Part shown: positions 1 to 64,000 of the stretch, in pieces
Layout: every line of letters starts with the position of its first letter
Numbering within the stretch: position 1 is the first letter of the stretch
From: Pseudomonas sp. B6002
Lineage (GTDB): Bacteria > Pseudomonadota > Gammaproteobacteria > Pseudomonadales > Pseudomonadaceae
Length of the DNA stretch: 64,000 nt
Assembly (NCBI RefSeq): GCF_013385985.1
Contig: NZ_JACAOY010000014.1
Span: forward strand, 112,947 to 176,946
Reading direction: 5' to 3'
Notes under the pieces: generated by a model
What the model was told of the DNA's origin: nothing
Seen by the model: the letters and a program-made list of their open reading frames with translations, nothing else
Databases searched by the model: none
Program-made: the position numbers and the translations under genes

Positions 1-749
1 ACGCCGAACAGGCCCTGGGCGCGCGGCTGGCCAACCGGCAGCACGTCGCCGCGCGCTTCGACGCCCTGGCCGAAGTGCTCAACCTGGACGAACCACCGCA
101 GCGCCTGGAGTGCTACGACATCAGCCACTCCAGCGGCGAGGCCACGGTGGCCTCCTGCGTGGTGTTCGGGCCGGAAGGGCCGATCAAGGCCGACTACCGG
201 CGCTACAACATTGAAGGTGTGACGGCGGGCGATGACTACGCCGCCATGCACCAGGCGCTGACTCGGCGCTTCAGCAAGCTGAAGGACGGGGAGGGCAAGC
301 TCCCCGACATCCTGCTGGTGGACGGTGGCAAGGGCCAGTTGTCCATGGCCCGTGACGTGCTCAACGAACTGGCCGTGCCCGACCTGATCCTGCTCGGCGT
401 GGCCAAGGGCGCCACGCGCAAGGCCGGTTTCGAAACGTTGTACTTGAATGATGCCGCCCATGAGTTCACTTTGAAGGGCGACTCACCGGCGCTGCATTTG
501 ATCCAGCAGATCCGCGACGAAGCCCACCGCTTCGCCATTACCGGCCACCGCGCCCGACGTGGCAAAACCCGGCGAACCTCAACCCTGGAAGGGGTGGCGG
601 GGGTAGGGCCGACACGGCGGCGTGACTTGCTTAAACATTTTGGTGGCTTGCAGGAGCTATCCCGTGCCAGCATTGACGAAATAGCCAAAGCACCCGGTAT
701 CAGTAAAAAGCTCGCTGAGTTGATTTATGCCAATCTGCACAGCGAATAG
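1..749 (+). CDS. uvrC: Excinuclease ABC subunit C, C-terminal part (cut by window edge)
   Basis: This is the C-terminal part of UvrC, the nuclease that incises both sides of a lesion in nucleotide excision repair together with UvrA and UvrB. The reading frame is open from base 3, so the gene begins outside the window. Visible are the RNase H-like 5'-incision domain, with [10 protein letters not shown] and [10 protein letters not shown] carrying the acidic metal ligands, and a C-terminal helix-hairpin-helix pair ([29 protein letters not shown]) that binds DNA. In Pseudomonas uvrC normally lies between gacA and pgsA, and pgsA does follow 32 bases later, probably in the same transcript. Confidence 0.97.
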
Positions 750-781
750 AATGCCTTTCCACCTCGTAGCCAGTTGTGCCG

Positions 782-1342
782 ATGAATATCCCTAATCTGA
801 TCACCGTTCTACGCGTCCTGCTTATTCCGATTTTCATTTTGCTGTTCTATTTGCCTTACGAATGGAGCTATGCCGCCTCCAGTTCGGTCTTTGCATTTGC
901 CGCGGCGACCGATTGGCTCGACGGCTACCTGGCACGCCGCCTGGAGCAGAGCACGCCGTTCGGTGCGTTCCTGGACCCGGTGGCCGACAAACTCATGGTC
1001 GCTGTCGCCCTGGTGTTGCTGGTGCAGGAACACGGCAACCTGTGGTTGACCCTGCCGGCTGCCGTGATCATCGGCCGCGAGATCGTCGTCTCGGCCCTGC
1101 GCGAATGGATGGCCGAAATCGGCGCCCGCGCCCACGTGGCCGTGTCCAACCTGGGCAAGTGGAAAACCGCTGCGCAAATGCTGGCACTGGTGATCCTGCT
1201 GGCCAACCCGTCGGACTTCTCCTTCTGGGTCCTGATTGGCTACGCGCTGCTGCTGATCGCGGCCGGCCTGACACTGTGGTCCATGCTCCAATATCTGCGC
1301 GCTGCCTGGCCTCACCTGCGCACCACCGTTGAAAAGAAATAA
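782..1342 (+). CDS. pgsA: CDP-diacylglycerol--glycerol-3-phosphate 3-phosphatidyltransferase
   Basis: An inner-membrane enzyme making phosphatidylglycerol phosphate from CDP-diacylglycerol and glycerol-3-phosphate, the committed step to phosphatidylglycerol and cardiolipin. The 186-residue product has the CDP-alcohol phosphotransferase signature in full (DGYLAR, eight residues, then [10 protein letters not shown]) and about five hydrophobic segments, the usual size for PgsA. ATG at 782 is chosen over the in-frame GTG two codons upstream because the protein then begins MNIPNLIT, as PgsA proteins do. It follows uvrC closely and precedes a tRNA gene. Confidence 0.97.
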
Positions 1343-1362
1343 AACTTTTTTGAATCAAGCGG

Positions 1363-1390
1363 TTGACGAGTTCTGAGATTTCTATAGAAT
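1363..1390 (+). promoter_or_regulatory. Sigma-70 promoter of tRNA-Gly
   Basis: TTGACG (1363-1368) and TAGAAT (1385-1390) are separated by 16 bp and end 12 bases before the mature tRNA 5' end. This fits a strong housekeeping promoter with a short 5' leader. Confidence 0.75.
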
Positions 1391-1402
1391 GCGCATCACC
1401 AA

Positions 1403-1478
<76 letters not shown>

Positions 1479-1487
1479 AGCATTACG

Positions 1488-1519
1488 AAAAAAGCCACTC
1501 TAACGAGTGGCTTTTTTTT
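1488..1519 (+). terminator. Rho-independent terminator after tRNA-Gly
   Basis: An A-run, then GCCACTC / GAGTGGC with loop TAAC, followed by eight T residues. Because of the A-run it could also act on the minus strand. Confidence 0.9.
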
Positions 1520-1538
1520 GCCTGCGATTTATGGAAGG

Positions 1539-1560
1539 AGACGCTTTGGCGTCTTTTTTT
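1539..1560 (+). terminator. Second small terminator-like hairpin
   Basis: AGACGC and GCGTCT pair around loop TTTG, followed directly by seven T residues. It looks like a backup terminator for the tRNA transcript, 20 bases after the first. Confidence 0.6.
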
Positions 1561-1599
1561 GTTTTCGTGGAAATCTCTGACACACAGCGCGCATCGGCC

Positions 1600-2340
1600 T
1601 CAAGCGTTCACGCCACCATCGACCAGCAAACCTGCACCGGTGATCTGCCGGGCGCCAGGGCCGGCAAGGAAGGTGACCGCCGCCGCAACGTCTTCGCTGG
1701 TGCCGTAGTGGCCCAGCGCGATGCCGGCCTTGCTCGCAGCCGCTTTCTCGCTGTCGGCGGGGTTCATGTCGGTGTCGGTGGGGCCTGGGTGAACAATATT
1801 GACCGTAATGCCGCGCGGCCCTAGGTCGCGGGCCAGGCCTTGGGTGAAGGCGATCAGTGCGGATTTGCTCATGGAGTAAATGCTCAGGCCGGCTGCGGGA
1901 ACCTGCTCGGCCAGGCAACTGCCCAGGTTGATGATACGACCGCCGTCCGGCAGGTGCGCCAAGGCAGCCTGGCTGGCGAGGATGACGGACTTGATGTTGA
2001 CGTCGATCACCGCATCAAGCGTGGCCAAGTTCAGGGTTTCCAGCGTGCCGTACTGAAAAATGCCGGCGTTGTTGACCAGTATGTCCAACCCGCCGAGCGC
2101 CTCTGCAGCCTGGTCTACCGAGTTCTTCACCGCTTGCGCGTCGGCGCTGTCGGCCTGCAAGGCGAAGGCCTTGCGCCCGGCCGCCTTGATTTGTGCCACA
2201 ACGGCTTCAGCCTTTTCCCGCGAGCGTTCGTAAGTAATCACCACGTCGGCCCCTTCTGCTGCCAGTGCCAGTGCAATCGCCTTGCCGATACCACGGCTTG
2301 CGCCCGTTACCAGGGCGCGTTTTCCGTTGAGAGTGGTCAT
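1600..2340 (-). CDS. SDR family NAD(P)-dependent oxidoreductase
   Basis: A 246-residue classical short-chain dehydrogenase/reductase. It has the TGASRGIG nucleotide-binding motif near residue 13, NNAG in the central sheet, catalytic Ser and YSMSK, and the PGPTDTDM loop after the active site. FabG-like members of this kind reduce or oxidise small carbonyl compounds; the substrate cannot be read from sequence. ATG at 2340 gives MTTLNGKRALVTG; an upstream in-frame start would add 22 unrelated residues. It is divergent from a TetR gene 102 bases away, which very likely controls it. Confidence 0.9.
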   Translation of the reverse strand: MTTLNGKRALVTGASRGIGKAIALALAAEGADVVITYERSREKAEAVVAQIKAAGRKAFALQADSADAQAVKNSVDQAAEALGGLDILVNNAGIFQYGTLETLNLATLDAVIDVNIKSVILASQAALAHLPDGGRIINLGSCLAEQVPAAGLSIYSMSKSALIAFTQGLARDLGPRGITVNIVHPGPTDTDMNPADSEKAAASKAGIALGHYGTSEDVAAAVTFLAGPGARQITGAGLLVDGGVNA

Positions 2341-2442
2341 GTGAACTGCCTTTCTGTGTTGATCGTTATATAAATATGCTGAGGTTGTTCCAGGGCTGTC
2401 AATCAATTACTGTGGTGATCGATACAGAAATAGGAGTTATCC

Positions 2443-3045
2443 ATGTCTACCCGAGGTCGTCCACGCAATTTCGACCGTGATCAAGCGCTTGATGCCGCGA
2501 TGACGCTGTTCTGGGAAAAAGGCTACAGCGCAACGTCGATTTCAGAGCTGTGCAGCGCGATGGACATCGGCTCCCCAAGCCTGTACGCCGCGTTCACCAG
2601 CAAGGAGGCGCTGTACGTCGAGGCGGTGACGCGCTATCGGGAGGTCGTCACCCCGTCGATCTGGAAACCGGTGTATGAGGTTTCGCCTGTGCGTGAGGCG
2701 GTTGAGCAGTTCCTGATGGAGTCCGCTGACGTGCTCACATTGAAAGGCCGGCCGGGTGGCTGCATGGTGACCCTGTCAAATGTCGGCAGTGAAGGGCCGC
2801 AATCCCTTGGCTGCTGGGTACAGGATCTGCGTCAAACAGGCGTGATGAAACTTGAAGAGCGAATCGCCGAGGCTGTTACCGAGGGAGAGTTGCCCGCCGA
2901 CACCGATGTTCAGACCTTCGCCAGGTTCATCATTGGCGTACAGCAGGGCATGTCGGTGCAGGCTCGGGATGGGGCCTCTCGCGAAAGTTTGCAGCACGTG
3001 GTGCGGTTGGCGATGACGGTCTGGCCAGTGTGTATTGAAGGCTGA
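2443..3045 (+). CDS. TetR family transcriptional regulator
   Basis: A 200-residue repressor-type protein. The N-terminal helix-turn-helix spans about residues 10-50 (ALDAAMTLFWEKGYSATSISEL, then SLYAAFTSKEALY) and is followed by an all-helical ligand domain. The sequence resembles the AcrR/YxaF-like subgroup in which the divergent neighbour is the target. AGGAG lies seven bases before the ATG. The divergent SDR gene at 2340 shares the intergenic region, so an operator should lie in 2341-2442; no convincing palindrome stood out there. Confidence 0.9.
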   Translation: MSTRGRPRNFDRDQALDAAMTLFWEKGYSATSISELCSAMDIGSPSLYAAFTSKEALYVEAVTRYREVVTPSIWKPVYEVSPVREAVEQFLMESADVLTLKGRPGGCMVTLSNVGSEGPQSLGCWVQDLRQTGVMKLEERIAEAVTEGELPADTDVQTFARFIIGVQQGMSVQARDGASRESLQHVVRLAMTVWPVCIEG

Positions 3046-3127
3046 GCTAAGGTACAGGGCGCCGGCAATTTTTTTTAACAGGCAGGCTCTTCACGACTGA
3101 GTTGTATGAACCGGGAGCGTTTCAGCC

Positions 3128-3430
3128 ATGGACAAAAAAATGAATGATTTAGACATTGCAGAAATCCCTTATGAGAGTGGAGTGATTCATTTCAGATACT
3201 CCCGCTACCTGGCAAACGATGGTAGCCGCTGGGTTCGCCACGGACTGTTCAGGGCCTTCCATGAAAATGGCAGCCTGGCTTCAGAGGGGACTTATGTAGA
3301 CGGCGTCGAACAGGGAAATTGGATTGACTATCACGAAAACGGTGCAGTCGCCGCGAAAGGAGCTTATGACAAGGGACTGGAAGTAGGAGAGTGGGCGTTC
3401 TGGGGCGCTGATGGGATGCGGCAGTGTTGA
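3128..3430 (+). CDS. Small MORN-repeat-like protein (YwqK-type)
   Basis: A 100-residue acidic, soluble protein without signal peptide. Residues 46-95 hold two or three copies of a MORN-variant pattern (HGLFRAFHENGSLASEGTYV, GNWIDYHENGAVAAKGAY, GEWAFWGADG). Such repeats occur in proteins annotated as YwqK-family antitoxins and in immunity-like proteins beside polymorphic toxins, but no toxin is visible here. GGAG sits nine bases before the ATG. The function is unknown; it may pair with the next gene 99 bases downstream. Confidence 0.7.
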   Translation: MDKKMNDLDIAEIPYESGVIHFRYSRYLANDGSRWVRHGLFRAFHENGSLASEGTYVDGVEQGNWIDYHENGAVAAKGAYDKGLEVGEWAFWGADGMRQC

Positions 3431-3529
3431 CGGTGTGATTGCAGTACATACGGTCTGGTTAAGTTGATGTGATCAAAAGCAATCTGGCGTTAGCGTTGGT
3501 TTCCTGTGATTTTCTAAAGGGATTTGGAT

Positions 3530-3958
3530 ATGAGCACTCAACTTGATAGCGCCCTGCACGAGCAAATAAAACAGCATTCACGCGTGGGTGACGCGTTGGC
3601 TGAACAAGGAAGGTACGAGGCTGCAATCGCCGAATACAACACTGCGTGGCAGTGGGTGCCTGAGCCAAAAAACGACTGGGAAGCTTCAACCTGGATTCTG
3701 GCGGCAATAGCCGACGCCTGTTTTCTGTCGGGCTACAAGGGGTCTGCGCGTGATGCGTTGCAGTATGCGATGACCTGTCCTGGTGCCATCGGTAACCCCT
3801 TTCTGCACCTGCGGCTTGGGCAGGTTTATCTCGATGAAGGGCAAGAGGACCGTGCGGCAGACGAGTTGATGCGGGCCTACATGGGCGCTGGAGCAGACAT
3901 TTTTGCCAATGAAAGTCCGCACTACTTCAACTTTCTAAAAACACGCGCCACTTTGTAA
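3530..3958 (+). CDS. Small TPR-like protein
   Basis: A 142-residue soluble helical protein. The stretches AEQGRYEAAIAEYNTAWQ and LRLGQVYLDEGQEDRAADEL look like tetratricopeptide helices, which mediate protein contacts. ATG at 3530 is preferred to the in-frame TTG at 3524 because AAAGG lies nine bases upstream of the ATG. It has no signal peptide or membrane segment. Its partner is unknown. It is followed by a REP pair shared with the convergent LysR gene. Confidence 0.7.
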   Translation: MSTQLDSALHEQIKQHSRVGDALAEQGRYEAAIAEYNTAWQWVPEPKNDWEASTWILAAIADACFLSGYKGSARDALQYAMTCPGAIGNPFLHLRLGQVYLDEGQEDRAADELMRAYMGAGADIFANESPHYFNFLKTRATL

Positions 3959-3981
3959 ACAAGTACACCCCGCCCCCATCC

Positions 3982-4072
3982 TGTAGTGAGCGGACTCGCC
4001 CCGCGCCGCGGTGTACCTGACGCCCAAGGTTCATCTGACACACCGCGGCGCGGGGCTAGCCCGCTCACTACA
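3982..4072. repeat. REP inverted pair (TAGTGAGCGGG type)
   Basis: Two REP units in opposite orientation, beginning TGTAGTGAGCGGACTCGCC and ending CTAGCCCGCTCACTACA, with GC-rich centres. They lie between the convergent TPR-like and LysR genes and would form a long hairpin in either transcript. The right unit contains the stop codon of the LysR gene (4068-4070). Confidence 0.9.
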
Positions 4073-4982
4073 AGCCTTCGGGGTTGGCATCCTGTTGCTG
4101 TAGCGCATCGGCCAGGAAGTCGAGGAACACCCGTACCCGTGGCGGCAGGTGGCGGCGGCTGGGGAACACGGCGTTGAGAAACAGGTAGTCGTTGGCGTAA
4201 GGCTCCAGCAGGGCGATCAGGCGACCGTCGCGCAGGTCGTCCTGAATATCCCACAACGCCTTGAGCACTATGCCGCTGCCGCCCACCGCCCAATCATGGA
4301 TCACCTCGGCGTTGTTGCTGAGCAGGGTGCCCTTGATCTGCACCTCCAGCCCATGGCCGTTTTCCTGGAAGGTCCAGCGATCAAAGATACGCCGGCCACG
4401 CACCAGGCGCAGGCAGTCGTGGTGCAGCAGGTCCTGGGGCGTCTGCGGCGTGCCGTGCTGCGCCAGGTAGTCAGGTGACGCGCACACCACGCGGCGGCTG
4501 GACAGCAAGCGGCGGCTGACCATGCCGGTGTCGCTGGGGTTGTCGGTCAACAGGCCTACATCCAAGTCGTCACCCGCTACGTCGGCGGGTGAATCGGAGA
4601 GCAGCAGTTCTACGGTGATACGCGGGTAGCGCTTGGAAAACTCGGCAATCAGCGGTGCAATTCGCCGTCGGCCGATTTCCAGGGGCGCACCTACGCGGAT
4701 ATGCCCGTGGGGCGTCTCCAGCCGTGTGCCCACTTCGGCCACCGCCGCGTCCAGCTCGTCGAGAATGAACAGCCCGCGCTCGTGCAGCAGCGCACCTTCT
4801 TCCGTCAGGCTGAAATGCCGCGAACCCCGGTTGATCAGCCGCACGCCCAAGCGGCTTTCCAGACCCGACAGGCGCCGGCTCACGGCAGGCAGTGAACTGT
4901 GCAGGCGCCGTGCCGCCTCCGACAGGCTGCCCGCCGCCACGATGCGCACGAACAACCGCAGGTCACTGATCTCGTTCGCCAT
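4068..4982 (-). CDS. LysR family regulator, divergent from efflux operon
   Basis: A 304-residue LysR-type regulator. The winged helix-turn-helix is at residues 1-65 (LRLFVRIVAAGSLSEAARRL, then AVSRRLSGLESRLG) and the effector-binding domain follows. GGAAGT lies just ahead of ATG 4982, which is preferred to a start seven codons earlier. It is divergent from an EmrAB-like efflux operon whose first codon is 135 bases away, so control of that operon is likely. The last codon is TTG followed by TAG, and that TAG belongs to the REP element at the 3' end. Confidence 0.92.
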   Translation of the reverse strand: MANEISDLRLFVRIVAAGSLSEAARRLHSSLPAVSRRLSGLESRLGVRLINRGSRHFSLTEEGALLHERGLFILDELDAAVAEVGTRLETPHGHIRVGAPLEIGRRRIAPLIAEFSKRYPRITVELLLSDSPADVAGDDLDVGLLTDNPSDTGMVSRRLLSSRRVVCASPDYLAQHGTPQTPQDLLHHDCLRLVRGRRIFDRWTFQENGHGLEVQIKGTLLSNNAEVIHDWAVGGSGIVLKALWDIQDDLRDGRLIALLEPYANDYLFLNAVFPSRRHLPPRVRVFLDFLADALQQQDANPEGL

Positions 4983-5117
4983 ACTTCCTTCCTTTTTTTG
5001 CAAGGATGCCTTGATTTTTTAACGGCTACCCAGCCGCTCGCATCCTCATCAGACTGCCACCAACCCCGCTCTTAGCCAAGCCTTGAGCCCGATTCTGTTC
5101 ATCTAGCGAGCCTCACC

Positions 5118-6212
5118 GTGAGCCATCTCAATTCTCACTCCGAAGACACTTCTGTTTCCACTGGACGCAAACAATGGGCGCGCCTTGCGCTGTTTCTGGT
5201 CGCTCTCGTGATCATCGCCCTGGTGCTGCTTCAAGGGTTTTATTACTGGCGCGATGGGCGCTTTATCGAAAGCACCGACGACGCCTACCTCAAGGCCGAT
5301 TCCACCGTGATCGCGCCCAAGGTCGGCGGTTACATCAGCGCACTGCTGGTCAACGACAACCAGCCGGTCAAGGCCGGCCAACTGTTGGCGACCATTGACG
5401 ACCGCGACCTGCACAACGCCCTCGACGACGCCCGTGCCAACGTCGCGGCGGCAACGGCGGCCGTTGCGCAACTGGACGCCCAGGTCATCGCGCAGGCTTC
5501 GCTGATTCGCCAGGCCGATGCTCGCGTGGCTGCCGCCTCGGCGACGTTGAGCCTGTCGCGGCGCAACGACACGCGGCGCCAGGCAATGGCGCGGGTCGGC
5601 TTTGGGTCCAACGAGCAGGCCGATAACGCCACCACCGACGCCAAGGCGCAGAGCGCCAATCTGGAGGGGTTGCAAGCTGCTGCGCTGAGCGCCCGCCAGC
5701 ACGTGGATGTTCTTGCCCGTCAGCGAGAACGTGCAGTGGCGCGCCGAGACGCTGCCCAAGCCCAGCGTAACCAGGCCGAACTAAACCTGAGCTACACCCG
5801 CGTGGTGGCGCCGGTGGACGGCACCGTCGCGGCACGCAGCGTGCGCAGCGGGCAGTTGGTGCAACCGGGCACACAGTTGATGGCGCTGGTGCCGCTGGCA
5901 CAGGTGTATGTGGTCGCCAACTTCAAGGAAACCCAACTGCTCAATGTGCACCCCGGTGAGTCGGTGCGGGTCAGCGTCGACACCTTTCCCGACCACGACC
6001 TGAGCGCCACCGTCGACACCCTGGCCCCGGCCAGCGGCGCGGAATTCAGCTTGCTGCCACCGGACAACGCCACGGGTAATTTCACCAAGATCGTGCAGCG
6101 CATCCCGGTGAAGATCGTTTTCAGCGACGCGGGTGAACTGGCCGGGCGCCTGCGCCCGGGCATGTCCGTGACCGCCGCCATCGATACCCGGGCGCCACGC
6201 CATGAACCATGA
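5118..6212 (+). CDS. HlyD/EmrA-type periplasmic adaptor of efflux pump
   Basis: A 364-residue membrane fusion protein linking the inner-membrane transporter to the outer-membrane channel. There is a cytoplasmic tail, one membrane helix at about residues 20-40, the N-terminal lipoyl half (STVIAPKVGGYI), a long alpha-helical hairpin rich in Ala/Arg/Gln (about 105-220), and the second lipoyl half (YTRVVAPVDGTVAARSV). The start is GTG at 5118. The stop overlaps the start of the transporter gene by 11 bases, showing tight coupling. Substrates cannot be deduced. Confidence 0.92.
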   Translation: MSHLNSHSEDTSVSTGRKQWARLALFLVALVIIALVLLQGFYYWRDGRFIESTDDAYLKADSTVIAPKVGGYISALLVNDNQPVKAGQLLATIDDRDLHNALDDARANVAAATAAVAQLDAQVIAQASLIRQADARVAAASATLSLSRRNDTRRQAMARVGFGSNEQADNATTDAKAQSANLEGLQAAALSARQHVDVLARQRERAVARRDAAQAQRNQAELNLSYTRVVAPVDGTVAARSVRSGQLVQPGTQLMALVPLAQVYVVANFKETQLLNVHPGESVRVSVDTFPDHDLSATVDTLAPASGAEFSLLPPDNATGNFTKIVQRIPVKIVFSDAGELAGRLRPGMSVTAAIDTRAPRHEP

Positions 6213-7755
6213 TCCTGTGAGCCTGCGCACCTGGGTGGCGGTGGTCGGCGCCGCGCTCGGCGCGTTCCTGGCGATCCTCAACATCCAGATCGTCAGCTCG
6301 TCCTTGAGCGATATCCAGGGCGCCATCGGTGCCGGCTCCGATGAAGGCGGCTGGATCACCACCGCCTACCTGGTCGCGGAAATCATCGTGATCCCCATGA
6401 GCGGCTGGCTGGCGCGGGTCTTCTCGACGCGCACGTACTTGCTGACCAACACCGTGCTGTTTTTGATCCTCACGGTGGCCTGCGCCTTTGCCAAGAACCT
6501 GGGGCAGATGATCGTGGTGCGCGCCATGCAGGGCTTCGCCGGGGGCGTGCTGATTCCCTTGGCGTTCTCCATCATCATGACGCGCCTGCCGCCGTCCAAG
6601 CATGCGATCGGCCTGTCGATCTATTCGGTCTCGGCGATCTTCGCCCCGTCCATCGGGCCGGTGATCGGCGGCTACTTCAACCAGACCTTCGGCTGGCAGT
6701 CGATCTTCTACGTCAACCTGCTGCCCGGCTCGATCATGCTCGGCCTGTTGTGGTTTGCCCTGGACGCCGAACCGCGCCAGCTACACCTGCTGCGCACGGG
6801 GGACTGGTGGGGCATTCTCAGCATTGCGATTGGCCTGGGTTGCCTTGAAACGGTGCTGGAAGAGGGCGAGAAGGATGACTGGTTCGGCTCGCCCTTCATC
6901 GTGCGCCTCAGCCTGATCGCGGCGGTGGCCCTGGGCGTGTTTGTGTGCGTGCAACTGCGCCGGCGCAATCCGCTGCTGCAATTGCGCCTACTGGCGCGGC
7001 GCAACTTCGGCCTGGGTACCTTGGCCAACTTCTTCTTTGGCCTGTCGATGTACACCTGGGTGTACATCATTCCCCTGTATTTGGCGCGTATCCATGGCTA
7101 CAACTCCGAGCAGGTCGGCTATGTATTGATCTGGATCGGCATCCCGCAATTGCTCATGCTGCCGCTGGTGCCCGCGCTGATGCGGCGCTTCGACCCACGC
7201 AAGCTGGTGGCGGTGGGGTATTTGATCCTGATCGCGGGCAGCTTGCTGGCCACGAACCTGTCGATGAGTTTTGCCGGCCCGCAGTTCATTGCCTCCAGCT
7301 TGATCCGCGCCCTGGGCCAGGTGCTGGTGATGACGCCACTGTCGGCCATCGCCGTGGCGGGGATCGAGCGCGAACACGCAGGCTCCGCCGCCGCGCTGTT
7401 CAACATGACCCGCAACCTCGGTGGCGCCATCGGCATCGCAGTGTTGCAGACCTTCATGAGCAACAGCGGCAAATACCATTCCGACGTAATCACCCCGCAG
7501 GTGTCGTTGCTCAATGACGCTACCCGGCAACGGCTCGATGCGTTGACCCAGTGGTTTCTTGCGCGCGGCATCAGCGACCCGGAACTGGCCCGCCATCAGG
7601 CCATCGTCGACGTCGGCCGATTGATCCGCCGCGAGGCGTCGATCCTCGCGTTCAGCGACACCATCATTTTGCAGAGTGCATTGCTGGGGCTTGCCTTCCT
7701 CGCCGTGCTTTTGCTGAAAAAAACCAGAACCGGCAACACCGGTGAGGCGCACTGA
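6202..7755 (+). CDS. DHA2 family drug:proton antiporter (EmrB-like)
   Basis: A 517-residue major facilitator with about 14 hydrophobic segments, the DHA2 topology. The loop motif GWLARVFSTRTYLLTNT and the fifth-helix antiporter motif (SIGPVIGGYF) are visible. It exports amphipathic compounds in exchange for protons and works with the preceding adaptor and following outer-membrane lipoprotein as a tripartite pump. It overlaps the adaptor gene by 11 bases and ends one base before the next gene, so all three form one operon. Confidence 0.92.
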   Translation: MNHDPVSLRTWVAVVGAALGAFLAILNIQIVSSSLSDIQGAIGAGSDEGGWITTAYLVAEIIVIPMSGWLARVFSTRTYLLTNTVLFLILTVACAFAKNLGQMIVVRAMQGFAGGVLIPLAFSIIMTRLPPSKHAIGLSIYSVSAIFAPSIGPVIGGYFNQTFGWQSIFYVNLLPGSIMLGLLWFALDAEPRQLHLLRTGDWWGILSIAIGLGCLETVLEEGEKDDWFGSPFIVRLSLIAAVALGVFVCVQLRRRNPLLQLRLLARRNFGLGTLANFFFGLSMYTWVYIIPLYLARIHGYNSEQVGYVLIWIGIPQLLMLPLVPALMRRFDPRKLVAVGYLILIAGSLLATNLSMSFAGPQFIASSLIRALGQVLVMTPLSAIAVAGIEREHAGSAAALFNMTRNLGGAIGIAVLQTFMSNSGKYHSDVITPQVSLLNDATRQRLDALTQWFLARGISDPELARHQAIVDVGRLIRREASILAFSDTIILQSALLGLAFLAVLLLKKTRTGNTGEAH

Positions 7756-7756
7756 C

Positions 7757-9199
7757 ATGAATACTTCCTTCACACCCTTCACCCTGTTGCTGATAAGCCT
7801 GGCGCTGGCCGGCTGCACGGTCGGCCCGGATTACTCGGCGCCCCAGCCACCCGAAGAGCAACACTACCTCGCCAACTCGCGCCAGGAGGTGCAACTCAAC
7901 AGCGGCCAGGTGCTGCGTGAAGACTGGTGGACCTTGCTGGGCTCCCCCGACCTCAACCGCACCGTCGACCGCGCCCTGGCGCAGAACGGCGCGCTGGTGA
8001 TCGCCCGCGCCAACCTGGCCAAAGCCCGGGAAGGCGTGGCGATGGCCGACGGTGGGCGGTTACCGCAGGTCGATGTCGGCGCCAGCGCGGGTCGGACCAA
8101 GGTCGGCGCCACGGCGTTCGGGCCTCAGGCCGAGGACTTTCCGTTGTTCTCGGCCTATGGCGGCGGGCTGCGCGCCACCTATGACCTGGACCTGTTCGGC
8201 GGCGAGCGGCGCCAGGTTGAAATGGCCTCGGCCAATGTGCAGGTGGAGCAACAGGCACTGAATGCAGCGCGCCTGGAAGTCGCCGGCAACAGCGTGGGCG
8301 CCGTGCTGCGCATGGCCGTGCTGAACGGGCAGGTCCAGGCCGTCTCCTCGGTGATCGAGGCCGATCAGCAGACCCTCGACCGCGTGCAACAGGCGGCCAA
8401 GGCCGGTGTGGCTTCAACCTTGGACGTGAGTTTGGCGCAAAGCCAGCTTGACCGAGACCGCGCACGCCTGCCGGTGCTGGCCCAGGCACTGGCGGTCAAT
8501 CGCGGCGTGTTGACCACCCTGGTCGGCGCCACCGAAACGCGCTGGACCGCACCGGACTTCGATTTGGCCTCCCTCCAGCTGCCTGAACAGGTCCCCGTGG
8601 CGGTGCCCTCTGAGCTGATACGCCTGCGCCCGGATATCCGCGCTGCCGAGGCCCGTTTGCAGGCAGCCAACGCCTGGGTCGGAGTGACCACGGCAGACCT
8701 GTACCCGCACCTGACCCTGAGCGCCAGCCTGAGTGACGAAGCCTTGTTTTCCGGCCCCGCCAGCTCTGCCTGGAGCCTGCTCGGCGGGCTGGCCGGCCCG
8801 GTGTTCCATGGCGGCACGTTATCGGCGCGCCAACGGGCGGCCGAAGATGCCTACCAGGGCGCATTCGCGGCCTATCAGCAGACGGTATTGCGCGCGTTTC
8901 AGCAGGTCGCTGTCAGCCTGCACGGCCTGCAAAACGCCGCGGATGAAGCGCGTGCCGAGCAACAGGCCCTCGACTCGGCCACTGCTGCGCTGCGCCTGAC
9001 CCAACAGGCGTATCAAGTAGGCAGCGCTGGCCTGCTGCAAGTGGTGCAGGCCCAGCGCACCCAACAACTGGCGCAGGTGCAATGGGTGCAAGCCCGTGGC
9101 AAGCGGTACCAGGAGACCGTCAATCTGTTCCTGGCGATGGGCGGTGGGCAGGGAGCCACACCGTCACACACAACCCCCGCTGCGCCCCCTCATCGCTGA
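7757..9199 (+). CDS. NodT-family outer membrane efflux lipoprotein
   Basis: A 480-residue outer-membrane factor forming the exit duct of the tripartite pump. The signal peptide ends in the lipobox LAGC with Cys at residue 20, followed by TVGPDYSAP, the typical start of OprM/NodT lipoproteins. Two long helical OEP repeats follow, with the RLRPDIRAAEARLQAANA motif near residue 300. Start ATG 7757 comes right after the transporter stop. Its last 80 bases overlap tail-to-tail with the histidine kinase gene on the other strand. Confidence 0.93.
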   Translation: MNTSFTPFTLLLISLALAGCTVGPDYSAPQPPEEQHYLANSRQEVQLNSGQVLREDWWTLLGSPDLNRTVDRALAQNGALVIARANLAKAREGVAMADGGRLPQVDVGASAGRTKVGATAFGPQAEDFPLFSAYGGGLRATYDLDLFGGERRQVEMASANVQVEQQALNAARLEVAGNSVGAVLRMAVLNGQVQAVSSVIEADQQTLDRVQQAAKAGVASTLDVSLAQSQLDRDRARLPVLAQALAVNRGVLTTLVGATETRWTAPDFDLASLQLPEQVPVAVPSELIRLRPDIRAAEARLQAANAWVGVTTADLYPHLTLSASLSDEALFSGPASSAWSLLGGLAGPVFHGGTLSARQRAAEDAYQGAFAAYQQTVLRAFQQVAVSLHGLQNAADEARAEQQALDSATAALRLTQQAYQVGSAGLLQVVQAQRTQQLAQVQWVQARGKRYQETVNLFLAMGGGQGATPSHTTPAAPPHR

Positions 9200-10493
9200 A
9201 CGCCAACGCCACCCGTGCCCCCGTGCGGTCGGCGATGGCCTTGACGATCGACAGCCCCAACCCGGAACCCGCTTCGTCGGTGCCCAGGCTGCGGTAGAAC
9301 GGGTCGAACACGCGCGCCTGTTCCTCCTCGGAAATGCCGGGCCCCGAGTCCTTGACCAGCAGTTGCACGGCGCCCGAAACCTCGGCCACCGACAGGTCGA
9401 TACAGCCGCCCGGCGGGGTGTAGCGAATGGCGTTATCCACCAGGTTCTTCACCAGCGTGAACAGGTCCATGGGGTTGAACAGCACCTGCACGTCTTGAAG
9501 GCTGACCACGCCAATGTCGATCTGCTTGCGCTCGGCCAACGGCAGCAGGTCTTCCAGCACCTGCCGATAGACCTCATGCACCGACAGGCTGGACTGGGGG
9601 CGCTGCGCCGCCGACTGAGCGGTGGCCAGGCTGAGCAATTGGTCGATCAATGCACGGCTACGCTCAATGCCGCGGGACAGGGGTAAAAAGCGCTCGCGGG
9701 TGGCGGCAGACATGGCGGTGGCCGCCAACCGGTCGGCCTGCAGGGCCAGGGCGGTCATGGGTGAGCGCAGTTCGTGGGCGGCATCGGCGACAAAGCGGCG
9801 CTGGCTGTCCATGGACTGCTCGACGCGCGCCAGCAAGCGGTTGATCGCCACCACAAACGGGCGGACTTCGGTGGGCAGGTGGTGCTCATCAATCGGGTGC
9901 AGCGCCTGTTCGGCACGTCCGTCGATTTCCGCCGCCAGCACGCCGATCGGGCGGAACAGCTTGCGCACCAGATCGCCGACCACCAGCAACAGCACCGGGA
10001 ACAGGATCAGGAACGGCAACAAACTGCGCCACGCGCTTTCGCGGGCGTCCTTGTCTCGGGCGTCCTGCTCCTGGGCTACGGCAATCCGCTTGCCTTGCGT
10101 GGTGGTGTGCACCAACACGCGGAACGCTTCACCTGCGACGGTCACTGTGGACAGGCCATCGGCAAGCGTGGTCGGAAAGGGCAGGGGCAGCGCTTCATCG
10201 GTGGTGCCCGTGGCGTGTTGACCATCGCCCAGGTATTGAATGATCACCCGCGACTCTTCGTCGTCGCCCTTGATGGCGGTGCCGGGGTGGGGGTATTGCA
10301 GGCTCATCTGCTGGCGGTCAAACAGCAGGGCCACTTGGCGCAAGGTGTCGTCCTGCTGTTCATGGGTTTCTTCAAAGGCCGAGACAAACGCAAACACACT
10401 GGCCAGCAACGCCACCAACAGAATCGCCAGGGACAGCGTCACCGACAGCCGTAGTTGTACCGATTCACTCAAGCGTTTTTTGAAACCATCCAT
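9120..10493 (-). CDS. Sensor histidine kinase (PmrB/QseC-like)
   Basis: A 457-residue inner-membrane sensor. It has one membrane helix at about 15-40, a periplasmic domain of about 115 residues, a second helix at about 157-175, a HAMP-like linker, and the dimerisation/phosphotransfer helix with AAHELRSP (His240). The ATP domain has the N box LVKNLVDNAIRYT, G1 DSGPGIS and G2 GSGLGLSI. Its start overlaps the response regulator stop by 25 bases, so the two are translated together. The signal sensed is unknown. The 3' end overlaps the convergent efflux lipoprotein gene by 80 bp. Confidence 0.93.
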   Translation of the reverse strand: MDGFKKRLSESVQLRLSVTLSLAILLVALLASVFAFVSAFEETHEQQDDTLRQVALLFDRQQMSLQYPHPGTAIKGDDEESRVIIQYLGDGQHATGTTDEALPLPFPTTLADGLSTVTVAGEAFRVLVHTTTQGKRIAVAQEQDARDKDARESAWRSLLPFLILFPVLLLVVGDLVRKLFRPIGVLAAEIDGRAEQALHPIDEHHLPTEVRPFVVAINRLLARVEQSMDSQRRFVADAAHELRSPMTALALQADRLAATAMSAATRERFLPLSRGIERSRALIDQLLSLATAQSAAQRPQSSLSVHEVYRQVLEDLLPLAERKQIDIGVVSLQDVQVLFNPMDLFTLVKNLVDNAIRYTPPGGCIDLSVAEVSGAVQLLVKDSGPGISEEEQARVFDPFYRSLGTDEAGSGLGLSIVKAIADRTGARVALAFSDEGAQRGLCVTVWLPAHRPSPGTD

Positions 10494-11134
10494 CCCATGC
10501 CCCTGACGTTCTTGATCACATGGCTGCCCAACTTGCGCCGCAAGGCGTGAATCAGGAACTCGATTGCATTGCTTTCCACTTCGTTGCCCCAGCCATACAG
10601 ACGGTCTTCCAGTTCACTGCGCGAGAGGATCGCGCCGGGGCGTATCAGCAAGGCCTGCAGCAGGGCAAATTCCCGGCTCGACAGCGCCACGCCGCGCTGC
10701 TCTTCGGTGCTCGCCTGTTTGGTCAGCAGGTCCAGGGACACCACGCCATTGCCCAGCAACGACAACGCGCTGCCGCCTTTGCGCCGCAGCACCGCACGGA
10801 TGCGCGCGAGCAGTTCCGCGATGTCGAAGGGCTTGAGCAGGAAGTCATCGGCACCGGCGTCGAGGCCGCGCAGGCGGTCATCGAGGCTGTCGCGGGCGGT
10901 GATGATCAGCAGCGGAACCGGGTTGTTGCGCGAGCGGATAGTGTCGAGTACTTCCAGGCCGTCCTTGCCGGGCAGGCCCAGGTCCAGCAGCACCAGGTCG
11001 TAGGGGTGGGTGTCGAGGGCGGCCAGGCCCGTGAGGCCGTTCTTGACCCAGTCGGCGGCGTAGCTCGCATCGCTGAGCGCGCGCTGGATCGCATCGCCAA
11101 TCATCGGGTCGTCTTCGACCAGCAGTATCCGCAT
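10469..11134 (-). CDS. OmpR-family response regulator (PmrA/QseB-like)
   Basis: A 221-residue two-domain regulator. The receiver domain has the acidic pocket EDD at 7-9, phospho-acceptor Asp51 in LLDLGLPG and a conserved Lys in LLKPFD. The C-terminal winged helix ends VIKNVRGMGWMV, where OmpR-type proteins usually read VRGVGY. Start ATG 11134 is the first giving a canonical receiver N-terminus (MRILLVEDD). It is cotranscribed with the downstream kinase and possibly with the upstream lipoprotein and COG4705-like genes; the 75-base gap shows no terminator. Confidence 0.93.
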   Translation of the reverse strand: MRILLVEDDPMIGDAIQRALSDASYAADWVKNGLTGLAALDTHPYDLVLLDLGLPGKDGLEVLDTIRSRNNPVPLLIITARDSLDDRLRGLDAGADDFLLKPFDIAELLARIRAVLRRKGGSALSLLGNGVVSLDLLTKQASTEEQRGVALSSREFALLQALLIRPGAILSRSELEDRLYGWGNEVESNAIEFLIHALRRKLGSHVIKNVRGMGWMVSKNA

Positions 11135-11209
11135 ATCGCACTCCGCAGAAATTGCACACGCGGCGAGGTGATCGCCGCGTGTGTATTGAAGCACCTGTAC
11201 CGGCAAGCG

Positions 11210-11632
11210 TCAGCCTTTCATCTGGTCGAAAGCCTTGAGCAAGTCATCCATTGCGGCCTTGCAGTCGGCCTGGATCGGGTTGCCGTCACGCAGCGCCGAG
11301 AGTGCGCGGTCGATGGCTTTGTCCAGCACATGCCAGTCGCTGGCGGCACGCGGCTTGATGCCGGCTTCGGCGGCGTCCCAGGTGGTTTCCAGGTCCTTGA
11401 TACGGGTCTTGGCTCCTGCCAGGTCATTCCTGGCGACGAGGACCGAGACATCCACGGCGATGTTGCGGAACGCCGACAGGTCGCCCAGTTGGGATGCCTG
11501 GCTTTGGCTGGTGGTCGGGTCGGTGCCGGCCTTCGGTTTGTCGGCGGGTTTGGAGCAGCCGGTGGCGATGCCCAGCATCAGAATGGCGGAGGCGATGGCA
11601 ACGCGGCGAATCAGGTTGTGAAAAGGGCGCAT
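11210..11632 (-). CDS. Small putative lipoprotein of unknown function
   Basis: A 140-residue protein with a signal peptide ending in IATGC (Cys26), a plausible but non-ideal lipobox, then a Pro/Thr/Ser/Gln-rich linker and an all-helical domain (NIAVDVSVLVARNDLAGAKTRIKDLETTWDAAEA, with W and D spaced as in helical bundles). ATG 11632 is preceded by GGAAA. A longer in-frame open stretch upstream only mirrors the membrane-protein gene and is not used. It lies between a COG4705-like gene and a two-component system, which suggests an envelope stress or ion-related role. I do not recognise the family. Confidence 0.8.
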   Translation of the reverse strand: MRPFHNLIRRVAIASAILMLGIATGCSKPADKPKAGTDPTTSQSQASQLGDLSAFRNIAVDVSVLVARNDLAGAKTRIKDLETTWDAAEAGIKPRAASDWHVLDKAIDRALSALRDGNPIQADCKAAMDDLLKAFDQMKG

Positions 11633-11655
11633 GAGAGTTTCCTTGGGGTGAGTAT

Positions 11656-12420
11656 TCAGTGGGAAAGGGTTTTGCGGTTGCCGACGCTGACCTGTGCGAC
11701 GGCCACCAACAGCACGATGACGCAGAGGAACAGCGCGCTGGTCCAGTTGGCGCCCATGCCCAGGCCGCCGTAGGTCTTGGCTTGGGTGAGCAGGTCGCCG
11801 AGGGACGCGCCCAGGGGCCGGGTGAGGATGTAAGCCACCCAGAAGGTCAGCACGCTGTTGACGCCCAGGCGCCAAGCCACCAGCGTGGCGGCGATCAAAC
11901 CGGCGAAAATCACCGCGCCGAGGGTGAAACCCAGGCCCAGTGCTTCGGTGGCCAGGTCTCCGGCGGCGGTGCCCAGGGCAAAGGTGCAGAGCACCGTCGT
12001 CCAATAGAACCACTCGCGGCGCGGCGTGACGATGTCGCGGATCGACAGGCTGCGTTCGGTGCGGTACCAGACGCTGAAGTTGAGTGCGAGCAACACCGAG
12101 AATATCGCCGTGCTGGCGTACAGGCTGACGTCGAGTTTGTCGGTGAGGATGTCGGTGATCTGCGTGCCGACGATGCTCACCAGCACCACGGTCAGCCAGT
12201 AGATCCACGGGGTGTAGGCCTTGGTGCGCAGTTGCCAGAACAACGCGATGGCGAGCAGCGCAGCCATGCCGAGGCTGGTGGGGCCGGCGCCGAAGCCGGC
12301 ATCGACGGCGAGGTAATCCGCGCCGGTTTCGCCCACGGTGGTGGACAAAATCTTGATCACCCAGAAGGACAGCGTCACCTCGGGTACTTTGTTCAGCCAA
12401 CGGGCTGCTGTGGCATTCAT
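11656..12420 (-). CDS. COG4705/DUF347-type multipass membrane protein
   Basis: A 254-residue inner-membrane protein with about eight hydrophobic segments. It is built from repeated units containing FWVIKILSTTVGETGADYL, then WLTVVLVSIVGTQITDIL, FYWTTVLCTFALGTAAGDL and LTFWVAYILTRPLGASLGDLL. Each repeat has a polar Thr-Thr/x-Gly-x-x-x-Asp core, typical of the DUF347 repeat. The polar residues within membrane segments suggest ion transport, but I cannot name the substrate. It precedes a lipoprotein and a two-component system on the same strand (24-base gap to the lipoprotein), so these four genes may be one unit. Confidence 0.82.
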   Translation of the reverse strand: MNATAARWLNKVPEVTLSFWVIKILSTTVGETGADYLAVDAGFGAGPTSLGMAALLAIALFWQLRTKAYTPWIYWLTVVLVSIVGTQITDILTDKLDVSLYASTAIFSVLLALNFSVWYRTERSLSIRDIVTPRREWFYWTTVLCTFALGTAAGDLATEALGLGFTLGAVIFAGLIAATLVAWRLGVNSVLTFWVAYILTRPLGASLGDLLTQAKTYGGLGMGANWTSALFLCVIVLLVAVAQVSVGNRKTLSH

Positions 12421-12480
12421 CGGGTTACCTCTCCTGGACGGCGCGGCGGTCGGCGCAGGAGAGAAGGTAAGCCCCGAAAC

Positions 12481-13536
12481 TTAGCTGGGACTGAGGGCCG
12501 GCGCTTTTTTCAACACATGGGCCATGCCCACGGTGGTGAGGTGCACCACGCTCCCCATGGGTGGCGCCTGCAGGCCGGAGCTGCGTACCAAAATCGCATG
12601 GTCATGCCCGTGCAGCTCGACGGTCAGCGTGCAGGTATTGCCGCCGAACTCACGTTCGGTCACCACGCCTCGGCAGCCAGCGCCATCGGTGGTGCTCAAC
12701 AGCAGTTGTTCCGGGCGCAGCATGATCCGTGTGGTGGCGTGGTTGAGCTTGCTGTCCACGGCCACACGTCCCAGGTCGCAGTGAGCCCAGCCGTCTTCAA
12801 CCCGGGCGGGCAGGATCACGGCGTCGCCAAGAAACAACGCGGTCTGCTCATCGACCGGGTATTGGTACAGGTCCATCGGATGGCCAGACTGCACCAGCCG
12901 GCCCTGGCGCATCACCGCCAACTGGTCGGCAAATGACAGCGCTTCGCTTTGATCGTGGGTCACCAGAATCGTGGTGATGCCAGCCTCGCTCAGCAACCGC
13001 GCGACCATCTTGCGCATCGCCGAGCGCAGCCCGGTGTCCAGTGCGGAAAAGGGCTCATCCAGCAGCATCAGGCGCGGTTGTTGCGCGAGTGCCCGGGCCA
13101 GGGCCACACGCTGTTGCTGGCCACCGGAGAGTTCGTGGGGCCAGCGCCGCGCCATGGCGGCGTCGAGGGCCACGCTGTCCATCAGTTCGGCGATACGTTC
13201 GGTGCGTGATGAATGGTTGGCGGGCAGGCCGAAGCCGATATTGTCGGCCACGGTCATGTGCGGAAACAGCGCGCCATCCTGGGGTACATAGCCGATCTGG
13301 CGCTGGTGGGCCGGCACGGCGTGGGTGGCGTCCACCAGCACCTGGCCGTTGAGCGTGAGGCTGCCGCTGTCGGGGAATTCAAAGCCGGCAATCATCCGCA
13401 GCAAGGTGGTCTTGCCGGAACCGGAGGGCCCGACGATCACCGTGCGGCTGCCGGTGGGCACCGACAGGCTGACATCCGCCAGGGCGCGTTGAGTACCGAA
13501 GGATTTGCAGAGTGCGTTCAGTTCGAGAGCGTTCAT
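12481..13536 (-). CDS. Fbp-type iron(III) ABC transporter ATP-binding protein
   Basis: A 351-residue ATPase of the CUT/FbpC class. Walker A is GPSGSGKTT (about 36-44), the signature LSGGQQQR, and Walker [13 protein letters not shown], with the switch histidine in [11 protein letters not shown]-terminal TOBE-like regulatory domain follows ([11 protein letters not shown]). It energises import through the permease encoded just upstream, with which it overlaps by four bases. With the binding protein it forms a three-gene operon for periplasmic ferric iron. Confidence 0.9.
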
Positions 13537-15125
13537 CGGCCGGCCGTGCGTTTGGATTGGTGATAGAGAAGGCCGGTCAACGGCAGTGACAGCAGGATCA
13601 TGATCAGCGCATAGGGCGCGGCCGCTGCGTAATCGATCTCGCTGGTCATTGCCCAGAAACCGGTGGCCAGGGTGCGCGTGCCGTTGGGGGCCAACAACAG
13701 GGTGGCCGTCAGTTCATTGGTGATGGCCAAAAACACTAGCGCCGCGCCTGCAGCCGCAGACGGTGCGGCCAGGCGCATGGTGATCAGCCACAGCGCCCGG
13801 CCCGGCGAGCGGCCCAGGCTGCGCGCCATGTTCTCCAGCTCCACTGGCGCCTGGGCGATACCGGCGCGCAGGCTCACCAGCGCCCGTGGCAGGAACATCA
13901 GCAGGTAGGCGAGCAACACGGTGATCGTGGTCTGGTAGATCGGCCGCGCAAAATGGATGGTCACGGTGACCAACGCCAGGGCCACCACGATGCCGGGCAA
14001 CGAGCTGGTGATGTAGTTGCAGCCTTCCAGGATGCGCTGAAGGCGCCCCGGTGCGCGGATCGACAGCCAGGCAATCGGCACCGCCGCGCAGGTGGTCAAC
14101 AGCGCGCCGGCCAGCCCCAACACTACCGTTTGCTCCAGCGCCGGCAGCAATTCGCCGAGTTGCCAGACCTCGCGGCCACCGGCGATCAGCCATTGGCCCA
14201 GGGTGACCAGCGGCACGCCCAGGGCCAGCGCGCAGGTCGCCCCTTGCAGGGTGAGGGCGAGCAGGGTGGTGCGGGTATCCAGCCGCACAATGCGCTGTTC
14301 GCGGGCACTGCCGGAGCCCACCCGTGCATAGCGGGCATGGCCGCGTGCGGCGGACTCAACGGTGAGCATCGCCAGGCAACACAGCGCCAGCACCGCCGCC
14401 AGCATATTCGCTGCCGGCCCGTTAAACGTGGACTTGAACTGATCGAAGATCGCGGTGGTGAAGGTGTCAAAGCGGATCATCGCGTACAGGCCGTATTCGG
14501 CCAGCAGGTGCAGGCCCACCAGCAGCGCACCGCCGCAGATCGCCAGGCGCAACTGGGGCAGCACCACGCGAAAAAACACTGCCCACGGCTTGAGGCCCAG
14601 GGACTCGGCCACGTCTTCAATCGCGGGATCAAGCCGGCGCAAGGTCGCCGCCACCGGCAGGTACAAAAACGGGAAATAGGCTATGACCGACACCAGCACG
14701 CCGGCCGGCAGACCGTGGATCGACGGCACCAGGCTGACCCAGGCGTAACTGTGCACGAACGCCGGCACCGCCAACGGCGCCACTGCCAGCAAAGACCAGA
14801 AGCGCCGGCCTGGCAGGTTCGTGCGTTCGGTCAACCACGCCAGTGCGACGCCCAGCACAATGCACAACGGCAGGGTAAAGAGCACCAGCAGCACGGTGTT
14901 CGCCAGCAGTTCGCCGACCCGAGGGCGCCACACCAGCGCCTCGATCTGCGCCCAGCCGATCTGCCACGACACGCCGATCACAAATGCAATCGGCAGCAAC
15001 GCCAGCAGCGACACCAACACCGACAAACCGGTAACCCACGTGCCCCCACGGCTTTTGAACAAGCCGTGGGGGCGTTTGCGTGGCGCTGCCTGTGCAACGC
15101 CGGGCAGGGATGATTCAGGCAGCAA
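13533..15125 (-). CDS. Fbp-type iron(III) ABC transporter permease
   Basis: A 530-residue double permease with about 12 membrane helices and two EAA loops ([23 protein letters not shown] and [20 protein letters not shown]), the fused arrangement typical of FbpB. It channels iron released by the binding protein. The likely start is TTG at 15125, immediately after the stop of the binding-protein gene; no ATG or GTG lies near enough. The stop overlaps the ATPase start by four bases. Confidence 0.9.
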
Positions 15126-16139
15126 TCAGAGCAGTCCGGCCTGGGTCATCAATTCCACCGCTTTCTTGCTGTTGAGCTTGGACGCGTCGACCTTCGGCGC
15201 CTCCAGCTGCGACAGCGGGGTCAGCTTGGGGTTGGACTGGGCGTTCTGGCCCACGGCGTATTCAAATGAGTTGCCGTCCTTGAGGATCGCCTGGCCGTCT
15301 TTGCCGGTGATCCACTTGACGAAGGCCTGGGCCTCTTCCGGGTGTTTGCTCGACGCCAGCACGCCGGCACCGGAGGTGCTCACGAAGGCGCCCGGGTCTT
15401 GGTGCTTGAAGTAGTGCAGCTGGGTGTTCTTGCTGTTTTCGCCGGTCTTGGATTGGTCGACGAAGCTGTAGTAGTGGTAGATCACGCCGCTGTCGACCTG
15501 GCCGGCGTTGACCGCCTTGAGCACGGCACTGTTGCCGCGATAGATGCTCGCATTGGTCTTCATTGCCTTGAGCCAGTCAAGGGTGGCGGCTTCGCCTTTG
15601 AGCTCCAGCACGGCGGCGACAATCGCCTGGAAGTCAGCACCGGCCGGCGAGGCGGCCCAGCGGCCTTTCCAGCTGGGGGAGGCGAGGTCCAGCAGGGACT
15701 TGGGCAAGTCGGCTTCTTTAAGTTTGCTTGGGTTGTACACAAACACCGTGGAGCGCGCGGCGATGCCGACCCACTTGCCATGGGCCGGGCGGTAAGCCGC
15801 GTCCACTTGCTCCAGGGTGGTCGGCGCCAGCGGCGAGAACAGCCCGGCGTTGTCCACCAACACCATGGCCGGGGAGTTTTCGGTGAGGAACACGTCGGCC
15901 GGGGACGCCGCGCCTTCCTGCACGATCTGGTTGCCCATCTCGGTGTCATCGCCATTGCGGATGGTCACCGGGATCCCGGTCTCCTGGGTAAACCCTTCGA
16001 TCCACGCCTTGGTGAGGCTTTCGTGCTGGGCGTTGTACACCACGATGCCCGGCGTGTCGGCGGCATACACATGCCCGGCGCTGACCAACGCGGTGGCGAG
16101 CAGGGTTCTTTTGACGAAGGAAGAGAGACGGGTGGTCAT
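15126..16139 (-). CDS. Iron(III) ABC transporter substrate-binding protein
   Basis: A 337-residue periplasmic protein with a cleavable signal peptide (KRTLLATALVSAGHVYA). The mature part begins DTPGIVVYNAQHESL, typical of FbpA/FutA-like ferric-binding proteins. The paired tyrosines used by this class to hold iron are visible as YHYYSF in the second lobe. ATG 16139 is used; the open frame upstream is non-coding leader and REP sequence. A candidate Fur box lies 64-82 bases before the start. Confidence 0.9.
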   Translation of the reverse strand: MTTRLSSFVKRTLLATALVSAGHVYAADTPGIVVYNAQHESLTKAWIEGFTQETGIPVTIRNGDDTEMGNQIVQEGAASPADVFLTENSPAMVLVDNAGLFSPLAPTTLEQVDAAYRPAHGKWVGIAARSTVFVYNPSKLKEADLPKSLLDLASPSWKGRWAASPAGADFQAIVAAVLELKGEAATLDWLKAMKTNASIYRGNSAVLKAVNAGQVDSGVIYHYYSFVDQSKTGENSKNTQLHYFKHQDPGAFVSTSGAGVLASSKHPEEAQAFVKWITGKDGQAILKDGNSFEYAVGQNAQSNPKLTPLSQLEAPKVDASKLNSKKAVELMTQAGLL

Positions 16140-16202
16140 GCGGTGGGCGCTCCGGTTTTTATGAAATGCACGGGAAATCCGCGAGAGGTCGGTTGAGACT
16201 AG

Positions 16203-16221
16203 ACCAATAGGAATCATTTGC
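16203..16221 (-). promoter_or_regulatory. Candidate Fur box of the iron ABC operon
   Basis: Read on the minus strand the site is GCAAATGATTCCTATTGGT. The first eleven bases match the pseudomonad Fur pattern GCAAATGATTC; the right half is degenerate. It lies 64 bases upstream of the binding-protein start, where an operator would be expected for an iron importer. Confidence 0.55.
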
Positions 16222-16312
16222 ATGTTGAGGCGGGGCGAATGTAGAGGCGCGAATGAGAAAAAAACGTCAAACCGATGTGATGAATTCAGCGAAAGCGACA
16301 CCACACGATCTG

Positions 16313-16396
16313 TGTAGGAGCCGGCTTGCCGGCGATGGCGCCCTTGAGGCATGCGCTCATCTGAAGGGCCTCATCGCCGGCAAGCCGGCTCCTACA
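16313..16396. repeat. REP inverted pair (GTAGGAGCCGG type)
   Basis: TGTAGGAGCCGGCTTGCCGG and its inverted copy CCGGCAAGCCGGCTCCTACA flank a short spacer. The pair lies between the ABC operon upstream and the iron operon downstream. The right copy contains the TAG stop of the fused ATPase gene (16392-16394). Confidence 0.92.
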
Positions 16397-18065
16397 CGGC
16401 GATGGCGTTAAGGCGAGGGTGGAGGGGTGGCAATCGTTCTTCGATCGGGGCAGGGCGCCTCCCAGGTATCGCGTCAATCAACTCACGGGTATACGCGCTG
16501 GTGGCATGGCTGAAAATCTGCTCCACCGACCCCTGTTCAACCACCTGGCCCTGGCGCAGCACCAGCACCCGATGCGCAAAGTTGGCAACCACCGACAGGT
16601 CGTGGGACACCAGCACGTACGCCATGCCCATCTCCCGTTGAAGTTCTTCCAGCAGGTCAAGAATGCGCGCCTGCACCGATACATCCAACGCGCTCACTGG
16701 TTCATCGAGCAGCAGCAGGTCGGGCTTGAGCGCCAGTGCGCGGGCGATGGCGACTCGTTGGCATTGGCCTCCGGACAACTCGCGGGGCAGGCGGTCGAGA
16801 AAGCTGACGGGCAGGTGCACGCGGTCGATCAGTTCGCGCGCGGCCTGTTCCAGAGCCGCGCCCTTTAACCGCCCAAACGACACCAGCGGTTCCACAATGC
16901 TGTCGAACACGGTGAAACGCGGGTCAAGGGCGGCAAACGGGTTTTGTTGCACCAGCTGGATACGCTGGCGCAGTGGGCGAAAGTCGCGCCAGCTCAGCTC
17001 GGTCACATCCTGCTGTTCGAACAGGACTCGGCCCCGGGTCGGTTTCTCCAGGCCCAGGGCGATGCGCAGCGCGGTGCTTTTGCCCGAGCCGGATTCGCCA
17101 ACGATGGCCAGGGTCTGGCCGGGGTACACGTCCAGGCTGAGGTTCTCCAGGGCCTGGAAGGTCGCGGTTTCGCCCTTGACCTTGGGTAGGCTGAACGTCT
17201 TGGCCACGTTGCGCAGGCTCAGGATCGGCGCCTGGATATGAGGCACGCTGGGCAACGGCTCGCGGCGCCTGGCGAAGGCCGGCGCAGCGGCGATCAGCGC
17301 GCGGGTGTAGTCGTGGCGGGGCGTTTGCAGGATCTGGCGCGGCGGCCCTTGCTCCACCAACTCGCCTTGCTGCATCACCAGTATCCGGTCGGCGCGATCA
17401 GTCGCCACGCCCAGGTCATGGGTGATGATCAACAAGGAAATCCCGCGCTCACTCACCAGGCGTTGCAGGTGATCGAGGATCTTGCGTTGCACGGTGACGT
17501 CCAGTGCACTGGTGGGTTCGTCGGCGATGATCAGGCGCGGGTTGCCGGCCAGGGCGATGGCGATCAGCACCCGCTGGCGCATGCCGCCGGACAACTCGTG
17601 AGGGTATTGGCGGGCGCGCAGCACCGGCTTGTCGATACCCACCTGTTGCAGCAGCTCGACGACGTCGGCATCCACGCCGGGGTAACGCCGCCCCTTGGCC
17701 AGGATCACGGCCTCGGCAATCTGCTGGCCAATGCGCAAGGTTGGGTTGAGGCTGACCATCGGGTCCTGGGGCACCAGGCCAATGGTGCGCCCGCGTAGCT
17801 GGCGTTTCTGGCGGTCGCTGGCGCGGGTCAGGTCGTCGCCATTCACCCACAGCGCTCCGTCAGTGATGCGGGCGTTGTCCGGCAACAGGCCGAGGATCGC
17901 ATTGGCCAGGGTCGACTTGCCCGAGCCGGACTCGCCGACAATCGCCACGGTCTCGCCCTGGTCCAGTGAGAACGACAGGTTGCGCACGGCCGGGTTGGCC
18001 TGACCGCCAGAGTGATAGCTCACCTCAAGCTGGCGTACATCGATCAGCGGGGGAAGGGGGCTCAT
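16392..18065 (-). CDS. Fused double ATPase of a peptide/nickel-type ABC transporter
   Basis: A 557-residue protein joining a DppD-like and a DppF-like half. Each half has Walker A (GESGSGKST), signature ([18 protein letters not shown]) and Walker B ([22 protein letters not shown]). Fused forms serve dipeptide, nickel, glutathione or metallophore importers. Its start overlaps the permease stop by four bases. It is the last gene of a five-gene operon headed by a TonB-dependent receptor. The stop codon comes from the adjoining REP element. Confidence 0.92.
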
Positions 18066-18943
18066 CGGCGATGCTCCTCAAACGTGCGGGCAATGTGGTT
18101 AAGGCTGAAGACCACGGCCACCAGGAACAGGCCGGGCAGCAAGGACACCCAGGGTGCGGTGATCAGGAAGTGCCGGCCGTTGGCGATCAAGGTGCCCCAT
18201 TCGGCCGCCGGAGGTGCTGCGCCGAAACCGAGAAAACTCAAGCCGGCCGTGGCGAGGATTGCGGCGCCGAAGTCCAGCGTCGCCAGCACCGCCACCGGTC
18301 CCCAGGCGTTGGGCAGGATGTGCCGCAGCAAGGTCCGCGCCCAACTGGCGCCGCCCAACCGGGCCGCCTCTACATAGGGCAGGGTCTTGACCCGCAACAC
18401 TTCGGCGCGGGTGGTGCGCGCAAACCCCGGAATGATGCCCACCCCCACGGCGATGGCCACCGGCACGGTGCCAAAACCGATGGCCGTGACAATGGCCAAG
18501 GCCAGCAGCAGGCCGGGCAGGGCCAGCAGCACGTCGATGAAACGCATGATCACCGCGTCGACACGCCCTCCGGCAAAACCCGAGAAAATGCCCAGCCCGA
18601 GCCCGCCCACCAAGGCGATGCCCACCGCCAGGAATGCGGCCTGCACCGACAGGCTGGCGCCGTAGACCATCCGGGTAAACAGGTCGCGGCCCAGTTCATC
18701 GGTGCCGAACAGATGGGTCAGGTTCGGTGCGCGCAGCTTGTCGATTGGGGCCGTGGCGTAAGGGTCGAAGTGCGTCAGCCACTGCGGCACCACGGCCGCG
18801 ACCAACGCGAATATCACGATCAGCAACGCCACGGTAAACCCCGGCCGGCGCAGCAGTGGCAGCACCACCGCGTTGGCGCGTTGCAGGCGGCTGCGGCGTT
18901 GCCAGACGTCGGTGTGCCCCAGGTTTTGCTGAAGGATAGTCAT
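18062..18943 (-). CDS. DppC-type ABC transporter permease
   Basis: A 293-residue inner-membrane permease. An N-terminal cytoplasmic tail is followed by the OppC-N type first helix (RPGFTVALLIVIFALVAAVV), DELGRDLFTRMVYGASLS, which is diagnostic for DppC/OppC permeases, and an EAA loop (YVEAARLGGASWARTLLRHILPNA). It pairs with the DppB-like permease three bases upstream. The substrate is unknown. Confidence 0.92.
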   Translation of the reverse strand: MTILQQNLGHTDVWQRRSRLQRANAVVLPLLRRPGFTVALLIVIFALVAAVVPQWLTHFDPYATAPIDKLRAPNLTHLFGTDELGRDLFTRMVYGASLSVQAAFLAVGIALVGGLGLGIFSGFAGGRVDAVIMRFIDVLLALPGLLLALAIVTAIGFGTVPVAIAVGVGIIPGFARTTRAEVLRVKTLPYVEAARLGGASWARTLLRHILPNAWGPVAVLATLDFGAAILATAGLSFLGFGAAPPAAEWGTLIANGRHFLITAPWVSLLPGLFLVAVVFSLNHIARTFEEHRR

Positions 18944-18946
18944 GGT

Positions 18947-19897
18947 TTAGGACACCTTGGGTGTATGGGAAATGCGCGGGTCGAGCCAGGGGTACAGCAA
19001 GTCCACCAGCAGGTTCACCAGCACAAAGGCGGCGGCGGACACCGCGACGATTGCCAGCACCACCGGAATGTCCTGGCGCAACACCGCTTCCTGAGCCAGG
19101 CGGCCAATGCCCGAGCGGGCGAAGATGGTTTCCACCAGCACCGCGCCGGACACGGTGTTGCCCACCTGTAGGCCGATCAGCGTGAGGATCGGCAGCGCGG
19201 CATTCTTGAACCCGTGGCGCGCCTGCACCTGGCCTCGGCTGAGGCCCTTGGCGTAGGCGGTGGTGATGTAGGACTCCTGCCACACCCCCTGGAAACTGCG
19301 CTGCAACACCTGGGCGTACACCGCCGCACTGGGAATCGCCAGGGTGATCGCCGGCAGCACCAGGCTCTCGAACCCCCGGCTGCCAGTGGCCGGAAACCAG
19401 CCCAGGCCAAATGCAAACACCTGGATCAACAGCAAGCCCATCCAGAACACCGGCACCGAAAACCCCAGCGACGGCAACCGCGCCAACGCCACTTTCAGCG
19501 GCCGCCAGCGCACATACGCCGCCAGGTAAGCCAACCCGATGCCGCCGACCAACGACAACACAATCGCCAGGCCTGCCAGGGACAGCGTCTGCGGCAGGCG
19601 TTCGGCGAGCAGTTCGGCCACCGGGCGATTCAGCGACAGCGACTGGCCGAAGTCCCCGTGCAAGGCGCCCAGCAGCAGGTTGAAGTACTGCTCGAACACG
19701 CCCTTGTCCAGGCCGTAATAGGCGCGGGCCTTGGCCAGGTCTTCCACCGACAGCGCGTCGGCTTCCATGCCCGACGCGCTGAGCATGATGGACAGCGTGT
19801 CACCCGGCAGCAGGTAGAGGATGAAGTAGGTGATGCTATAAGCCCCCCACAACACCAGCATGGCCTGGCCTACGCGGCCGATCAGGTAGCGAGTCAT
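18947..19897 (-). CDS. DppB-type ABC transporter permease
   Basis: A 316-residue permease with six membrane helices. The N-terminal pattern RVGQAMLVLWGAYSITYFIL and the C-terminal EAA loop (YITTAYAKGLSRGQVQARHGFKNA) are typical of the DppB/NikB group. Its start overlaps the stop of the lipoprotein binding-protein gene by four bases, so it belongs to the same operon. Confidence 0.92.
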   Translation of the reverse strand: MTRYLIGRVGQAMLVLWGAYSITYFILYLLPGDTLSIMLSASGMEADALSVEDLAKARAYYGLDKGVFEQYFNLLLGALHGDFGQSLSLNRPVAELLAERLPQTLSLAGLAIVLSLVGGIGLAYLAAYVRWRPLKVALARLPSLGFSVPVFWMGLLLIQVFAFGLGWFPATGSRGFESLVLPAITLAIPSAAVYAQVLQRSFQGVWQESYITTAYAKGLSRGQVQARHGFKNAALPILTLIGLQVGNTVSGAVLVETIFARSGIGRLAQEAVLRQDIPVVLAIVAVSAAAFVLVNLLVDLLYPWLDPRISHTPKVS

Positions 19898-21525
19898 GGT
19901 TGGCCGACCTCGATATCACCCAGCAACGCAAAGCCCTCGGCGGTCCACTGGAAGTTTTTCACCCGGGGCGATGTCGCCGCCTGCCACACGCGCTCGTACA
20001 CCGGGAACGCAGCGCCTTCGTCGATCAGCAAATCCTGCAAGTCACCGTAGGCCGCAGCACGCTGCGAGCTTTGGGTGGCGGTGATGCCGGCATCGAACAA
20101 GCCCTTGGCCTTGTCGAGCACCTGGGGCTCGTAAATATTGGTGGCCAGGGTCGCGCTGTTGGCGGTGCGCGGGTCGAGGATGGTTTGCAGGATGATCGGG
20201 TCGGCGCGGGTCATGTAATTGATCGACAGGTCATAGTTGCCCGACGAGTTGTTGGCGATCCACTCGGCACGCGTGACCACACTGAGCTTCAGGTCGATCC
20301 CGACCTTGCGCAGTTGATCCTGGATCAGCACATCGCCGGCGGTTTCGGCCGGGCTGATGTTGTAGCTCAGGCTCAGGCGCTTGCCGTTCTTCTGGCGGTA
20401 GCCGTCGGCGCCCTTGGCCCAGCCGGCCGCGTCCAGCAGTTGTTCGGCACCTTGGGGGTCGTAGGCCAGTTTGGCGCCCTGGCTTTTGAAGTAGGGTGTG
20501 GTCACGTCAAAGATGCCGTCCACCACCGGGAATTCGGCGTTGTACACGGTGCTGGCGTAGCTCTTGCGATCGATGGCTTTTTGCACGGCCAGGCGCACTT
20601 GCTTGTCGGCCAGCAGGCGTTCGCCCCGGGTGTTGGGGTACAGGTTGAGCGCCGGGCCCGGCAGCGAACGGCTCTGGATGGTCGCGCCCTTGGACTGGAA
20701 CAGCTTGAGGTCGACTTCAGAGAACGGGTTGCGCGGCCACAGGATGTCGGCCTTGCCTTGCAGGAACAGGCCGTTGCGCACGCTTTCTTCGGGGATGTAG
20801 CTCACGTCCACCGCATCCAGGTGGGCTTCGCCCTGATTCTTCATGTTGGCCGACGCCCAGGCGTAGCCCTTGCGCTTGGTCAGGTGCGCGCCGACTTCGG
20901 GCGTGTAGCTGGCGAGCACAAAAGGCCCGGTGCCGATGATCTTGCCCAGGGAGCGCTCCTTGGCGCTGAGGGCATAGGAGGCAGGCGCCAGGATCGACAG
21001 GTTGGTGGTGGAGGTGGCTTGCAGGAACCCCGCGTTGGGCTTGGCCAGCACCAGTTTGACGGTGAAGTCGTCGACCACTTCGGCGTGGTCGTAGCCCGCC
21101 AGGTAAGTCGCGCCAAACGTCGCCGGCAGCTCGGTGGCCAGGGCCTTGTCGCTGTCGAAGGCGGTTTTCACCGCCTTGGCATCGAAGCGTTCGCCATTGC
21201 TGAAGGTCACGTCCGTGCGCAGGTGGAAGGTGTAGGTCAGCGCGTCGTCGCTCACCTCCCAGCTTTTGGCCAGCCAGGGGATGATCTTGCCGCTCTGCGG
21301 GTCTTGGTCGGTCAGGGACTCGGCGACATTGCGCAGCAGCACCCGGTGTTCCAGCCAGTAGACCTGGAATGGATCGACGCTGACCAACGTGGTGTTGTCG
21401 CCAAAAAACGCGATGCTCAGGGTTTTGCTGGCCTGGGCCTGTTCACCCGAAGGTGAGCAGCCCACCAGGCTCAGTGCCAGGGCGCAGGACGCCAGCAGGC
21501 GGCTCGGTACAGTGGATCTCGTCAA
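19894..21525 (-). CDS. ABC transporter substrate-binding lipoprotein (SBP family 5)
   Basis: A 543-residue solute-binding protein of the DppA/OppA/NikA class. The signal peptide ends LSLVGC with Cys23, so it should be lipid-anchored. The family features ESLTDQDPQSGKIIPWLAKSW near the mature N-terminus and FSNGERFDAKAVKTAFD are present. A TTG at 21525 is the only plausible start (GAGGG seven bases upstream; an in-frame stop lies just before). It is encoded with a TonB-dependent receptor, so the ligand probably crosses the outer membrane actively; peptides or a metal-chelator complex are the likely choices. Confidence 0.9.
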   Translation of the reverse strand: MTRSTVPSRLLASCALALSLVGCSPSGEQAQASKTLSIAFFGDNTTLVSVDPFQVYWLEHRVLLRNVAESLTDQDPQSGKIIPWLAKSWEVSDDALTYTFHLRTDVTFSNGERFDAKAVKTAFDSDKALATELPATFGATYLAGYDHAEVVDDFTVKLVLAKPNAGFLQATSTTNLSILAPASYALSAKERSLGKIIGTGPFVLASYTPEVGAHLTKRKGYAWASANMKNQGEAHLDAVDVSYIPEESVRNGLFLQGKADILWPRNPFSEVDLKLFQSKGATIQSRSLPGPALNLYPNTRGERLLADKQVRLAVQKAIDRKSYASTVYNAEFPVVDGIFDVTTPYFKSQGAKLAYDPQGAEQLLDAAGWAKGADGYRQKNGKRLSLSYNISPAETAGDVLIQDQLRKVGIDLKLSVVTRAEWIANNSSGNYDLSINYMTRADPIILQTILDPRTANSATLATNIYEPQVLDKAKGLFDAGITATQSSQRAAAYGDLQDLLIDEGAAFPVYERVWQAATSPRVKNFQWTAEGFALLGDIEVGQP

Positions 21526-21552
21526 AGGGATGCCCTCACGTGGCGATTGCGC

Positions 21553-23985
21553 TTAGAAGTCGTAGGCCAGCTTGGTGTACCAATAGCCGCCGCCCGGATA
21601 GAACGGCGGGTTGCCATACGGCGCCAGGCCCAGGTTGCTGTAGACGGCATGCCGGTCGGGGCGCACGTCGAAGATATTGGTGCCGCCGACGCTCACGGTG
21701 AGGTGGTCGACGAAGGTGTAGCTGACGTCCAGGTCGGTGATCCATTTGGCGCCGAAGCTGCGGTCGCCCGTGGGGTTGACCGCCAGGGTCTTCACCGCGC
21801 CGTAGCGGCTGGTTTGCAGGTTGACCGCCAGGTCCTCGACCTTCCAATTAGCACCCAGAATCCACTTGGTCTTGGGGGTGGCATCAGTCAGGTCGCCCTC
21901 GCGATCACGGCCCACCAAGGTGACGCCGGAGTTGGCGAGCGCGCCGGGAGTGTCGCGGGTGCCTTCGATGGTGGTCTTGTTCCAGTTGAAGCCCAGGCTC
22001 CAGCGCACTGACCCCCAGGCCTCCAGCGGCGTGGTGTGGTCGGCGACCACGTCCAGGCCCTTGGTGCGGGTGTCAAAAGCGTTGGTGTAGTAGTTGACCC
22101 AAGTGCCGCTGGGCACGCCCTGGGCGGTGAGGATGTTATTGATCACGCCGTTGCCACGGTCGTAGATATTGCTGGTCAGTGCGATGCGATCATCAATGTC
22201 GATGAGGTAGGCGTCGGCGGTGATGCTGGTACGCGGCGCCGGTTCCCAGGTCAGGCCCAGCCCCAGGTTGCGCGACTTCTCCGGCTTGAGGTCATCGCCG
22301 CCGAGGGCCTTGGCCAGGTTGCTGCCCGATGGCGTCAGGCGGGTAACGGCGGGCACCACGTTGCCGTTGGCGTCGATGGCCACCCGGTTGTCGGCGACGG
22401 TGTAGCCGATCTGCGTCAGCGACGGCGCACGAAACCCGGTGCCGACGGTGCCGCGTACGGCCACGGTGTCGGTCAGTTCATAACGCGAGTTCACTTTCAG
22501 GCCGAAGGTGTTGCCCGAGTCATCGTCGTAATGCTCGATGCGCCCGGCCACATCGAGGAACCAGCGCTCGGTCAGGTCAAAGCCCAGGTCGAGGTAACCC
22601 GCGTAATTGTTGCGGACCAGGTTGACCTCATCTTCCGGGCGAATCGTCACCGCCGCCTGCGCGCCCGAGGCGGCGGGGTAGGTGCCGGTAATGTAGGCGT
22701 CGGGTTCGCCGGCAAAAGTGCTGAAGCGCTCCCAGCGATGTTCCAGGCCGGCCGACACCTGCACCGGTGGCGTCAGGTTGAACAGGCTGTCGTAGCGGCG
22801 GGTGAAATCGAGGTTGTTCACCCACTGGTCAAAACGGAAGGTGGCCAGGTTGTCGAATTTGGTCGGCGATGCCGTGCCCAGTGACGGGTTGATGTTCAGG
22901 TCGCTGGAATGGTGCACAGTGTTGCGCCCGTAGGTGGTGCTCAGGTCCCAGTTCCAGTCGGCGAGTTCGCCCTTGCCGCCGAACAGGAATTGGTAATCCC
23001 GGTCCTTGATGTTGTTCAGCGGGAAATACCCGTTGGGGAACACCTCGGGCACCGCCGCCGTGCCGGTGGGCAGGCGGAAGTAGTTGGCGGCCTCGGCGTC
23101 GCGTTCGCCGTAGGTCGAGAACGAGTACAGCGTCACGTCCTCCAGCGGCAGTTCGGCGTTGTAGGCCAGGTTGAAGGCCTTGAGGTCGGGGTCGCCGTTC
23201 TTGATTGCCACGCGGTCCCAGGCCGCTTCCTTGGCCGGGTCGCTGAAGGCGCGCACGCTGTTGTCGGCCTTGTCGTTCCACGAGGCGGCACCGCGTTTGC
23301 GCGCGTCGACCGAGACATGGAAAAAGCCTCGGTCACCCAGTTTGAAACCCTGGTCGCCGGCCACCTTGATGGTTTCACCCTGGCCGGAATACAACTGGCC
23401 ATAGCTGCTTTCCAGGTGCCCGCCGCTGGCCTCGGACTTGAGGATGATGTTGATCACCCCGGCCACGGCATCCGAACCGTACTGGGCGGCGGCGCTGTCC
23501 TTGAGCACTTCGATATGGTCCACCGCGCTGACCGGGATCAGGTCGATGTCCACGGCATTTGCGCCGCTGTTATCGATGGACCCACGCTGGCCGGTGGCCC
23601 CGTTGTGGCGGCGTTTGCCGTTGACCAGCACCAGGGTGTAGGCCGGGCCCAGGCTGCGGTTGCTCAGCGGGCGGGTCACCGAGTTATAGCCGGCAATGTT
23701 GGTGCCGAAGTTGAAGGACGGCAGCAGCTTGGCGATGGCTTCGGAGAGCTCGGCGCGGCCGGTCTTGAGCAGTTGCTCGCTGTTGATCACATCAATCGGC
23801 GCCGGGCTGTCAGCCACCGTGCGCCCCTGGCCACGCAGGCCGGTGGAGATCACGGTGACGGTGTCGAGCTTGGCGTCATCGGCGGCCGCCTCGGCAAACG
23901 GCAGCGGTGCCGCGAGCAACAGGGAGCTGGTCAGCAATGACAGGTGAAATTTACGGGCGGGAAGAGGGCGTGCGAGATCGGGCAT
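21553..23985 (-). CDS. TonB-dependent outer membrane receptor
   Basis: An 810-residue receptor with signal peptide, a TonB-box-like stretch (DTVTVIST) at about residues 40-47, a plug domain (PAPIDVINSEQL to AAAQYGSDAVAGVINIILK) and a beta-barrel ending in Phe (KLAYDF). It imports a large or scarce ligand using TonB energy. It heads a 7.6-kb operon with an ABC importer of the peptide/nickel class. A Xanthomonas-like plug motif (LRxxNRSLGPAYTLVLVNGKRRH) favours non-siderophore or metallophore ligands, but this is not decisive. Confidence 0.92.
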   Translation of the reverse strand: MPDLARPLPARKFHLSLLTSSLLLAAPLPFAEAAADDAKLDTVTVISTGLRGQGRTVADSPAPIDVINSEQLLKTGRAELSEAIAKLLPSFNFGTNIAGYNSVTRPLSNRSLGPAYTLVLVNGKRRHNGATGQRGSIDNSGANAVDIDLIPVSAVDHIEVLKDSAAAQYGSDAVAGVINIILKSEASGGHLESSYGQLYSGQGETIKVAGDQGFKLGDRGFFHVSVDARKRGAASWNDKADNSVRAFSDPAKEAAWDRVAIKNGDPDLKAFNLAYNAELPLEDVTLYSFSTYGERDAEAANYFRLPTGTAAVPEVFPNGYFPLNNIKDRDYQFLFGGKGELADWNWDLSTTYGRNTVHHSSDLNINPSLGTASPTKFDNLATFRFDQWVNNLDFTRRYDSLFNLTPPVQVSAGLEHRWERFSTFAGEPDAYITGTYPAASGAQAAVTIRPEDEVNLVRNNYAGYLDLGFDLTERWFLDVAGRIEHYDDDSGNTFGLKVNSRYELTDTVAVRGTVGTGFRAPSLTQIGYTVADNRVAIDANGNVVPAVTRLTPSGSNLAKALGGDDLKPEKSRNLGLGLTWEPAPRTSITADAYLIDIDDRIALTSNIYDRGNGVINNILTAQGVPSGTWVNYYTNAFDTRTKGLDVVADHTTPLEAWGSVRWSLGFNWNKTTIEGTRDTPGALANSGVTLVGRDREGDLTDATPKTKWILGANWKVEDLAVNLQTSRYGAVKTLAVNPTGDRSFGAKWITDLDVSYTFVDHLTVSVGGTNIFDVRPDRHAVYSNLGLAPYGNPPFYPGGGYWYTKLAYDF

Positions 23986-24164
23986 GTCAGGAGTAATCCA
24001 TCAGGATTGGCACTGGCCCTTGGTGCGGGTGCAGCTGGGAAACGGTGTGACATGAAAGTATTACTATAAGAAACCCGAGTGAAAGTCTTTTTTGGAATAA
24101 GCTAATTATTAATTAATGTGATTTTATTAATTTATAAAATCACATATTTTTATTATCGGTCGCT
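23986..24164. promoter_or_regulatory. AT-rich promoter region of the receptor operon, with palindrome
   Basis: The 180 bases before the receptor gene become strongly AT-rich from 24059 on. They hold a 10-bp inverted repeat, GTGATTTTAT / ATAAAATCAC (24118-24143, loop of six). It lacks the T-run of a terminator in a useful place, so it may be an operator. No clear Fur or Zur box is visible. Confidence 0.4.
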
Positions 24165-24304
24165 TGTAGTGAGCGGGCTTGCCCCGCGCGGCGGCGTATC
24201 AGACACATCACATCTACCTGACACACCGCGGCGTGGGCTGCGGTTTGCCTGGCGCCTTGTAGTGGGCTGACACACCGCCGCGCGGGTCAAGCCCGCTCAC
24301 TACA
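24165..24304. repeat. REP cluster (TAGTGAGCGGG type, three units)
   Basis: TGTAGTGAGCGGGCTTGCC at the left and CAAGCCCGCTCACTACA at the right form an inverted pair, with a degenerate third unit near 24257 (TTGTAGTGGGCTGACACACC). It separates the receptor operon promoter from the end of the long ebo operon. Confidence 0.85.
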
Positions 24305-24305
24305 A

Positions 24306-25355
24306 TCAGAGGTCGATGCGGCGCAGTCTTCCGGTTAATGGCACAACGTTGCCATCCGGGGTTGGCAACGGCCGGCCCGTCAAACCCATGCCTTCACTCA
24401 CCACCACTCCACCGGGCACCAGGCACAGGTTGGAGGGTGTATCCAGCCCGCGTGCCAGTACTTTCACGTCACCGTTGTGCAGGTCGCAGTCGAGCAGGCG
24501 CCCCGAGAATCGGGTAAAGCCACCGTGCAGGGTTTCGCCGTTCCAGTCAGGTGGCAACGGTTGTTGCAAATGGCTGCACAACTCCAGCACCAGCAGATGG
24601 CCGTTGGCACGCAATGCCAGCCCGGTGGGCAGTTGCAGGCCGCTGATCAGCACCTCGATCTGCCCGCTGGCCGGGTGTACCCGGATCACCTGGCCGGCGT
24701 GGTCGGCAAAGTCGATGCCTTTGCGGGCCGGGTCGCCGTGCAGCTCACCGGAGAACAGGCTGATCAACACGGCGTCGGTCTGCGGCTCATACACGAGGGT
24801 GACGGGTACCGCTTCCTGGCCCTTGTCCAAGTCGGGCAGTTGCACCCGCACACGCTCGTCTTCACCGTCGCCGAATTCCACCAGCTGGTTGGTATCGGGC
24901 TTGACCGCCAGCCAACTGCGCCGGGTCGGGTGGTAGCACAGCGCGTTCAGGTTGCCCCGGCTGTGGTACACCGGTTCGGGCGGGCTGTATTGCAGGTCGA
25001 GCAACTTGGAACCGCCGACGTAATCGGTCTGGCTGGCCAGGCAACGCCCGCCACCGCAGGCGATGTCCGACAGGCCCATGATTTCATCGCGCAGCATGCG
25101 CGCCTGCATGTTCATGGCGCGAAAGCCCTGGGCCAGGGGATCCCCCGGCAGGTAGGCGCCGGGCCGCTTAGGATCGGGGTGCAACGGGCTGATGCGGCCA
25201 CTGAAGGTCTGGTCCGGCAAGCCTGAACCAGCCTCGGCCAGCAACAGGCTGCCGTCGACTTGCAGGCACAGGCCACGGGGGTTGAGCAGGCCTTCGGCGA
25301 TCAGCGTGCTGGGGCGCAGGGTTTCGCTGGGCTGCGCCGGTATACGTAGCGTCAT
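24306..25355 (-). CDS. Putative beta-propeller protein (NHL/SMP-30-like), last gene of ebo operon
   Basis: A 349-residue soluble protein without signal peptide. Repeating units such as LIAEGLLNPRGLCLQVDGSLLLAE, VLISGLQLPTGLALRANGHLLVLE and VLARGLDTPSNLCLVPGGVVVSE fit propeller blades of the NHL/gluconolactonase kind. No catalytic residues are assignable. It starts 12 bases after the preceding VioB-like gene, so it closes the twelve-gene operon. Scytonemin clusters also contain propeller-type proteins; that parallel is an inference. Its TGA stop lies directly beside the REP cluster. Confidence 0.75.
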   Translation of the reverse strand: MTLRIPAQPSETLRPSTLIAEGLLNPRGLCLQVDGSLLLAEAGSGLPDQTFSGRISPLHPDPKRPGAYLPGDPLAQGFRAMNMQARMLRDEIMGLSDIACGGGRCLASQTDYVGGSKLLDLQYSPPEPVYHSRGNLNALCYHPTRRSWLAVKPDTNQLVEFGDGEDERVRVQLPDLDKGQEAVPVTLVYEPQTDAVLISLFSGELHGDPARKGIDFADHAGQVIRVHPASGQIEVLISGLQLPTGLALRANGHLLVLELCSHLQQPLPPDWNGETLHGGFTRFSGRLLDCDLHNGDVKVLARGLDTPSNLCLVPGGVVVSEGMGLTGRPLPTPDGNVVPLTGRLRRIDL

Positions 25356-25367
25356 GGCGGTGTCCTC

Positions 25368-27176
25368 CTACTGCGGCGGTTGCCAAGGGGTTTGGGTGAG
25401 GTAGGCACTCAACAGGGCGCGCTGTGACGGCGACATCGAACGCACCACCGGCATGTACAGCGTGGTGCCCTTGTACACATCCGCGATGCGCGCGAGGATC
25501 GCGTTTTTCGCGCCCATGACCGCGTCCGGCTTGTTCAATGCGACGTAGCGCGACATGGCAGGGAAGGCCAGGTAGTGAAAGCGCAGGACGTTGGGGTAGA
25601 CCATGTCCCAGGTGATGGTTGTGCCGGCGGGGATGCCAAAGTCGGTCTGGGCATATTTGCGAAAGCTGGTGAAGTAGCCACTGCTGTCGAGCCCGTTGGC
25701 GGTGCAGTTCAACGCGACGAAACCCGCCTGGGCTTCGCTGCCCGGCTTGAGCGCCACCGGGACACTGATCGAGCGTTGGCCGGTTTCCATTGTCAGTGTG
25801 GCGGGAAAATCGAGAAACTCGTAGTCCTGCGGGTCGGTGTACAGCGCCGGTGGCGATTGTTCAATACTGATAGCGGTGGCAGCGGGCACCGGACCGCCCA
25901 GGTAGCGAACCTGCAACGTGATCGACAGGCCGTCAGGGTAGTCTTCCAGGTAGACGTTACGCAGATCGCCGTACACCCGGTACTCCGATTCGAGGGCCTT
26001 GAGGGTCGAATCATCGACAGTATCCGGGGCGTTGACCGCCAGGGCCGACGTCTGCGCAGCTTGCTGCTGGGTGGCATTCAGGGGCAGGTCGACGATGCCG
26101 CCATACACGTAGTAGTCAACCAATGGGCTGCTCGTTGGGTCGAGCGTTGTGAGCTGAGTGGTGCCCGCGGTAATGCTGACCGGGCCGTAATTCGCATTCG
26201 GCCCGATGGGGCTGGTGATGTCGGTACGGTCAGCGCGGAAGGTTTGCTTGGGGATGAGGTTAACCATGTCGATGCTCAGCAGGCCATTGCCGGCCAGCTC
26301 CGCATAGGCGGCATTGTCCGTGTCCTGGTTGATCAATTGGCGACCGGGTTGAGAGTTCAACGGCTCATCGGCAAACGCCGGTGCCAGTGTGCCGATGACG
26401 CGGCCGATGCTCGGGTTCGGGTCATTTTTGTTGGCCGCATAATCGGCGTTCAGCTCGGCCGTGGTCATCCTGGGGCACATCTCGAACATCACGAAGCGCA
26501 GCACGATCCCCGTTGCCCCCGGTGCCTCGATGATCGATTTGAGGCCCGCGCTGTTGCGGTTCCATTGGACAATGCTAGTGAGCGGGAACGTCAGCTGGAA
26601 CGTACCGCTGGCATGGAACGAGCCGGGTGCGTCCATGGTGTTTGGCTTCAGCACCCGGGTCTGCACATCGAAACTGCTGCACACGGTGTTGCAGTGAATC
26701 AGTAACTGGAGGTCGTCATCCGTGCCTATTTGCAGGCCGCCGACGAAGATCTGGGTGGTGGTGGACGCTGTCGGGTCGAGGTCTACCATCATCGGGCCGG
26801 TGAAAGGCCCCTGGCCGGTAACCGGGTCCACCGATCCAAGCAGGCCGATCGGCTGGCCAACGAGGTCGCCAGTGGTACTGACGCTGCCCGGGTTGCCCTG
26901 GGAGCTGATCAGGGCGTTTTCCATGAAGACTTGATGGTCCCCGAAGTGGTTCCAGCCGCCGAGGGTATAGCGCACCGCACTCGGGGTATCGATCATGGCG
27001 TTCAGTTCGTCATCGCTGTAAGCCTCGGCCTGGGGGGCCACGATAGAACGCGCCAGGTCAAACACCGGCCAACCGTTGTCCGCGTTTTGGGGCAGGCATG
27101 GGGTGTTGTTCGACACGCTGACGTCGGTGGTGATACCGCCCCAGAAATTCAGGCGGGGTCCGTTGAGGATACTCAT
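25368..27176 (-). CDS. VioB N-terminal-like protein, copy 1
   Basis: A 602-residue protein without signal peptide, probably cytoplasmic. From memory it lines up with the N-terminal region of VioB, the haem enzyme that couples indole-3-pyruvate imines in violacein synthesis: MSILNGPRLNF at the start, VDLDPTASTTTQIFVGGLQI at 131-150, GIVLRFVMFEMCP at 223-235, GGIVDLPL at 359-366, NVYLED at 407-412, and YMPVVRSMSPSQRALLSAYL near the end. The ferritin-like C-terminal domain of VioB is absent. It follows the CxxCH protein gene with a gap of three bases. A paralogue is at 29437-31800. Confidence 0.72.
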   Translation of the reverse strand: MSILNGPRLNFWGGITTDVSVSNNTPCLPQNADNGWPVFDLARSIVAPQAEAYSDDELNAMIDTPSAVRYTLGGWNHFGDHQVFMENALISSQGNPGSVSTTGDLVGQPIGLLGSVDPVTGQGPFTGPMMVDLDPTASTTTQIFVGGLQIGTDDDLQLLIHCNTVCSSFDVQTRVLKPNTMDAPGSFHASGTFQLTFPLTSIVQWNRNSAGLKSIIEAPGATGIVLRFVMFEMCPRMTTAELNADYAANKNDPNPSIGRVIGTLAPAFADEPLNSQPGRQLINQDTDNAAYAELAGNGLLSIDMVNLIPKQTFRADRTDITSPIGPNANYGPVSITAGTTQLTTLDPTSSPLVDYYVYGGIVDLPLNATQQQAAQTSALAVNAPDTVDDSTLKALESEYRVYGDLRNVYLEDYPDGLSITLQVRYLGGPVPAATAISIEQSPPALYTDPQDYEFLDFPATLTMETGQRSISVPVALKPGSEAQAGFVALNCTANGLDSSGYFTSFRKYAQTDFGIPAGTTITWDMVYPNVLRFHYLAFPAMSRYVALNKPDAVMGAKNAILARIADVYKGTTLYMPVVRSMSPSQRALLSAYLTQTPWQPPQ

Positions 27177-27179
27177 GAT

Positions 27180-28430
27180 CTATTCCTTGATCGGGGAAGG
27201 GGTGGCACCCGGTGTCTGGGCGAATTTGAACAGGTAGGAGTAGTCGGACTTGATCGCGCTCTTGGGCGGCGTCGCCATCGAATGGCACGCCATGCAACTG
27301 CTGGTGGGCTGGATGTAGCTTTCCATGGTCACGTTGGCCGACAGCGTGGGGGTGGGCGTGCCCATGGGGTTGCCGATCATGTTGGGGTTGAGTGGCCGCT
27401 GGGTGGTGATCAGCTGGTAGTACTTCAACGGGCTGTTTTTCAGGCCAGGGTCGGCGCGGTAGGTGGCGTTGACCTTGTCGGTGGCGCTATCAATGGCAGT
27501 GACACGGGTCAGCGGGTCGGGTGTCTGGAACGTGGTGCCGCTCACCGGTACGCACACCGGATGCGCGCCTTGGGTGTTCCAGTTGCACGGCGACTGGTTG
27601 ACGGTGGTGGCGGCAGGGTCGTAGTAGCTGCCGTGGGTTGACGGGTCGGCCGGCACATTGTCGATTTGCTCGAAGGTCGACCACACCCACTGCGGGTAAC
27701 CGACGGGCTTGGTGATGATGTGCAGCCCCACCAGCCCCAGGAGTTGCTGGGCGACCCCGTTGGGCTTGCCCTGGGCGTCGAACGTGGTCACTTGCGCGAT
27801 CATGTTCAGGTAGCGGCTGGCATTGTCCTTGGACGTGAGGATGCGCCAGCTGGATTTGACCTCGATGACCCCGTTGGGGAACTTGATGCTGCTGGCGTTG
27901 GACACCACATTTGCGTTGTAGAACGTGTTGTTGACGATGTAATCGTAGGAAGTCTCGTTGGCAGCAATATCGTAATAGGTCGGGTTGCCGGCCTGGTCGA
28001 TCAGCCATCCGCCCACCGCCTGGTCGACGCGCTCCTGTTGGTTAGTGTTTTTTAGTGCGGCAATGTTGATAAGGCCCAGGCTTTTGGCTCTGAGGACGCT
28101 GTCCCATGGCCCGGGGTTGGCGGCATTCGGCAAAAAGATTTCTGCGACGCTCTTGTAGGTTTGCCACACGGTATAGCCGCTGCCACCGGGTTGCTTGGTG
28201 CAGTCGGGGCTGCCGCGTTGCCCGTCCTGGGCCGGCCAGTTCAAGGCGACAAACAGCTGCCAGCTGTACTCATCGAACAGTGTCTGGCCGGCGCCGGCGG
28301 CCGGCGCGGCGGCGGGCAGTTGGCAACTCAGCGACGTGGCCAGGGCCGACGGCTGGGTCGCCTCCCTGGCCTGGGCCGGCAGGTTGGCCAGCCCCAGCAA
28401 CAGCATGGAAAAACACACGAGGGTTTTCAT
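27180..28430 (-). CDS. Secreted monohaem c-type cytochrome-like protein, copy 1
   Basis: A 416-residue exported protein. The signal peptide is MKTLVCFSMLLLGLANLPAQA. A single haem c motif CMACH (379-383) lies near the C-terminus. Family-like landmarks shared with the paralogue at 31811-32950 are YSWQLFVALNWPA, TSYDYIVNNTFYN, EVKSSWRIL, and GLHIITKPVGYPQWVWSTFEQ. The long Trp/Tyr-rich region before the haem site is unlike simple electron-carrier cytochromes. It is translated just ahead of a VioB-like gene, as in the second copy. Function unknown; periplasmic electron transfer or oxidation is the natural guess. Confidence 0.75.
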   Translation of the reverse strand: MKTLVCFSMLLLGLANLPAQAREATQPSALATSLSCQLPAAAPAAGAGQTLFDEYSWQLFVALNWPAQDGQRGSPDCTKQPGGSGYTVWQTYKSVAEIFLPNAANPGPWDSVLRAKSLGLINIAALKNTNQQERVDQAVGGWLIDQAGNPTYYDIAANETSYDYIVNNTFYNANVVSNASSIKFPNGVIEVKSSWRILTSKDNASRYLNMIAQVTTFDAQGKPNGVAQQLLGLVGLHIITKPVGYPQWVWSTFEQIDNVPADPSTHGSYYDPAATTVNQSPCNWNTQGAHPVCVPVSGTTFQTPDPLTRVTAIDSATDKVNATYRADPGLKNSPLKYYQLITTQRPLNPNMIGNPMGTPTPTLSANVTMESYIQPTSSCMACHSMATPPKSAIKSDYSYLFKFAQTPGATPSPIKE

Positions 28431-28456
28431 GGCGGATCCTTCCTTTCATGTCAGGG

Positions 28457-29374
28457 TCAGGGTTGCATGAGCTGGTTCCATTGCGCCTTGTGGCCGTTAC
28501 TTTTGCCTGCCGGGGGCACGAACAACTGGCACGGCGGCGGGTTCGATGGGCACATGGCGGCCACCTGGTCCCAGGTGTCCTTCGGGTCCGGGGTGGCGAT
28601 GCGGAAGTTGGTGTAGTTCTGGCTCACGATGGGCGCGTTGGCGACACTGGTATCCCCCGAGAAAAAGAATGACTGCGGCTGCCGGTAGGGCGGGCTGCCG
28701 GTGGCTTGTTTGTTGAAGGCGTAGCCAAACAGGATCGGCCCTGCGGGTGATTTGAGGTCCATGGCATAGGCTTGCAGGCTGCCGCCCAGGTGTTTGCTGC
28801 GGTCGGCGCTGTAGGGCAGGTGCTCGATGAAGCTTTGCCGTGGCGGGTGGTTCATCGGCGAGAACATGCAGCAGGCCGGCATGTCTTTCGGGCGGTCTTG
28901 CGGGTAAGTGAGGAAGTAAGCCTTGTTGCCCAGGGACACGAAGGTGCAGGTGTAGTTGTTGTCCTTGATAGGAAAGATCGGCAGGCAGTACTTCTCGTAG
29001 TGCTCCATCATCGCGCCGAACCCGTCGCCGTCCGCCGGGATGTAGGTGGTGTCGTAGTAGCTGGTGCCCTTGGACACGGTGTAGTCGGCCGGCGTCAGGG
29101 TGGAGGGCGGGTCACTGTAGGGCGGCGGGTTTTTCTGGTAGTTGTGGATCACCCGGTACATGGTCCAGTCGCTGATCCATTGCGCGGGGAAGAAGGGATC
29201 GGACGGATCGCTGGGCGTACGTTTGGCGATGCAGTTGCCATTTTTTTTAGTGCAGCCTTCGCTGTTGTGTACCCCATTGGTGAAATACACCGCGCCGCTG
29301 TCATTGGCAGCAAATGCCGCGGGGCTGAGCAGCAGCACCAGCAGCAAGAATCGACGCAAGAAGTTGGCGTTCAT
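28457..29374 (-). CDS. Secreted Cys-containing protein of unknown function in ebo operon
   Basis: A 305-residue exported protein with signal peptide (RRFLLLVLLLSPAAFA). Cysteines occur in EGCTKKNGNC, KYCLPIF, YTCTF, PACCMFS and the C-terminal AAMCPSNPPPCQ, suggesting disulfides or metal binding. It has no haem motif. ATG 29374 is used; the longer frame upstream only covers the intergenic gap. It lies between the two paralogous cytochrome/VioB-like pairs. I do not recognise the family. Confidence 0.75.
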   Translation of the reverse strand: MNANFLRRFLLLVLLLSPAAFAANDSGAVYFTNGVHNSEGCTKKNGNCIAKRTPSDPSDPFFPAQWISDWTMYRVIHNYQKNPPPYSDPPSTLTPADYTVSKGTSYYDTTYIPADGDGFGAMMEHYEKYCLPIFPIKDNNYTCTFVSLGNKAYFLTYPQDRPKDMPACCMFSPMNHPPRQSFIEHLPYSADRSKHLGGSLQAYAMDLKSPAGPILFGYAFNKQATGSPPYRQPQSFFFSGDTSVANAPIVSQNYTNFRIATPDPKDTWDQVAAMCPSNPPPCQLFVPPAGKSNGHKAQWNQLMQP

Positions 29375-29436
29375 ATGACACTCCTGTGCAGTACCGGGTG
29401 ACGCTGGCGTCACCCGGTGGTCCTGGCGTAACAGCG

Positions 29437-31800
29437 TTATTGGTAGTCGCTCATGCTGAGCGGCACGGGTGGGTAATTGCGTTTCACCAAGGCCTGCGCC
29501 CATAGCTCCAGCACGGCGCGACGGCTTTGCGGCATGTCGCGGGTGATGGGCATCGCCAGGGTGCTTTCCTCTTGGTATTCCTTGCTGATCAGCACGATTA
29601 GCTGGTCTATAGCGCCTTCGATCCGGGTCAGGGAATTGAGCGGCATGAACTTGTTCATGATCGGGTAGAGGTAGTAATAGGGTTTGAGGATGAAGGGGAA
29701 GATAAAGGTCTCCCAGATCACCGTGCTCGCGTCCTCGCGCTGGTAAATGGCGTTCCAGGCCGTGACGAAAGCCTTCTGCAGTTCGGGTTCCAGCGGCAGC
29801 ACCCGCAGCGGTGCGAGGAAGTCGACATAGGCTTCGGCGAGCGGGAAACTGAAGGGAATACCCGGCGCCTGCTGACCTTCCTGCACGAAGAAGCGCAGGG
29901 TTGGAAAGCCCGGTGCTTGGCCCGTGACCGTCAACCGGGCAATCCCATTGGCATCGGTTTGCACAGAGGTCACGTTGTATTGCACGGCGCTGTTGAGCGG
30001 GTCGTCCAGGACGCCTTGGCGGCTGATCGGGTTGGAGAACGCCAAAGTAGGCTGCAGGGACACTGCGGCGGGTGTCTTCAAATAGGTCTGATAGGTCACC
30101 GGTTGCGTCGTGTCTGTGTTTTCGGCGGGCAGTATCGACATGAGCTGGCGGCCGGTGCCTTCGGTCAGCATCGTCGGCAGTGCGGACGTGCCCTTGAATT
30201 GGGGCAGGTTGGCAGTGTTGTTCGCGAAGTTGGAGGGATCATTGTTGAACAGCGTGAAGTCGGCCGCATTGCTGAACGTCAGGTAATAGTCGGTGGTGCA
30301 CAGCATGTAGGCATTGCCGTATTCGGCGACCCATAAGGTGGTGCCGGCCGGTGCCGGCTGGCCATTGCGTTGCACCATGATCTGCAGTGTCTGGGTGGCA
30401 CCGACGTCGATGAAACTGCCGCTCTCGATCACCTCGGCAGTCCATTCTTGTTGAGTGGCGGCGACTGCATTCGGGCTGCCCAGCAATTGCAGTTCCAGCG
30501 TGCCGCTTTGCAGCAGGGTCTGCGCCGCCACGGTGAAGGGTAGGTCGAGCAGGCCCGAGCGTTGGTCGAACTGCGTCTGTTGGTAATCGGCATAGCTGAA
30601 GCGGGCCAATTCGTTGAACTGCGTGCCCTGGCGGATGCCAACCGCGTAGTCGCCCGCCAGGTATTTGGCCGCCACAGGGATGGGGGCGCTTTTGTCGACC
30701 GGATAGAACGCAAACGTGTTGCCCAGATCCAGCGACAAGGTGTTGCCATGGATCTGCGCCGAGGTCACGCCGAGCTGTACCTGTTTCGGGGTGTCCCCGG
30801 GGGTGATGTGAATCGGCACTTTGGCAGCCGGCACCAGGCGCATGCCGGCAGGTGCGGTGGGGAACTCATCCTCGAACCACAAGCCCAGGGTGCCGACCGT
30901 ACGGCTGTAAGCGGGGTTGAAGAAAATATCGCCGACGTTATCCAGCCCCTGCTGGTACATGGCCTGCACCTTGGCCAGGGCCTCGGGGCTTGAGGAATGA
31001 GTGTCGATGGGCGGGAAGTCATTGAGGATGCCGTTCTTGTCGTAGCACGTGAGGTACGTCGTGAAACGGAACATCAGGCCCTTGGCGTTTTGCTGCTGCA
31101 TCTGTGCTTGCAGGTTTTTCAGCAGGGCCGAATCGCCCACTGCCCATGCCAGGTTTTCTTTCGGGAAACAGGTCTGCCAGGTCGTGGTGACGTAGCTCAG
31201 GCCGCCGAGGCCGGCCCATTTGAAGTTCAGCAGACGGTCGAGCATGCGATGCTCGCGGTTCAGGGTCAGGCCGCATTGCGGAGTGCCCAGCACCAGCTTG
31301 TCGAAGTACAGCGCGGTAAAGGTGTTCTGCCACGGGCTCACGTCGACAAAGCGCGCCGCTGTGGGGCCTGCGCCGCCAAAGGGATTGCCCACCAGTTGAT
31401 AGGGCTGGTTGATCAAGGAATCGGTAGCGACATAGCCACCGTCGGGCAGTTCGCCGCCGCTGATCACCGATTGGGTCTGTTGGTAGCTCACCGTGCCGCA
31501 GGCGTTGTCGCCGAACAGGTTCCATTCGCCGGGGATCATCGGCGTGGTCACTTGTGGGGCATTGCCCGGTACTTGCAGCACATAGTCGGGGATCTGGTTG
31601 ACCGGCAGCGGCGCAATCGTCCAGGGCAGCAGTGTGCTGGCCGCATTGAGCGGCGTAATGCCAAAAGACTCCAGGAACGGCCAGTTCATCTGCATCTTCA
31701 CCGCGTCATACACCGGGAACATGTCGTTGTTATTGGCCGTTGGCGGGTTCCAGAACATGTGGCCTTTGACGTAGATCCGAGGAAAATTCAATACGCTCAT
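29437..31800 (-). CDS. VioB N-terminal-like protein, copy 2
   Basis: A 787-residue protein without signal peptide. The N-terminus MSVLNFPRIYVKGHMFWNPP, continued by TAN, closely recalls the VioB start (MSILDFPRI...G...N.PTAN). Further shared landmarks are FVDVSPWQNTFTALYF at about 151-166, VGTLGLWFEDEFPTAPAGMR at about 302-321 (VioB has VGVVGLW...E...PAGR), GLLDLPF in the middle, and MPITRDMPQSRRAVLELW near the C-terminus. It is longer than copy 1 by about 185 residues in the central part and lacks a ferritin-like domain. It starts ten bases after the second CxxCH gene. Confidence 0.75.
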   Translation of the reverse strand: MSVLNFPRIYVKGHMFWNPPTANNNDMFPVYDAVKMQMNWPFLESFGITPLNAASTLLPWTIAPLPVNQIPDYVLQVPGNAPQVTTPMIPGEWNLFGDNACGTVSYQQTQSVISGGELPDGGYVATDSLINQPYQLVGNPFGGAGPTAARFVDVSPWQNTFTALYFDKLVLGTPQCGLTLNREHRMLDRLLNFKWAGLGGLSYVTTTWQTCFPKENLAWAVGDSALLKNLQAQMQQQNAKGLMFRFTTYLTCYDKNGILNDFPPIDTHSSSPEALAKVQAMYQQGLDNVGDIFFNPAYSRTVGTLGLWFEDEFPTAPAGMRLVPAAKVPIHITPGDTPKQVQLGVTSAQIHGNTLSLDLGNTFAFYPVDKSAPIPVAAKYLAGDYAVGIRQGTQFNELARFSYADYQQTQFDQRSGLLDLPFTVAAQTLLQSGTLELQLLGSPNAVAATQQEWTAEVIESGSFIDVGATQTLQIMVQRNGQPAPAGTTLWVAEYGNAYMLCTTDYYLTFSNAADFTLFNNDPSNFANNTANLPQFKGTSALPTMLTEGTGRQLMSILPAENTDTTQPVTYQTYLKTPAAVSLQPTLAFSNPISRQGVLDDPLNSAVQYNVTSVQTDANGIARLTVTGQAPGFPTLRFFVQEGQQAPGIPFSFPLAEAYVDFLAPLRVLPLEPELQKAFVTAWNAIYQREDASTVIWETFIFPFILKPYYYLYPIMNKFMPLNSLTRIEGAIDQLIVLISKEYQEESTLAMPITRDMPQSRRAVLELWAQALVKRNYPPVPLSMSDYQ

Positions 31801-31810
31801 GTCAGGCTCC

Positions 31811-32950
31811 TTAACGTTGCCACTGGGCGCGTTTGAGCGACCAGACAAAGTCCAGTTTGTGGTAACCGACGAAGTCGGCGGCCGGCAACTCGGCGGTGGG
31901 GTAGACGATGCCGCCCTGTTGCTTCAGGGCGAAATTGAAGTAGCCCTGCTTGGGCGAGTACGCCGCCGTGCCGTGGCAGGCAAAACACGACGACTCGCTC
32001 TGGAACGCCGACTCCAGTTGGGAGTTGGCCAGCAGGGTGGGGTTGGTTTCCGACTGCACGCCGATCAACTCGTACTGCGCCAATGTCGGGTTGGCGGCCT
32101 GGAAGCTGGTGTTCACCGGTTGCGCCGCCGCCGTCGGGCCGGTGCTGTTGGTCATCGGGGTGGCCGGCGTCGCGTTGGTCACCGTGTATTTGCTGTTGTT
32201 GACGTTTTCAAAGGTGGTCCAGACCCAGTTGGGGTTCAGCTTGTTGATCACGTGCAACCCGCTCAATGCGGCGTAACCCACCTGGTAGGTGCTGCCTTGC
32301 TGGTAGTAGGCCTGGGCGATGTAATAACCGTCGTTGGCCAGTTGCTGTTGATAGGTGGCGTCGCTGCCGATCCACAGCCACGCGGCCTTGAGTTCCCAGG
32401 CGGTGGAGGGGAAGTTCAGGTCACTGGTGAGCGCCGCCTGGCCGTTCACGTTGTAGACCTTCTGTTGGACGATGTAGTTGAACGTGTCCTGGCCCATCAG
32501 CAACTGAAAGCGCACCGCCTGGCCTTTCTCGGCAGCCGGCACCTGGCCGCCCATTTGCAGGATCAGCCCGTCCACCTGCTGCGTGGCGTTGAGGTTGTGA
32601 AACAGGCGGCTGGTGTTCATGCCCAGCGCTTTGGCCTGCGTGAGCACGGCGGCGGGCACCGGCACGCGCTGGGCATATGGCAGCGGTTGGGCGCCATTTT
32701 TCAGGTAGACCTGGTCTGACGGTTTCAGCGTTTCCCAGACCCGGTCCGGGCTTTGCGTGGACGCGGGCTGGTTGAGGCAGGCGAACCAGTTCCAGGCCAG
32801 TGTCTCGGGGCTCTGGGTGAACAGGGTTCGGGTGGCGTTGACGTTGCCTCCAAACTGCAAAAAGTTGCTGCAATCGAAGGTGCTGGGGGCCTGGGCCTGG
32901 GCCAATCCGGCCAGTGCACTCAGGACAGTGATTGATAAGGCTCGCCGCAT
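31811..32950 (-). CDS. Secreted monohaem c-type cytochrome-like protein, copy 2
   Basis: A 379-residue exported protein; the signal peptide is MRRALSITVLSALAGLAQAQA. The haem c motif CFACH lies at 322-326. It shares LAWNWFACLNQPA, DTFNYIVQQKVYN, WELKAAWLW and GLHVINKLNPNWVWTTFENV with the protein at 27180-28430, so the two are clearly paralogous. ATG 32950 lies 31 bases inside the end of eboF, which indicates translational coupling and joins this half of the cluster to the ebo genes. Confidence 0.78.
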   Translation of the reverse strand: MRRALSITVLSALAGLAQAQAPSTFDCSNFLQFGGNVNATRTLFTQSPETLAWNWFACLNQPASTQSPDRVWETLKPSDQVYLKNGAQPLPYAQRVPVPAAVLTQAKALGMNTSRLFHNLNATQQVDGLILQMGGQVPAAEKGQAVRFQLLMGQDTFNYIVQQKVYNVNGQAALTSDLNFPSTAWELKAAWLWIGSDATYQQQLANDGYYIAQAYYQQGSTYQVGYAALSGLHVINKLNPNWVWTTFENVNNSKYTVTNATPATPMTNSTGPTAAAQPVNTSFQAANPTLAQYELIGVQSETNPTLLANSQLESAFQSESSCFACHGTAAYSPKQGYFNFALKQQGGIVYPTAELPAADFVGYHKLDFVWSLKRAQWQR

Positions 32951-34365
32951 GGAAGCTCCTTGGCTGTGGCCAGTTCGGTGTGTGGGCGCCCCAGGAAGTG
33001 TTCCAGGAGCAGTTGCTTGACTGCCGTCGCCGCAAGCTGCTGCGGCAACGCCAGGTCGCAATTGGTGATCAACAACGGACCGCTCTGCAGGCTGCTCGGC
33101 AGGCGGCCATGGCTGCCACGGACCAGGCGGGTGTCCAGCGGGATCAGGTCCATGTAGTAGCGAAAGCCGAGTTTTTTCTGCAGCAGACGGCGCGCGACTT
33201 TCAGCCGGGGGAAGCGGATGGCCGGGTCGACAAACAGCTCCAGCGGGTCGTAGCCGGGCTTGCGGTGGATGTCCACGGTGCGCGCAAAATCCGGGGCCTT
33301 GCGGTCATCCAGCCAGTAGTAGTAATCGAACCAAAACCCGGCGGCGGCCACCGCCACCAGCTCGCCGCTGCGCGGGTGGTCCAGGTGCCAGGCGCGCTGC
33401 TCGGTTTTATCCAGCACCTGCTCGATGCCTGGCTGGCGCTGCAACAGGGCTTTGACGCGGGGAATGTCCTGCGCCTGCTTCACATAAACATGCGCGATTT
33501 GATGATCGGCCACCGCGAACGCCGCACTGGCCCCGGCGTCGAGCAGTTCCCAACTGAGGGATTGGCGCACCTGCAACAGGCCTTCGTCGCGCAGCACACG
33601 GTTGATCGAGATCGATTGCTCGACTGCTTCAATGCCGTACTCGGAGAGCACCATCACCGCTGCCCCTTGTGCCTCGGCGAACGCCAGCAAGCGCCCGACT
33701 TCCAGGTCGATGGCGCGCACTTCATCGGCAATCGAGGGGTGGTCGGGGCCCACGCGTTGCAGGCTGTAGTCCAGGTGAGGCAGGTAGATCAATTGCAGGT
33801 GCGGCCGATTGAGCTGGAATTCGGCCATGGCGCAATCGACGATCCAGCGGCTGGAGCGAATGCCCGCCGCTGGCCCCCAGAAGCCGGGAAACGGAAACTC
33901 GCCGATCTGCTCTTCAATCTGGGCGTGCAGCTCGGGCGGCGACGAATACAGGCCGAACTGTTTGCGCCCGTCGGCGGGGTAATGGGGGCGCGGGGTGATC
34001 GCGGCGTCCACGTCGGCGTACATGTTGTACCACCAGAACAATTGGCTGCAGCGAAACCCCGGCAGCGCGCGCTTGAGGGTGTGCCAGACCTTTTCACCCT
34101 GGATCAGTGCGTTGGGTTGCAGCCAGAACTTCACCTCGGCCTGGTCGCGAAAGTACCAGCCGTTACCGACGATACCGTGGGCCGACGGCGGTGTGCCGGT
34201 GAGGATCGAGGCTTGCACCGTCGATGTGACGGCCGGGAACACCGGTTGCAAGTGGGCCATCTGCGCGGTCTTGAGCAGCTTGTTGATATGCGGCGTGGCC
34301 TCGCCGAGCAAGCCGGGCGTCAGCCCCACCACATTGATCAGCAGCAACGGTTGATCAGAGGGCAT
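32920..34365 (-). CDS. eboF: EboF-like nucleotide pyrophosphatase/phosphodiesterase family protein
   Basis: A 481-residue alkaline-phosphatase superfamily protein. LLINVVGLTPGLLG at the start, PAVTSTVQASILTGTPPSAH (nucleophile loop) and HGIVGNGW are typical of the type I phosphodiesterase branch, and IYLPHLDYSLQRVGPDHP supplies metal ligands. The usual SDHG metal motif reads LSEYGIE here, so the second site may be altered. No signal peptide. In the ebo set this member is EboF; its chemistry is not established. It overlaps eboE by 11 bases. Confidence 0.85.
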   Translation of the reverse strand: MPSDQPLLLINVVGLTPGLLGEATPHINKLLKTAQMAHLQPVFPAVTSTVQASILTGTPPSAHGIVGNGWYFRDQAEVKFWLQPNALIQGEKVWHTLKRALPGFRCSQLFWWYNMYADVDAAITPRPHYPADGRKQFGLYSSPPELHAQIEEQIGEFPFPGFWGPAAGIRSSRWIVDCAMAEFQLNRPHLQLIYLPHLDYSLQRVGPDHPSIADEVRAIDLEVGRLLAFAEAQGAAVMVLSEYGIEAVEQSISINRVLRDEGLLQVRQSLSWELLDAGASAAFAVADHQIAHVYVKQAQDIPRVKALLQRQPGIEQVLDKTEQRAWHLDHPRSGELVAVAAAGFWFDYYYWLDDRKAPDFARTVDIHRKPGYDPLELFVDPAIRFPRLKVARRLLQKKLGFRYYMDLIPLDTRLVRGSHGRLPSSLQSGPLLITNCDLALPQQLAATAVKQLLLEHFLGRPHTELATAKELPCGEPYQSLS

Positions 34366-35575
34366 GGGCGTACGCCTCCTGCACCGGGGAACGCAGCAGG
34401 TTGCGTTGACGCAGCTGCGTCTCGACCCAGGTCAGCTCGGCGGCGATGCCCGCCAACTGGGCCGGTTCGGAGGCGGGCCGCAGCTCGGCGGGCAGCACGC
34501 CCCAGCTGTAGGTCTCCACCTCCAGCACCGGGCGAAACTCTGGATGGGCCGCCAGGTAGTCGAAGGTTTGCGCCAATGCCACCTGGCTGCCGCTGAGTTC
34601 GGGCAGCAACAAGTGTTCGCTGAACAGCGGCACGTGGAAGTGAATGCGCAGCTCGCGATAACTGTCACAACCCGCCAGGGCGGCGGGCAAGTCCGGCCAG
34701 GCGACCACTCGGCCCTGCGCATCCAGGGCTTTGACCTGATGCAGGTAGACTGCTTCGGCAAAGGTCGCCAGGGTGTCGAGTACCCGCTGGCGCCGCGCAT
34801 CCCCTTGCGGCGGCAGGCGACAGATCATCGCGTTGGAGAGCTGGATCTTGCCCACCGGCACCCGGGCCTGGCGCAGGCGGTCCAGGGATTGATAGCAGTC
34901 CTCGAACATCACCGCCTGGTGGCACACGTCAAAACACAGCGCCAGGTAGGCATGGTTCGGATCCGTCACGCGCCGCTGCTGGAAGAAGGCGATGGCCTGT
35001 TCGGTGGTTTCCAGCACGCAGTCCGGCTCCATCTCCAGGCAGAACACGATCTTCTTGCCGGTTTCCCGGTGCAGGTCGGCGAGGGCGGCGGTGAGCCGGT
35101 TGAGGTGCTCGTCAGCCCGCCGTTGCAAGGCAGGCGTCCAGGTGGCGGCATAACCCAGCGGCACGCTGGAAATCACGCCCTGGCGGCAGCCGGCCGGCAA
35201 GGCGTCGGCGAGGATACGCGCCAGGTCCAGGCTGTAGGCCAGCCGTTGCGGGTCGGCCCAGTCTGGCAGGTAGACCTCGGCTTTCACCGCGCCCTGATGG
35301 AACTCACCGTAGGGAAAGCCGTTCAACGAGGTCAGGCGCACGCCACTGGTGTGCAGCAGCTTGAGGAAGTGCGCCCGTGCCGAGGCGTCGCGCAATTGCT
35401 CGGCAGCGCGGGCGCAGATCCACAGGCCGCTGTCCTGTTCCAGCAACCCGCGCAGGCTGCGCACGCCCTGGAAATGCTGCGCGATGGACGCGCTGAGCCC
35501 GGCGAGGTCACGGGTGGGGTGCACGTTGCTGCAATAGCCGACCTGGGCGGCCGTCCAGCCGCTGGCGGCACTCAT
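34355..35575 (-). CDS. eboE: EboE-like TIM-barrel metabolite traffic protein
   Basis: A 406-residue soluble protein resembling sugar-phosphate isomerase/AP endonuclease-2 barrels: YCSNVHPTRDL at the start, SLNGFPYGEFH, VFCLEMEPDCVLE and ALCFDVCHQAV with the acidic and histidine positions expected of a metal-binding barrel, and FHVPLF and VLEVETYSWGVLP near the end. This is the EboE family. ATG 35575 overlaps the eboB stop by four bases. The substrate is unknown. Confidence 0.87.
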   Translation of the reverse strand: MSAASGWTAAQVGYCSNVHPTRDLAGLSASIAQHFQGVRSLRGLLEQDSGLWICARAAEQLRDASARAHFLKLLHTSGVRLTSLNGFPYGEFHQGAVKAEVYLPDWADPQRLAYSLDLARILADALPAGCRQGVISSVPLGYAATWTPALQRRADEHLNRLTAALADLHRETGKKIVFCLEMEPDCVLETTEQAIAFFQQRRVTDPNHAYLALCFDVCHQAVMFEDCYQSLDRLRQARVPVGKIQLSNAMICRLPPQGDARRQRVLDTLATFAEAVYLHQVKALDAQGRVVAWPDLPAALAGCDSYRELRIHFHVPLFSEHLLLPELSGSQVALAQTFDYLAAHPEFRPVLEVETYSWGVLPAELRPASEPAQLAGIAAELTWVETQLRQRNLLRSPVQEAYAHAL

Positions 35576-36456
35576 TTGACCACCGGTTCCTGGCCGCGCA
35601 GGGCCGAGTTTTCCTGCCACTGTTTGCGCTGGTCGATGGGCAATGGGGTGCTGACCAGGGCCTTGTCCAGCTGGCCGCTCTGGGCGAAAAAGTCCACCGG
35701 GTTGTGGAACAGCACCTGCTCAACTTGGGCTTCGCTGAAGCCTGCGGCCAACATGGCCTGGCCGGTCTTGGGCACCTTGAGCGGGTCGCTGATGCCCCAG
35801 TCCGCCGCGCTGTTGACCACCATTTTTTCGGTGCCGTATTCCTTGAGCAGGGCCACCATGCGTTGCTCGGACATCTTGGTGTTGGGGTAGATCGAGTGGC
35901 CGCGCCAGCAGTCGCTGTCGAGTACCAGGGGCAGGGTGAGTTCGTTGAGGTGGTCGATGATCACCAGGTGCTCGGCAATCCCCACTTCGCGGACCACCGC
36001 CAGGGTGCGCTTGGTGCCGCCGATCTTGTCGCGGTGCGGTGTGTGCACCAGCACCGGCAGGTTGAATTGCTTGGCCAGCTCCAGTTGGGCAGCGAGAAAC
36101 CGGTCTTCTTCGGGCGTGATGTCGTCATAGCCGATTTCGCCCACCGCCACCACGCCGTCCTTGACCAGGTAGCGCGGCAAAATCTCCAGCACTTCATTGG
36201 CAATCGACAGGTCGTTGGCCTCCTTGGGGTTGAGGCCGATGGTGCAGAAGTGGTGGATGCCGAACATGCTCGCGCGAAAGCGCTCCCAACCGAGCAGCGT
36301 GTCGAAATAGTCGACGAAACTGCCGACGCTGGTGCGCGCCTGGCCCTGCCAGAACGCAGGTTCGATCACCCCGGTGATGCCAGCGGCGGCCATGTTCTGG
36401 TAGTCATCGGTGGTGCGGCTGACCATGTGGATATGCGGATCGAAGTACTTGAGCAT
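35572..36456 (-). CDS. eboB: EboB-like TatD-family metal-dependent hydrolase
   Basis: A 294-residue amidohydrolase-fold protein. DPHIHM at residues 6-11 gives the HxH metal pair, VGEIGYDD the bridging acid, LVHTPHRDK and IDHLNE further histidines, and NSAADWG the late aspartate. TatD-type nucleases share this pattern, but within ebo clusters the role is in handling an unknown metabolite. It starts 39 bases after eboA, the largest gap among the six ebo genes. Confidence 0.87.
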   Translation of the reverse strand: MLKYFDPHIHMVSRTTDDYQNMAAAGITGVIEPAFWQGQARTSVGSFVDYFDTLLGWERFRASMFGIHHFCTIGLNPKEANDLSIANEVLEILPRYLVKDGVVAVGEIGYDDITPEEDRFLAAQLELAKQFNLPVLVHTPHRDKIGGTKRTLAVVREVGIAEHLVIIDHLNELTLPLVLDSDCWRGHSIYPNTKMSEQRMVALLKEYGTEKMVVNSAADWGISDPLKVPKTGQAMLAAGFSEAQVEQVLFHNPVDFFAQSGQLDKALVSTPLPIDQRKQWQENSALRGQEPVVK

Positions 36457-36495
36457 GGTGAATCCTCGTCAAGGGAAAAGGGCAGGCGGTGGGGC

Positions 36496-37179
36496 TCAAT
36501 TCAGGTAGGCGTGCCATTCCGGTGGCAGGTGCAGGCCGCCCAGGCGCTGGCGTTGCGCGGGGCTGAGCAGGTGGAAGGCGATGGCGCGAGGCAGCCCGGG
36601 GGACACGGGGCGATCGGCCGCCAGTTGCTCGTCCAGCAGGTCGAGGGCGAGTTGGTTGAGGGTGACGCCCTGGCGTTGTTCCAGGCCGATCAGGCGCTCA
36701 ATGTCGAGGCCCATGCCAAGTGCTTTGAGCACAAGCTGGTGAAAGGCACGCTCGGGGTAATGTCGAGATGGGTAGGCGGTGTCCAGCGCCAGGGCGGCAA
36801 ACACCTGGGGGTTGCTGGTGCGCCCGGCCTGGAGCGCCAGTTCCAGGCACACACCCTCGCTGTCGAGCCAGTCGAGCGCCTTGAGGGTGGCGACTTTTTC
36901 GTGGTCGTCGCCCCACAGGAACAACTGGCGCAGCAACGCCGGACGCTCGTCGATGGGGGCTTGTTCAAGTAGCTGGGCCAGCAACACAGCACGTACCGAT
37001 TCGACGGCGGTGGCCGGCAGGTGGCGCTTGCATTGGCCACTCAACAGCGCCGCCGTGGTGGCGCTCGGCTGTTGGGCCAGTTGCACTTGTGCCTGCTGCC
37101 ACCACTGCAATTGGGTGGCATCCAGTTGCTCGGCCAACGTGTGGTGCTGTTCGGTGAGGCATTCGGGGCGCATGTTCAT
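36496..37179 (-). CDS. eboA: EboA-like metabolite traffic protein
   Basis: A 227-residue helical protein without signal peptide or membrane segment. The arrangement LLRQLFLWGDDHEKVATLKAL followed by ALALDTAYPSRHYPERAFHQ and VLKALGMGLDIERLIGLE fits EboA-domain proteins, whose biochemical function is unknown. ATG 37179 overlaps the eboC stop (ATGA); a second ATG two codons later is also possible. Assignment rests partly on its place between eboC and eboB. Confidence 0.82.
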   Translation of the reverse strand: MNMRPECLTEQHHTLAEQLDATQLQWWQQAQVQLAQQPSATTAALLSGQCKRHLPATAVESVRAVLLAQLLEQAPIDERPALLRQLFLWGDDHEKVATLKALDWLDSEGVCLELALQAGRTSNPQVFAALALDTAYPSRHYPERAFHQLVLKALGMGLDIERLIGLEQRQGVTLNQLALDLLDEQLAADRPVSPGLPRAIAFHLLSPAQRQRLGGLHLPPEWHAYLN

Positions 37180-38060
37180 GTCGGTTTGATCCAGCGCTGA
37201 AAGTGGGGGAGCAGGAAAAACACCAGCACACACAGCAGGCTGCCCAACGGCTGGTCAGCCACCGCCAGCACCAGCGCATCGAACAGCGGCAACGCCGCCA
37301 GGCCTGCACCGATAAACGCCCGCACCTGCCGATGCCGGGGGTTGGCCAGGTGCTTGACGTAATGCCAACCCAACCAGCCCAGCCACAGCGCCAATACGGG
37401 CCAGAACCACAGGTTGTTGGAGTAGATCGCCAAGGCCAGCGGGCTGAGCATCAGCAGCAACGGCAGGCGGCTGATCAGTTGGTTGTGGTGTTCCTGGCGG
37501 GCCAGGTAGGTCAGGCCGCTGATGTACACGCCCAGCAACATCGCGCAGAGCCAGATCGGCTCCGGTGGCACCGCCAGGCTGGCGGCGGCGGTGAGGTACA
37601 GCGCCGAGCGGCAGGCGCCCATCAGCCACACGCTGTGGGCGTATTTCTTGTGCAGCAGGTTGTAGCCAAAGATGCAGCCCACCAGCAGCACCACGCCGCC
37701 GAGCAGCCAATGGGGTTGATCGATCAACTGGCTCAGGCCCAGCACCGCCACGGCGGCCAGGGTCAGCAACAGTGCCGTGGCGCGCCCCACTTGTTGGCGG
37801 CTGGCCAGGCCCAGGGTGATCGGGCGCGGGTTGTGGTGTTGTGCGTCCCAGTCGGCGTCGAGCAGGTCGTTCAACAGCATGCCGGCCAGGTACAGCAGCG
37901 ACAGCGTGAACAACAACAGCAGCCACACCAGCGACGAAGGCGGCGCCAGGGCCCCGGCGCTGCTGGCGAGTAGGGCGGCGGCCAGGGTGTTGGTCCACAC
38001 CGTGGGCAGGTTGGACACGCGGCCCAGAGTCAGCCAGGTTTTTACGTCGGCCTGGCTCAT
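37176..38060 (-). CDS. eboC: EboC-like UbiA-family prenyltransferase
   Basis: A 294-residue inner-membrane protein with about eight to nine helices. GRVSNLPTVWTNTLAAALL at the start and NDLLDADWDAQHHNPRPI carry the UbiA first aspartate motif that binds prenyl diphosphate with magnesium; RQVRAFIGAGLAALPLFDAL is near the end. UbiA enzymes attach isoprenoids to aromatic or other acceptors. In the ebo set this is EboC. Both ends overlap neighbours by four bases. Confidence 0.88.
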   Translation of the reverse strand: MSQADVKTWLTLGRVSNLPTVWTNTLAAALLASSAGALAPPSSLVWLLLLFTLSLLYLAGMLLNDLLDADWDAQHHNPRPITLGLASRQQVGRATALLLTLAAVAVLGLSQLIDQPHWLLGGVVLLVGCIFGYNLLHKKYAHSVWLMGACRSALYLTAAASLAVPPEPIWLCAMLLGVYISGLTYLARQEHHNQLISRLPLLLMLSPLALAIYSNNLWFWPVLALWLGWLGWHYVKHLANPRHRQVRAFIGAGLAALPLFDALVLAVADQPLGSLLCVLVFFLLPHFQRWIKPT

Positions 38061-39928
38061 TTTGCGAAACCCTCATGCAGCGGCAGTGGGGGCTCGTGGC
38101 GGGTCATCAGCCGTTGCAGTGCCCACTCCATTCGTGCGTCATCGATCTCGTGCAGGTCCACCGACTGGCCGATCCGGTTGAGCATGGGGATCGACAACTG
38201 CCCGCCCAGGTGCTGGCGGAATTCCTCCAGGCCGAGCAATACCTGCGAGCGACCTTGGTTGTCCTTGAGGCCCAGTTCTGCCGGGCACAGGTTGAACCCC
38301 AGGGTGCGCAGCAGGTTCATCACCCGTTCGCTGTCGGCTTCGCTCAGCAGCCCCAGGGCATTGGCGTACAGGCCATCCAGGGCCATGCCCACGGCAACCG
38401 CCTCACCGTGGCGCAAGCGGTGGTGGCTGAGGTTCTCCAGCTTGTGCGCGGCCCAGTGCCCGTAGTCCAGCGGCCGGCCATTGCCGCGTTCGAACGGGTC
38501 ACCGGCACCGGTGATGTGACCCAGGTGCAATTCGGCACAGCGGCGGATCGCGTAGCGGCTGGCGCTGTGTTCGAAGTGGGCGAGGGCGTCGGCGTGCTGC
38601 TCCATCCATTCGAAGAACGCCTGGTCCTTGATCAGCGCCACCTTGACCGCCTCGGCGAGGCCGGCGATCTGATCGCGACGCGTGAGGCTGGTGAGTAACT
38701 GGAAGTCATTGATCACGGCGGTGGCGGGGTAGAAGGCTCCCAGCAGGTTCTTCTGGCCGAAGGCGTTGATGCCGTTTTTCACGCCGATACCAGCGTCATT
38801 TTGGGCGAGTACCGTGCTGGGCAGGCGGATCAGACGGATGCCTCGGTGGAACGTGGCACAGGCGTAGCCCACGGCGTCCAGAACCGCGCCACCGCCCAGG
38901 GCCAGCACGTAGCAATGTCGATCGAGCCCGTGTTGCAACATGTCGCGGTAGAGCTGTTCGAGTACCTGCGAGGTCTTGCTCAATTCACCGGCCGGCACCG
39001 CGATAGGGGCTGTTTGCAGATGCAGGTCGTCATGGGCGGCGAAATACGCGTCGATCTGCTCACCCAACTGCGGGGCGCTTTGCAGCAACTGGGCGTCGGC
39101 AAACACCATCACCGTCACCGGGCCCGCGTGGTGGGCGGTGAGCTGGCCGTGCAGGCACGGATTGAGTGGGGCGAACAGGTGATCGGTGAACACCACCGGG
39201 TAGTCGTAGCTCACCTCGAAGCGCCCGTGCAGCGGTTGATCCCTGGCGGGTTTGCGCAGGGTCTTGAGCAGGCTGTAGCCGGCGACGAACAACAGCGGCA
39301 ACACCATGCTGGCGAGCACCGTCACCAGCAGCGCGTTCTGTTCGATCAGGAAGGTGCCGATGGCCGTGTAGGCCAGCGCCAGCCCGGCGTTGGCCAGGGT
39401 GGTAATCAGCAGGAACGCCCGCAGCGGATAGCGTTGCATGCCGGCCGCGACCACCGAGGTTTCCGCCAGCACCGGCACGCCGCGCAGGCAAATCAAGGAC
39501 AGCGTGCCCAAGCGATACCCCAGCTGCCCTGGCCGGCGCTGATGCAGGCCCAGGCGGCTGGACAACAACCGGAAATACCCGGCACCCAGCGCATACCCCA
39601 AGCCGGCGCCCAGGCACAGCCCGATAAAAATCACCAGGTAACCGCCCAGGCCGCCGAACAGCGCGACCGCCAGCAACGCCACCACGCTCGACGGCACCGG
39701 CAGCACCACATCCAGCGCGAGCAGGGCGACCAGCAACAAGGCGAGATTGAGTGTTTGCGCGGGTGTCGACGGTTGGTACAGGTTCAGGTGCGTGAGGAAG
39801 TCTTGGATCTGTTGTTCGAACAACAGGAAGCTGGCGATGACCAGGCCGCAAAAGCACAGCAATGACAGCCAGAAATGTTCGGCTGGCCCCTTTTTCGAGA
39901 ACGCACGGTACCACTGGCTGCGCTTCAT
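38057..39928 (-). CDS. eboD: EboD fused to a DedA/VTT-type membrane domain
   Basis: A 623-residue two-part protein. Residues 1 to about 215 form a membrane domain with about six hydrophobic segments that resembles the VTT/DedA (SNARE-associated) fold (DVVLPVPSSVVALLAVALFGG, then LRGVPVLAETSVVAAGM). Residues about 230-623 are a 3-dehydroquinate synthase/sugar-phosphate cyclase domain: ALGGGAVLDAVGYACATFHR, LPSTVLAQNDAGIGVKNGIN, KNLLGAFYPATAVIND, AEAVKVALIKD and RHGEAVAVGMALD. It is the first gene of the twelve-gene operon. ATG 39928 has AGGGA seven bases upstream. Confidence 0.88.
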   Translation of the reverse strand: MKRSQWYRAFSKKGPAEHFWLSLLCFCGLVIASFLLFEQQIQDFLTHLNLYQPSTPAQTLNLALLLVALLALDVVLPVPSSVVALLAVALFGGLGGYLVIFIGLCLGAGLGYALGAGYFRLLSSRLGLHQRRPGQLGYRLGTLSLICLRGVPVLAETSVVAAGMQRYPLRAFLLITTLANAGLALAYTAIGTFLIEQNALLVTVLASMVLPLLFVAGYSLLKTLRKPARDQPLHGRFEVSYDYPVVFTDHLFAPLNPCLHGQLTAHHAGPVTVMVFADAQLLQSAPQLGEQIDAYFAAHDDLHLQTAPIAVPAGELSKTSQVLEQLYRDMLQHGLDRHCYVLALGGGAVLDAVGYACATFHRGIRLIRLPSTVLAQNDAGIGVKNGINAFGQKNLLGAFYPATAVINDFQLLTSLTRRDQIAGLAEAVKVALIKDQAFFEWMEQHADALAHFEHSASRYAIRRCAELHLGHITGAGDPFERGNGRPLDYGHWAAHKLENLSHHRLRHGEAVAVGMALDGLYANALGLLSEADSERVMNLLRTLGFNLCPAELGLKDNQGRSQVLLGLEEFRQHLGGQLSIPMLNRIGQSVDLHEIDDARMEWALQRLMTRHEPPLPLHEGFAK

Positions 39929-39931
39929 CAA

Positions 39932-39971
39932 AGCATCCCTTCTGAGAGTTAAGACTTAAGTTCCGTGTCTT
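39932..39971 (-). promoter_or_regulatory. Candidate RsmA/CsrA-binding leader of the ebo operon
   Basis: On the minus strand AAGAC and GTCTT (39951-39971) can pair and present ACGGA in the loop. A second ANGGA element (AGGGA, 39936-39940) is the ribosome binding site itself. This paired arrangement is how Gac/Rsm-controlled messages in Pseudomonas are recognised. Prediction only. Confidence 0.45.
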
Positions 39972-40356
39972 GAGTTACAGCAGCGTCTGGTCTGTTTTCA
40001 GTGCAATAAAGTCCCTCGCCCGGCAGTCGGGTTTGATCAATAGTGGCTGATGGCTTTTACGGTATTCATGAACGTAGACGGTTGTGGTTGTTTTGCAAGC
40101 GGGTGCAGTAAGGAGTTTAAAAAGGGGCGGTTGGATGGGTGGGTGTGGTCTTAATAATCGAGTGTTTACAATTAGTTGTATGGATTTTTTGGGTGCGTCA
40201 AGAAGTCGTTGGTGTCGCGTTCGGAATGTATCGATTTAATGACGAAGTTGTGAGGTCTGGTGGATGATTTATTGCGGTTAGCTATAAGTGTTTTAAGAAT
40301 GTTAGTTGTCGAGAATGATTCCGCTTAATACGACGGTTTACTGCACATTTGTCCAA
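39972..40356. other. Intergenic stretch with relatively low GC upstream of the ebo operon
   Basis: About 385 bases without a supported gene, visibly richer in A and T than the flanking genes (runs such as TTAATAATCGAGTGTTTACAA and GATTTATTGCGGTTAGC). It must carry the promoter of the ebo operon on the minus strand. I could not pick a convincing -35/-10 pair or a sigma-54 site. Confidence 0.5.
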
Positions 40357-40404
40357 GTTCAAACAACAAAACCTGTCATTGATGACAGGTTTTGTTGTTT
40401 GAAC
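40357..40404. terminator. Long bidirectional terminator hairpin after LysR
   Basis: A perfect 23-bp inverted repeat with a two-base loop: the left arm starts GTTCAAACAACAAAACCTGTC, and the right arm is its exact complement. The T-rich outer half of each arm gives a U-tract in either direction. It lies 14 bases beyond the stop of the LysR gene and insulates it from the ebo operon. Confidence 0.8.
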
Positions 40405-40417
40405 CGAAGCGTTGTAT

Positions 40418-41362
40418 TTACGTCGGCGGGACAACACGGAAACCGCCCGACAACGCGTTCTTTAAATAGGCCACTAGAACACTCACCGCCTTCGGCACAT
40501 GGGGCGAATACGGCCGAATCAAATAGATTTCATCGGCAAACACCCCCTTGAGTGTCCAGTCCTTGAGCACCTGCACCAGCTTGCCACTGGCCAGTGCGGC
40601 ATGGGCGCTGAAATCCGGGAGCAGGGCGATGCCCAAGTGGTTGAGGGCCGAGTCGCGCAGGGCTTCGCTGTTGTTGGTGGCGAAGCTGCCAGCGATGGGC
40701 ACGGTGAGGCGCTGCACGTTCTTGACGCCGCGCTCAAAAGTCCACGCCGGCTGGTCGGTGCCACGCGGGTAGAACAGGCAGTTATGCGCTGTAAGGTCGC
40801 CGGGTTCGCGCGGTTCGCCATGGCGCTGCAGGTATTCCCGGGTCGCCACCAGCACCGAGGCGGTGTCGCACAGTTTCCAGGCTACATGGGTTTCCGGTAC
40901 CTGGAAGCCATGCCGCACGGCCAGGTCATAGCCCTCGGCTGCCAGTGAGCTAAGCGCATCGGATACGTCCAACTGGATACGCACCTGCGGGTACTGCTGC
41001 AAGAACGCAGACAGGTGCGGCACCAGCTGCTGACGGGCGAACGCCACCGGCGCCGTGAGGCGCACCAGGCCGCGAATCTCGCCTACCGAGTCACGTACCG
41101 ACGAGAAACTGCGGGCGATGTGCTCGTAGGCGCTGCGCACTTCGCGGGTCAACGACAGGCCGGCATCCGTCAACCGCACGCTGCGCGTGGTACGGGTGAC
41201 CAGCCGGGTACCGGTGGCTTTTTCCAGGTCGGAAATGCGCTGGCTGACCGCCGACTTGCTCACGCCCAGCCGCGCCGCCGCCGCGGTGTAGGTGCCTTGT
41301 TCTTCCAGTACCGACAGCCAGTGGATATGGGTCCACAGCCCTTCGATCTCAGCTTTTTCCAT
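40418..41362 (-). CDS. LysR family regulator, divergent from aldehyde dehydrogenase
   Basis: A 314-residue LysR-type regulator with the helix-turn-helix at about residues 12-70 (WLSVLEEQGTYTAAAARLGV, then SKSAVSQRISDLEKATG) and an effector domain containing LVRLTAPVAFARQQLVPHL. It belongs to the group often controlling a divergent catabolic gene. ATG 41362 is chosen; a TTG nine codons upstream is in frame but less likely. The divergent mmsA-type gene starts 110 bases away and is the probable target. Confidence 0.9.
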   Translation of the reverse strand: MEKAEIEGLWTHIHWLSVLEEQGTYTAAAARLGVSKSAVSQRISDLEKATGTRLVTRTTRSVRLTDAGLSLTREVRSAYEHIARSFSSVRDSVGEIRGLVRLTAPVAFARQQLVPHLSAFLQQYPQVRIQLDVSDALSSLAAEGYDLAVRHGFQVPETHVAWKLCDTASVLVATREYLQRHGEPREPGDLTAHNCLFYPRGTDQPAWTFERGVKNVQRLTVPIAGSFATNNSEALRDSALNHLGIALLPDFSAHAALASGKLVQVLKDWTLKGVFADEIYLIRPYSPHVPKAVSVLVAYLKNALSGGFRVVPPT

Positions 41363-41471
41363 GAGGGTATTGTTCGCGTAGGTGGACAATCAGTTCTGGA
41401 TTCTGCTCTGGTTCGGAACAAATCGAAAGCCTATCGTGTGTCCCATCGCTACCCACCTGGGAACCACTGCC

Positions 41472-42971
41472 ATGACCACGACCATCGAGCACTACATCAA
41501 CGACCAGCGCGTGTCCCGCGATGATCGTTATCAGGATGTCTTCAACCCGGCCACTGGCGAAAAGACCGGCCGCGTTGCACTGGCCAGCCGCCAGACCGTG
41601 TCCGAAGCCGTCGCTGCCGCCCAGGCGGCCTTCGCCGGTTGGGCCGATACCCCGCCGATCCGCCGTGCCCGCGTGCTGTTCGAATACCTGCACCTGCTGC
41701 GTGAGCGCAAGGACGACCTGGCGCGCATCATCGTCGCCGAACACGGCAAGGTCTTCACCGATGCCCAGGGTGAAGTGGACCGCGGCATCGACATCCTCGA
41801 ATTTGCCTGTGGCATTCCCAACCTGCTCAAGGGGGAGTTTTCCGACCAGGTGTCTCGTGGCATGGACAACTGGACCTTGCGTCAGCCGCTGGGCGTTGTA
41901 GCGGGCGTGACGCCGTTCAACTTCCCCGTGATGGTGCCCATGTGGATGTACCCCATCGCCATTGCAGCGGGCAACACCTTCATCCTCAAGCCAAGCCCGA
42001 CCGACCCGAGTGCCTCGCTGTTCATGGCCGAATTGCTGCGCGAAGCCGGCCTGCCCAAAGGCGTGTTCAACGTGGTGCAGGGCGACAAGGAGTCGGTAGA
42101 CGCGCTGATCGAACACCCGGACGTCAAGGCCGTGAGCTTTGTCGGCTCCACGCCAATTGCCCAATACATCTACGAGACCGGCGCCCGCCACGGCAAACGC
42201 GTGCAAGGCCTGGGCGGTGCGAAAAACCACATGGTGGTGATGCCCGACGCCGATATCGAAAAAACCGTCGACGCCCTGATGGGCGCCGCCTACGGCAGTG
42301 CCGGCGAACGTTGCATGGCCATTTCGGTGGCAGTGCTGGTGGGGGATGTGGGTGACAAAGTCATCGCGGCCCTGACCGAACGGGCCAAGCAACTGCGCAT
42401 CACTGACGGCCGCGACCTCAAAGCCGAGATGGGCCCGATCGTGTCTCGCGCCGCCCTGGAGCGCATCAGTGGCTACATCGAACAAGGCGTGCAAGCCGGC
42501 GCAAAATTGTTGCTCGATGGACGTGACTATGTGCCTGCCGAAGCCGGCCTGGAAAACGGCTTCTGGCTCGGCGCAACGTTGTTCGACCACGTCACTAAAG
42601 ACATGAGCATCTACCGCGAAGAGATCTTTGGCCCGGTGCTGGCGTGCGTGCGCGCTAGCGACTTCGCCGAAGCGGTAAAGCTGGTCAACGATCACGAGTT
42701 CGGCAACGGCGTGAGTTGCTTCACCCGCGACGGCAACATCGCCCGCGAGTTTGCACGGCGCATCGAAGTGGGCATGGTCGGCATCAACGTACCGATCCCG
42801 GTGCCGATGGCCTGGCATGGTTTTGGAGGCTGGAAGAAGAGCCTGTTTGGCGACATGCATGCCTACGGGACTGAGGGTGTGCGTTTTTACACCAAACAGA
42901 AGTCGATCATGCAAAGGTGGTCGGAGAGCATTGAGCAGGGTGCGGAGTTCGCGATGCCGGTCTCCAAGTAG
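41472..42971 (+). CDS. mmsA: CoA-acylating methylmalonate-semialdehyde dehydrogenase type
   Basis: A 499-residue aldehyde dehydrogenase, the usual length of MmsA. It has [19 protein letters not shown], the NAD-binding [20 protein letters not shown], the catalytic Cys in [11 protein letters not shown] and EEIFGPVLA. MmsA converts (methyl)malonate semialdehyde to propionyl- or acetyl-CoA in valine, inositol or beta-alanine breakdown. No other gene of these pathways is adjacent (mmsB is absent), so the physiological route is open. ATG 41472 follows a 110-base region shared with the divergent LysR gene. Confidence 0.88.
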
Positions 42972-42978
42972 ACCTAAT

Positions 42979-43060
42979 GTGGGAGCGGGCTTGCCCGCGA
43001 TGGCGCCCTCAAGGCATACACTCTCCCAAGGACCTCATCGCCGGCAAGCCGGCTCCTACA
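42979..43060. repeat. REP inverted pair between convergent genes
   Basis: TGTGGGAGCGGGCTTGCCCG at the left and GCAAGCCGGCTCCTACA at the right, in opposite orientation around a 40-base spacer. It separates the convergent mmsA-type and AraC-type genes. The right unit contains the TAG stop of the AraC gene (43056-43058). Confidence 0.9.
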
Positions 43061-43982
43061 GGTGTGGGGTGACGCGCTTGATTGCCTGGGGGGACTGGCC
43101 GAATGCCCGCAAGAACGACCTGCGCATGCGCTCCCGTTCGCCGAACCCGCACTCCCGGGCGATGATGTCCAGGGAGTAACGACCTTCTTCCATCATGATC
43201 CGCGCCGCTTCAACCCGCAGGTGTTCGATGGCCTTGGCCGGCGATTGGCCGGTTTCTTCCTTGAAGATCCGGCTGAATTGGCGCGGGCTCAGGTGGGCGA
43301 TCTCGGCCAGTTCTTCCACCGACAGTTCGGCACTCAGGTGTTCCTTGGCATAGAGCAGCGTGCTCTGGATGCGGTCGGTTTTCGGGTCGAGGTCCAATAG
43401 CGTCGAGAACTGCGATTGCCCGCCTGAGCGGCGATGGTGCACGACCATTTTCTTGGCAACACTGCGGGCGATCTCGGTGCCCAAATCCTTCTCTACAATC
43501 GCCAGCGCCAGGTCGATGCCGGCGGTCATGCCGGCCGAAGTCCACAGCGCGCCATCGATCACGAAGATACGGTCTTCTTCCATCCGCACGCCGGGGTAGG
43601 CCTCGCGAAACGCTCGGGCGTGGGCCCAATGGGTGGTCGCGCGACGGCCTTCCAGCAGGCCCGCCTGGGCGAGCACGAAGGCGCCGGTGCACACGGCGGT
43701 GATGCGCTGTGACGTGGCGTTGCGCAGGTAGCCGAGCAGCCCCGGCGACACATCATCCAGGTGGTTATTGCCGATCACGACCAGCGTGTCGTAGTGCGCG
43801 CCTTTGAACGACTGTGACTCCATGCCGAACCCCAGGGAGGAGTGCACGATGCCGCCGTGCTCGGACACCACCGTCAGCGCATAAGACGCGCCGTGCAGGT
43901 CATTCGCGGTTTCGAAAACCGCTGAAACGGCGAGCCCCAGTACCTGGAAGCCTGGGTAAATCACAAGGCCGACGGTTTTCAT
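43056..43982 (-). CDS. GlxA-type AraC family transcriptional regulator
   Basis: A 308-residue regulator. The N-terminal DJ-1/PfpI-like domain (residues 1 to about 185: VGLVIYPGFQVLGLAV, AVCTGAFVLAQAGLLEGRRATTHW) has the nucleophile-elbow Cys, and two AraC helix-turn-helix motifs follow at about 215-305 (LSVEELAEIAHLSPRQFSRIFKEETGQSP; LDIIARECGFGERERMRRSF). It is divergent from an SDR gene 122 bases away, its likely target. The stop codon lies in a REP element. Confidence 0.92.
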   Translation of the reverse strand: MKTVGLVIYPGFQVLGLAVSAVFETANDLHGASYALTVVSEHGGIVHSSLGFGMESQSFKGAHYDTLVVIGNNHLDDVSPGLLGYLRNATSQRITAVCTGAFVLAQAGLLEGRRATTHWAHARAFREAYPGVRMEEDRIFVIDGALWTSAGMTAGIDLALAIVEKDLGTEIARSVAKKMVVHHRRSGGQSQFSTLLDLDPKTDRIQSTLLYAKEHLSAELSVEELAEIAHLSPRQFSRIFKEETGQSPAKAIEHLRVEAARIMMEEGRYSLDIIARECGFGERERMRRSFLRAFGQSPQAIKRVTPHL

Positions 43983-44104
43983 GGCGTGTACCGCTCTCTG
44001 GAAAAGCATGTCCTAAAAAGGTGTATATACGACATTTGTGTCGTGCAGGGAAGCCGTATTCTCAATCACCGAAGTTTGTCGGCTCACTTTCCTGGAGACA
44101 CCTC

Positions 44105-44899
44105 ATGAGTACTGCAGCGTCCAAGGGCACAGCCCTTATCACGGGTTCATCCACGGGCATCGGCGCGGTGTATGCCGACCGTTTGGCCAAACGTGGTTAT
44201 GACCTGATTCTGGTAGCGCGTAACGCCGAGCGCCTGAATGCCCTGGCGGCCAGGCTGCGCGCCGACACCGGGCGGACCGTCACCACCCTGGTCGCCGACC
44301 TGAACGACAAGGCCGCGTTGGCGAAGGTCGAAGCGGTATTGCGTGAAGACGCCAGCATCACCGTGCTGGTCAACAACGCCGGTGTCGGCTCGGTGGCCTC
44401 GGTGCTCGACGGTGACGTGGAGACGATGGACGCGATGATCGGCCTGAACATCACCGCGCTCACACGCCTGACGTATGCGGTGGCGCCGGCCTTTGTGGCA
44501 CGAGGCACCGGCACCCTTATCAATATCGCGTCGGTAGTGGGCATTGCGGTGGAGATGCTCAACGGTGTCTACAGTGCCTCGAAGTCCTACGTGTTGAGCT
44601 TCGGCCACGCGTTGCAACGCGACCTCGGCGACAAGGGCGTGCGCATCCAGAGCGTGCTGCCTGGCGCAACCGCCACCGAGTTCTGGGACGTGGCGGGCTA
44701 TGCGCCGCAGAAAGAGAGCCCGATCACCATGTCGGCCAGTGACCTGGTAGACGCCGCATTGGCGGGGCTGGACCTGGGTGAGCGCGTCACCATTCCGGGC
44801 CTGCATGAAGGCCAGGCGTGGGACGAGTGGGAAGCCGGGCGCCGCGCGATCTCGGGCAAGTTCGGCAACGCCAAGCCTGCGGCGCGCTACCTCAAATAA
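44105..44899 (+). CDS. SDR family oxidoreductase (DltE/YdfG-like)
   Basis: A 264-residue short-chain dehydrogenase. ALITGSSTGIG at residues 10-20 binds the cofactor, VLVNNAGVGS is the central motif, NIASVVG, then YSASKSY supplies the catalytic Tyr and Lys, and PGATATEFW follows. Substrate unknown. ATG 44105 has GGAGA upstream. It is divergent from the GlxA-type AraC regulator and followed by a REP pair. Confidence 0.9.
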   Translation: MSTAASKGTALITGSSTGIGAVYADRLAKRGYDLILVARNAERLNALAARLRADTGRTVTTLVADLNDKAALAKVEAVLREDASITVLVNNAGVGSVASVLDGDVETMDAMIGLNITALTRLTYAVAPAFVARGTGTLINIASVVGIAVEMLNGVYSASKSYVLSFGHALQRDLGDKGVRIQSVLPGATATEFWDVAGYAPQKESPITMSASDLVDAALAGLDLGERVTIPGLHEGQAWDEWEAGRRAISGKFGNAKPAARYLK

Positions 44900-44911
44900 C
44901 CCCATCCCCCC

Positions 44912-45000
44912 TGTAGGAGCCGGCTTGCCGGCGATAGCGGTGGGTCAGTCATACAGAAGTCGACTGACGCGCCGCCATCGCCGGCTTGCCGGCTCCTACA
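44912..45000. repeat. REP inverted pair (GTAGGAGCCGG type)
   Basis: TGTAGGAGCCGGCTTGCCGG and its inverse CCGGCTTGCCGGCTCCTACA flank a spacer. It lies between the SDR gene and the fimbrial island and marks the left border of that island. Confidence 0.92.
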
Positions 45001-45013
45001 TTCAAGGCCGGAA

Positions 45014-45076
45014 GGAAAAATCCTACGGTTTGCAGGGATTGGTCCTACGCCAACGCTCCAGTCCAGTGCCCATCAT
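45014..45076 (+). promoter_or_regulatory. Fim-island operator/promoter 1 (regulator gene)
   Basis: GGAAAAATCCTAC starts at 45014; a second half-site GGTCCTAC ends at 45048; the -10-like CATCAT starts at 45071, exactly 57 bases after the first G. The regulator ATG is at 45184. Same layout as four other promoters in this island, which suggests autoregulation. Confidence 0.65.
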
Positions 45077-45183
45077 TCGCCTTCCTCAATGATTGAAGGA
45101 CGATCGACGTTCCTCGTGTGTTGCACCCACCGAACAGCCAAGGGGAGAGCCGACTGCCGATTTGTGTTGCAGAAAGGAAAGCT

Positions 45184-45810
45184 ATGTCTAGCGCGTTAGT
45201 TGTGGACGACCACCCCTTTATCCGCGCCTCGGTCAAAATGCTGCTGGCCAGGGAAGGGTTCACTGATATTGCCGAAGCCGGCGATGGGGCCGAGGCGGTC
45301 CGCTGCGTGCGAGAACGGGTGCCGGACCTGATCATTCTTGAACTGACCCTCCCCACACTCGATGGGCTGGAGCTGATTGCCCAGGTCACGGGTAAGAATG
45401 GTCCCAGCAAAGCCCTTGTGTTGACCTCCCAGCCTGCGCTGCGCTACTGCGCGCGTTGCATGAAGGCGGGCGCGGCGGGGTTTGTCTCCAAGAGCAATGA
45501 GTTGGGCGAGTTGGTGAAGGCGGTCGCGGCCGTGATGAACGGCTATACATATTTTCCCGACCTGGCCAGCAACACCGTGCGGCGCAGTGACACCCAGCGT
45601 TCGGACCACGACCTGGTGCAACGCCTGTCGGACCGCGAACTGAGCATCCTGCAGCAACTGGCCTTGGGCATGACCAACAAGCAGATCGGCGATGCGTTGC
45701 TGATCAGCAACAAGACGGTCAGCACCTACAAGACTCGCCTGACCGAGAAGCTCAACGTCAAGTCGGTGGTGTACCTGGCGGACTTTGCCAAGCGTAACAA
45801 CCTGGTGTGA
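45184..45810 (+). CDS. Orphan LuxR/FixJ-type response regulator with Glu at the phosphorylation site
   Basis: A 208-residue two-domain regulator like FimZ/BvgA. The receiver has Asp8-Asp9, but the expected phospho-acceptor Asp is Glu53 in LIILELTLP (codon GAA). The switch Thr (VLTS) and the Lys (GFVSKSN) are kept. The C-terminal LuxR helix-turn-helix is intact (LSDRELSILQQLALGMTNKQ, then IGDALLISNKTVSTYKTRL). No sensor kinase gene is nearby. It heads a fimbrial island, and its own promoter carries the same operator as the fimbrial promoters, so it is the likely activator. Glu may mimic the phosphorylated state. Confidence 0.9.
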   Translation: MSSALVVDDHPFIRASVKMLLAREGFTDIAEAGDGAEAVRCVRERVPDLIILELTLPTLDGLELIAQVTGKNGPSKALVLTSQPALRYCARCMKAGAAGFVSKSNELGELVKAVAAVMNGYTYFPDLASNTVRRSDTQRSDHDLVQRLSDRELSILQQLALGMTNKQIGDALLISNKTVSTYKTRLTEKLNVKSVVYLADFAKRNNLV

Positions 45811-45828
45811 GTGAAAACCTTGGCCTGA

Positions 45829-45891
45829 GGAAATTTCCTACAAGTTGGTGGGAAATCGGCTGCGTGTTGGGTGATATCGACTTCCCATAAT
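45829..45891 (+). promoter_or_regulatory. Fim-island operator/promoter 2 (adhesin 1)
   Basis: GGAAATTTCCTAC starts at 45829, a second half-site GGGAAATCGGCTGC follows (45850-45863), and CATAAT starts at 45886, 57 bases after the first G. ATG of the first adhesin lies 97 bases after the start of the -10 box. Confidence 0.75.
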
Positions 45892-45982
45892 CGCGCTTCT
45901 TCTGGCCTTGGCGCCCGACCTCGATCATCCGGCAGGCTGACGGCAACCTATGCCCACAGTCGTGCTCAGCAGGATTTCAAAC

Positions 45983-47047
45983 ATGAATTTCAGATCACGA
46001 CTGCTCAGTTGCCTGGGGGCATCGTCCCTGTCGCTAGCGGCGGTGCCAGCACTGGCCGACTGCAGCTGGACATCGGGCGGTACCACGGCCAAGCCGCTGA
46101 TGTTCAACGCGGGCACTTACTTCGCGCCGCGGGATATTCCGATCGGCAGTTCGTTGAACAGTCGCCCGACCGCGATCCAGACCGTCAACTTCGGTGACAC
46201 GCTGCGTTGCACGGCTTCGGCGTTCTACACCACCACGCTGATCGGCCCGCTGGCCATGGGGGTGCCGGTGGACTACGCCATCGTGCCAGCCAATGCACTC
46301 TTGCAGACCAACGTGCCCGGCATTGGCCTGGCCATCTACATGACCGGCTTCACGCCAGAGTGGCGCCTGCCACCGGACAACCCGAACCGCTTTATTCCGT
46401 TCACGCTCACTTACGACGCGCCGGCGCCGGTGACAATGCCTTCCATGCGGTTTCGCTTCGCGTTGTTCAAGACCGGCGACATTGCGGCGGGCACCCACAG
46501 CGTCAACCAGGTAGTTGCCTCCGGTACATCGAACATGGGGCCGATATTCGACCTGACATTCGCCGCCAGCATCACCGTGGCCGGCTGTTCGCTGCCGGCT
46601 GCTCCCGGCAATCAGATCGACGTACCCATGGGCACCTGGGAAAAGCGCGTGTTCAGTGGCAAACACTCCACCACGCCGGCCCAGCCATTTGCCATCACCC
46701 TGACAGCGTGCATCGCCGGCACCAATTACCCCAACAACGCGGGCGGCTATTTCAACGGCAACTACGCCAATATCCAGATCGATGGCAACAACACCTCTAC
46801 CATCCTGGACGCGGCCAACGGCATCTTGAGCCTGTCGAGCGATTCTACCGCCCAGGGCCTGGCCATCCAGGTACTCAGGGCTGATGACACGCCCATGAAC
46901 CTGGGCCAGCCGGTACGCCTGAATCGCATCGCCGACGGCACCACCACGGTGCCGCTCAAGGCGCGCTATATCCAGACCGGCGACGGGCCGACGCCAATGC
47001 CGGGGTCTGCCAATGGTTATGCGAGTTTTTCGGTGACCTATCGCTGA
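45983..47047 (+). CDS. Two-domain fimbrial tip adhesin, tandem copy 1
   Basis: A 354-residue exported protein with a signal peptide (LGASSLSLAAVPALA). The N-terminal domain of about 185 residues carries a Cys pair (DCSWTSGG, LRCTAS) as in FimH-like receptor-binding domains. A pilin domain from about residue 195 (VAGCSLPAAPGNQIDVPMGTW) ends in the donor-type strand GYASFSVTYR. It should sit at a pilus tip and bind an unknown ligand. It is the first of three tandem paralogues and has its own island-type promoter. Confidence 0.85.
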   Translation: MNFRSRLLSCLGASSLSLAAVPALADCSWTSGGTTAKPLMFNAGTYFAPRDIPIGSSLNSRPTAIQTVNFGDTLRCTASAFYTTTLIGPLAMGVPVDYAIVPANALLQTNVPGIGLAIYMTGFTPEWRLPPDNPNRFIPFTLTYDAPAPVTMPSMRFRFALFKTGDIAAGTHSVNQVVASGTSNMGPIFDLTFAASITVAGCSLPAAPGNQIDVPMGTWEKRVFSGKHSTTPAQPFAITLTACIAGTNYPNNAGGYFNGNYANIQIDGNNTSTILDAANGILSLSSDSTAQGLAIQVLRADDTPMNLGQPVRLNRIADGTTTVPLKARYIQTGDGPTPMPGSANGYASFSVTYR

Positions 47048-47129
47048 ACCCGTTCTGACAGTTTGTTTTACGTGCATCCCTGGGTTGCCTGGCCTCATGC
47101 CGGCACCCGTTTCCAGCAGGACATCAATC

Positions 47130-48188
47130 ATGCATTTAAGATCACGGCTCTTGAGTTACCTGGGTACTGCGGCCCTGTTGTCTGCTGCGATCCCTTCGGT
47201 GGCCTGCACATGGAACTCTGGCAGCACGACGGCCAAGGCGCTGACCTACAACGCCGGGACAGTGTTCTCACCGCGCGATGTGCCCACCGGCACCACACTG
47301 AACAACCCTTCGCCGATCCGTGCCGTCAACTTCGGTGACGGCCTGCGATGCGGTTCGTCGTCGATCTACAACGTCAGGCTGGTCGGGCCGCTGGCCGCCG
47401 ATATACCGGTGGACTACCTCAACGTGCCCGCCAATGCGTTGTTGCAGACCAACGTGCCCGGGGTTGGCCTCGCGATCTACATGACGGGCTTTGCCGCCGG
47501 CTGGCGCACCCCGGCCGACAACCCGAACCGGTTTGTGCCGCTCAACCTGACCTACGCCTCGGGGACCATCGCCGAGATGCCTTCCATCATGTTTCGCTAC
47601 CTGCTGGTCAAGACCGGCGATATTCCGGCCGGCACCCACAGCATCAACCAACTGGTCGCCTCGGGTACGACCAACGCGATCCCCATGTTCGACCTGACGT
47701 TCACCGCCACCCTCACCGTGGCCGGCTGTTCGATGCCGGCCGCCCCCGGCAACCAGATCGATGTGCCGATGGGTACGTGGGAAAAGCGCGTGTTCAACGG
47801 CAAGAACTCCACCACGTCGGCAACGTCGTTTGCCATCACGTTGAGTTCGTGTATCGCGGGCAGCAACTACCCCAACAACGCCAACGGCTACTTCAATGGC
47901 AACTACGCCAACATCCAGATCGATGGCAACAAGACGTCCAGCATCGTGGATGCGGCCAACGGCATCCTGAGCCTGTCGAGCGACTCCACCGCCCAGGGCG
48001 TGGCCATCCAGGTGTTGCAAGCCAATGACACGCCGATGAACCTGGGCCAGCCGGTACGCCTCAATCGCATTGTCAGTGGCACCACTTCGGTACCGCTCAA
48101 GGCGCGCTATATCCAGACGGGTGATGGGCCGACGCCGGTGCCGGGCACCGCCAATGGTTACGCGAGTTTCACGGTGACCTACCGCTGA
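47130..48188 (+). CDS. Two-domain fimbrial tip adhesin, tandem copy 2
   Basis: A 352-residue paralogue of its two neighbours. The signal peptide ends near SAAIPSVA; the N-terminal receptor-type domain (CTWNSGSTTAKALTYNAGTV) differs most, while the pilin half from VAGCSMPAAPGNQIDVPMGT to the end is nearly identical to copies 1 and 3. It alone lacks the island operator; the 82-base gap to copy 1 shows no terminator, so it is probably cotranscribed with copy 1. Confidence 0.85.
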   Translation: MHLRSRLLSYLGTAALLSAAIPSVACTWNSGSTTAKALTYNAGTVFSPRDVPTGTTLNNPSPIRAVNFGDGLRCGSSSIYNVRLVGPLAADIPVDYLNVPANALLQTNVPGVGLAIYMTGFAAGWRTPADNPNRFVPLNLTYASGTIAEMPSIMFRYLLVKTGDIPAGTHSINQLVASGTTNAIPMFDLTFTATLTVAGCSMPAAPGNQIDVPMGTWEKRVFNGKNSTTSATSFAITLSSCIAGSNYPNNANGYFNGNYANIQIDGNKTSSIVDAANGILSLSSDSTAQGVAIQVLQANDTPMNLGQPVRLNRIVSGTTSVPLKARYIQTGDGPTPVPGTANGYASFTVTYR

Positions 48189-48193
48189 TCGTA

Positions 48194-48256
48194 GGAAATT
48201 TCCTACGAATTGGCGGGAAGTCGGCTACGGGTTGGGTGATGGCGATTTTCGATAAT
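48194..48256 (+). promoter_or_regulatory. Fim-island operator/promoter 3 (adhesin 3)
   Basis: GGAAATTTCCTAC at 48194, second half-site GGGAAGTCGGCTAC (48215-48228), GATAAT at 48251, again 57 bases from the first G. It begins five bases after the stop codon of copy 2. The region as a whole closely resembles promoter 2, as if duplicated with the gene. Confidence 0.75.
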
Positions 48257-48343
48257 CAGGTTTCACCCGGTTTTTATGCCTGCTCCCTCTGATGAGGCCA
48301 AAGACCGTCCATGCCTGCAGTTGCTCTTACGAGGACTTCAATC

Positions 48344-49408
48344 ATGAAACAGAGATCCATACTCACCACCGGCTTTGCCGCCTTCGCCCTGGCGCTGGTG
48401 GCGGCGCCCGCCATGGCAGCCTGCACCTGGGACTCCAACAACGGCACGCCCAAGCAACTGACCCTGGCCGCCGGTACCGTATTTGCACCGCGTGACGTGC
48501 CGATCGGCACCACGCTCAACAACAACGCGCCGATTCGCACGGTGCCGTTCAACGACCGTCTGGTGTGTGGCCTGGTCGCGCGTTACGCCACCACGCTGGT
48601 CGGCCCCGTGGTCACCGATGTCCCGGTGGATGTGGTGCGGGTGCCCGCCAGTTCGTTGCTACAAACCAATGTGCCCGGCATCGGCCTGGCGATCTATATG
48701 ACCGGTTTTGCCGCCGAGTGGAGAGGGCAGGCGGATAACCCCAGCCGCTTCATTCCGTTTGAACTCAACATGAATATTTCCTATGCCGTCAGCGGAATGA
48801 CCGGGGCTTTGATGCGCTATGCCCTGGTCAAAACCGGCGATATCGCACCGGGCACCCATACCATCAATCAACTGGTGGCCACGGGGACTTCTGATCGTGG
48901 CCCGATTTTCGACCTGACCTTTACCGCCTCGGTGACGGTCGCCGGCTGTTCGATGCCAGCCGCGCCGGGTAATCAGATCGATGTGCCGATGGGCACCTGG
49001 GAAAAGCGTGTGTTCAACGGCAAGAACTCCACCACGCCCGCCCAGCCGTTCGCCGTCACGCTGGACTCGTGCATCGCGGGCAGCAATTACCCGAACAACG
49101 CCAACGGCAATTTCAATGGTAACTACGCCAACATCCAGGTCGATGGCAACAAGACCTCGACCATCCTGGATGCGGCCAATGGCGTGCTGAGCCTGTCGAG
49201 TGATTCCACCGCCCAGGGCGTGGCCATCCAGGTGTTGCAGGCCAATGACACGCCGCTGAACCTGGGCCAGCCGGTACGCCTCACGCGCATCGTCAACGGC
49301 ACCACCACGGTGCCGCTCAAGGCGCGCTACATCCAGACGGCCGACGGACCTACGCCCACCCCGGGTTCGGCCAATGGTTATGCGAGCTTTTCCGTGACCT
49401 ATCGCTGA
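48344..49408 (+). CDS. Two-domain fimbrial tip adhesin, tandem copy 3
   Basis: A 354-residue exported protein (signal peptide ending VAAPAMA, then ACTWDSNNGTPKQL). The architecture is the same as copies 1 and 2: a variable N-terminal domain with a Cys pair (CTW, LVCGL) and a conserved pilin half ending GYASFSVTYR. It has its own operator and promoter and is followed by a strong hairpin, so it can be expressed independently of copies 1 and 2. Confidence 0.85.
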   Translation: MKQRSILTTGFAAFALALVAAPAMAACTWDSNNGTPKQLTLAAGTVFAPRDVPIGTTLNNNAPIRTVPFNDRLVCGLVARYATTLVGPVVTDVPVDVVRVPASSLLQTNVPGIGLAIYMTGFAAEWRGQADNPSRFIPFELNMNISYAVSGMTGALMRYALVKTGDIAPGTHTINQLVATGTSDRGPIFDLTFTASVTVAGCSMPAAPGNQIDVPMGTWEKRVFNGKNSTTPAQPFAVTLDSCIAGSNYPNNANGNFNGNYANIQVDGNKTSTILDAANGVLSLSSDSTAQGVAIQVLQANDTPLNLGQPVRLTRIVNGTTTVPLKARYIQTADGPTPTPGSANGYASFSVTYR

Positions 49409-49424
49409 GGTTTTCCAGCGCTGC

Positions 49425-49467
49425 AACGCCAACGCCACAGGTGCATCGCGCCTGTGGCGTTGGCGTT
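49425..49467 (+). terminator. Strong hairpin after the adhesin genes
   Basis: A perfect 17-bp stem, AACGCCAACGCCACAGG and its complement, with a nine-base loop (TGCATCGCG). Only a short T-run follows (GTTTCTG), so it may stabilise the 3' end as well as terminate. Confidence 0.75.
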
Positions 49468-49498
49468 TCTGCAGCCCGGTGAAAGGTAGTTGTTCGTG

Positions 49499-49561
49499 GG
49501 AAATTTCCTACAACCACAAGGACGTTTCCTACATAGGTGTACCCCTCCAACTTCCAATAAT
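49499..49561 (+). promoter_or_regulatory. Fim-island operator/promoter 4 (major pilin)
   Basis: GGAAATTTCCTAC at 49499, a second copy GTTTCCTAC (49524-49532) and AATAAT at 49556, 57 bases from the first G. The second half-site is a near-complete TTTCCTAC and is spaced 21 rather than 22 bases. Confidence 0.78.
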
Positions 49562-49667
49562 GACACCAGACGAAACGCGCTGACCCGCAGTCGGGTAGCC
49601 CCGTCGCTCCGTCTGGATGCCTCCTGCAGGCGCACAGATAACCCCTCTCTTTACTGTGGATGTGATC

Positions 49668-50216
49668 ATGAAAAAGTACGCTCTCAAAGGTTTGACCCTG
49701 GCCCTGGTTCTGGGCGGTGCTTCGCAAGCGGCCCTGGCCGCTGATGGCGAAATCAACTTCATCGGCAGCGTCACCGACAACACCTGCCCGGTGGTGGTAT
49801 CGGACCTCAACGGTTCGGCCGGCGCGGGTGACGTGACCCTGGGCAGCGTCCCTGCCACTTCCCTGGCAAGCGCTGGCGCAGTCGCCGGTGGCGGTGCGTT
49901 CACCCTGACCATCGACACCACCGCGCCAGGTTGCAGCGTCACCGGCAAGAAAGCCGTGGTCAAGTTCTTGTCCCTGAGCGGCAACGCCGGCGCCAGCGGC
50001 CAGTGGATCGGCCTGACCCCGGATCCGGGTGTGGCCACCAACGTCGCCGTACAGATCAAGGACGCCACCGGCAAGGACGTGCAACTGGGCCTGGAGTCCT
50101 CGCCGTACCTGGACCTGACCCAACCGTTGCGCTTCACCGCCAACTACATCGCCACCGGTGCTGCGACCTCGGGCCCGGCCAACGCCAAGGCCGCGTTCAC
50201 CGTCGACTACCAGTAA
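49668..50216 (+). CDS. Major fimbrial subunit A (chaperone-usher pilin)
   Basis: A 182-residue exported pilin. The signal peptide is LTLALVLGGASQAALA. The mature part begins ADGEINFIGSVTDNTCPVVV, the typical donor strand region and first Cys; the second Cys is in APGCSVTG. It ends AAFTVDYQ, with the beta-strand and penultimate aromatic pattern recognised by the chaperone. It is first in the pilin-chaperone-usher unit and is separated from the chaperone gene by a GC-rich hairpin. Confidence 0.9.
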   Translation: MKKYALKGLTLALVLGGASQAALAADGEINFIGSVTDNTCPVVVSDLNGSAGAGDVTLGSVPATSLASAGAVAGGGAFTLTIDTTAPGCSVTGKKAVVKFLSLSGNAGASGQWIGLTPDPGVATNVAVQIKDATGKDVQLGLESSPYLDLTQPLRFTANYIATGAATSGPANAKAAFTVDYQ

Positions 50217-50227
50217 GCCCTGTGACA

Positions 50228-50253
50228 CGCCCCAGCCCAGCCGGGTTGGGGCG
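50228..50253 (+). promoter_or_regulatory. Pilin-chaperone intercistronic hairpin
   Basis: CGCCCCAGCCC pairs with GGGTTGGGGCG around a four-base loop, with one G-U pair and no T-run. Such hairpins downstream of pilin genes usually protect the abundant pilin message and reduce read-through into chaperone and usher. Confidence 0.6.
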
Positions 50254-50270
50254 CCAAGAGGATGACCGAT

Positions 50271-51011
50271 ATGAAACGTTTTGCGACCCCATTCAAAGCC
50301 ACAGCGATGCTGGCCGTGTTGCTCGCCACGACGCTGGTTGGCACCGCAAGCCAGGCCGGTGTGATGCTCGGCGGCACGCGTATCGTGTTCGACGGCAGCA
50401 AGCGCGATGCGTCCATCAGCGTCGGCAACACCACCACACAGCCCTATGCGGTACAGACCTGGATCAACACCGAGGCTGACGACAACACCAGCGCAACGCC
50501 TTTCGTGGCCACGCCGCCCCTGTTTCGCCTGGACCCGCGCAAAGAGCAGATGGTGCGCATCCAGAAAGTCCCGGGCGCGCTGCCGGAAGACCGCGAGTCG
50601 GTGTTCTACTTCAACGCCCAGGAAATCCCGGTGGCCGGCAAGGCCGACGAGAACACCCTGAAGATCGCCATGCGCACCCGCATCAAGCTGTTCTATCGCC
50701 CGGCCAGCCTCAAGGGCAACCCGCTGGACGCACTGCCACAACTGCGCTGGAGCCTTGCGCAGGAGCAGGGCAAGACCGTGCTGGTGGTCAACAACCCGTC
50801 GGCGTTTCACGTGTCCTTCATCGGCGTGAAGGTATTGGCCGGTGCACACAGCGTGGAAGTCGACGAGCCCAAGATGGTCGCGCCGATGAGCAGCCAGCGT
50901 TATGCCTTGCCCGGCTTCAGTGGCAGCGGCGGTGAGGTGATGTTCTCCGCCATCAATGACTACGGCGGCTACAGCGAACCCACCAAAGTCGCGCTGACTC
51001 GCACGCCCTGA
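50271..51011 (+). CDS. Periplasmic fimbrial chaperone A (PapD family)
   Basis: A 246-residue immunoglobulin-like chaperone with signal peptide (VGTASQAG). It carries GTRIVFDGSKRDASISVGNT, PPLFRLDPRKEQMVRI, LPEDRESVFYFNAQEIP (the family signature) and IKLFYRP, which includes the conserved Arg/Lys of the subunit-binding cleft. It folds pilins and delivers them to the usher. ATG 50271 is preferred to ATG 50262 because AGAGG has the right spacing only for the later one. Confidence 0.92.
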   Translation: MKRFATPFKATAMLAVLLATTLVGTASQAGVMLGGTRIVFDGSKRDASISVGNTTTQPYAVQTWINTEADDNTSATPFVATPPLFRLDPRKEQMVRIQKVPGALPEDRESVFYFNAQEIPVAGKADENTLKIAMRTRIKLFYRPASLKGNPLDALPQLRWSLAQEQGKTVLVVNNPSAFHVSFIGVKVLAGAHSVEVDEPKMVAPMSSQRYALPGFSGSGGEVMFSAINDYGGYSEPTKVALTRTP

Positions 51012-51086
51012 TCCCACTTTTCTTGTCCTTGCGAAGGTGCTCCCGCGTTGCCCCGGCAACGTGATGGCAGCCCATTGAGTATTGTC

Positions 51087-53597
51087 ATGCGAATCGATGC
51101 CCTGAACCTCGACTGGTCCTCACTACCGTTTGCCCCGCTGCGCCTGTCCGCCGCCATCCTGGCTGCGTTGATGGCCGGTGTGGCGCAGGCCGATGACGCA
51201 GTGAAGTTTGACTCAAGCTTCATGCAATCCTTTGGTGGCACCGATGCCGGGCCGAACCTGGACCTGGATGCGATTGCCAACAGCGGCAGCCTCGGCCCTG
51301 GCACCTACCCGGTGGTCATTCGCCTGAACCAGAGCTTTTTTGATCGCCGCGACATGACCTTCAGCCAGGACGAAAAAACCGGCGACGTGCGGGCGTGCCT
51401 GTCGGCAGCGTTTCTCACTGAGCTGGGGGTCAAGCTGGAGGCCTTCCAGGTGCCCGGCGAAAGCCTGCCCGAGTGCATCGACCTCGCGGCGCTGGTGGAC
51501 GGCGCTGCGGTCAGCTTCGACGCCAACCACCTGGCCCTGGACATCAGCGTGCCGCAGATCGCTTTGCGCCGTGACGCGGCCGGCTACGTGGCGCCGCAGG
51601 AATGGGACAGCGGGATCAACGCTGCGATGCTCAACTATCAGTTCTCGGCGGCACAGACCCAATCCAACGCGCGGGGCAGCGGTACGCAATACAACCTCTA
51701 CAGCAACGGCGGTTTCAACCTGGGCGACTGGCGCTTTCGTACCAGTTCGTCGTTCCGCCAGGACGAGGAGGGCAAGCAGGATTGGCAGCGCAGCAACACC
51801 TATGCACAACGCGACGTGACGGCCCTGAAGGGCACGCTGACCGTGGGCGAAAGTTTCACGCCGGGGGATGTGTTCGACAGCATCCCGTTTCGCGGTGTGC
51901 AGTTGGCCTCGGACATGGGCATGTTGCCGGACTCGATGCAGGGCTATGCGCCGATCATTCGCGGTATCGCGGAAACCCAGGCCAAGGTCGAAGTGCGCCA
52001 GAACGGCTACTCGCTGTACACCACCTATGTGGCACCGGGCGCGTTCGAGATCGATGACCTCAACGCCGCCTCCGGCAGTGGTGACCTGGAAATCGTGATT
52101 ACCGAGGCCGACGGCCGCGAACGACGTTTCACCCAGCCTTACGCGACCCTGGGCAACATGCTGCGCGAGAAGACCTGGCGCTACAGCATGACCGTCGGCG
52201 AGTACAACTCTGTCGATGGCGGCCAGCGCCCGTCGTTTGCCCAGGCCTCGCTGGCCTATGGCTTGCCGTTCGACCTGACGCTGTACGGTGGCTTGCTCGG
52301 CGCCAATTTCTACAACGCCGGCGTGGTCGGCATGGGCAAGAGCCTGGGCAGCCTGGGTGCGGTGTCGATGGACGTGACGGCAGCCAAGACCGAAGTACCG
52401 CAGGCGTCCGGCAACCCGGCAGGCAAACAGAATGGCCAGAGTGTCAGCGTGCGCTACGGCAAGGCTTTCGAGACAGGTACCTCGGTGCGTTTTGCCGGCT
52501 ATCGCTATTCCACCGAAGGCTACCGGGACTTTGACGAGGCCGTGCGCCTGCAAGAGCCCGACAGCTACTACAACCTGTCCCGGCGCTCCAAGGTCGAGGC
52601 GAGCATCAACCAGGCGCTGGGCAGTGCCGGTTCGTTTTACCTGAACGTGAGCCAGCAGAACTACTGGGGCTCGTCGCGCCAGGACAAGCAGATGCAACTG
52701 GGCTTCAGCAGCCAGTACAAGGGCGTGACCTATGGCGCCTATGCCAGCAAGACCCTGACCGACAACTACGGCCAGAACAACCAGGTGGTGTTCACCGTGT
52801 CGATGCCGATCGGCCAGACCCGCAGCACCGCCACCTACGCCGTCACACGCAACACCGACGGCAGCCTGGACCAGCGCGCGGGCCTCAGTGGGCGCGATGG
52901 CGAGATGACGTACAACGTCAACGCCAACCGTTCGGACAACGCCGGCAATAACGGCTCGGCGCTGATTGGCTACCGCGCACCCTTTGCCCAGTTGGGCGCT
53001 GGCGTCAGCGTGGGCAGTGGCTACCGCCAGACGTCGGTGAGTGCGGCAGGTTCGGTGTTGGCCCACAGCGATGGTGTCGAATTCGGGCAGAGCCTGGGTG
53101 AAACGGTAGCCCTGGTGGAAATCAAGGACACGCCGAACGTGGGTGTGCTCAACGCCCCTGGCACCTTGACCAGCAAGAAGGGCTACGCGCTGGTGCCGTA
53201 TGTGATGCCGTACCGCAAGAACCGTGTGGCACTGGACACCAGCGAGCTGGACAGCCAGGTGGACATCGAGGACGGCGTGACCAATGTGGTGCCGCGTCGC
53301 GGTGCAGTGGTCAAGGCAAAATTCGCCGCCAGCCGTTCGGAAAAGGTCGTGGCCACGGTGCGCCTCGCCGACGGCGGGTTGCCACCGTTCGGCACCTCGG
53401 TGCTGGACGCCAAGGGCTTGAGTGTCGGTGTAGTCGGGCAGGCCGGGCAGATATTGATGGCGGTGGGTGAGGGCAAGGTGTTCAGCATGAAGTGGGGTGA
53501 CAAGGCTGCGCAGAGCTGCACGTTCGAGCTGGATATCAGCAAGACCGAGCCGGTGGATGGGTACCGTGTGATGGCGGCGACTTGTGCGGCGCCATGA
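51087..53597 (+). CDS. Fimbrial outer membrane usher A
   Basis: An 836-residue usher with all expected parts. After the signal peptide (LMAGVAQA), the N-terminal domain (VKFDSSFMQSFG), the barrel with plug (APIIRGIAETQAKVEVRQNG), and the C-terminal domains (LPPFGTSVLDAKGLSVGVVG) ending in the disulfide region QSCTFELDI. It secretes and assembles pilins. ATG 51087 gives a signal peptide right away. It is intact, unlike the second usher in this island. Confidence 0.93.
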   Translation: MRIDALNLDWSSLPFAPLRLSAAILAALMAGVAQADDAVKFDSSFMQSFGGTDAGPNLDLDAIANSGSLGPGTYPVVIRLNQSFFDRRDMTFSQDEKTGDVRACLSAAFLTELGVKLEAFQVPGESLPECIDLAALVDGAAVSFDANHLALDISVPQIALRRDAAGYVAPQEWDSGINAAMLNYQFSAAQTQSNARGSGTQYNLYSNGGFNLGDWRFRTSSSFRQDEEGKQDWQRSNTYAQRDVTALKGTLTVGESFTPGDVFDSIPFRGVQLASDMGMLPDSMQGYAPIIRGIAETQAKVEVRQNGYSLYTTYVAPGAFEIDDLNAASGSGDLEIVITEADGRERRFTQPYATLGNMLREKTWRYSMTVGEYNSVDGGQRPSFAQASLAYGLPFDLTLYGGLLGANFYNAGVVGMGKSLGSLGAVSMDVTAAKTEVPQASGNPAGKQNGQSVSVRYGKAFETGTSVRFAGYRYSTEGYRDFDEAVRLQEPDSYYNLSRRSKVEASINQALGSAGSFYLNVSQQNYWGSSRQDKQMQLGFSSQYKGVTYGAYASKTLTDNYGQNNQVVFTVSMPIGQTRSTATYAVTRNTDGSLDQRAGLSGRDGEMTYNVNANRSDNAGNNGSALIGYRAPFAQLGAGVSVGSGYRQTSVSAAGSVLAHSDGVEFGQSLGETVALVEIKDTPNVGVLNAPGTLTSKKGYALVPYVMPYRKNRVALDTSELDSQVDIEDGVTNVVPRRGAVVKAKFAASRSEKVVATVRLADGGLPPFGTSVLDAKGLSVGVVGQAGQILMAVGEGKVFSMKWGDKAAQSCTFELDISKTEPVDGYRVMAATCAAP

Positions 53598-53632
53598 GGC
53601 GCAATAGGACAAATCTGTAAGGGGTGTCTCAG

Positions 53633-53695
53633 GGAAAATTCCTACAGTCCGAGCGGAACGAGCTTACATTTCAACTTCCGCATACACCGCATTAT
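53633..53695 (+). promoter_or_regulatory. Fim-island operator/promoter 5 (pilin B)
   Basis: GGAAAATTCCTAC at 53633, a weaker second half-site GGAACGAGCTTAC (53655-53667), and CATTAT at 53690, again 57 bases from the first G. A long leader of about 210 bases follows before ATG 53907; that leader contains no recognisable gene. Confidence 0.68.
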
Positions 53696-53906
53696 TTGTC
53701 CCGCACTACAGATGTTTGAAGTTATTGAATACCGATGATGTTGGCCGCACTTTAACTGACTGAACAACGAAAACACTCACGCTGATACTTGAGTTGTTTT
53801 AACGGATGAATGTTGTTTGGCGGGGGAACTAGTGATGCAGCAGGGTTGTGTATTAAGGCTCCAGCATCTTTGTGCCAATCCCACTATTAATCCAAGAGTT
53901 GTACTC

Positions 53907-54440
53907 ATGAAAAAGCTTGTTGCTGTTACTGCCGCTACTGTTGTTATGGGTCTTGCTTCGTTCGCCAACGCTGCCACGCCGGCCACCGGCAACCCGGGTA
54001 CCGTGCGCTTCATTGGTGAAATCGTTTCCGGCGCCTGCGGTATCGATGCCAACTCTCTGGACCAGACTGTGTCCCTGGGCCAAGTGCCGTCGAACCAGTT
54101 CAAGGCCATCGGCGATCGTTCGACCCCGACCAAGTTCGACATCGTCCTGACTGAGTGCGACACCTCCACCCAGAAGAACGCCCGCTTCACCTTCAGCGGC
54201 GTGCAAGACCCTGTGGTTCCTGGCCTGTTCGCCACCACCGGCCTGGCCCAGAACGTCGGTATCCGCCTGCAGGCCAGCGCTGGCGAAATGCTGGACAACG
54301 GCACTGAGCAAGTCGCACCGGTGGTGCTGCAAGACGGCAACAACACCGTCACCTTCGCCGCGATGTACGAAGCCACCGCCGCTTCCGTCACCACCGGTGA
54401 AGCCGACAGCGTTGCCAACTTCACCGTCGCCTACAACTGA
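53907..54440 (+). CDS. Fimbrial subunit B (type 1-like pilin)
   Basis: A 177-residue pilin. The signal peptide ends LASFANA; mature start ATPATGNPGTVRFIGEIVSGACG with the first Cys, second Cys in LTECDTS, and the C-terminal donor strand SVANFTVAYN. It is closer to FimA-like pilins than subunit A. It has its own island operator but is followed by a REP cluster and a terminator before the second usher. Confidence 0.9.
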   Translation: MKKLVAVTAATVVMGLASFANAATPATGNPGTVRFIGEIVSGACGIDANSLDQTVSLGQVPSNQFKAIGDRSTPTKFDIVLTECDTSTQKNARFTFSGVQDPVVPGLFATTGLAQNVGIRLQASAGEMLDNGTEQVAPVVLQDGNNTVTFAAMYEATAASVTTGEADSVANFTVAYN

Positions 54441-54470
54441 TACGTGCGCGGGTGGGTTCGCCCTTGATCT

Positions 54471-54684
54471 TGTAGTGAGCGGGTTTACCCCGCGCGGCAG
54501 CAGCCCGGGCCCCGAGTATCTCCAGTTGGAATGAGGTGCCTGGTCCGGCGCAGCGCGGGGTAAACCCGCTCACTACAACAGCTGATTTCCTGTAGTGAGC
54601 GGGCTTGCCCCGCGCCGCAGCAGCCGAGGCCCTGGGTATCTCCAGTTGGAATGAAGTGTCCGGTCCGGCGCGGGGCAATCCCGC
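54471..54684. repeat. Two REP units in tandem between pilin B and usher B
   Basis: A complete inverted pair (54471-54577, TGTAGTGAGCGGGTTTACC to GTAAACCCGCTCACTACA) and a second unit (54591-54684) sharing the same central sequence GTATCTCCAGTTGGAATGA but truncated at its right end (ends GGCAATCCCGCAGG instead of the terminal palindrome). Both lie within the transcription unit. Confidence 0.88.
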
Positions 54685-54727
54685 AGGTTTTGTCTATCAG
54701 TGTTCGTTGTTGGTGTTGTAACACTTT

Positions 54728-54748
54728 GGGGCGCAAGCCCCTTTTTTA
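54728..54748 (+). terminator. Rho-independent terminator/attenuator before usher B
   Basis: GGGGC and GCCCC pair around the stable tetraloop GCAA, followed by TTTTTTA. It lies only 29 bases upstream of the usher B start, so usher B and the genes after it depend on read-through from the pilin B promoter. Confidence 0.75.
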
Positions 54749-54777
54749 TTGTCTCTTTCGGTGCTGATAAAAGGGTA

Positions 54778-57230
54778 ATGCCCGTGTACTGCCGCACACT
54801 TATTCTGTCTTGCGTATTACTGCCTTGCACGGGTTATACCTATGCGCTGGAGTTTAATACTGAGTTTTTAAATATTGACGGTCATGACGGTGTCAGTCTC
54901 GGGCAATTTACTCATGCGCATTACACCGTGCCGGGCACCTACGTATTGGATATCGTCGTTAATCAGCGTTACTTCGGAACACGTTCCATTGAATTCAAAA
55001 GCGGTGATCAACCGCAACAAAGTTATGCCTGTTTGCCACAGTCGCTGGTCGAGACGTTCGGGCTCAAGCCCGACCTGTTCAAGCGCCTGCCACGCATTGC
55101 CGATGGCCAATGTGTTGACCTGAGCGTGATCGAAAACGCCAGCGTCACCTACGCCCAGAACCTGGGACGGCTGCTGATCAGCCTGCCCCAGGCGTCATTC
55201 GAATATGACGACCCCAATTACATCCCGCCGGCCGCCTGGAGCAAAGGGCTGGATGGCGCGTTGCTCGATTACCGGGTAATCGCCAACAGCCGCCAGACCA
55301 CCGGCTCGGCGTCCAGCGGCGACTCCACCTCGTTGCAGAGCTACGGCACCGCAGGCCTGAACGTCGATGCCTGGCGGCTGCGTGCCGATTACCAGGCCCA
55401 ACAGGTCACCGGTAACCAGGGCGGCGGCAACAATGGTCAGGCGTTCCAGCTGAACCGCTTGTATGCCTATCGCGCGCTGCCGTCGATCCACTCGAAACTG
55501 TCGGTGGGCGAGGACTACCTGAACTCCGACGTGTTCGACACCTTCGCCCTGCGCGGCGCGAGCCTGAGCAGTGACGACCGCATGCTGCCGCCGAACCTGC
55601 GCGGTTACGCGCCGCTGATCAGCGGCCTGGCGCGCACCAACGCCACGGTGACCGTGTCGCAGCAAGGCCGCGTGCTGTATTCCACCACGGTGACCCCGGG
55701 TGCGTTTAGCCTCCAGGACATCAACAGCAGTGTGCAAGGCACGCTGGATGTGACCGTGCGCGAAGAAGACGGCACCGAGCAGAAATTTACCGTCACCACC
55801 GCCGCTGTGCCGTTCCTCGCCCGCGAAGGCGAGTTGCGCTACAAACTCTCGGCGGGCCAGCCACGCCTGACGGGCAGGGGCGGCACCGAACCGAGCTTTG
55901 TTGCCTCCGAACTGGCCTACGGTTTGTCCCGCGACTGGACGGTGTACGGCGGCATGCTGGCGGCCACCGACTACTTGTCCAGCGCCGTGGGTGTGGGCCG
56001 CGACCTGGGGGTGTTCGGCGCGGTGTCGGCAGACGTCACCACCTCGCGCGCCAAATTACGTTGGACCGGTGAGACGGCGGTGGGCAACTCCTACCGCATC
56101 AACTATTCCAAGCATTTCGACGCCATCGGCACCGACCTGCGCTTTCTCGGCTATCGCTTTTCCGACCGCACCTTCACCAATTTTTCGCAGTTTGTCGGCG
56201 ATCCGGATTCCTACGCGTTGAACTCGGGCAAACAACGCTATTCGGTGATGCTCGCCAAGCGTTTTTCGTGGCTGTCGACGAGCCTGTCCTTCGACCACTC
56301 GACCTTTTGGGACGCCGCGCCTTCGGACCGCTTCGGCCTGACGCTGGCGCGCAGTTTCACCCTGGGCAACGTCAAGAACATCAACTTCAACCTGTCGGCC
56401 TACCAGACCCGGAACGCGCAAAACAGCGATTCGCAACTCTACCTGGGCGTGAGCATTCCATTGGGCGGGCGCTCGATGATGTCGAGCAACTTCCAGCGCG
56501 GCAGTTCGGGTACATCCTCTGCCAACGTCGGCTTCAGCCACGATGACGGCGAAGGCATGAACTACCAGGTCTATGGCGGGTTGGGCGACAACAAATACGT
56601 CAACGCCTACGTGGGCCAACGTGCGTCGACCTATCGCGCCAATGCGTCGGCGACCACCGATGGCAGCACCTACCGCTCGCTCACCGGCGAACTCGACAGC
56701 TCGCTGGTGGTGACCCGTTATGGCGTGACCGCCCACGGTAATGGCTCGAATGGGGACACGCGGTTGCTGGTGTCCACCGATGGCGTACCGGACGTGACGT
56801 TCACCGGCCAGGCGCGCACCAACGCGCAGGGCTACGCGGTGATGGACGGCCTGCCGTCGTTCCAGGCGTATGAGGCGCGGGTCAATCTGGAGAAGTTGCC
56901 GCTCAAGACCGAAGTTTCCAACCCGATCCAGCGCCTGGCATTGACGGAGGGGGCCATCGGCTACGTCAGTTTCACCGCTGCCCAGGGTCACAACGCTTAT
57001 GTCGAACTGATCCAGCAAGACGGCCGGTGCCTTTTGGCGCATCGGTGCAGGACAAGCACAGCCATAAGGAAGTGGGCATCGTCGGGGAGGCGGGCGTTAC
57101 CTATTTGCTGGGCGCCAAGAGCGGCGCCGAACTGGTGGCGCGCTGGGACGACAGCAAGTCCTGCGCCCTTGAGGTGCTGCCCGATGCAGACGTTGTCACC
57201 AATATCGCCGCGCCGGTGCGGTGTTTGTGA
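54778..57230 (+). pseudogene. Fimbrial outer membrane usher B, frameshifted near the C-terminus
   Basis: An usher of about 817 codons that is intact through about codon 750: LEFNTEFLNIDGHDGVSLGQ, GYAPLISGLARTNATVTVSQ and LPSFQAYEARVNLEKLP follow in order. After QQDGR at about 57027 the frame shifts; the lost C-terminal domain continues in another frame (PFGASVQDKHSHKEVGIVGE to CALEVL, stop 57230). Restoring CCGG beside the existing CCGG would give QQDGRPVPFGASV, the normal usher motif. Unshifted, the frame runs to 57261 with unrelated residues. Start ATG 54778 has AAAGGG upstream. Confidence 0.85.
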
Positions 57231-57260
57231 ACCCTCTTTCAACCCTTTTGGAGCACCCTG

Positions 57261-57986
57261 ATGTCTCGATTGATGTTCAACCGTTTTGCCCGCCTGGTGC
57301 TGGTCTGTGTGCCATTGCTGGCGAATGCCGCCGTGGTGCCCGACCGCACCCGGGTGATTTACGAAGAGGGCGCCACCTCGGTGAGCGTCACCGTGAGCAA
57401 CAAGAACCTGCAACTGCCCTTTGTGGTGCAGTCGTGGATCGAAGATGCCAGCGGCAAAAAAATCAGCTCGCCGTTCATGGTGCTGCCGCCGCTGCAACGC
57501 ATCGAGCCCAATGAAAGCAGCATGCTACGCATTGTGAAGCTGCCCGAGGCCACGTTGCCCAAGGATCGCGAGTCGGTGTTCTACCTCAATATCCGCGAGA
57601 TCCCGCCCAAGAGCGAGGCGGTCAACGCGATGCAGATTGCCTTGCAATCGAAGATCAAGCTGTTCTACCGCCCGGCGTCGGTCAAGCGTGAGCGCGGTGA
57701 AGACCTGGCCCAGCGGCTGAACCTGAAAATCGACCCCATCGGCAAGCAACTGTTGATCGACAACCCGTCACCGTTCCATATCACCGTGGTGGGCCTGCTG
57801 GCCGGGCCGCAGATGACCAAGCTGCCGGTGGAGACCGTGATGATCGCGCCGTTCAGCGGTGCACGGTTGCCGTTGAGCACCACCGCCCTCGGTGAGTTGC
57901 GGGTGTCGAACATGAATGATTTCGGCGGCCAGACCGACACGCTGTTCCAGTGCGCAGTCGAGGCGTGCAAGGCTGTGAAACCGTGA
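57261..57986 (+). CDS. Periplasmic fimbrial chaperone B (PapD family)
   Basis: A 241-residue chaperone with signal peptide (LVLVCVPLLANA). It carries RTRVIYEEGATSVSVTVSNK, PPLQRIEPNESSMLRIVK, LPKDRESVFYLNIREIPP and IKLFYRPASV, the full PapD signature. It belongs with usher B and the final tip protein. ATG 57261 lies 31 bases after the true usher stop (57230). Confidence 0.92.
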   Translation: MSRLMFNRFARLVLVCVPLLANAAVVPDRTRVIYEEGATSVSVTVSNKNLQLPFVVQSWIEDASGKKISSPFMVLPPLQRIEPNESSMLRIVKLPEATLPKDRESVFYLNIREIPPKSEAVNAMQIALQSKIKLFYRPASVKRERGEDLAQRLNLKIDPIGKQLLIDNPSPFHITVVGLLAGPQMTKLPVETVMIAPFSGARLPLSTTALGELRVSNMNDFGGQTDTLFQCAVEACKAVKP

Positions 57987-59002
57987 TTATCAAGCCACTG
58001 CTCAGGGTGGGGTTGGCGCTGTTGATGCTGGGGTTTTCCAGCGCCTCGTGGGCGCTGATCTGCAAGTCGCAGTCCGACGGCGATTTTCTCAGCGAATACA
58101 TCGGCCCGGTGTCGGTGCCGGACACAGTGCCCGACGGTACGATCATCTGGCGCTCGCAAACCCACGTGGTGCCGGCCAAGTGCTGGAAGCTGCGGGACAT
58201 ACACTTCAACGAAGACGACCCGATCTATTTCTATGGCAACCCCGCGGGGCTCAATGCCACGGCCTGGGGCATCGAGTTCGGCCTGGTGTACCGGCAGGTG
58301 ACGGCCTGGGATGGGGATTGGAGTTCCGACCCGACCCTGGGCGTCAATACCGGGTTCGTGTCCCGTGGCTGCCCGGCGGCCACCAACAATGAAGAGATGC
58401 TGCCGTGTTCATTGGCCACGCCGAACATTGCGTTTCAGGTGGTGATCCGCAAGCGCGGGCTGCTGCCCTTGCAGCGCCCGTCCCAGGACACCTACGACGT
58501 CTTCCAGTTTGACGGCCAGTACGGTCTCAACGGTGGGGTGGGCAACCCGTTCAACAACTTCCGCTTCAAGCTCAGCGGCCTGCAGAACATTGTCGGCACG
58601 GCGTGCACGGTCGACGTCACGGTGACGCCGGAACCGGGCATTGTCGATTTCGGCGTGATCCAGAAAACCGCCACGGGGCTGTCTCCGCCCAGCCCGACCA
58701 AGCCGTTCAGCCTGGCCCTGGAGAAAAAGTGCAGCAGCGCCATCAACGTCGGCGCCACCTTCGTGACCGCCAACCAGCAAGGCCTGTACACGGTGTTGCC
58801 GACGGCCGACAGCGGGTTTGGCATTCAGGTGCGCGATGGGCGTAACGCACTGGTGCCCATCAACGAACCGTTCCCCCTGGCCACCTTTGCCGCCAATGTG
58901 AGCCACATCGATGTGCCGTTCAGCGCAACGGTGGTGGCCCAGGGGGACCCTCAGGTCGGCGCGTTCGAAGCCATTATGGTGGTGCAGATCATCTACTACT
59001 GA
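57983..59002 (+). CDS. Fimbrial tip adhesin-like protein B
   Basis: A 339-residue exported protein starting with GTG at 57983, overlapping the chaperone stop (GTGA). The signal peptide is LALLMLGFSSASWA. An N-terminal domain has Cys residues in ICKSQ, KCWKL and RGCPAA, and a pilin domain follows (ACTVDVTVTPEPGIVDFGVI, KKCSS) ending FEAIMVVQIIYY. This is the usual last gene of a chaperone-usher operon and probably the tip adhesin. It shows no close similarity to the three tandem adhesins. Confidence 0.85.
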   Translation: MIIKPLLRVGLALLMLGFSSASWALICKSQSDGDFLSEYIGPVSVPDTVPDGTIIWRSQTHVVPAKCWKLRDIHFNEDDPIYFYGNPAGLNATAWGIEFGLVYRQVTAWDGDWSSDPTLGVNTGFVSRGCPAATNNEEMLPCSLATPNIAFQVVIRKRGLLPLQRPSQDTYDVFQFDGQYGLNGGVGNPFNNFRFKLSGLQNIVGTACTVDVTVTPEPGIVDFGVIQKTATGLSPPSPTKPFSLALEKKCSSAINVGATFVTANQQGLYTVLPTADSGFGIQVRDGRNALVPINEPFPLATFAANVSHIDVPFSATVVAQGDPQVGAFEAIMVVQIIYY

Positions 59003-59008
59003 GGCGCC

Positions 59009-60274
59009 TTAGAAGCTCGCCTTGACCTGCAACCCCAGCACCAGGGCATTGTCGATGTCGCTGCCGGAAAACGCCCCGGGCTCGATGATGTATTGCACGT
59101 CCGGGCGCAGGGTCAGCCAGGGCGTGGCCTGGTAGCCGTAACTGAGCTCGATCAACTGCTCGGCGTTGTTCAGGTTAGGGTAGTCGGTGCCGGCGTTGAA
59201 CGCCGCCAATTCCTGCACGTCGCGGCTGCGCGGGTTGGGCACGGCGCGGCCATAGCCCAGGGCGAGGGTGTCGCGCGGGCGGCCTTCGAACGGTTTGTAC
59301 AGCACCACGCCCGCGCCATACCACCGGGTGAAGGGTGATGCGGCCAAGCTTGCTGCCGAGTACTGGCCGAAGGCGTGCAACACGCGGCCGGCAGAGGACT
59401 CCGAAGCCCACACCGCCTGGTCGACCAGCAGGTAATGCCCGCTGCGCCCGCTGACTTCCTGCTTGCTGCCGATGCGTTTCACGTCGGAGCTGTCGTAGTA
59501 ATACCCCACCTTGTATTCACCCGGCAGGGTGCCCGCGTGCTTGTAGATCAGCTCGATGGGCAGCACGGTGCCGGTGGTGCGTTTCGGGTCCAGGCGCCAG
59601 GCGCGGCTGGAGTTGCCGTTGCTGTCCGGGTCCACGTTGAAGGCGGCGACGCGCAGTTGCCAGTTCGGTGAAAAGTCGTATTTCACCCGCGCACCCAGGC
59701 GTGCGTTCGGGTAGTTGGTCCAGCCGCTGCCTCCGGACATGTTCAGCGGGTGGCCGCAGAAACCGGCGTTCATGAAGTTGCACAGGATGCCGCTGTCCAG
59801 GCCGCCGAGGTCGTTGCCCATGGCCATGTAGCCGAGTTTGACGTTGAGCGCCGGGGTGAACAGGGTGCGCTCGTAGCTCAACTCGGTGAGGCGGGTGTAG
59901 AGGCCGCCGTAGTTTTCCTGGATCGGCAGGCGGTTGCCCACCAAGTCCTCTGAAGCGCTGTTGCCGCGACGGTCGTTGATCGTGACCTGGACGCGGTCGC
60001 CATTATTGAAACCGTAGAGCTTGCCCAGGTCGAACTGCACGCCGAGCTTGATGTTTTGGGAGTAGCGCGCCGAGCGGTGCAGGCCGCCCTCGGCGTTGTA
60101 GGCGGTCTCGCCGCTGTAGTCGCCGGTGAAGCGAATGCCTTGTTCGTCCAGTTCGCGGCGCAGGCCGCCCCAGTCGCCGGTCAAGGTGGTGTCATCGGCT
60201 TGCACGGGCAGGGCGGCGCCCAGGGCCAGGCCAAGCAACAGGCGCCCAAGGGAAATCTGAGAAGTGGGGGTCAT
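59009..60274 (-). CDS. oprB: Carbohydrate-selective porin OprB family
   Basis: A 421-residue outer-membrane barrel with a signal peptide (LALGAALPVQA). The mature part begins DDTTLTGDWGGLRRELDEQG, typical of OprB-family porins. Later strands include YGGLYTRLTELSYERTLF and GLQVKASF at the end, with a terminal Phe as in outer-membrane proteins. It admits glucose or related sugars to the periplasm, which fits the adjacent glucose dehydrogenase. The two genes are codirectional but separated by a strong terminator. Confidence 0.88.
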   Translation of the reverse strand: MTPTSQISLGRLLLGLALGAALPVQADDTTLTGDWGGLRRELDEQGIRFTGDYSGETAYNAEGGLHRSARYSQNIKLGVQFDLGKLYGFNNGDRVQVTINDRRGNSASEDLVGNRLPIQENYGGLYTRLTELSYERTLFTPALNVKLGYMAMGNDLGGLDSGILCNFMNAGFCGHPLNMSGGSGWTNYPNARLGARVKYDFSPNWQLRVAAFNVDPDSNGNSSRAWRLDPKRTTGTVLPIELIYKHAGTLPGEYKVGYYYDSSDVKRIGSKQEVSGRSGHYLLVDQAVWASESSAGRVLHAFGQYSAASLAASPFTRWYGAGVVLYKPFEGRPRDTLALGYGRAVPNPRSRDVQELAAFNAGTDYPNLNNAEQLIELSYGYQATPWLTLRPDVQYIIEPGAFSGSDIDNALVLGLQVKASF

Positions 60275-60282
60275 GCGAAATT

Positions 60283-60320
60283 TTCCAAAAAAAAGCGCGG
60301 CGCCGGGGGAGGCGCCGCGC
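60283..60320 (-). terminator. Terminator between gcd and oprB
   Basis: On the minus strand a 10-bp GC-rich stem (GCGCGGCGCC and complement, 60295-60320) is followed by eight T residues. It should end the gcd transcript and implies that oprB has its own promoter or relies on read-through. Confidence 0.85.
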
Positions 60321-60332
60321 AAACAGAAGGGG

Positions 60333-62741
60333 TTATGGCAGGGCGTAGGCGATCACATAGTCGCCACGGTCCGTGGACTGGCGTGCGCCGCCGGCGGTGA
60401 TGACGATGTACTGCTTGCCGGTCTTGGGTGACACGTAGGTCATCGGACCGCCTTGGCTGCCCACGGGCAGGCGGGCTTTCCAGACTTCGTCACCGTTGCC
60501 GCTGTTGAAGGCGCGCAGGTAGAAGTCCTGGGTGCCGGCGATGAAGATCAGGCCACCTTGGGTGGACAGGGTGCCGCCGAGGGTTGGCAGGCCAATCTTG
60601 ATCGGCAGGTGCATGCGGATGCCCAGGGGGCCGGTGTCTTCAACGGTGCCCACCGGCACTTGCCAAGCGATCTTCTGGGTTTTCATGTCGATGGCGGTCA
60701 GGGTGCCGAACGGTGGTGCCTGGCACGGAATGCCGGCCACCGACAGGAAGCGGTTTTTGTTCACCGCATACGGCGTGCCCTTGAGCGGCACGGCGCCCAT
60801 GCCGGTGTTCAGCGCTTCGCCACCGGAGGAGGCCTGGGCCTTGTTCTGCGACGGCACCATCTGGATCCACAGGCCCAGGCGCATGTCGTTGACGAAGATA
60901 AAGCCATGCACCGGGTCGGTGGAGAGGCTGCCCCAGTTCATGCCGCCCAGGGAGCCCGGGAAACTCAAGGATTTGTCGGTGCCCGGCGCGGTATACAGGC
61001 CGTCATAGCGCATGCCCTTGAAGTCGATGCGGCACAGCAACTGGTCGTACGGCGTGGCGCCCCACATGTCCGATTCGGTCAGGGTTTGCGCGCCGATCTG
61101 CGGCATGCCGACGGATTTTGGCTGGGTGGGCGAGTAAGGCTCGTTAGGGATGTTGGCGGCCTTGACCGGCACTTCACGCACGTCGGTCAACGGCTTGCCG
61201 GTGGCACGGTCGAGCACGTAGATCTGGCCGGCCTTGGTGCCGATCACCACCGCAGGCACCGCCTTGTCGCTGCCCGGTGGGGTGAAGTCGATCAGGCTGG
61301 GTTGCATCGGCAGGTCGAAGTCCCACAGGTCGTTGTGGACGGTCTGGTACACCCACTTTTCAGCACCGGTGGAGGCGTCCAGCGCCAGCACGGAAGCGCC
61401 GTATTTGTGGTTGAGCTGGGTACGTTCCACGCCATAGATGTCGGTGGACGAACTGCCCATCGGCAGGAAGACCGTGTTCATCAGCGGGTCATAGGACATC
61501 GGCGCCCAGCTGTTCGGGGTGCTGCGCACGTAGGTGCTGCCGGCGGTCGGGGCTTGCTTGTCTTCTGGGTTGCCCGGGTCGAAGGCCCAGCGCATCTGGC
61601 CGGTGATCACGTCAAAACCACGGATCACGCCGCCTGGCATGTCGGTTTGCACGTTGTCAGCCACGCGGCCGCCGACTACCACGGTGGTTCCGGCCATCAG
61701 CGGGGCGGAGGACAGTTGGTAGTAGCTGTCGGGGACATCGCCCAGGCCGGCCTTGAGGTCCACTTGGCCGTGGGTGCCGAAGTCTTCGCAGAACTTGCCG
61801 GTGTCGGCGTCGACGGCGATCAGGCGCGCGTCGATAGTGTTGGTCAGCAAACGACGCTGGCACTGTGCACCAGCCGGCACGCTGGCGGCGATGATCGGCG
61901 AGCTGTTGGGCTGGGTGGGCGCGGCAATCGGCGCGGTGGCGTCGAAGTAAGCCATGCCGCGGCAACGCTGCCACACCGCTGACTTGGCGTTGACTTCGTT
62001 CTTCCACAGCTCTTTGCCGGTGTCGGCGTCGAGGGCGATCAGGTTGTTGTGCGGGGTGCAGATAAACACCTTGTTGCCGACCTGCAGCGGGGTGAGCTGG
62101 TCTTCGGCGCCGTTGCCGTCGCTGATGGCCACGTCACCGGTGTGGTAAGTCCAGGCTACTTTCAGCTTGTTGACGGTGTCGCGGTTGATCTGGTCCAGCG
62201 CGGCGAAGCGGCTGCCACCTTCGGTATTGCCGTAGTGGGCCCAGTCTTTCTGCGCGTCGGCCGGGGCCACGGGCGTCACGCCCGGGCCTGCGCCGGTAGG
62301 GGCGACGCTCGGGTGTGCGACGAACATATTGCCCGCCGCAACGGCCACGCCAACGGCCAATACGGCGGCAACGCCATAGGCGCCACGCGCCGGCTTGCCC
62401 GCGAGCAGCGGGTACACCAGCGCTACCACCAAGCCAATCACGCTGAACATGAACAGGCGTGAGAACAGCGGCCAGAACACCAGGCCCACATCCGCCACCG
62501 CCCAAATGGCGGTGCCCACCAGGAACGCCGCAAACAGCCACGCCCCTGCAGGCTTGTGCCGGGCAATCAGCACGCCGGAAACCGCCATGGCCAGGCCGCC
62601 GATCAGGAAGTACCAGGAGCCGCCCAGGCTGACCAGCCTGGCGCCGCCAACGGCCAGCGCCACGCCGAGCAGGGCGATGACGACGCCCAGGCCCAGCAGG
62701 ATAAATCTAGAGACGCCAGCGGCGCGCGATGCTCGTTTCAT
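60333..62741 (-). CDS. gcd: Membrane-bound PQQ-dependent glucose dehydrogenase
   Basis: An 802-residue quinoprotein. Five membrane helices fill residues 1 to about 145 and a beta-propeller PQQ domain faces the periplasm (DWAHYGNTEGGSRFAALDQI, GSTYVRSTPNSWAPMSYDPL, GAEKWVYQTVHNDLWDFDLP). It oxidises glucose to gluconolactone in the periplasm and passes electrons to ubiquinone, the direct oxidative route of pseudomonads and the basis of phosphate solubilisation. ATG 62741 is chosen (MKRASRAAG) over a start ten codons upstream. Confidence 0.96.
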   Translation of the reverse strand: MKRASRAAGVSRFILLGLGVVIALLGVALAVGGARLVSLGGSWYFLIGGLAMAVSGVLIARHKPAGAWLFAAFLVGTAIWAVADVGLVFWPLFSRLFMFSVIGLVVALVYPLLAGKPARGAYGVAAVLAVGVAVAAGNMFVAHPSVAPTGAGPGVTPVAPADAQKDWAHYGNTEGGSRFAALDQINRDTVNKLKVAWTYHTGDVAISDGNGAEDQLTPLQVGNKVFICTPHNNLIALDADTGKELWKNEVNAKSAVWQRCRGMAYFDATAPIAAPTQPNSSPIIAASVPAGAQCQRRLLTNTIDARLIAVDADTGKFCEDFGTHGQVDLKAGLGDVPDSYYQLSSAPLMAGTTVVVGGRVADNVQTDMPGGVIRGFDVITGQMRWAFDPGNPEDKQAPTAGSTYVRSTPNSWAPMSYDPLMNTVFLPMGSSSTDIYGVERTQLNHKYGASVLALDASTGAEKWVYQTVHNDLWDFDLPMQPSLIDFTPPGSDKAVPAVVIGTKAGQIYVLDRATGKPLTDVREVPVKAANIPNEPYSPTQPKSVGMPQIGAQTLTESDMWGATPYDQLLCRIDFKGMRYDGLYTAPGTDKSLSFPGSLGGMNWGSLSTDPVHGFIFVNDMRLGLWIQMVPSQNKAQASSGGEALNTGMGAVPLKGTPYAVNKNRFLSVAGIPCQAPPFGTLTAIDMKTQKIAWQVPVGTVEDTGPLGIRMHLPIKIGLPTLGGTLSTQGGLIFIAGTQDFYLRAFNSGNGDEVWKARLPVGSQGGPMTYVSPKTGKQYIVITAGGARQSTDRGDYVIAYALP

Positions 62742-62932
62742 ATCGATAAATGCTCGAAGGTGAGAGGGCAAAGACGCGATTTTAGCAAGATAAGTAACTG
62801 GTTAGTACATTTAGCTCCGCAATAGACTATTACAGGTAATGCGATGATGCGGTGTGGCCAAATGTCGCCTGGGTGCGATGCGGCTTTTTTTGGCTGCATC
62901 GCACGGCGTGCGGTACGCGTCTGTAAAAGACG

Positions 62933-63679
62933 CTAGACCGTTTTTTTGCTGCGGGACTTTTTTTGCCCGGGTTCGGCGTCGGCGTCCGCCAGTGCATTGC
63001 CACCCAGGCTGCGAGTCAGCTCGACGGCCGCCTGTTGGAAGAGTGGGTGAAGTGTCTGCGCTTGCTCGGCGGTCAGGCGGCTGGCCGGGCCGGACAGCAC
63101 CAGCGCGCCGATCAGGTTTTCGCCGGGGCCAAAAATCGGCAGGGCCATGGAGGAGGCGTGCGGGTCGGTGGCGCCGTGGGAGAAGATCGGCTTGATCATC
63201 TTGGCGGCGAGCGAATAAGGCGTGCGCAATGCTTCGGCGCCCGCCGCGCCGTCCATGGGCCGGGTATCGCCCGGTTGCAGGTGCAGGCGCAGGTGGTGCG
63301 GGGAGTTCACGCGGTAGAGGCACATCCGATAGGCGCCGTGGCGCACATAGAAAGACGCGGTTTCCCCGGTTTCCTGGGTCAGGCGGTGCAGCAGGGGGGT
63401 GATGTGGCGTTCGAGGTCGAGCCCGTCCTGGTACACGGTGTTCAGGCGCATGATCTCGGTGGCCAACTGGTAGCGACCGTCTGCCAGGCGGGTGATCAGG
63501 CCGTGGTCTTCCAGGGAGACCATCAGGCGCATGATGGTGCTTTTGATCAGGCCGGTGCGGGCGGCCAGTTCGGCCAGTTCCAGGGCGGTGTCCCCCATTT
63601 TGAAGGCGGTGAGCACGGTGAGCACCCGATCGGCCGAGGCCACCCCGGTGACTGCGGGGCGTGGGCGGGTTTTTACCAT
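62933..63679 (-). CDS. IclR family transcriptional regulator
   Basis: A 248-residue regulator. The N-terminal winged helix is at about 15-75 (RVLTVLTAFKMGDTALELAE, TGLIKSTIMRLMVSLEDHGL) and the effector domain follows (YRMCLYRVNSPHHLRLHLQP, MALPIFGPGENLIGALVLSG). The C-terminal tail is basic (KKSRSKK). ATG 63679 is preceded by GGAG at normal spacing. Target unknown; the downstream gcd gene is on the same strand and not obviously controlled by it. Confidence 0.9.
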   Translation of the reverse strand: MVKTRPRPAVTGVASADRVLTVLTAFKMGDTALELAELAARTGLIKSTIMRLMVSLEDHGLITRLADGRYQLATEIMRLNTVYQDGLDLERHITPLLHRLTQETGETASFYVRHGAYRMCLYRVNSPHHLRLHLQPGDTRPMDGAAGAEALRTPYSLAAKMIKPIFSHGATDPHASSMALPIFGPGENLIGALVLSGPASRLTAEQAQTLHPLFQQAAVELTRSLGGNALADADAEPGQKKSRSKKTV

Positions 63680-63771
63680 GGGGGGCTCCTTGTTGGGGGT
63701 AGGCTGCAAAATACTGGTATTGGCGGGTGGGGGCAATGTTGGGGTGGTTAGCTGACACCGCGCGATCCAGG

Positions 63772-63874
63772 TGTGGGAGCGGGCTTGCTCGCGAATGCGG
63801 TCTGTCAGGCGACTGGTTTTTATTGGGTGTACCGCGCTTTCTAATAATGTGGGAGCTGGCTTGCCTGCGATGGC
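63772..63874. repeat. Two single REP units
   Basis: TGTGGGAGCGGGCTTGCTCG (63772-63800) and TGTGGGAGCTGGCTTGCCTG (63848-63874) lie in the same orientation 76 bases apart. Otherwise the 320-base stretch upstream of the IclR gene shows no supported gene. Confidence 0.75.
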
Positions 63875-63940
63875 TGTGGGCTGGGCGCTATAGATGTTTG
63901 GTCGGAGTACATATCCGTTGCTGCGGTAACGGCGGCTATG

Positions 63941-64000
63941 GGTTCCGCCCTTACGGCGGCTCACTTTTGGAAGGAGCCCAAAAGTAAGCAAAACGCTCTT
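63941..64000. repeat. Interspersed repeat with hairpin, cut by the window edge
   Basis: GGTTCCGCCCTTACGGCGGC followed by CTTTTGGAAGGAGCCCAAAAG (stem CTTTTGG / CCAAAAG) resembles an intergenic repeat I have seen widely in Pseudomonas genomes. It continues past the window. Confidence 0.4.

Follow-up and report, generated by a model that had tools for sequence, protein, structure and literature searches.

A Pseudomonas ebo operon encoding proteins homologous to the N-terminal half of VioB, with likeness to the EDB cluster

The window analysed here, a stretch of 64,000 nucleotides from Pseudomonas sp. B6002, contains an operon of twelve minus-strand genes running from 39928/39931 down to 24306 (Table 1). 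The genes are as tightly packed as the initial annotation had described, with 11 junctions that range from a 58-base overlap to a 62-base gap once three starts are corrected (c1 to 32950, V1 to 31800 and S to 29374, with an AGGAG site ahead of every one). Contiguous ebo genes in the order D, C, A, B, E, F fill positions 1–6, and positions 7–12 are taken by the non-ebo genes, which form the pairs c1-V1 and c2-V2 together with the secreted protein S and the propeller P. Signal peptides, assessed by eye from the N termini, are present in c1, c2 and S, and none was seen in V1, V2 or P. The two nearest upstream genes encode a LysR regulator and an aldehyde dehydrogenase, with no CPS permease among them, and scans for promoters and terminators at both ends of the operon were uninformative.

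Table 1. Genes, domains and sites of the operon, in order of transcription.
Feature	Positions	Strand	Description	Basis
EboD	38057..39928	-	DHQS-like sugar-phosphate cyclase with fused N-terminal VTT/DedA membrane domain	PF01761, PF24621 and PF09335 above cut-off
VTT/DedA domain of EboD	39353..39697	-	Residues 79-193 (counted from 39931)	PF09335, 43.3 bits (cut-off 33.9)
EboC	37176..38060	-	UbiA-type prenyltransferase	PF01040, 42.8 bits (general UbiA domain reached)
EboA	36496..37233	-		NF035938, 136 bits (cut-off 50)
EboB	35572..36456	-	TatD-like hydrolase	PF01026, 46.1 bits
EboE	34355..35620	-	TIM-barrel protein	NF035939, 395 bits (cut-off 250)
EboF	32920..34365	-	Phosphodiesterase/nucleotide pyrophosphatase family	PF01663, 212 bits
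c1	31811..32950	-	Secreted, one CxxCH, predicted P460/c'-beta-like fold	Signal-like N terminus (by eye), structure comparison
CxxCH haem c site of c1	31973..31987	-	C322-H326	Invariant in 62-row c1/c2 alignment
V1	29437..31800	-	Homologue of VioB N-terminal half, no signal peptide seen	hhalign and BLASTP
S	28457..29374	-	Secreted cysteine-containing protein, VioE/LolA/ependymin-type predicted fold	Predicted structure comparison
c2	27180..28430	-	Paralogue of c1	hhalign c1 with c2, 99.7%
CxxCH haem c site of c2	27282..27296	-		Sequence and invariant alignment column
V2	25368..27176	-	Homologue of VioB residues 1-580, no signal peptide seen	hhalign 97.5%, E 6e-12
P	24306..25355	-	ScyD/ScyE-like propeller, no signal peptide seen	NF033206, 57.9 bits, E 1.2e-15 (below cut-off 80)

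The arrangement is not due to chance, since the same gene order is repeated in all 24 of the other Pseudomonas regions fetched. All twelve genes are present in 17 of these, and S, c2 and V2 are missing together in 7, including one (L072) where EboC is a match of only 26 amino acids. Linkage to ebo, also claimed at the outset, is borne out by the co-occurrence of V1 and EboE, both of which are carried by the identical 25 of 200 Pseudomonas genomes, and it is not the case in this genus that the downstream genes occur mostly independently of ebo, which had been named as one of two findings that would speak against the initial reading.

That the six leading genes are the ebo set is confirmed by the EboE, EboA and EboD-type DHQS models, together with domain matches for the others. 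EboD scores 631 bits against PRK06203 (cut-off 333), and its ATG at 39928 directly follows a TTG codon at 39931. Two further models were not reached, namely the EboC equivalog (83.7 bits, cut-off 250) and the longer EboA family (71, cut-off 320). The VTT/DedA domain of EboD is found in 22 of 24 other full Pseudomonas regions, and two other lineages have related DedA genes directly upstream of their S gene. It matches UptA weakly (E 0.001), with 19.1 bits against the UptA model at a cut-off of 250. The domain is a candidate flippase for a lipid carrier and so suggests how the cluster could export its product. A proposal from 2018 has Ebo export proceed by a cyclitol-lipid carrier moved via a CPS ABC permease (PMC6282210), and neither section 7 of that text nor its passages matching a term search name a flippase or DedA protein; the fusion provides a flippase candidate encoded within the cluster itself.

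Both large proteins had been described as VioB-like, VioB being the iminophenyl-pyruvate dimer synthase, and in sequence they are, as homologues of its N-terminal half only. V1 aligns with residues 1-375 of VioB (hhalign 98.2%, E 5e-14; BLASTP E 2e-12) and V2 with a longer stretch (Table 1), whereas decoys in the hhalign comparison reached at most 1.5%. The two are also homologous to each other (hhalign 98.9%) and share an MSxLxxPR start with VioB. Against the VioB model TIGR04492, which has a cut-off of 1250 bits, V1 scores 28.6 and V2 23.8. Unlike VioB, both stop short of the ferritin-like half, in which an invariant Glu/His set makes up the presumed metal ligands, and no such half (PF12902 with the invariant set) was found in the one genome to which the window belongs.

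The CxxCH proteins beside V1 and V2 were likewise correctly recognised, the motif being kept in 40 of 40 c1 and 41 of 42 c2 sequences, with the sole exception a shortened frame (L120:10883-11929). The predicted structure of c1 appears nearest in fold to cytochrome P460/c'-beta, although Foldseek by itself did not place c1 (best E 0.14). Though the C-terminal CxxCH and the export signal of c1 are as in that family, and its predicted fold may be, c1 is more than twice as long and the sequence match lies under the cut-off: at the 27 bits required by PF16694 (cytochrome P460) none qualifies, and only 2 of 62 c1/c2 members appear at E <=1, the best at 0.048 and 14.5 bits. We also considered c1 and c2 as remnants of the ferritin-like half and rejected this, as each compares with that half at 0.1% in hhalign. 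The predicted structure of S, a protein with invariant cysteines, brought up VioE chains at ranks 1, 2, 3, 5 and 6 in Foldseek, with LolA and EPDR1 in a tie. Any likeness to VioE would lie in this predicted fold, and S differs in being secreted, in its conserved cysteines and in having no significant sequence match (hhalign 0.6% with a score of 17.9, where 100 shuffles reach 20.8; global alignment not significant). Searches of PDB sequences with V, c and S profiles and with VioB queries returned no related structure; whole VioB gave two cytokine matches only, taken for chance, and the profiles one LysR match at E 2.6.

Separate, adjacent genes for the two VioB halves, here termed V-Fer, occur in Chromobacterium, Azospirillum, Solimicrobium and two cyanobacteria (Nostoc and Gloeothece), where they often adjoin ebo genes and a gene for S. 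That V adjoins a ferritin-like half in all lineages found outside Pseudomonas suggests a single enzyme made of two proteins, and the pairs resemble a VioB that nature has divided in two. The Pseudomonas operon resembles them in bringing together S, V and often ebo genes, but they keep the ferritin-like half as a gene of its own, where Pseudomonas instead pairs each V with a secreted CxxCH protein; Gloeothece has both. The existence of V-Fer genes beside a Pseudomonas form that lacks the second half would mean that the roles of the two VioB halves are separable. A lone PF12902 gene in genome G079 was rejected as a partner of V, as its 20 kb region holds no V. Genome counts also reject any general tie of V to ebo, or of ebo to V. 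Among the 146 genomes of the phylum to which the Nostoc genome (G206) belongs, 5 have EboE, whereas the V profile matches a single one, G206 itself. In the order of a second genome, G203, EboE is found in 17 of 300 genomes and the full V profile in 2 (G203 and G565), both with EboE, a third V-profile match (G236) being a true VioB. Both G206 and G203 were picked because they carry V, so that G565, where V-Fer and five ebo genes lie together, is the sole independent case of V with EboE in that order. The initial annotation did not mention the split relatives of VioB, the DedA domain within EboD, or the predicted folds resembling P460 and VioE.

The EDB cluster of Pseudomonas fluorescens NZI7, a gene cluster tied to nematode repellence, is reportedly the subject of Burlinson 2013 and Zhou 2022. 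Our operon looks like the Pseudomonas version of this EDB/ebo cluster, and the suggestion that it is the same locus fits the description in passages of PMC6282210, by which the two were compared. The EDB locus and indole products from it are already published. The product had been called unknown, which is not wholly so, because indoles from the cluster are in print: indole-3-aldehyde and an oxoacetamide, obtained after expression in E. coli, as related in a passage of a review (PMC9655573). In the titles, starts of abstracts and passages that made up the literature searched, there is no mention of half-VioB proteins, partner exchange, a DedA fusion or P460-like proteins at ebo loci, some of which Burlinson 2013 and Zhou 2022 may discuss.

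The sequences themselves show the homologies, the lack of a ferritin-like half, the linkage of the genes and the fusion of a DedA domain to EboD. Starting from these observations we tentatively propose, with rather less than even confidence, that the EDB-type ebo operon makes and exports a surface-associated aromatic compound, most likely derived from tryptophan, via a pathway divided by the inner membrane. V1 and V2 would act in the cytoplasm to retain or shape a reactive intermediate of the imine type, and the Ebo proteins would carry it out on a prenyl- or cyclitol-type carrier from EboC and EboD, which the DedA/VTT domain of EboD may flip. The periplasmic P460-like c-haem proteins c1 and c2 would perform the oxidation or coupling for which VioB would use its ferritin-like half. 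S, through a pocket of the VioE/LolA type, would take up or rearrange the product in the periplasm. The substrate, the order of steps, the catalytic compartments and the flippase role are parts that we infer. A more specific version is something of a long shot: a violacein-type coupling spread across the inner membrane, in which the ferritin-like half is missing from the Pseudomonas lineage and the c1/c2-type haem proteins have taken over the oxidation once the intermediate has been exported. A secreted enzyme of VioE fold would then act downstream, and the Ebo proteins would export by means of a lipid carrier, with the DedA domain in EboD as flippase. Were such a membrane-divided pathway real, violacein, scytonemin and the EDB nematode repellent would all be connected.

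Another aromatic product, for example a prenylated quinoline-like compound on which V, c and S act, with the E. coli indoles as by-products and no bisindole formed, is a rival that we consider rather unlikely. An EboC homologue, UbiA-297, farnesylates 8-hydroxyquinoline-2-carboxylic acid according to a passage of PMC9235831, the indoles reported in the review are simple ones, and no tryptophan oxidase was found in the proteins scanned. However, the homology of V to VioB, the likeness of P to ScyD/ScyE and the role of Nostoc ebo, which serves the indolic compound scytonemin, provide three links to indole dimer pathways. It is somewhat less likely still that V1, V2 and S have no catalytic activity and instead bind or carry a hydrophobic product so that it stays in solution while being exported, with S a LolA-like periplasmic carrier, c an electron carrier and export perhaps by the CPS ABC permease; the VioE chains high in the Foldseek ranking of S, the position of V beside a ferritin-like half elsewhere and the two upstream genes all argue against it. 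Coupling of indole-derived imines by V1 and V2 in the cytoplasm, much in the manner of VioB, with the other parts exporting and oxidising the product, is very improbable, since the homology that favours it covers the N-terminal half only and the genome lacks the other half, which bears the invariant Glu/His set, so that the VioB chemistry assigned to them by the initial annotation is not borne out.

Two known gene clusters can be compared with the operon as a whole. As described in passages of PMC6282210, the EDB cluster of NZI7 also has a complete ebo set with secreted non-ebo proteins, though half-VioB, DedA and P460 assignments are absent from that description and CPS permease genes lie directly upstream there, unlike the two genes closest upstream of our operon. 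The second is the ebo/scytonemin pathway of Nostoc punctiforme. In contrast to it, EboD of our operon carries a DedA domain, V, c and S are not reported in the accounts of the Nostoc system that were covered, and a signal peptide is present in ScyE but not visible in P; homologues of EboA-F and a ScyD/ScyE-like protein are common to both.

Judged by profile comparison, the two large proteins of the operon, V1 and V2, are homologues of the N-terminal half of VioB. Matches to the VioB model itself are weak (28.6 bits for V1 and 23.8 bits for V2), and two true VioB proteins (L151, 1701 bits; L159, 1747 bits) served as reference for profile–profile comparison. V1 matches VioB 1–375 at 98.2% (E 5e-14), V2 matches VioB 1–580 at 97.5% (E 6e-12), and the V proteins of other lineages match VioB 1–585 at 99.5% (E 2e-23), while V1 17–782 aligns with V2 at 98.9%. 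Decoys, one reversed and three shuffled VioB, reached at most 1.5%, as did the profiles against VioB of c1 and c2 (the secreted CxxCH proteins paired with V1 and V2), S (a secreted cysteine-containing protein), P (a ScyD/ScyE-like propeller), EboD, EboE and EboF. A BLASTP comparison of VioB with V1 gives an E of 2e-12. Both V proteins stop where the ferritin-like half of VioB (PF12902) starts; that half was not found in their own genome (0/1), and it occurs in one of 24 other EDB genomes, with no V within its 20 kb region. Among columns common to at least 85% of a 37-row sample of V proteins and VioB N-terminal halves, there is no His or Cys.

The operon consists of 12 minus-strand genes between a TonB-dependent receptor and a LysR regulator, in the order EboD, C, A, B, E, F, c1, V1, S, c2, V2, P. 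Three gene starts were corrected, each preceded by an AGGAG site, after which the junctions range from a 58-base overlap to a 62-base gap. EboE and the EboA domain pass curated cut-offs, EboD passes that of PRK06203, and UbiA, TatD and phosphodiesterase domains are present, as expected, in EboC, EboB and EboF respectively; EboC does not reach the strict EboC model (83.7 vs 250 bits). Elsewhere in the window lie usher-type fimbrial genes, encoding two ushers of the outer membrane and four proteins with fimbrial domains (350–367 aa), three of the latter consecutive, and a gene for a PQQ-dependent dehydrogenase-type protein (714 bits).

Positions of features in the window and in related loci
Feature	Stretch	Position	Strand
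TonB-dependent receptor, flanking the operon	window	21553-23985	
S, corrected start	window	29374	-
V1, corrected start	window	31800	-
c1, corrected start	window	32950	-
LysR regulator, flanking the operon	window	40418-41389	
Usher-type fimbrial genes	window	45950-59002	+
Three consecutive fimbrial-domain proteins	window	45950-49408	+
PQQ-dependent dehydrogenase-type protein	window	60333-62771	-
EboD without DedA domain	L066	1428-2666	
EboD without DedA domain	L072	2118-3362	
647-aa protein	L138	10951-12894	
PQQ-type propeller protein and cupin	L126	6947-9606	

Of 200 genomes of the genus, 25 have V1 and 25 have EboE, and these are the same 25 genomes. In the regions fetched from the other 24, the gene order is conserved, with c1-V1 following the ebo genes (24/24); all twelve genes are present in 17, and the block S-c2-V2 is absent from 7. 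The core is thus D-C-A-B-E-F-c1-V1-P, with S-c2-V2 a separable block. The main locus of G169 (L072), one of the seven, retains only a 26-aa match to EboC; a rearrangement has placed S-c2-V2 and a copy of EboC elsewhere on that contig, at its start (C13; L109, L202).

Outside Pseudomonas, V has relatives beside Fer, a separate gene for the ferritin-like half. The species-genome collection was scanned with the S alignment via two short conserved peptides, giving a lower bound of at least 61 loci. Sorted by profile matches, 44 pair c with V as in Pseudomonas, 14 carry V and Fer, and 3 are small fragments or S alone. Fer and c occur together in none of the 61; a Gloeothece plasmid (L003) carries both. 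At least three ebo genes lie in the stretch for 40 of the 44 c-with-V loci, the remaining four being three contig ends (L098, L116, L143) and L109, the rearranged copy in G169, and for 8 of the 14 Fer-type loci, with none at the other 6. Among nine genomes behind less complete loci, six have EboE and those of L123, L130 and L138 do not (L140 left out). The Chromobacterium order is S-V-Fer-D-E-C-A-B-F (L129, L131–L133), and Solimicrobium has two V-Fer pairs. A PQQ-type propeller protein and a ChrR-like cupin lie upstream of S-V-Fer in Solimicrobium, and a protein with no Pfam match at E ≤0.01 lies directly 3′ of S in L138.

All 22 collected Fer rows have V on the same strand, 3–175 bases away, and Fer matches VioB 601–937 at 98.1% (profile–profile). 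A Glu/His set (E612, E672, H675, E728, E806 and H819 in the numbering of VioB L151) is the same in all 24 rows compared (22 Fer, two of them duplicating a Solimicrobium contig, and 2 VioB), and is taken for putative ferritin-type metal ligands because of its ExxH pattern. PF12902-type proteins also stand alone: five genomes match VioB only in this part, with no V found there. In a 41-row tree of V and VioB, V1 and V2 each form one fully supported group, V1 clusters (96/93) with the V that is paired with c in Gloeothece and the one paired with Fer in L138, and the remaining 17 Fer-paired V form one group; the deep order is unsure because of long branches.

Residues 79–193 of the window EboD form a VTT/DedA domain that scores 43.3 bits against a cut-off of 33.9, and UptA, the undecaprenyl phosphate transporter, is a weak match (E 0.001). 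EboD has this domain in 22 of the 24 other complete Pseudomonas regions, the exceptions being L066 and L072, and 15 loci with EboD (two overlapping) outside Pseudomonas gave no hit to it; stretches in which the EboD start is cut off (L083–L124, L139, L142) were left out of this judgement. In the L066 and L072 genomes, S-c2-V2 is likewise missing next to the core. Two loci, in a Ramlibacter (L130) and in a deltaproteobacterial MAG (L128), have a separate DedA-like gene overlapping the S start by four bases (36.9 bits, above the cut-off, and 21.9 bits, below it), whose proteins have in common with the EboD domain a D-V-[LV]-L-P-[VI]-P-S-S stretch and an R..P...E pattern.

From these homologies and linkages, which are observed, and from published work on the EDB cluster, we infer a chemistry in which V proteins would hold an indolic imine-type intermediate in the cytoplasm, Ebo proteins would export it, the DedA domain acting as the flippase, and c1 and c2, P460-like in predicted fold, would oxidise it together with S in the periplasm. 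The main points against this proposal are that no tryptophan oxidase was found among the operon genes and 20 of the 35 other window frames, which were scanned, and that a permease model has been published.

The locus is a member of the known ebo/EDB kind. According to PMC6282210, the EDB cluster includes the full ebo cluster, insertions in eboA, eboD or eboE make the bacterium edible, the repellent was not detected in the supernatant, some further EDB frames encode signal peptides, and no lipid-conjugated monomer was found. The indole link is likewise already in print: PMC9655573 reports that E. coli with the EDB cluster yields two ethanol-group compounds, indole-3-aldehyde and an indolyl oxoacetamide. 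New, as far as literature searches show, are the half-VioB identity of V1 and V2, their relatives with separate V and Fer genes, the replacement of Fer by haem c proteins, the predicted VioE/LolA-type fold of S and the fusion of EboD with DedA.
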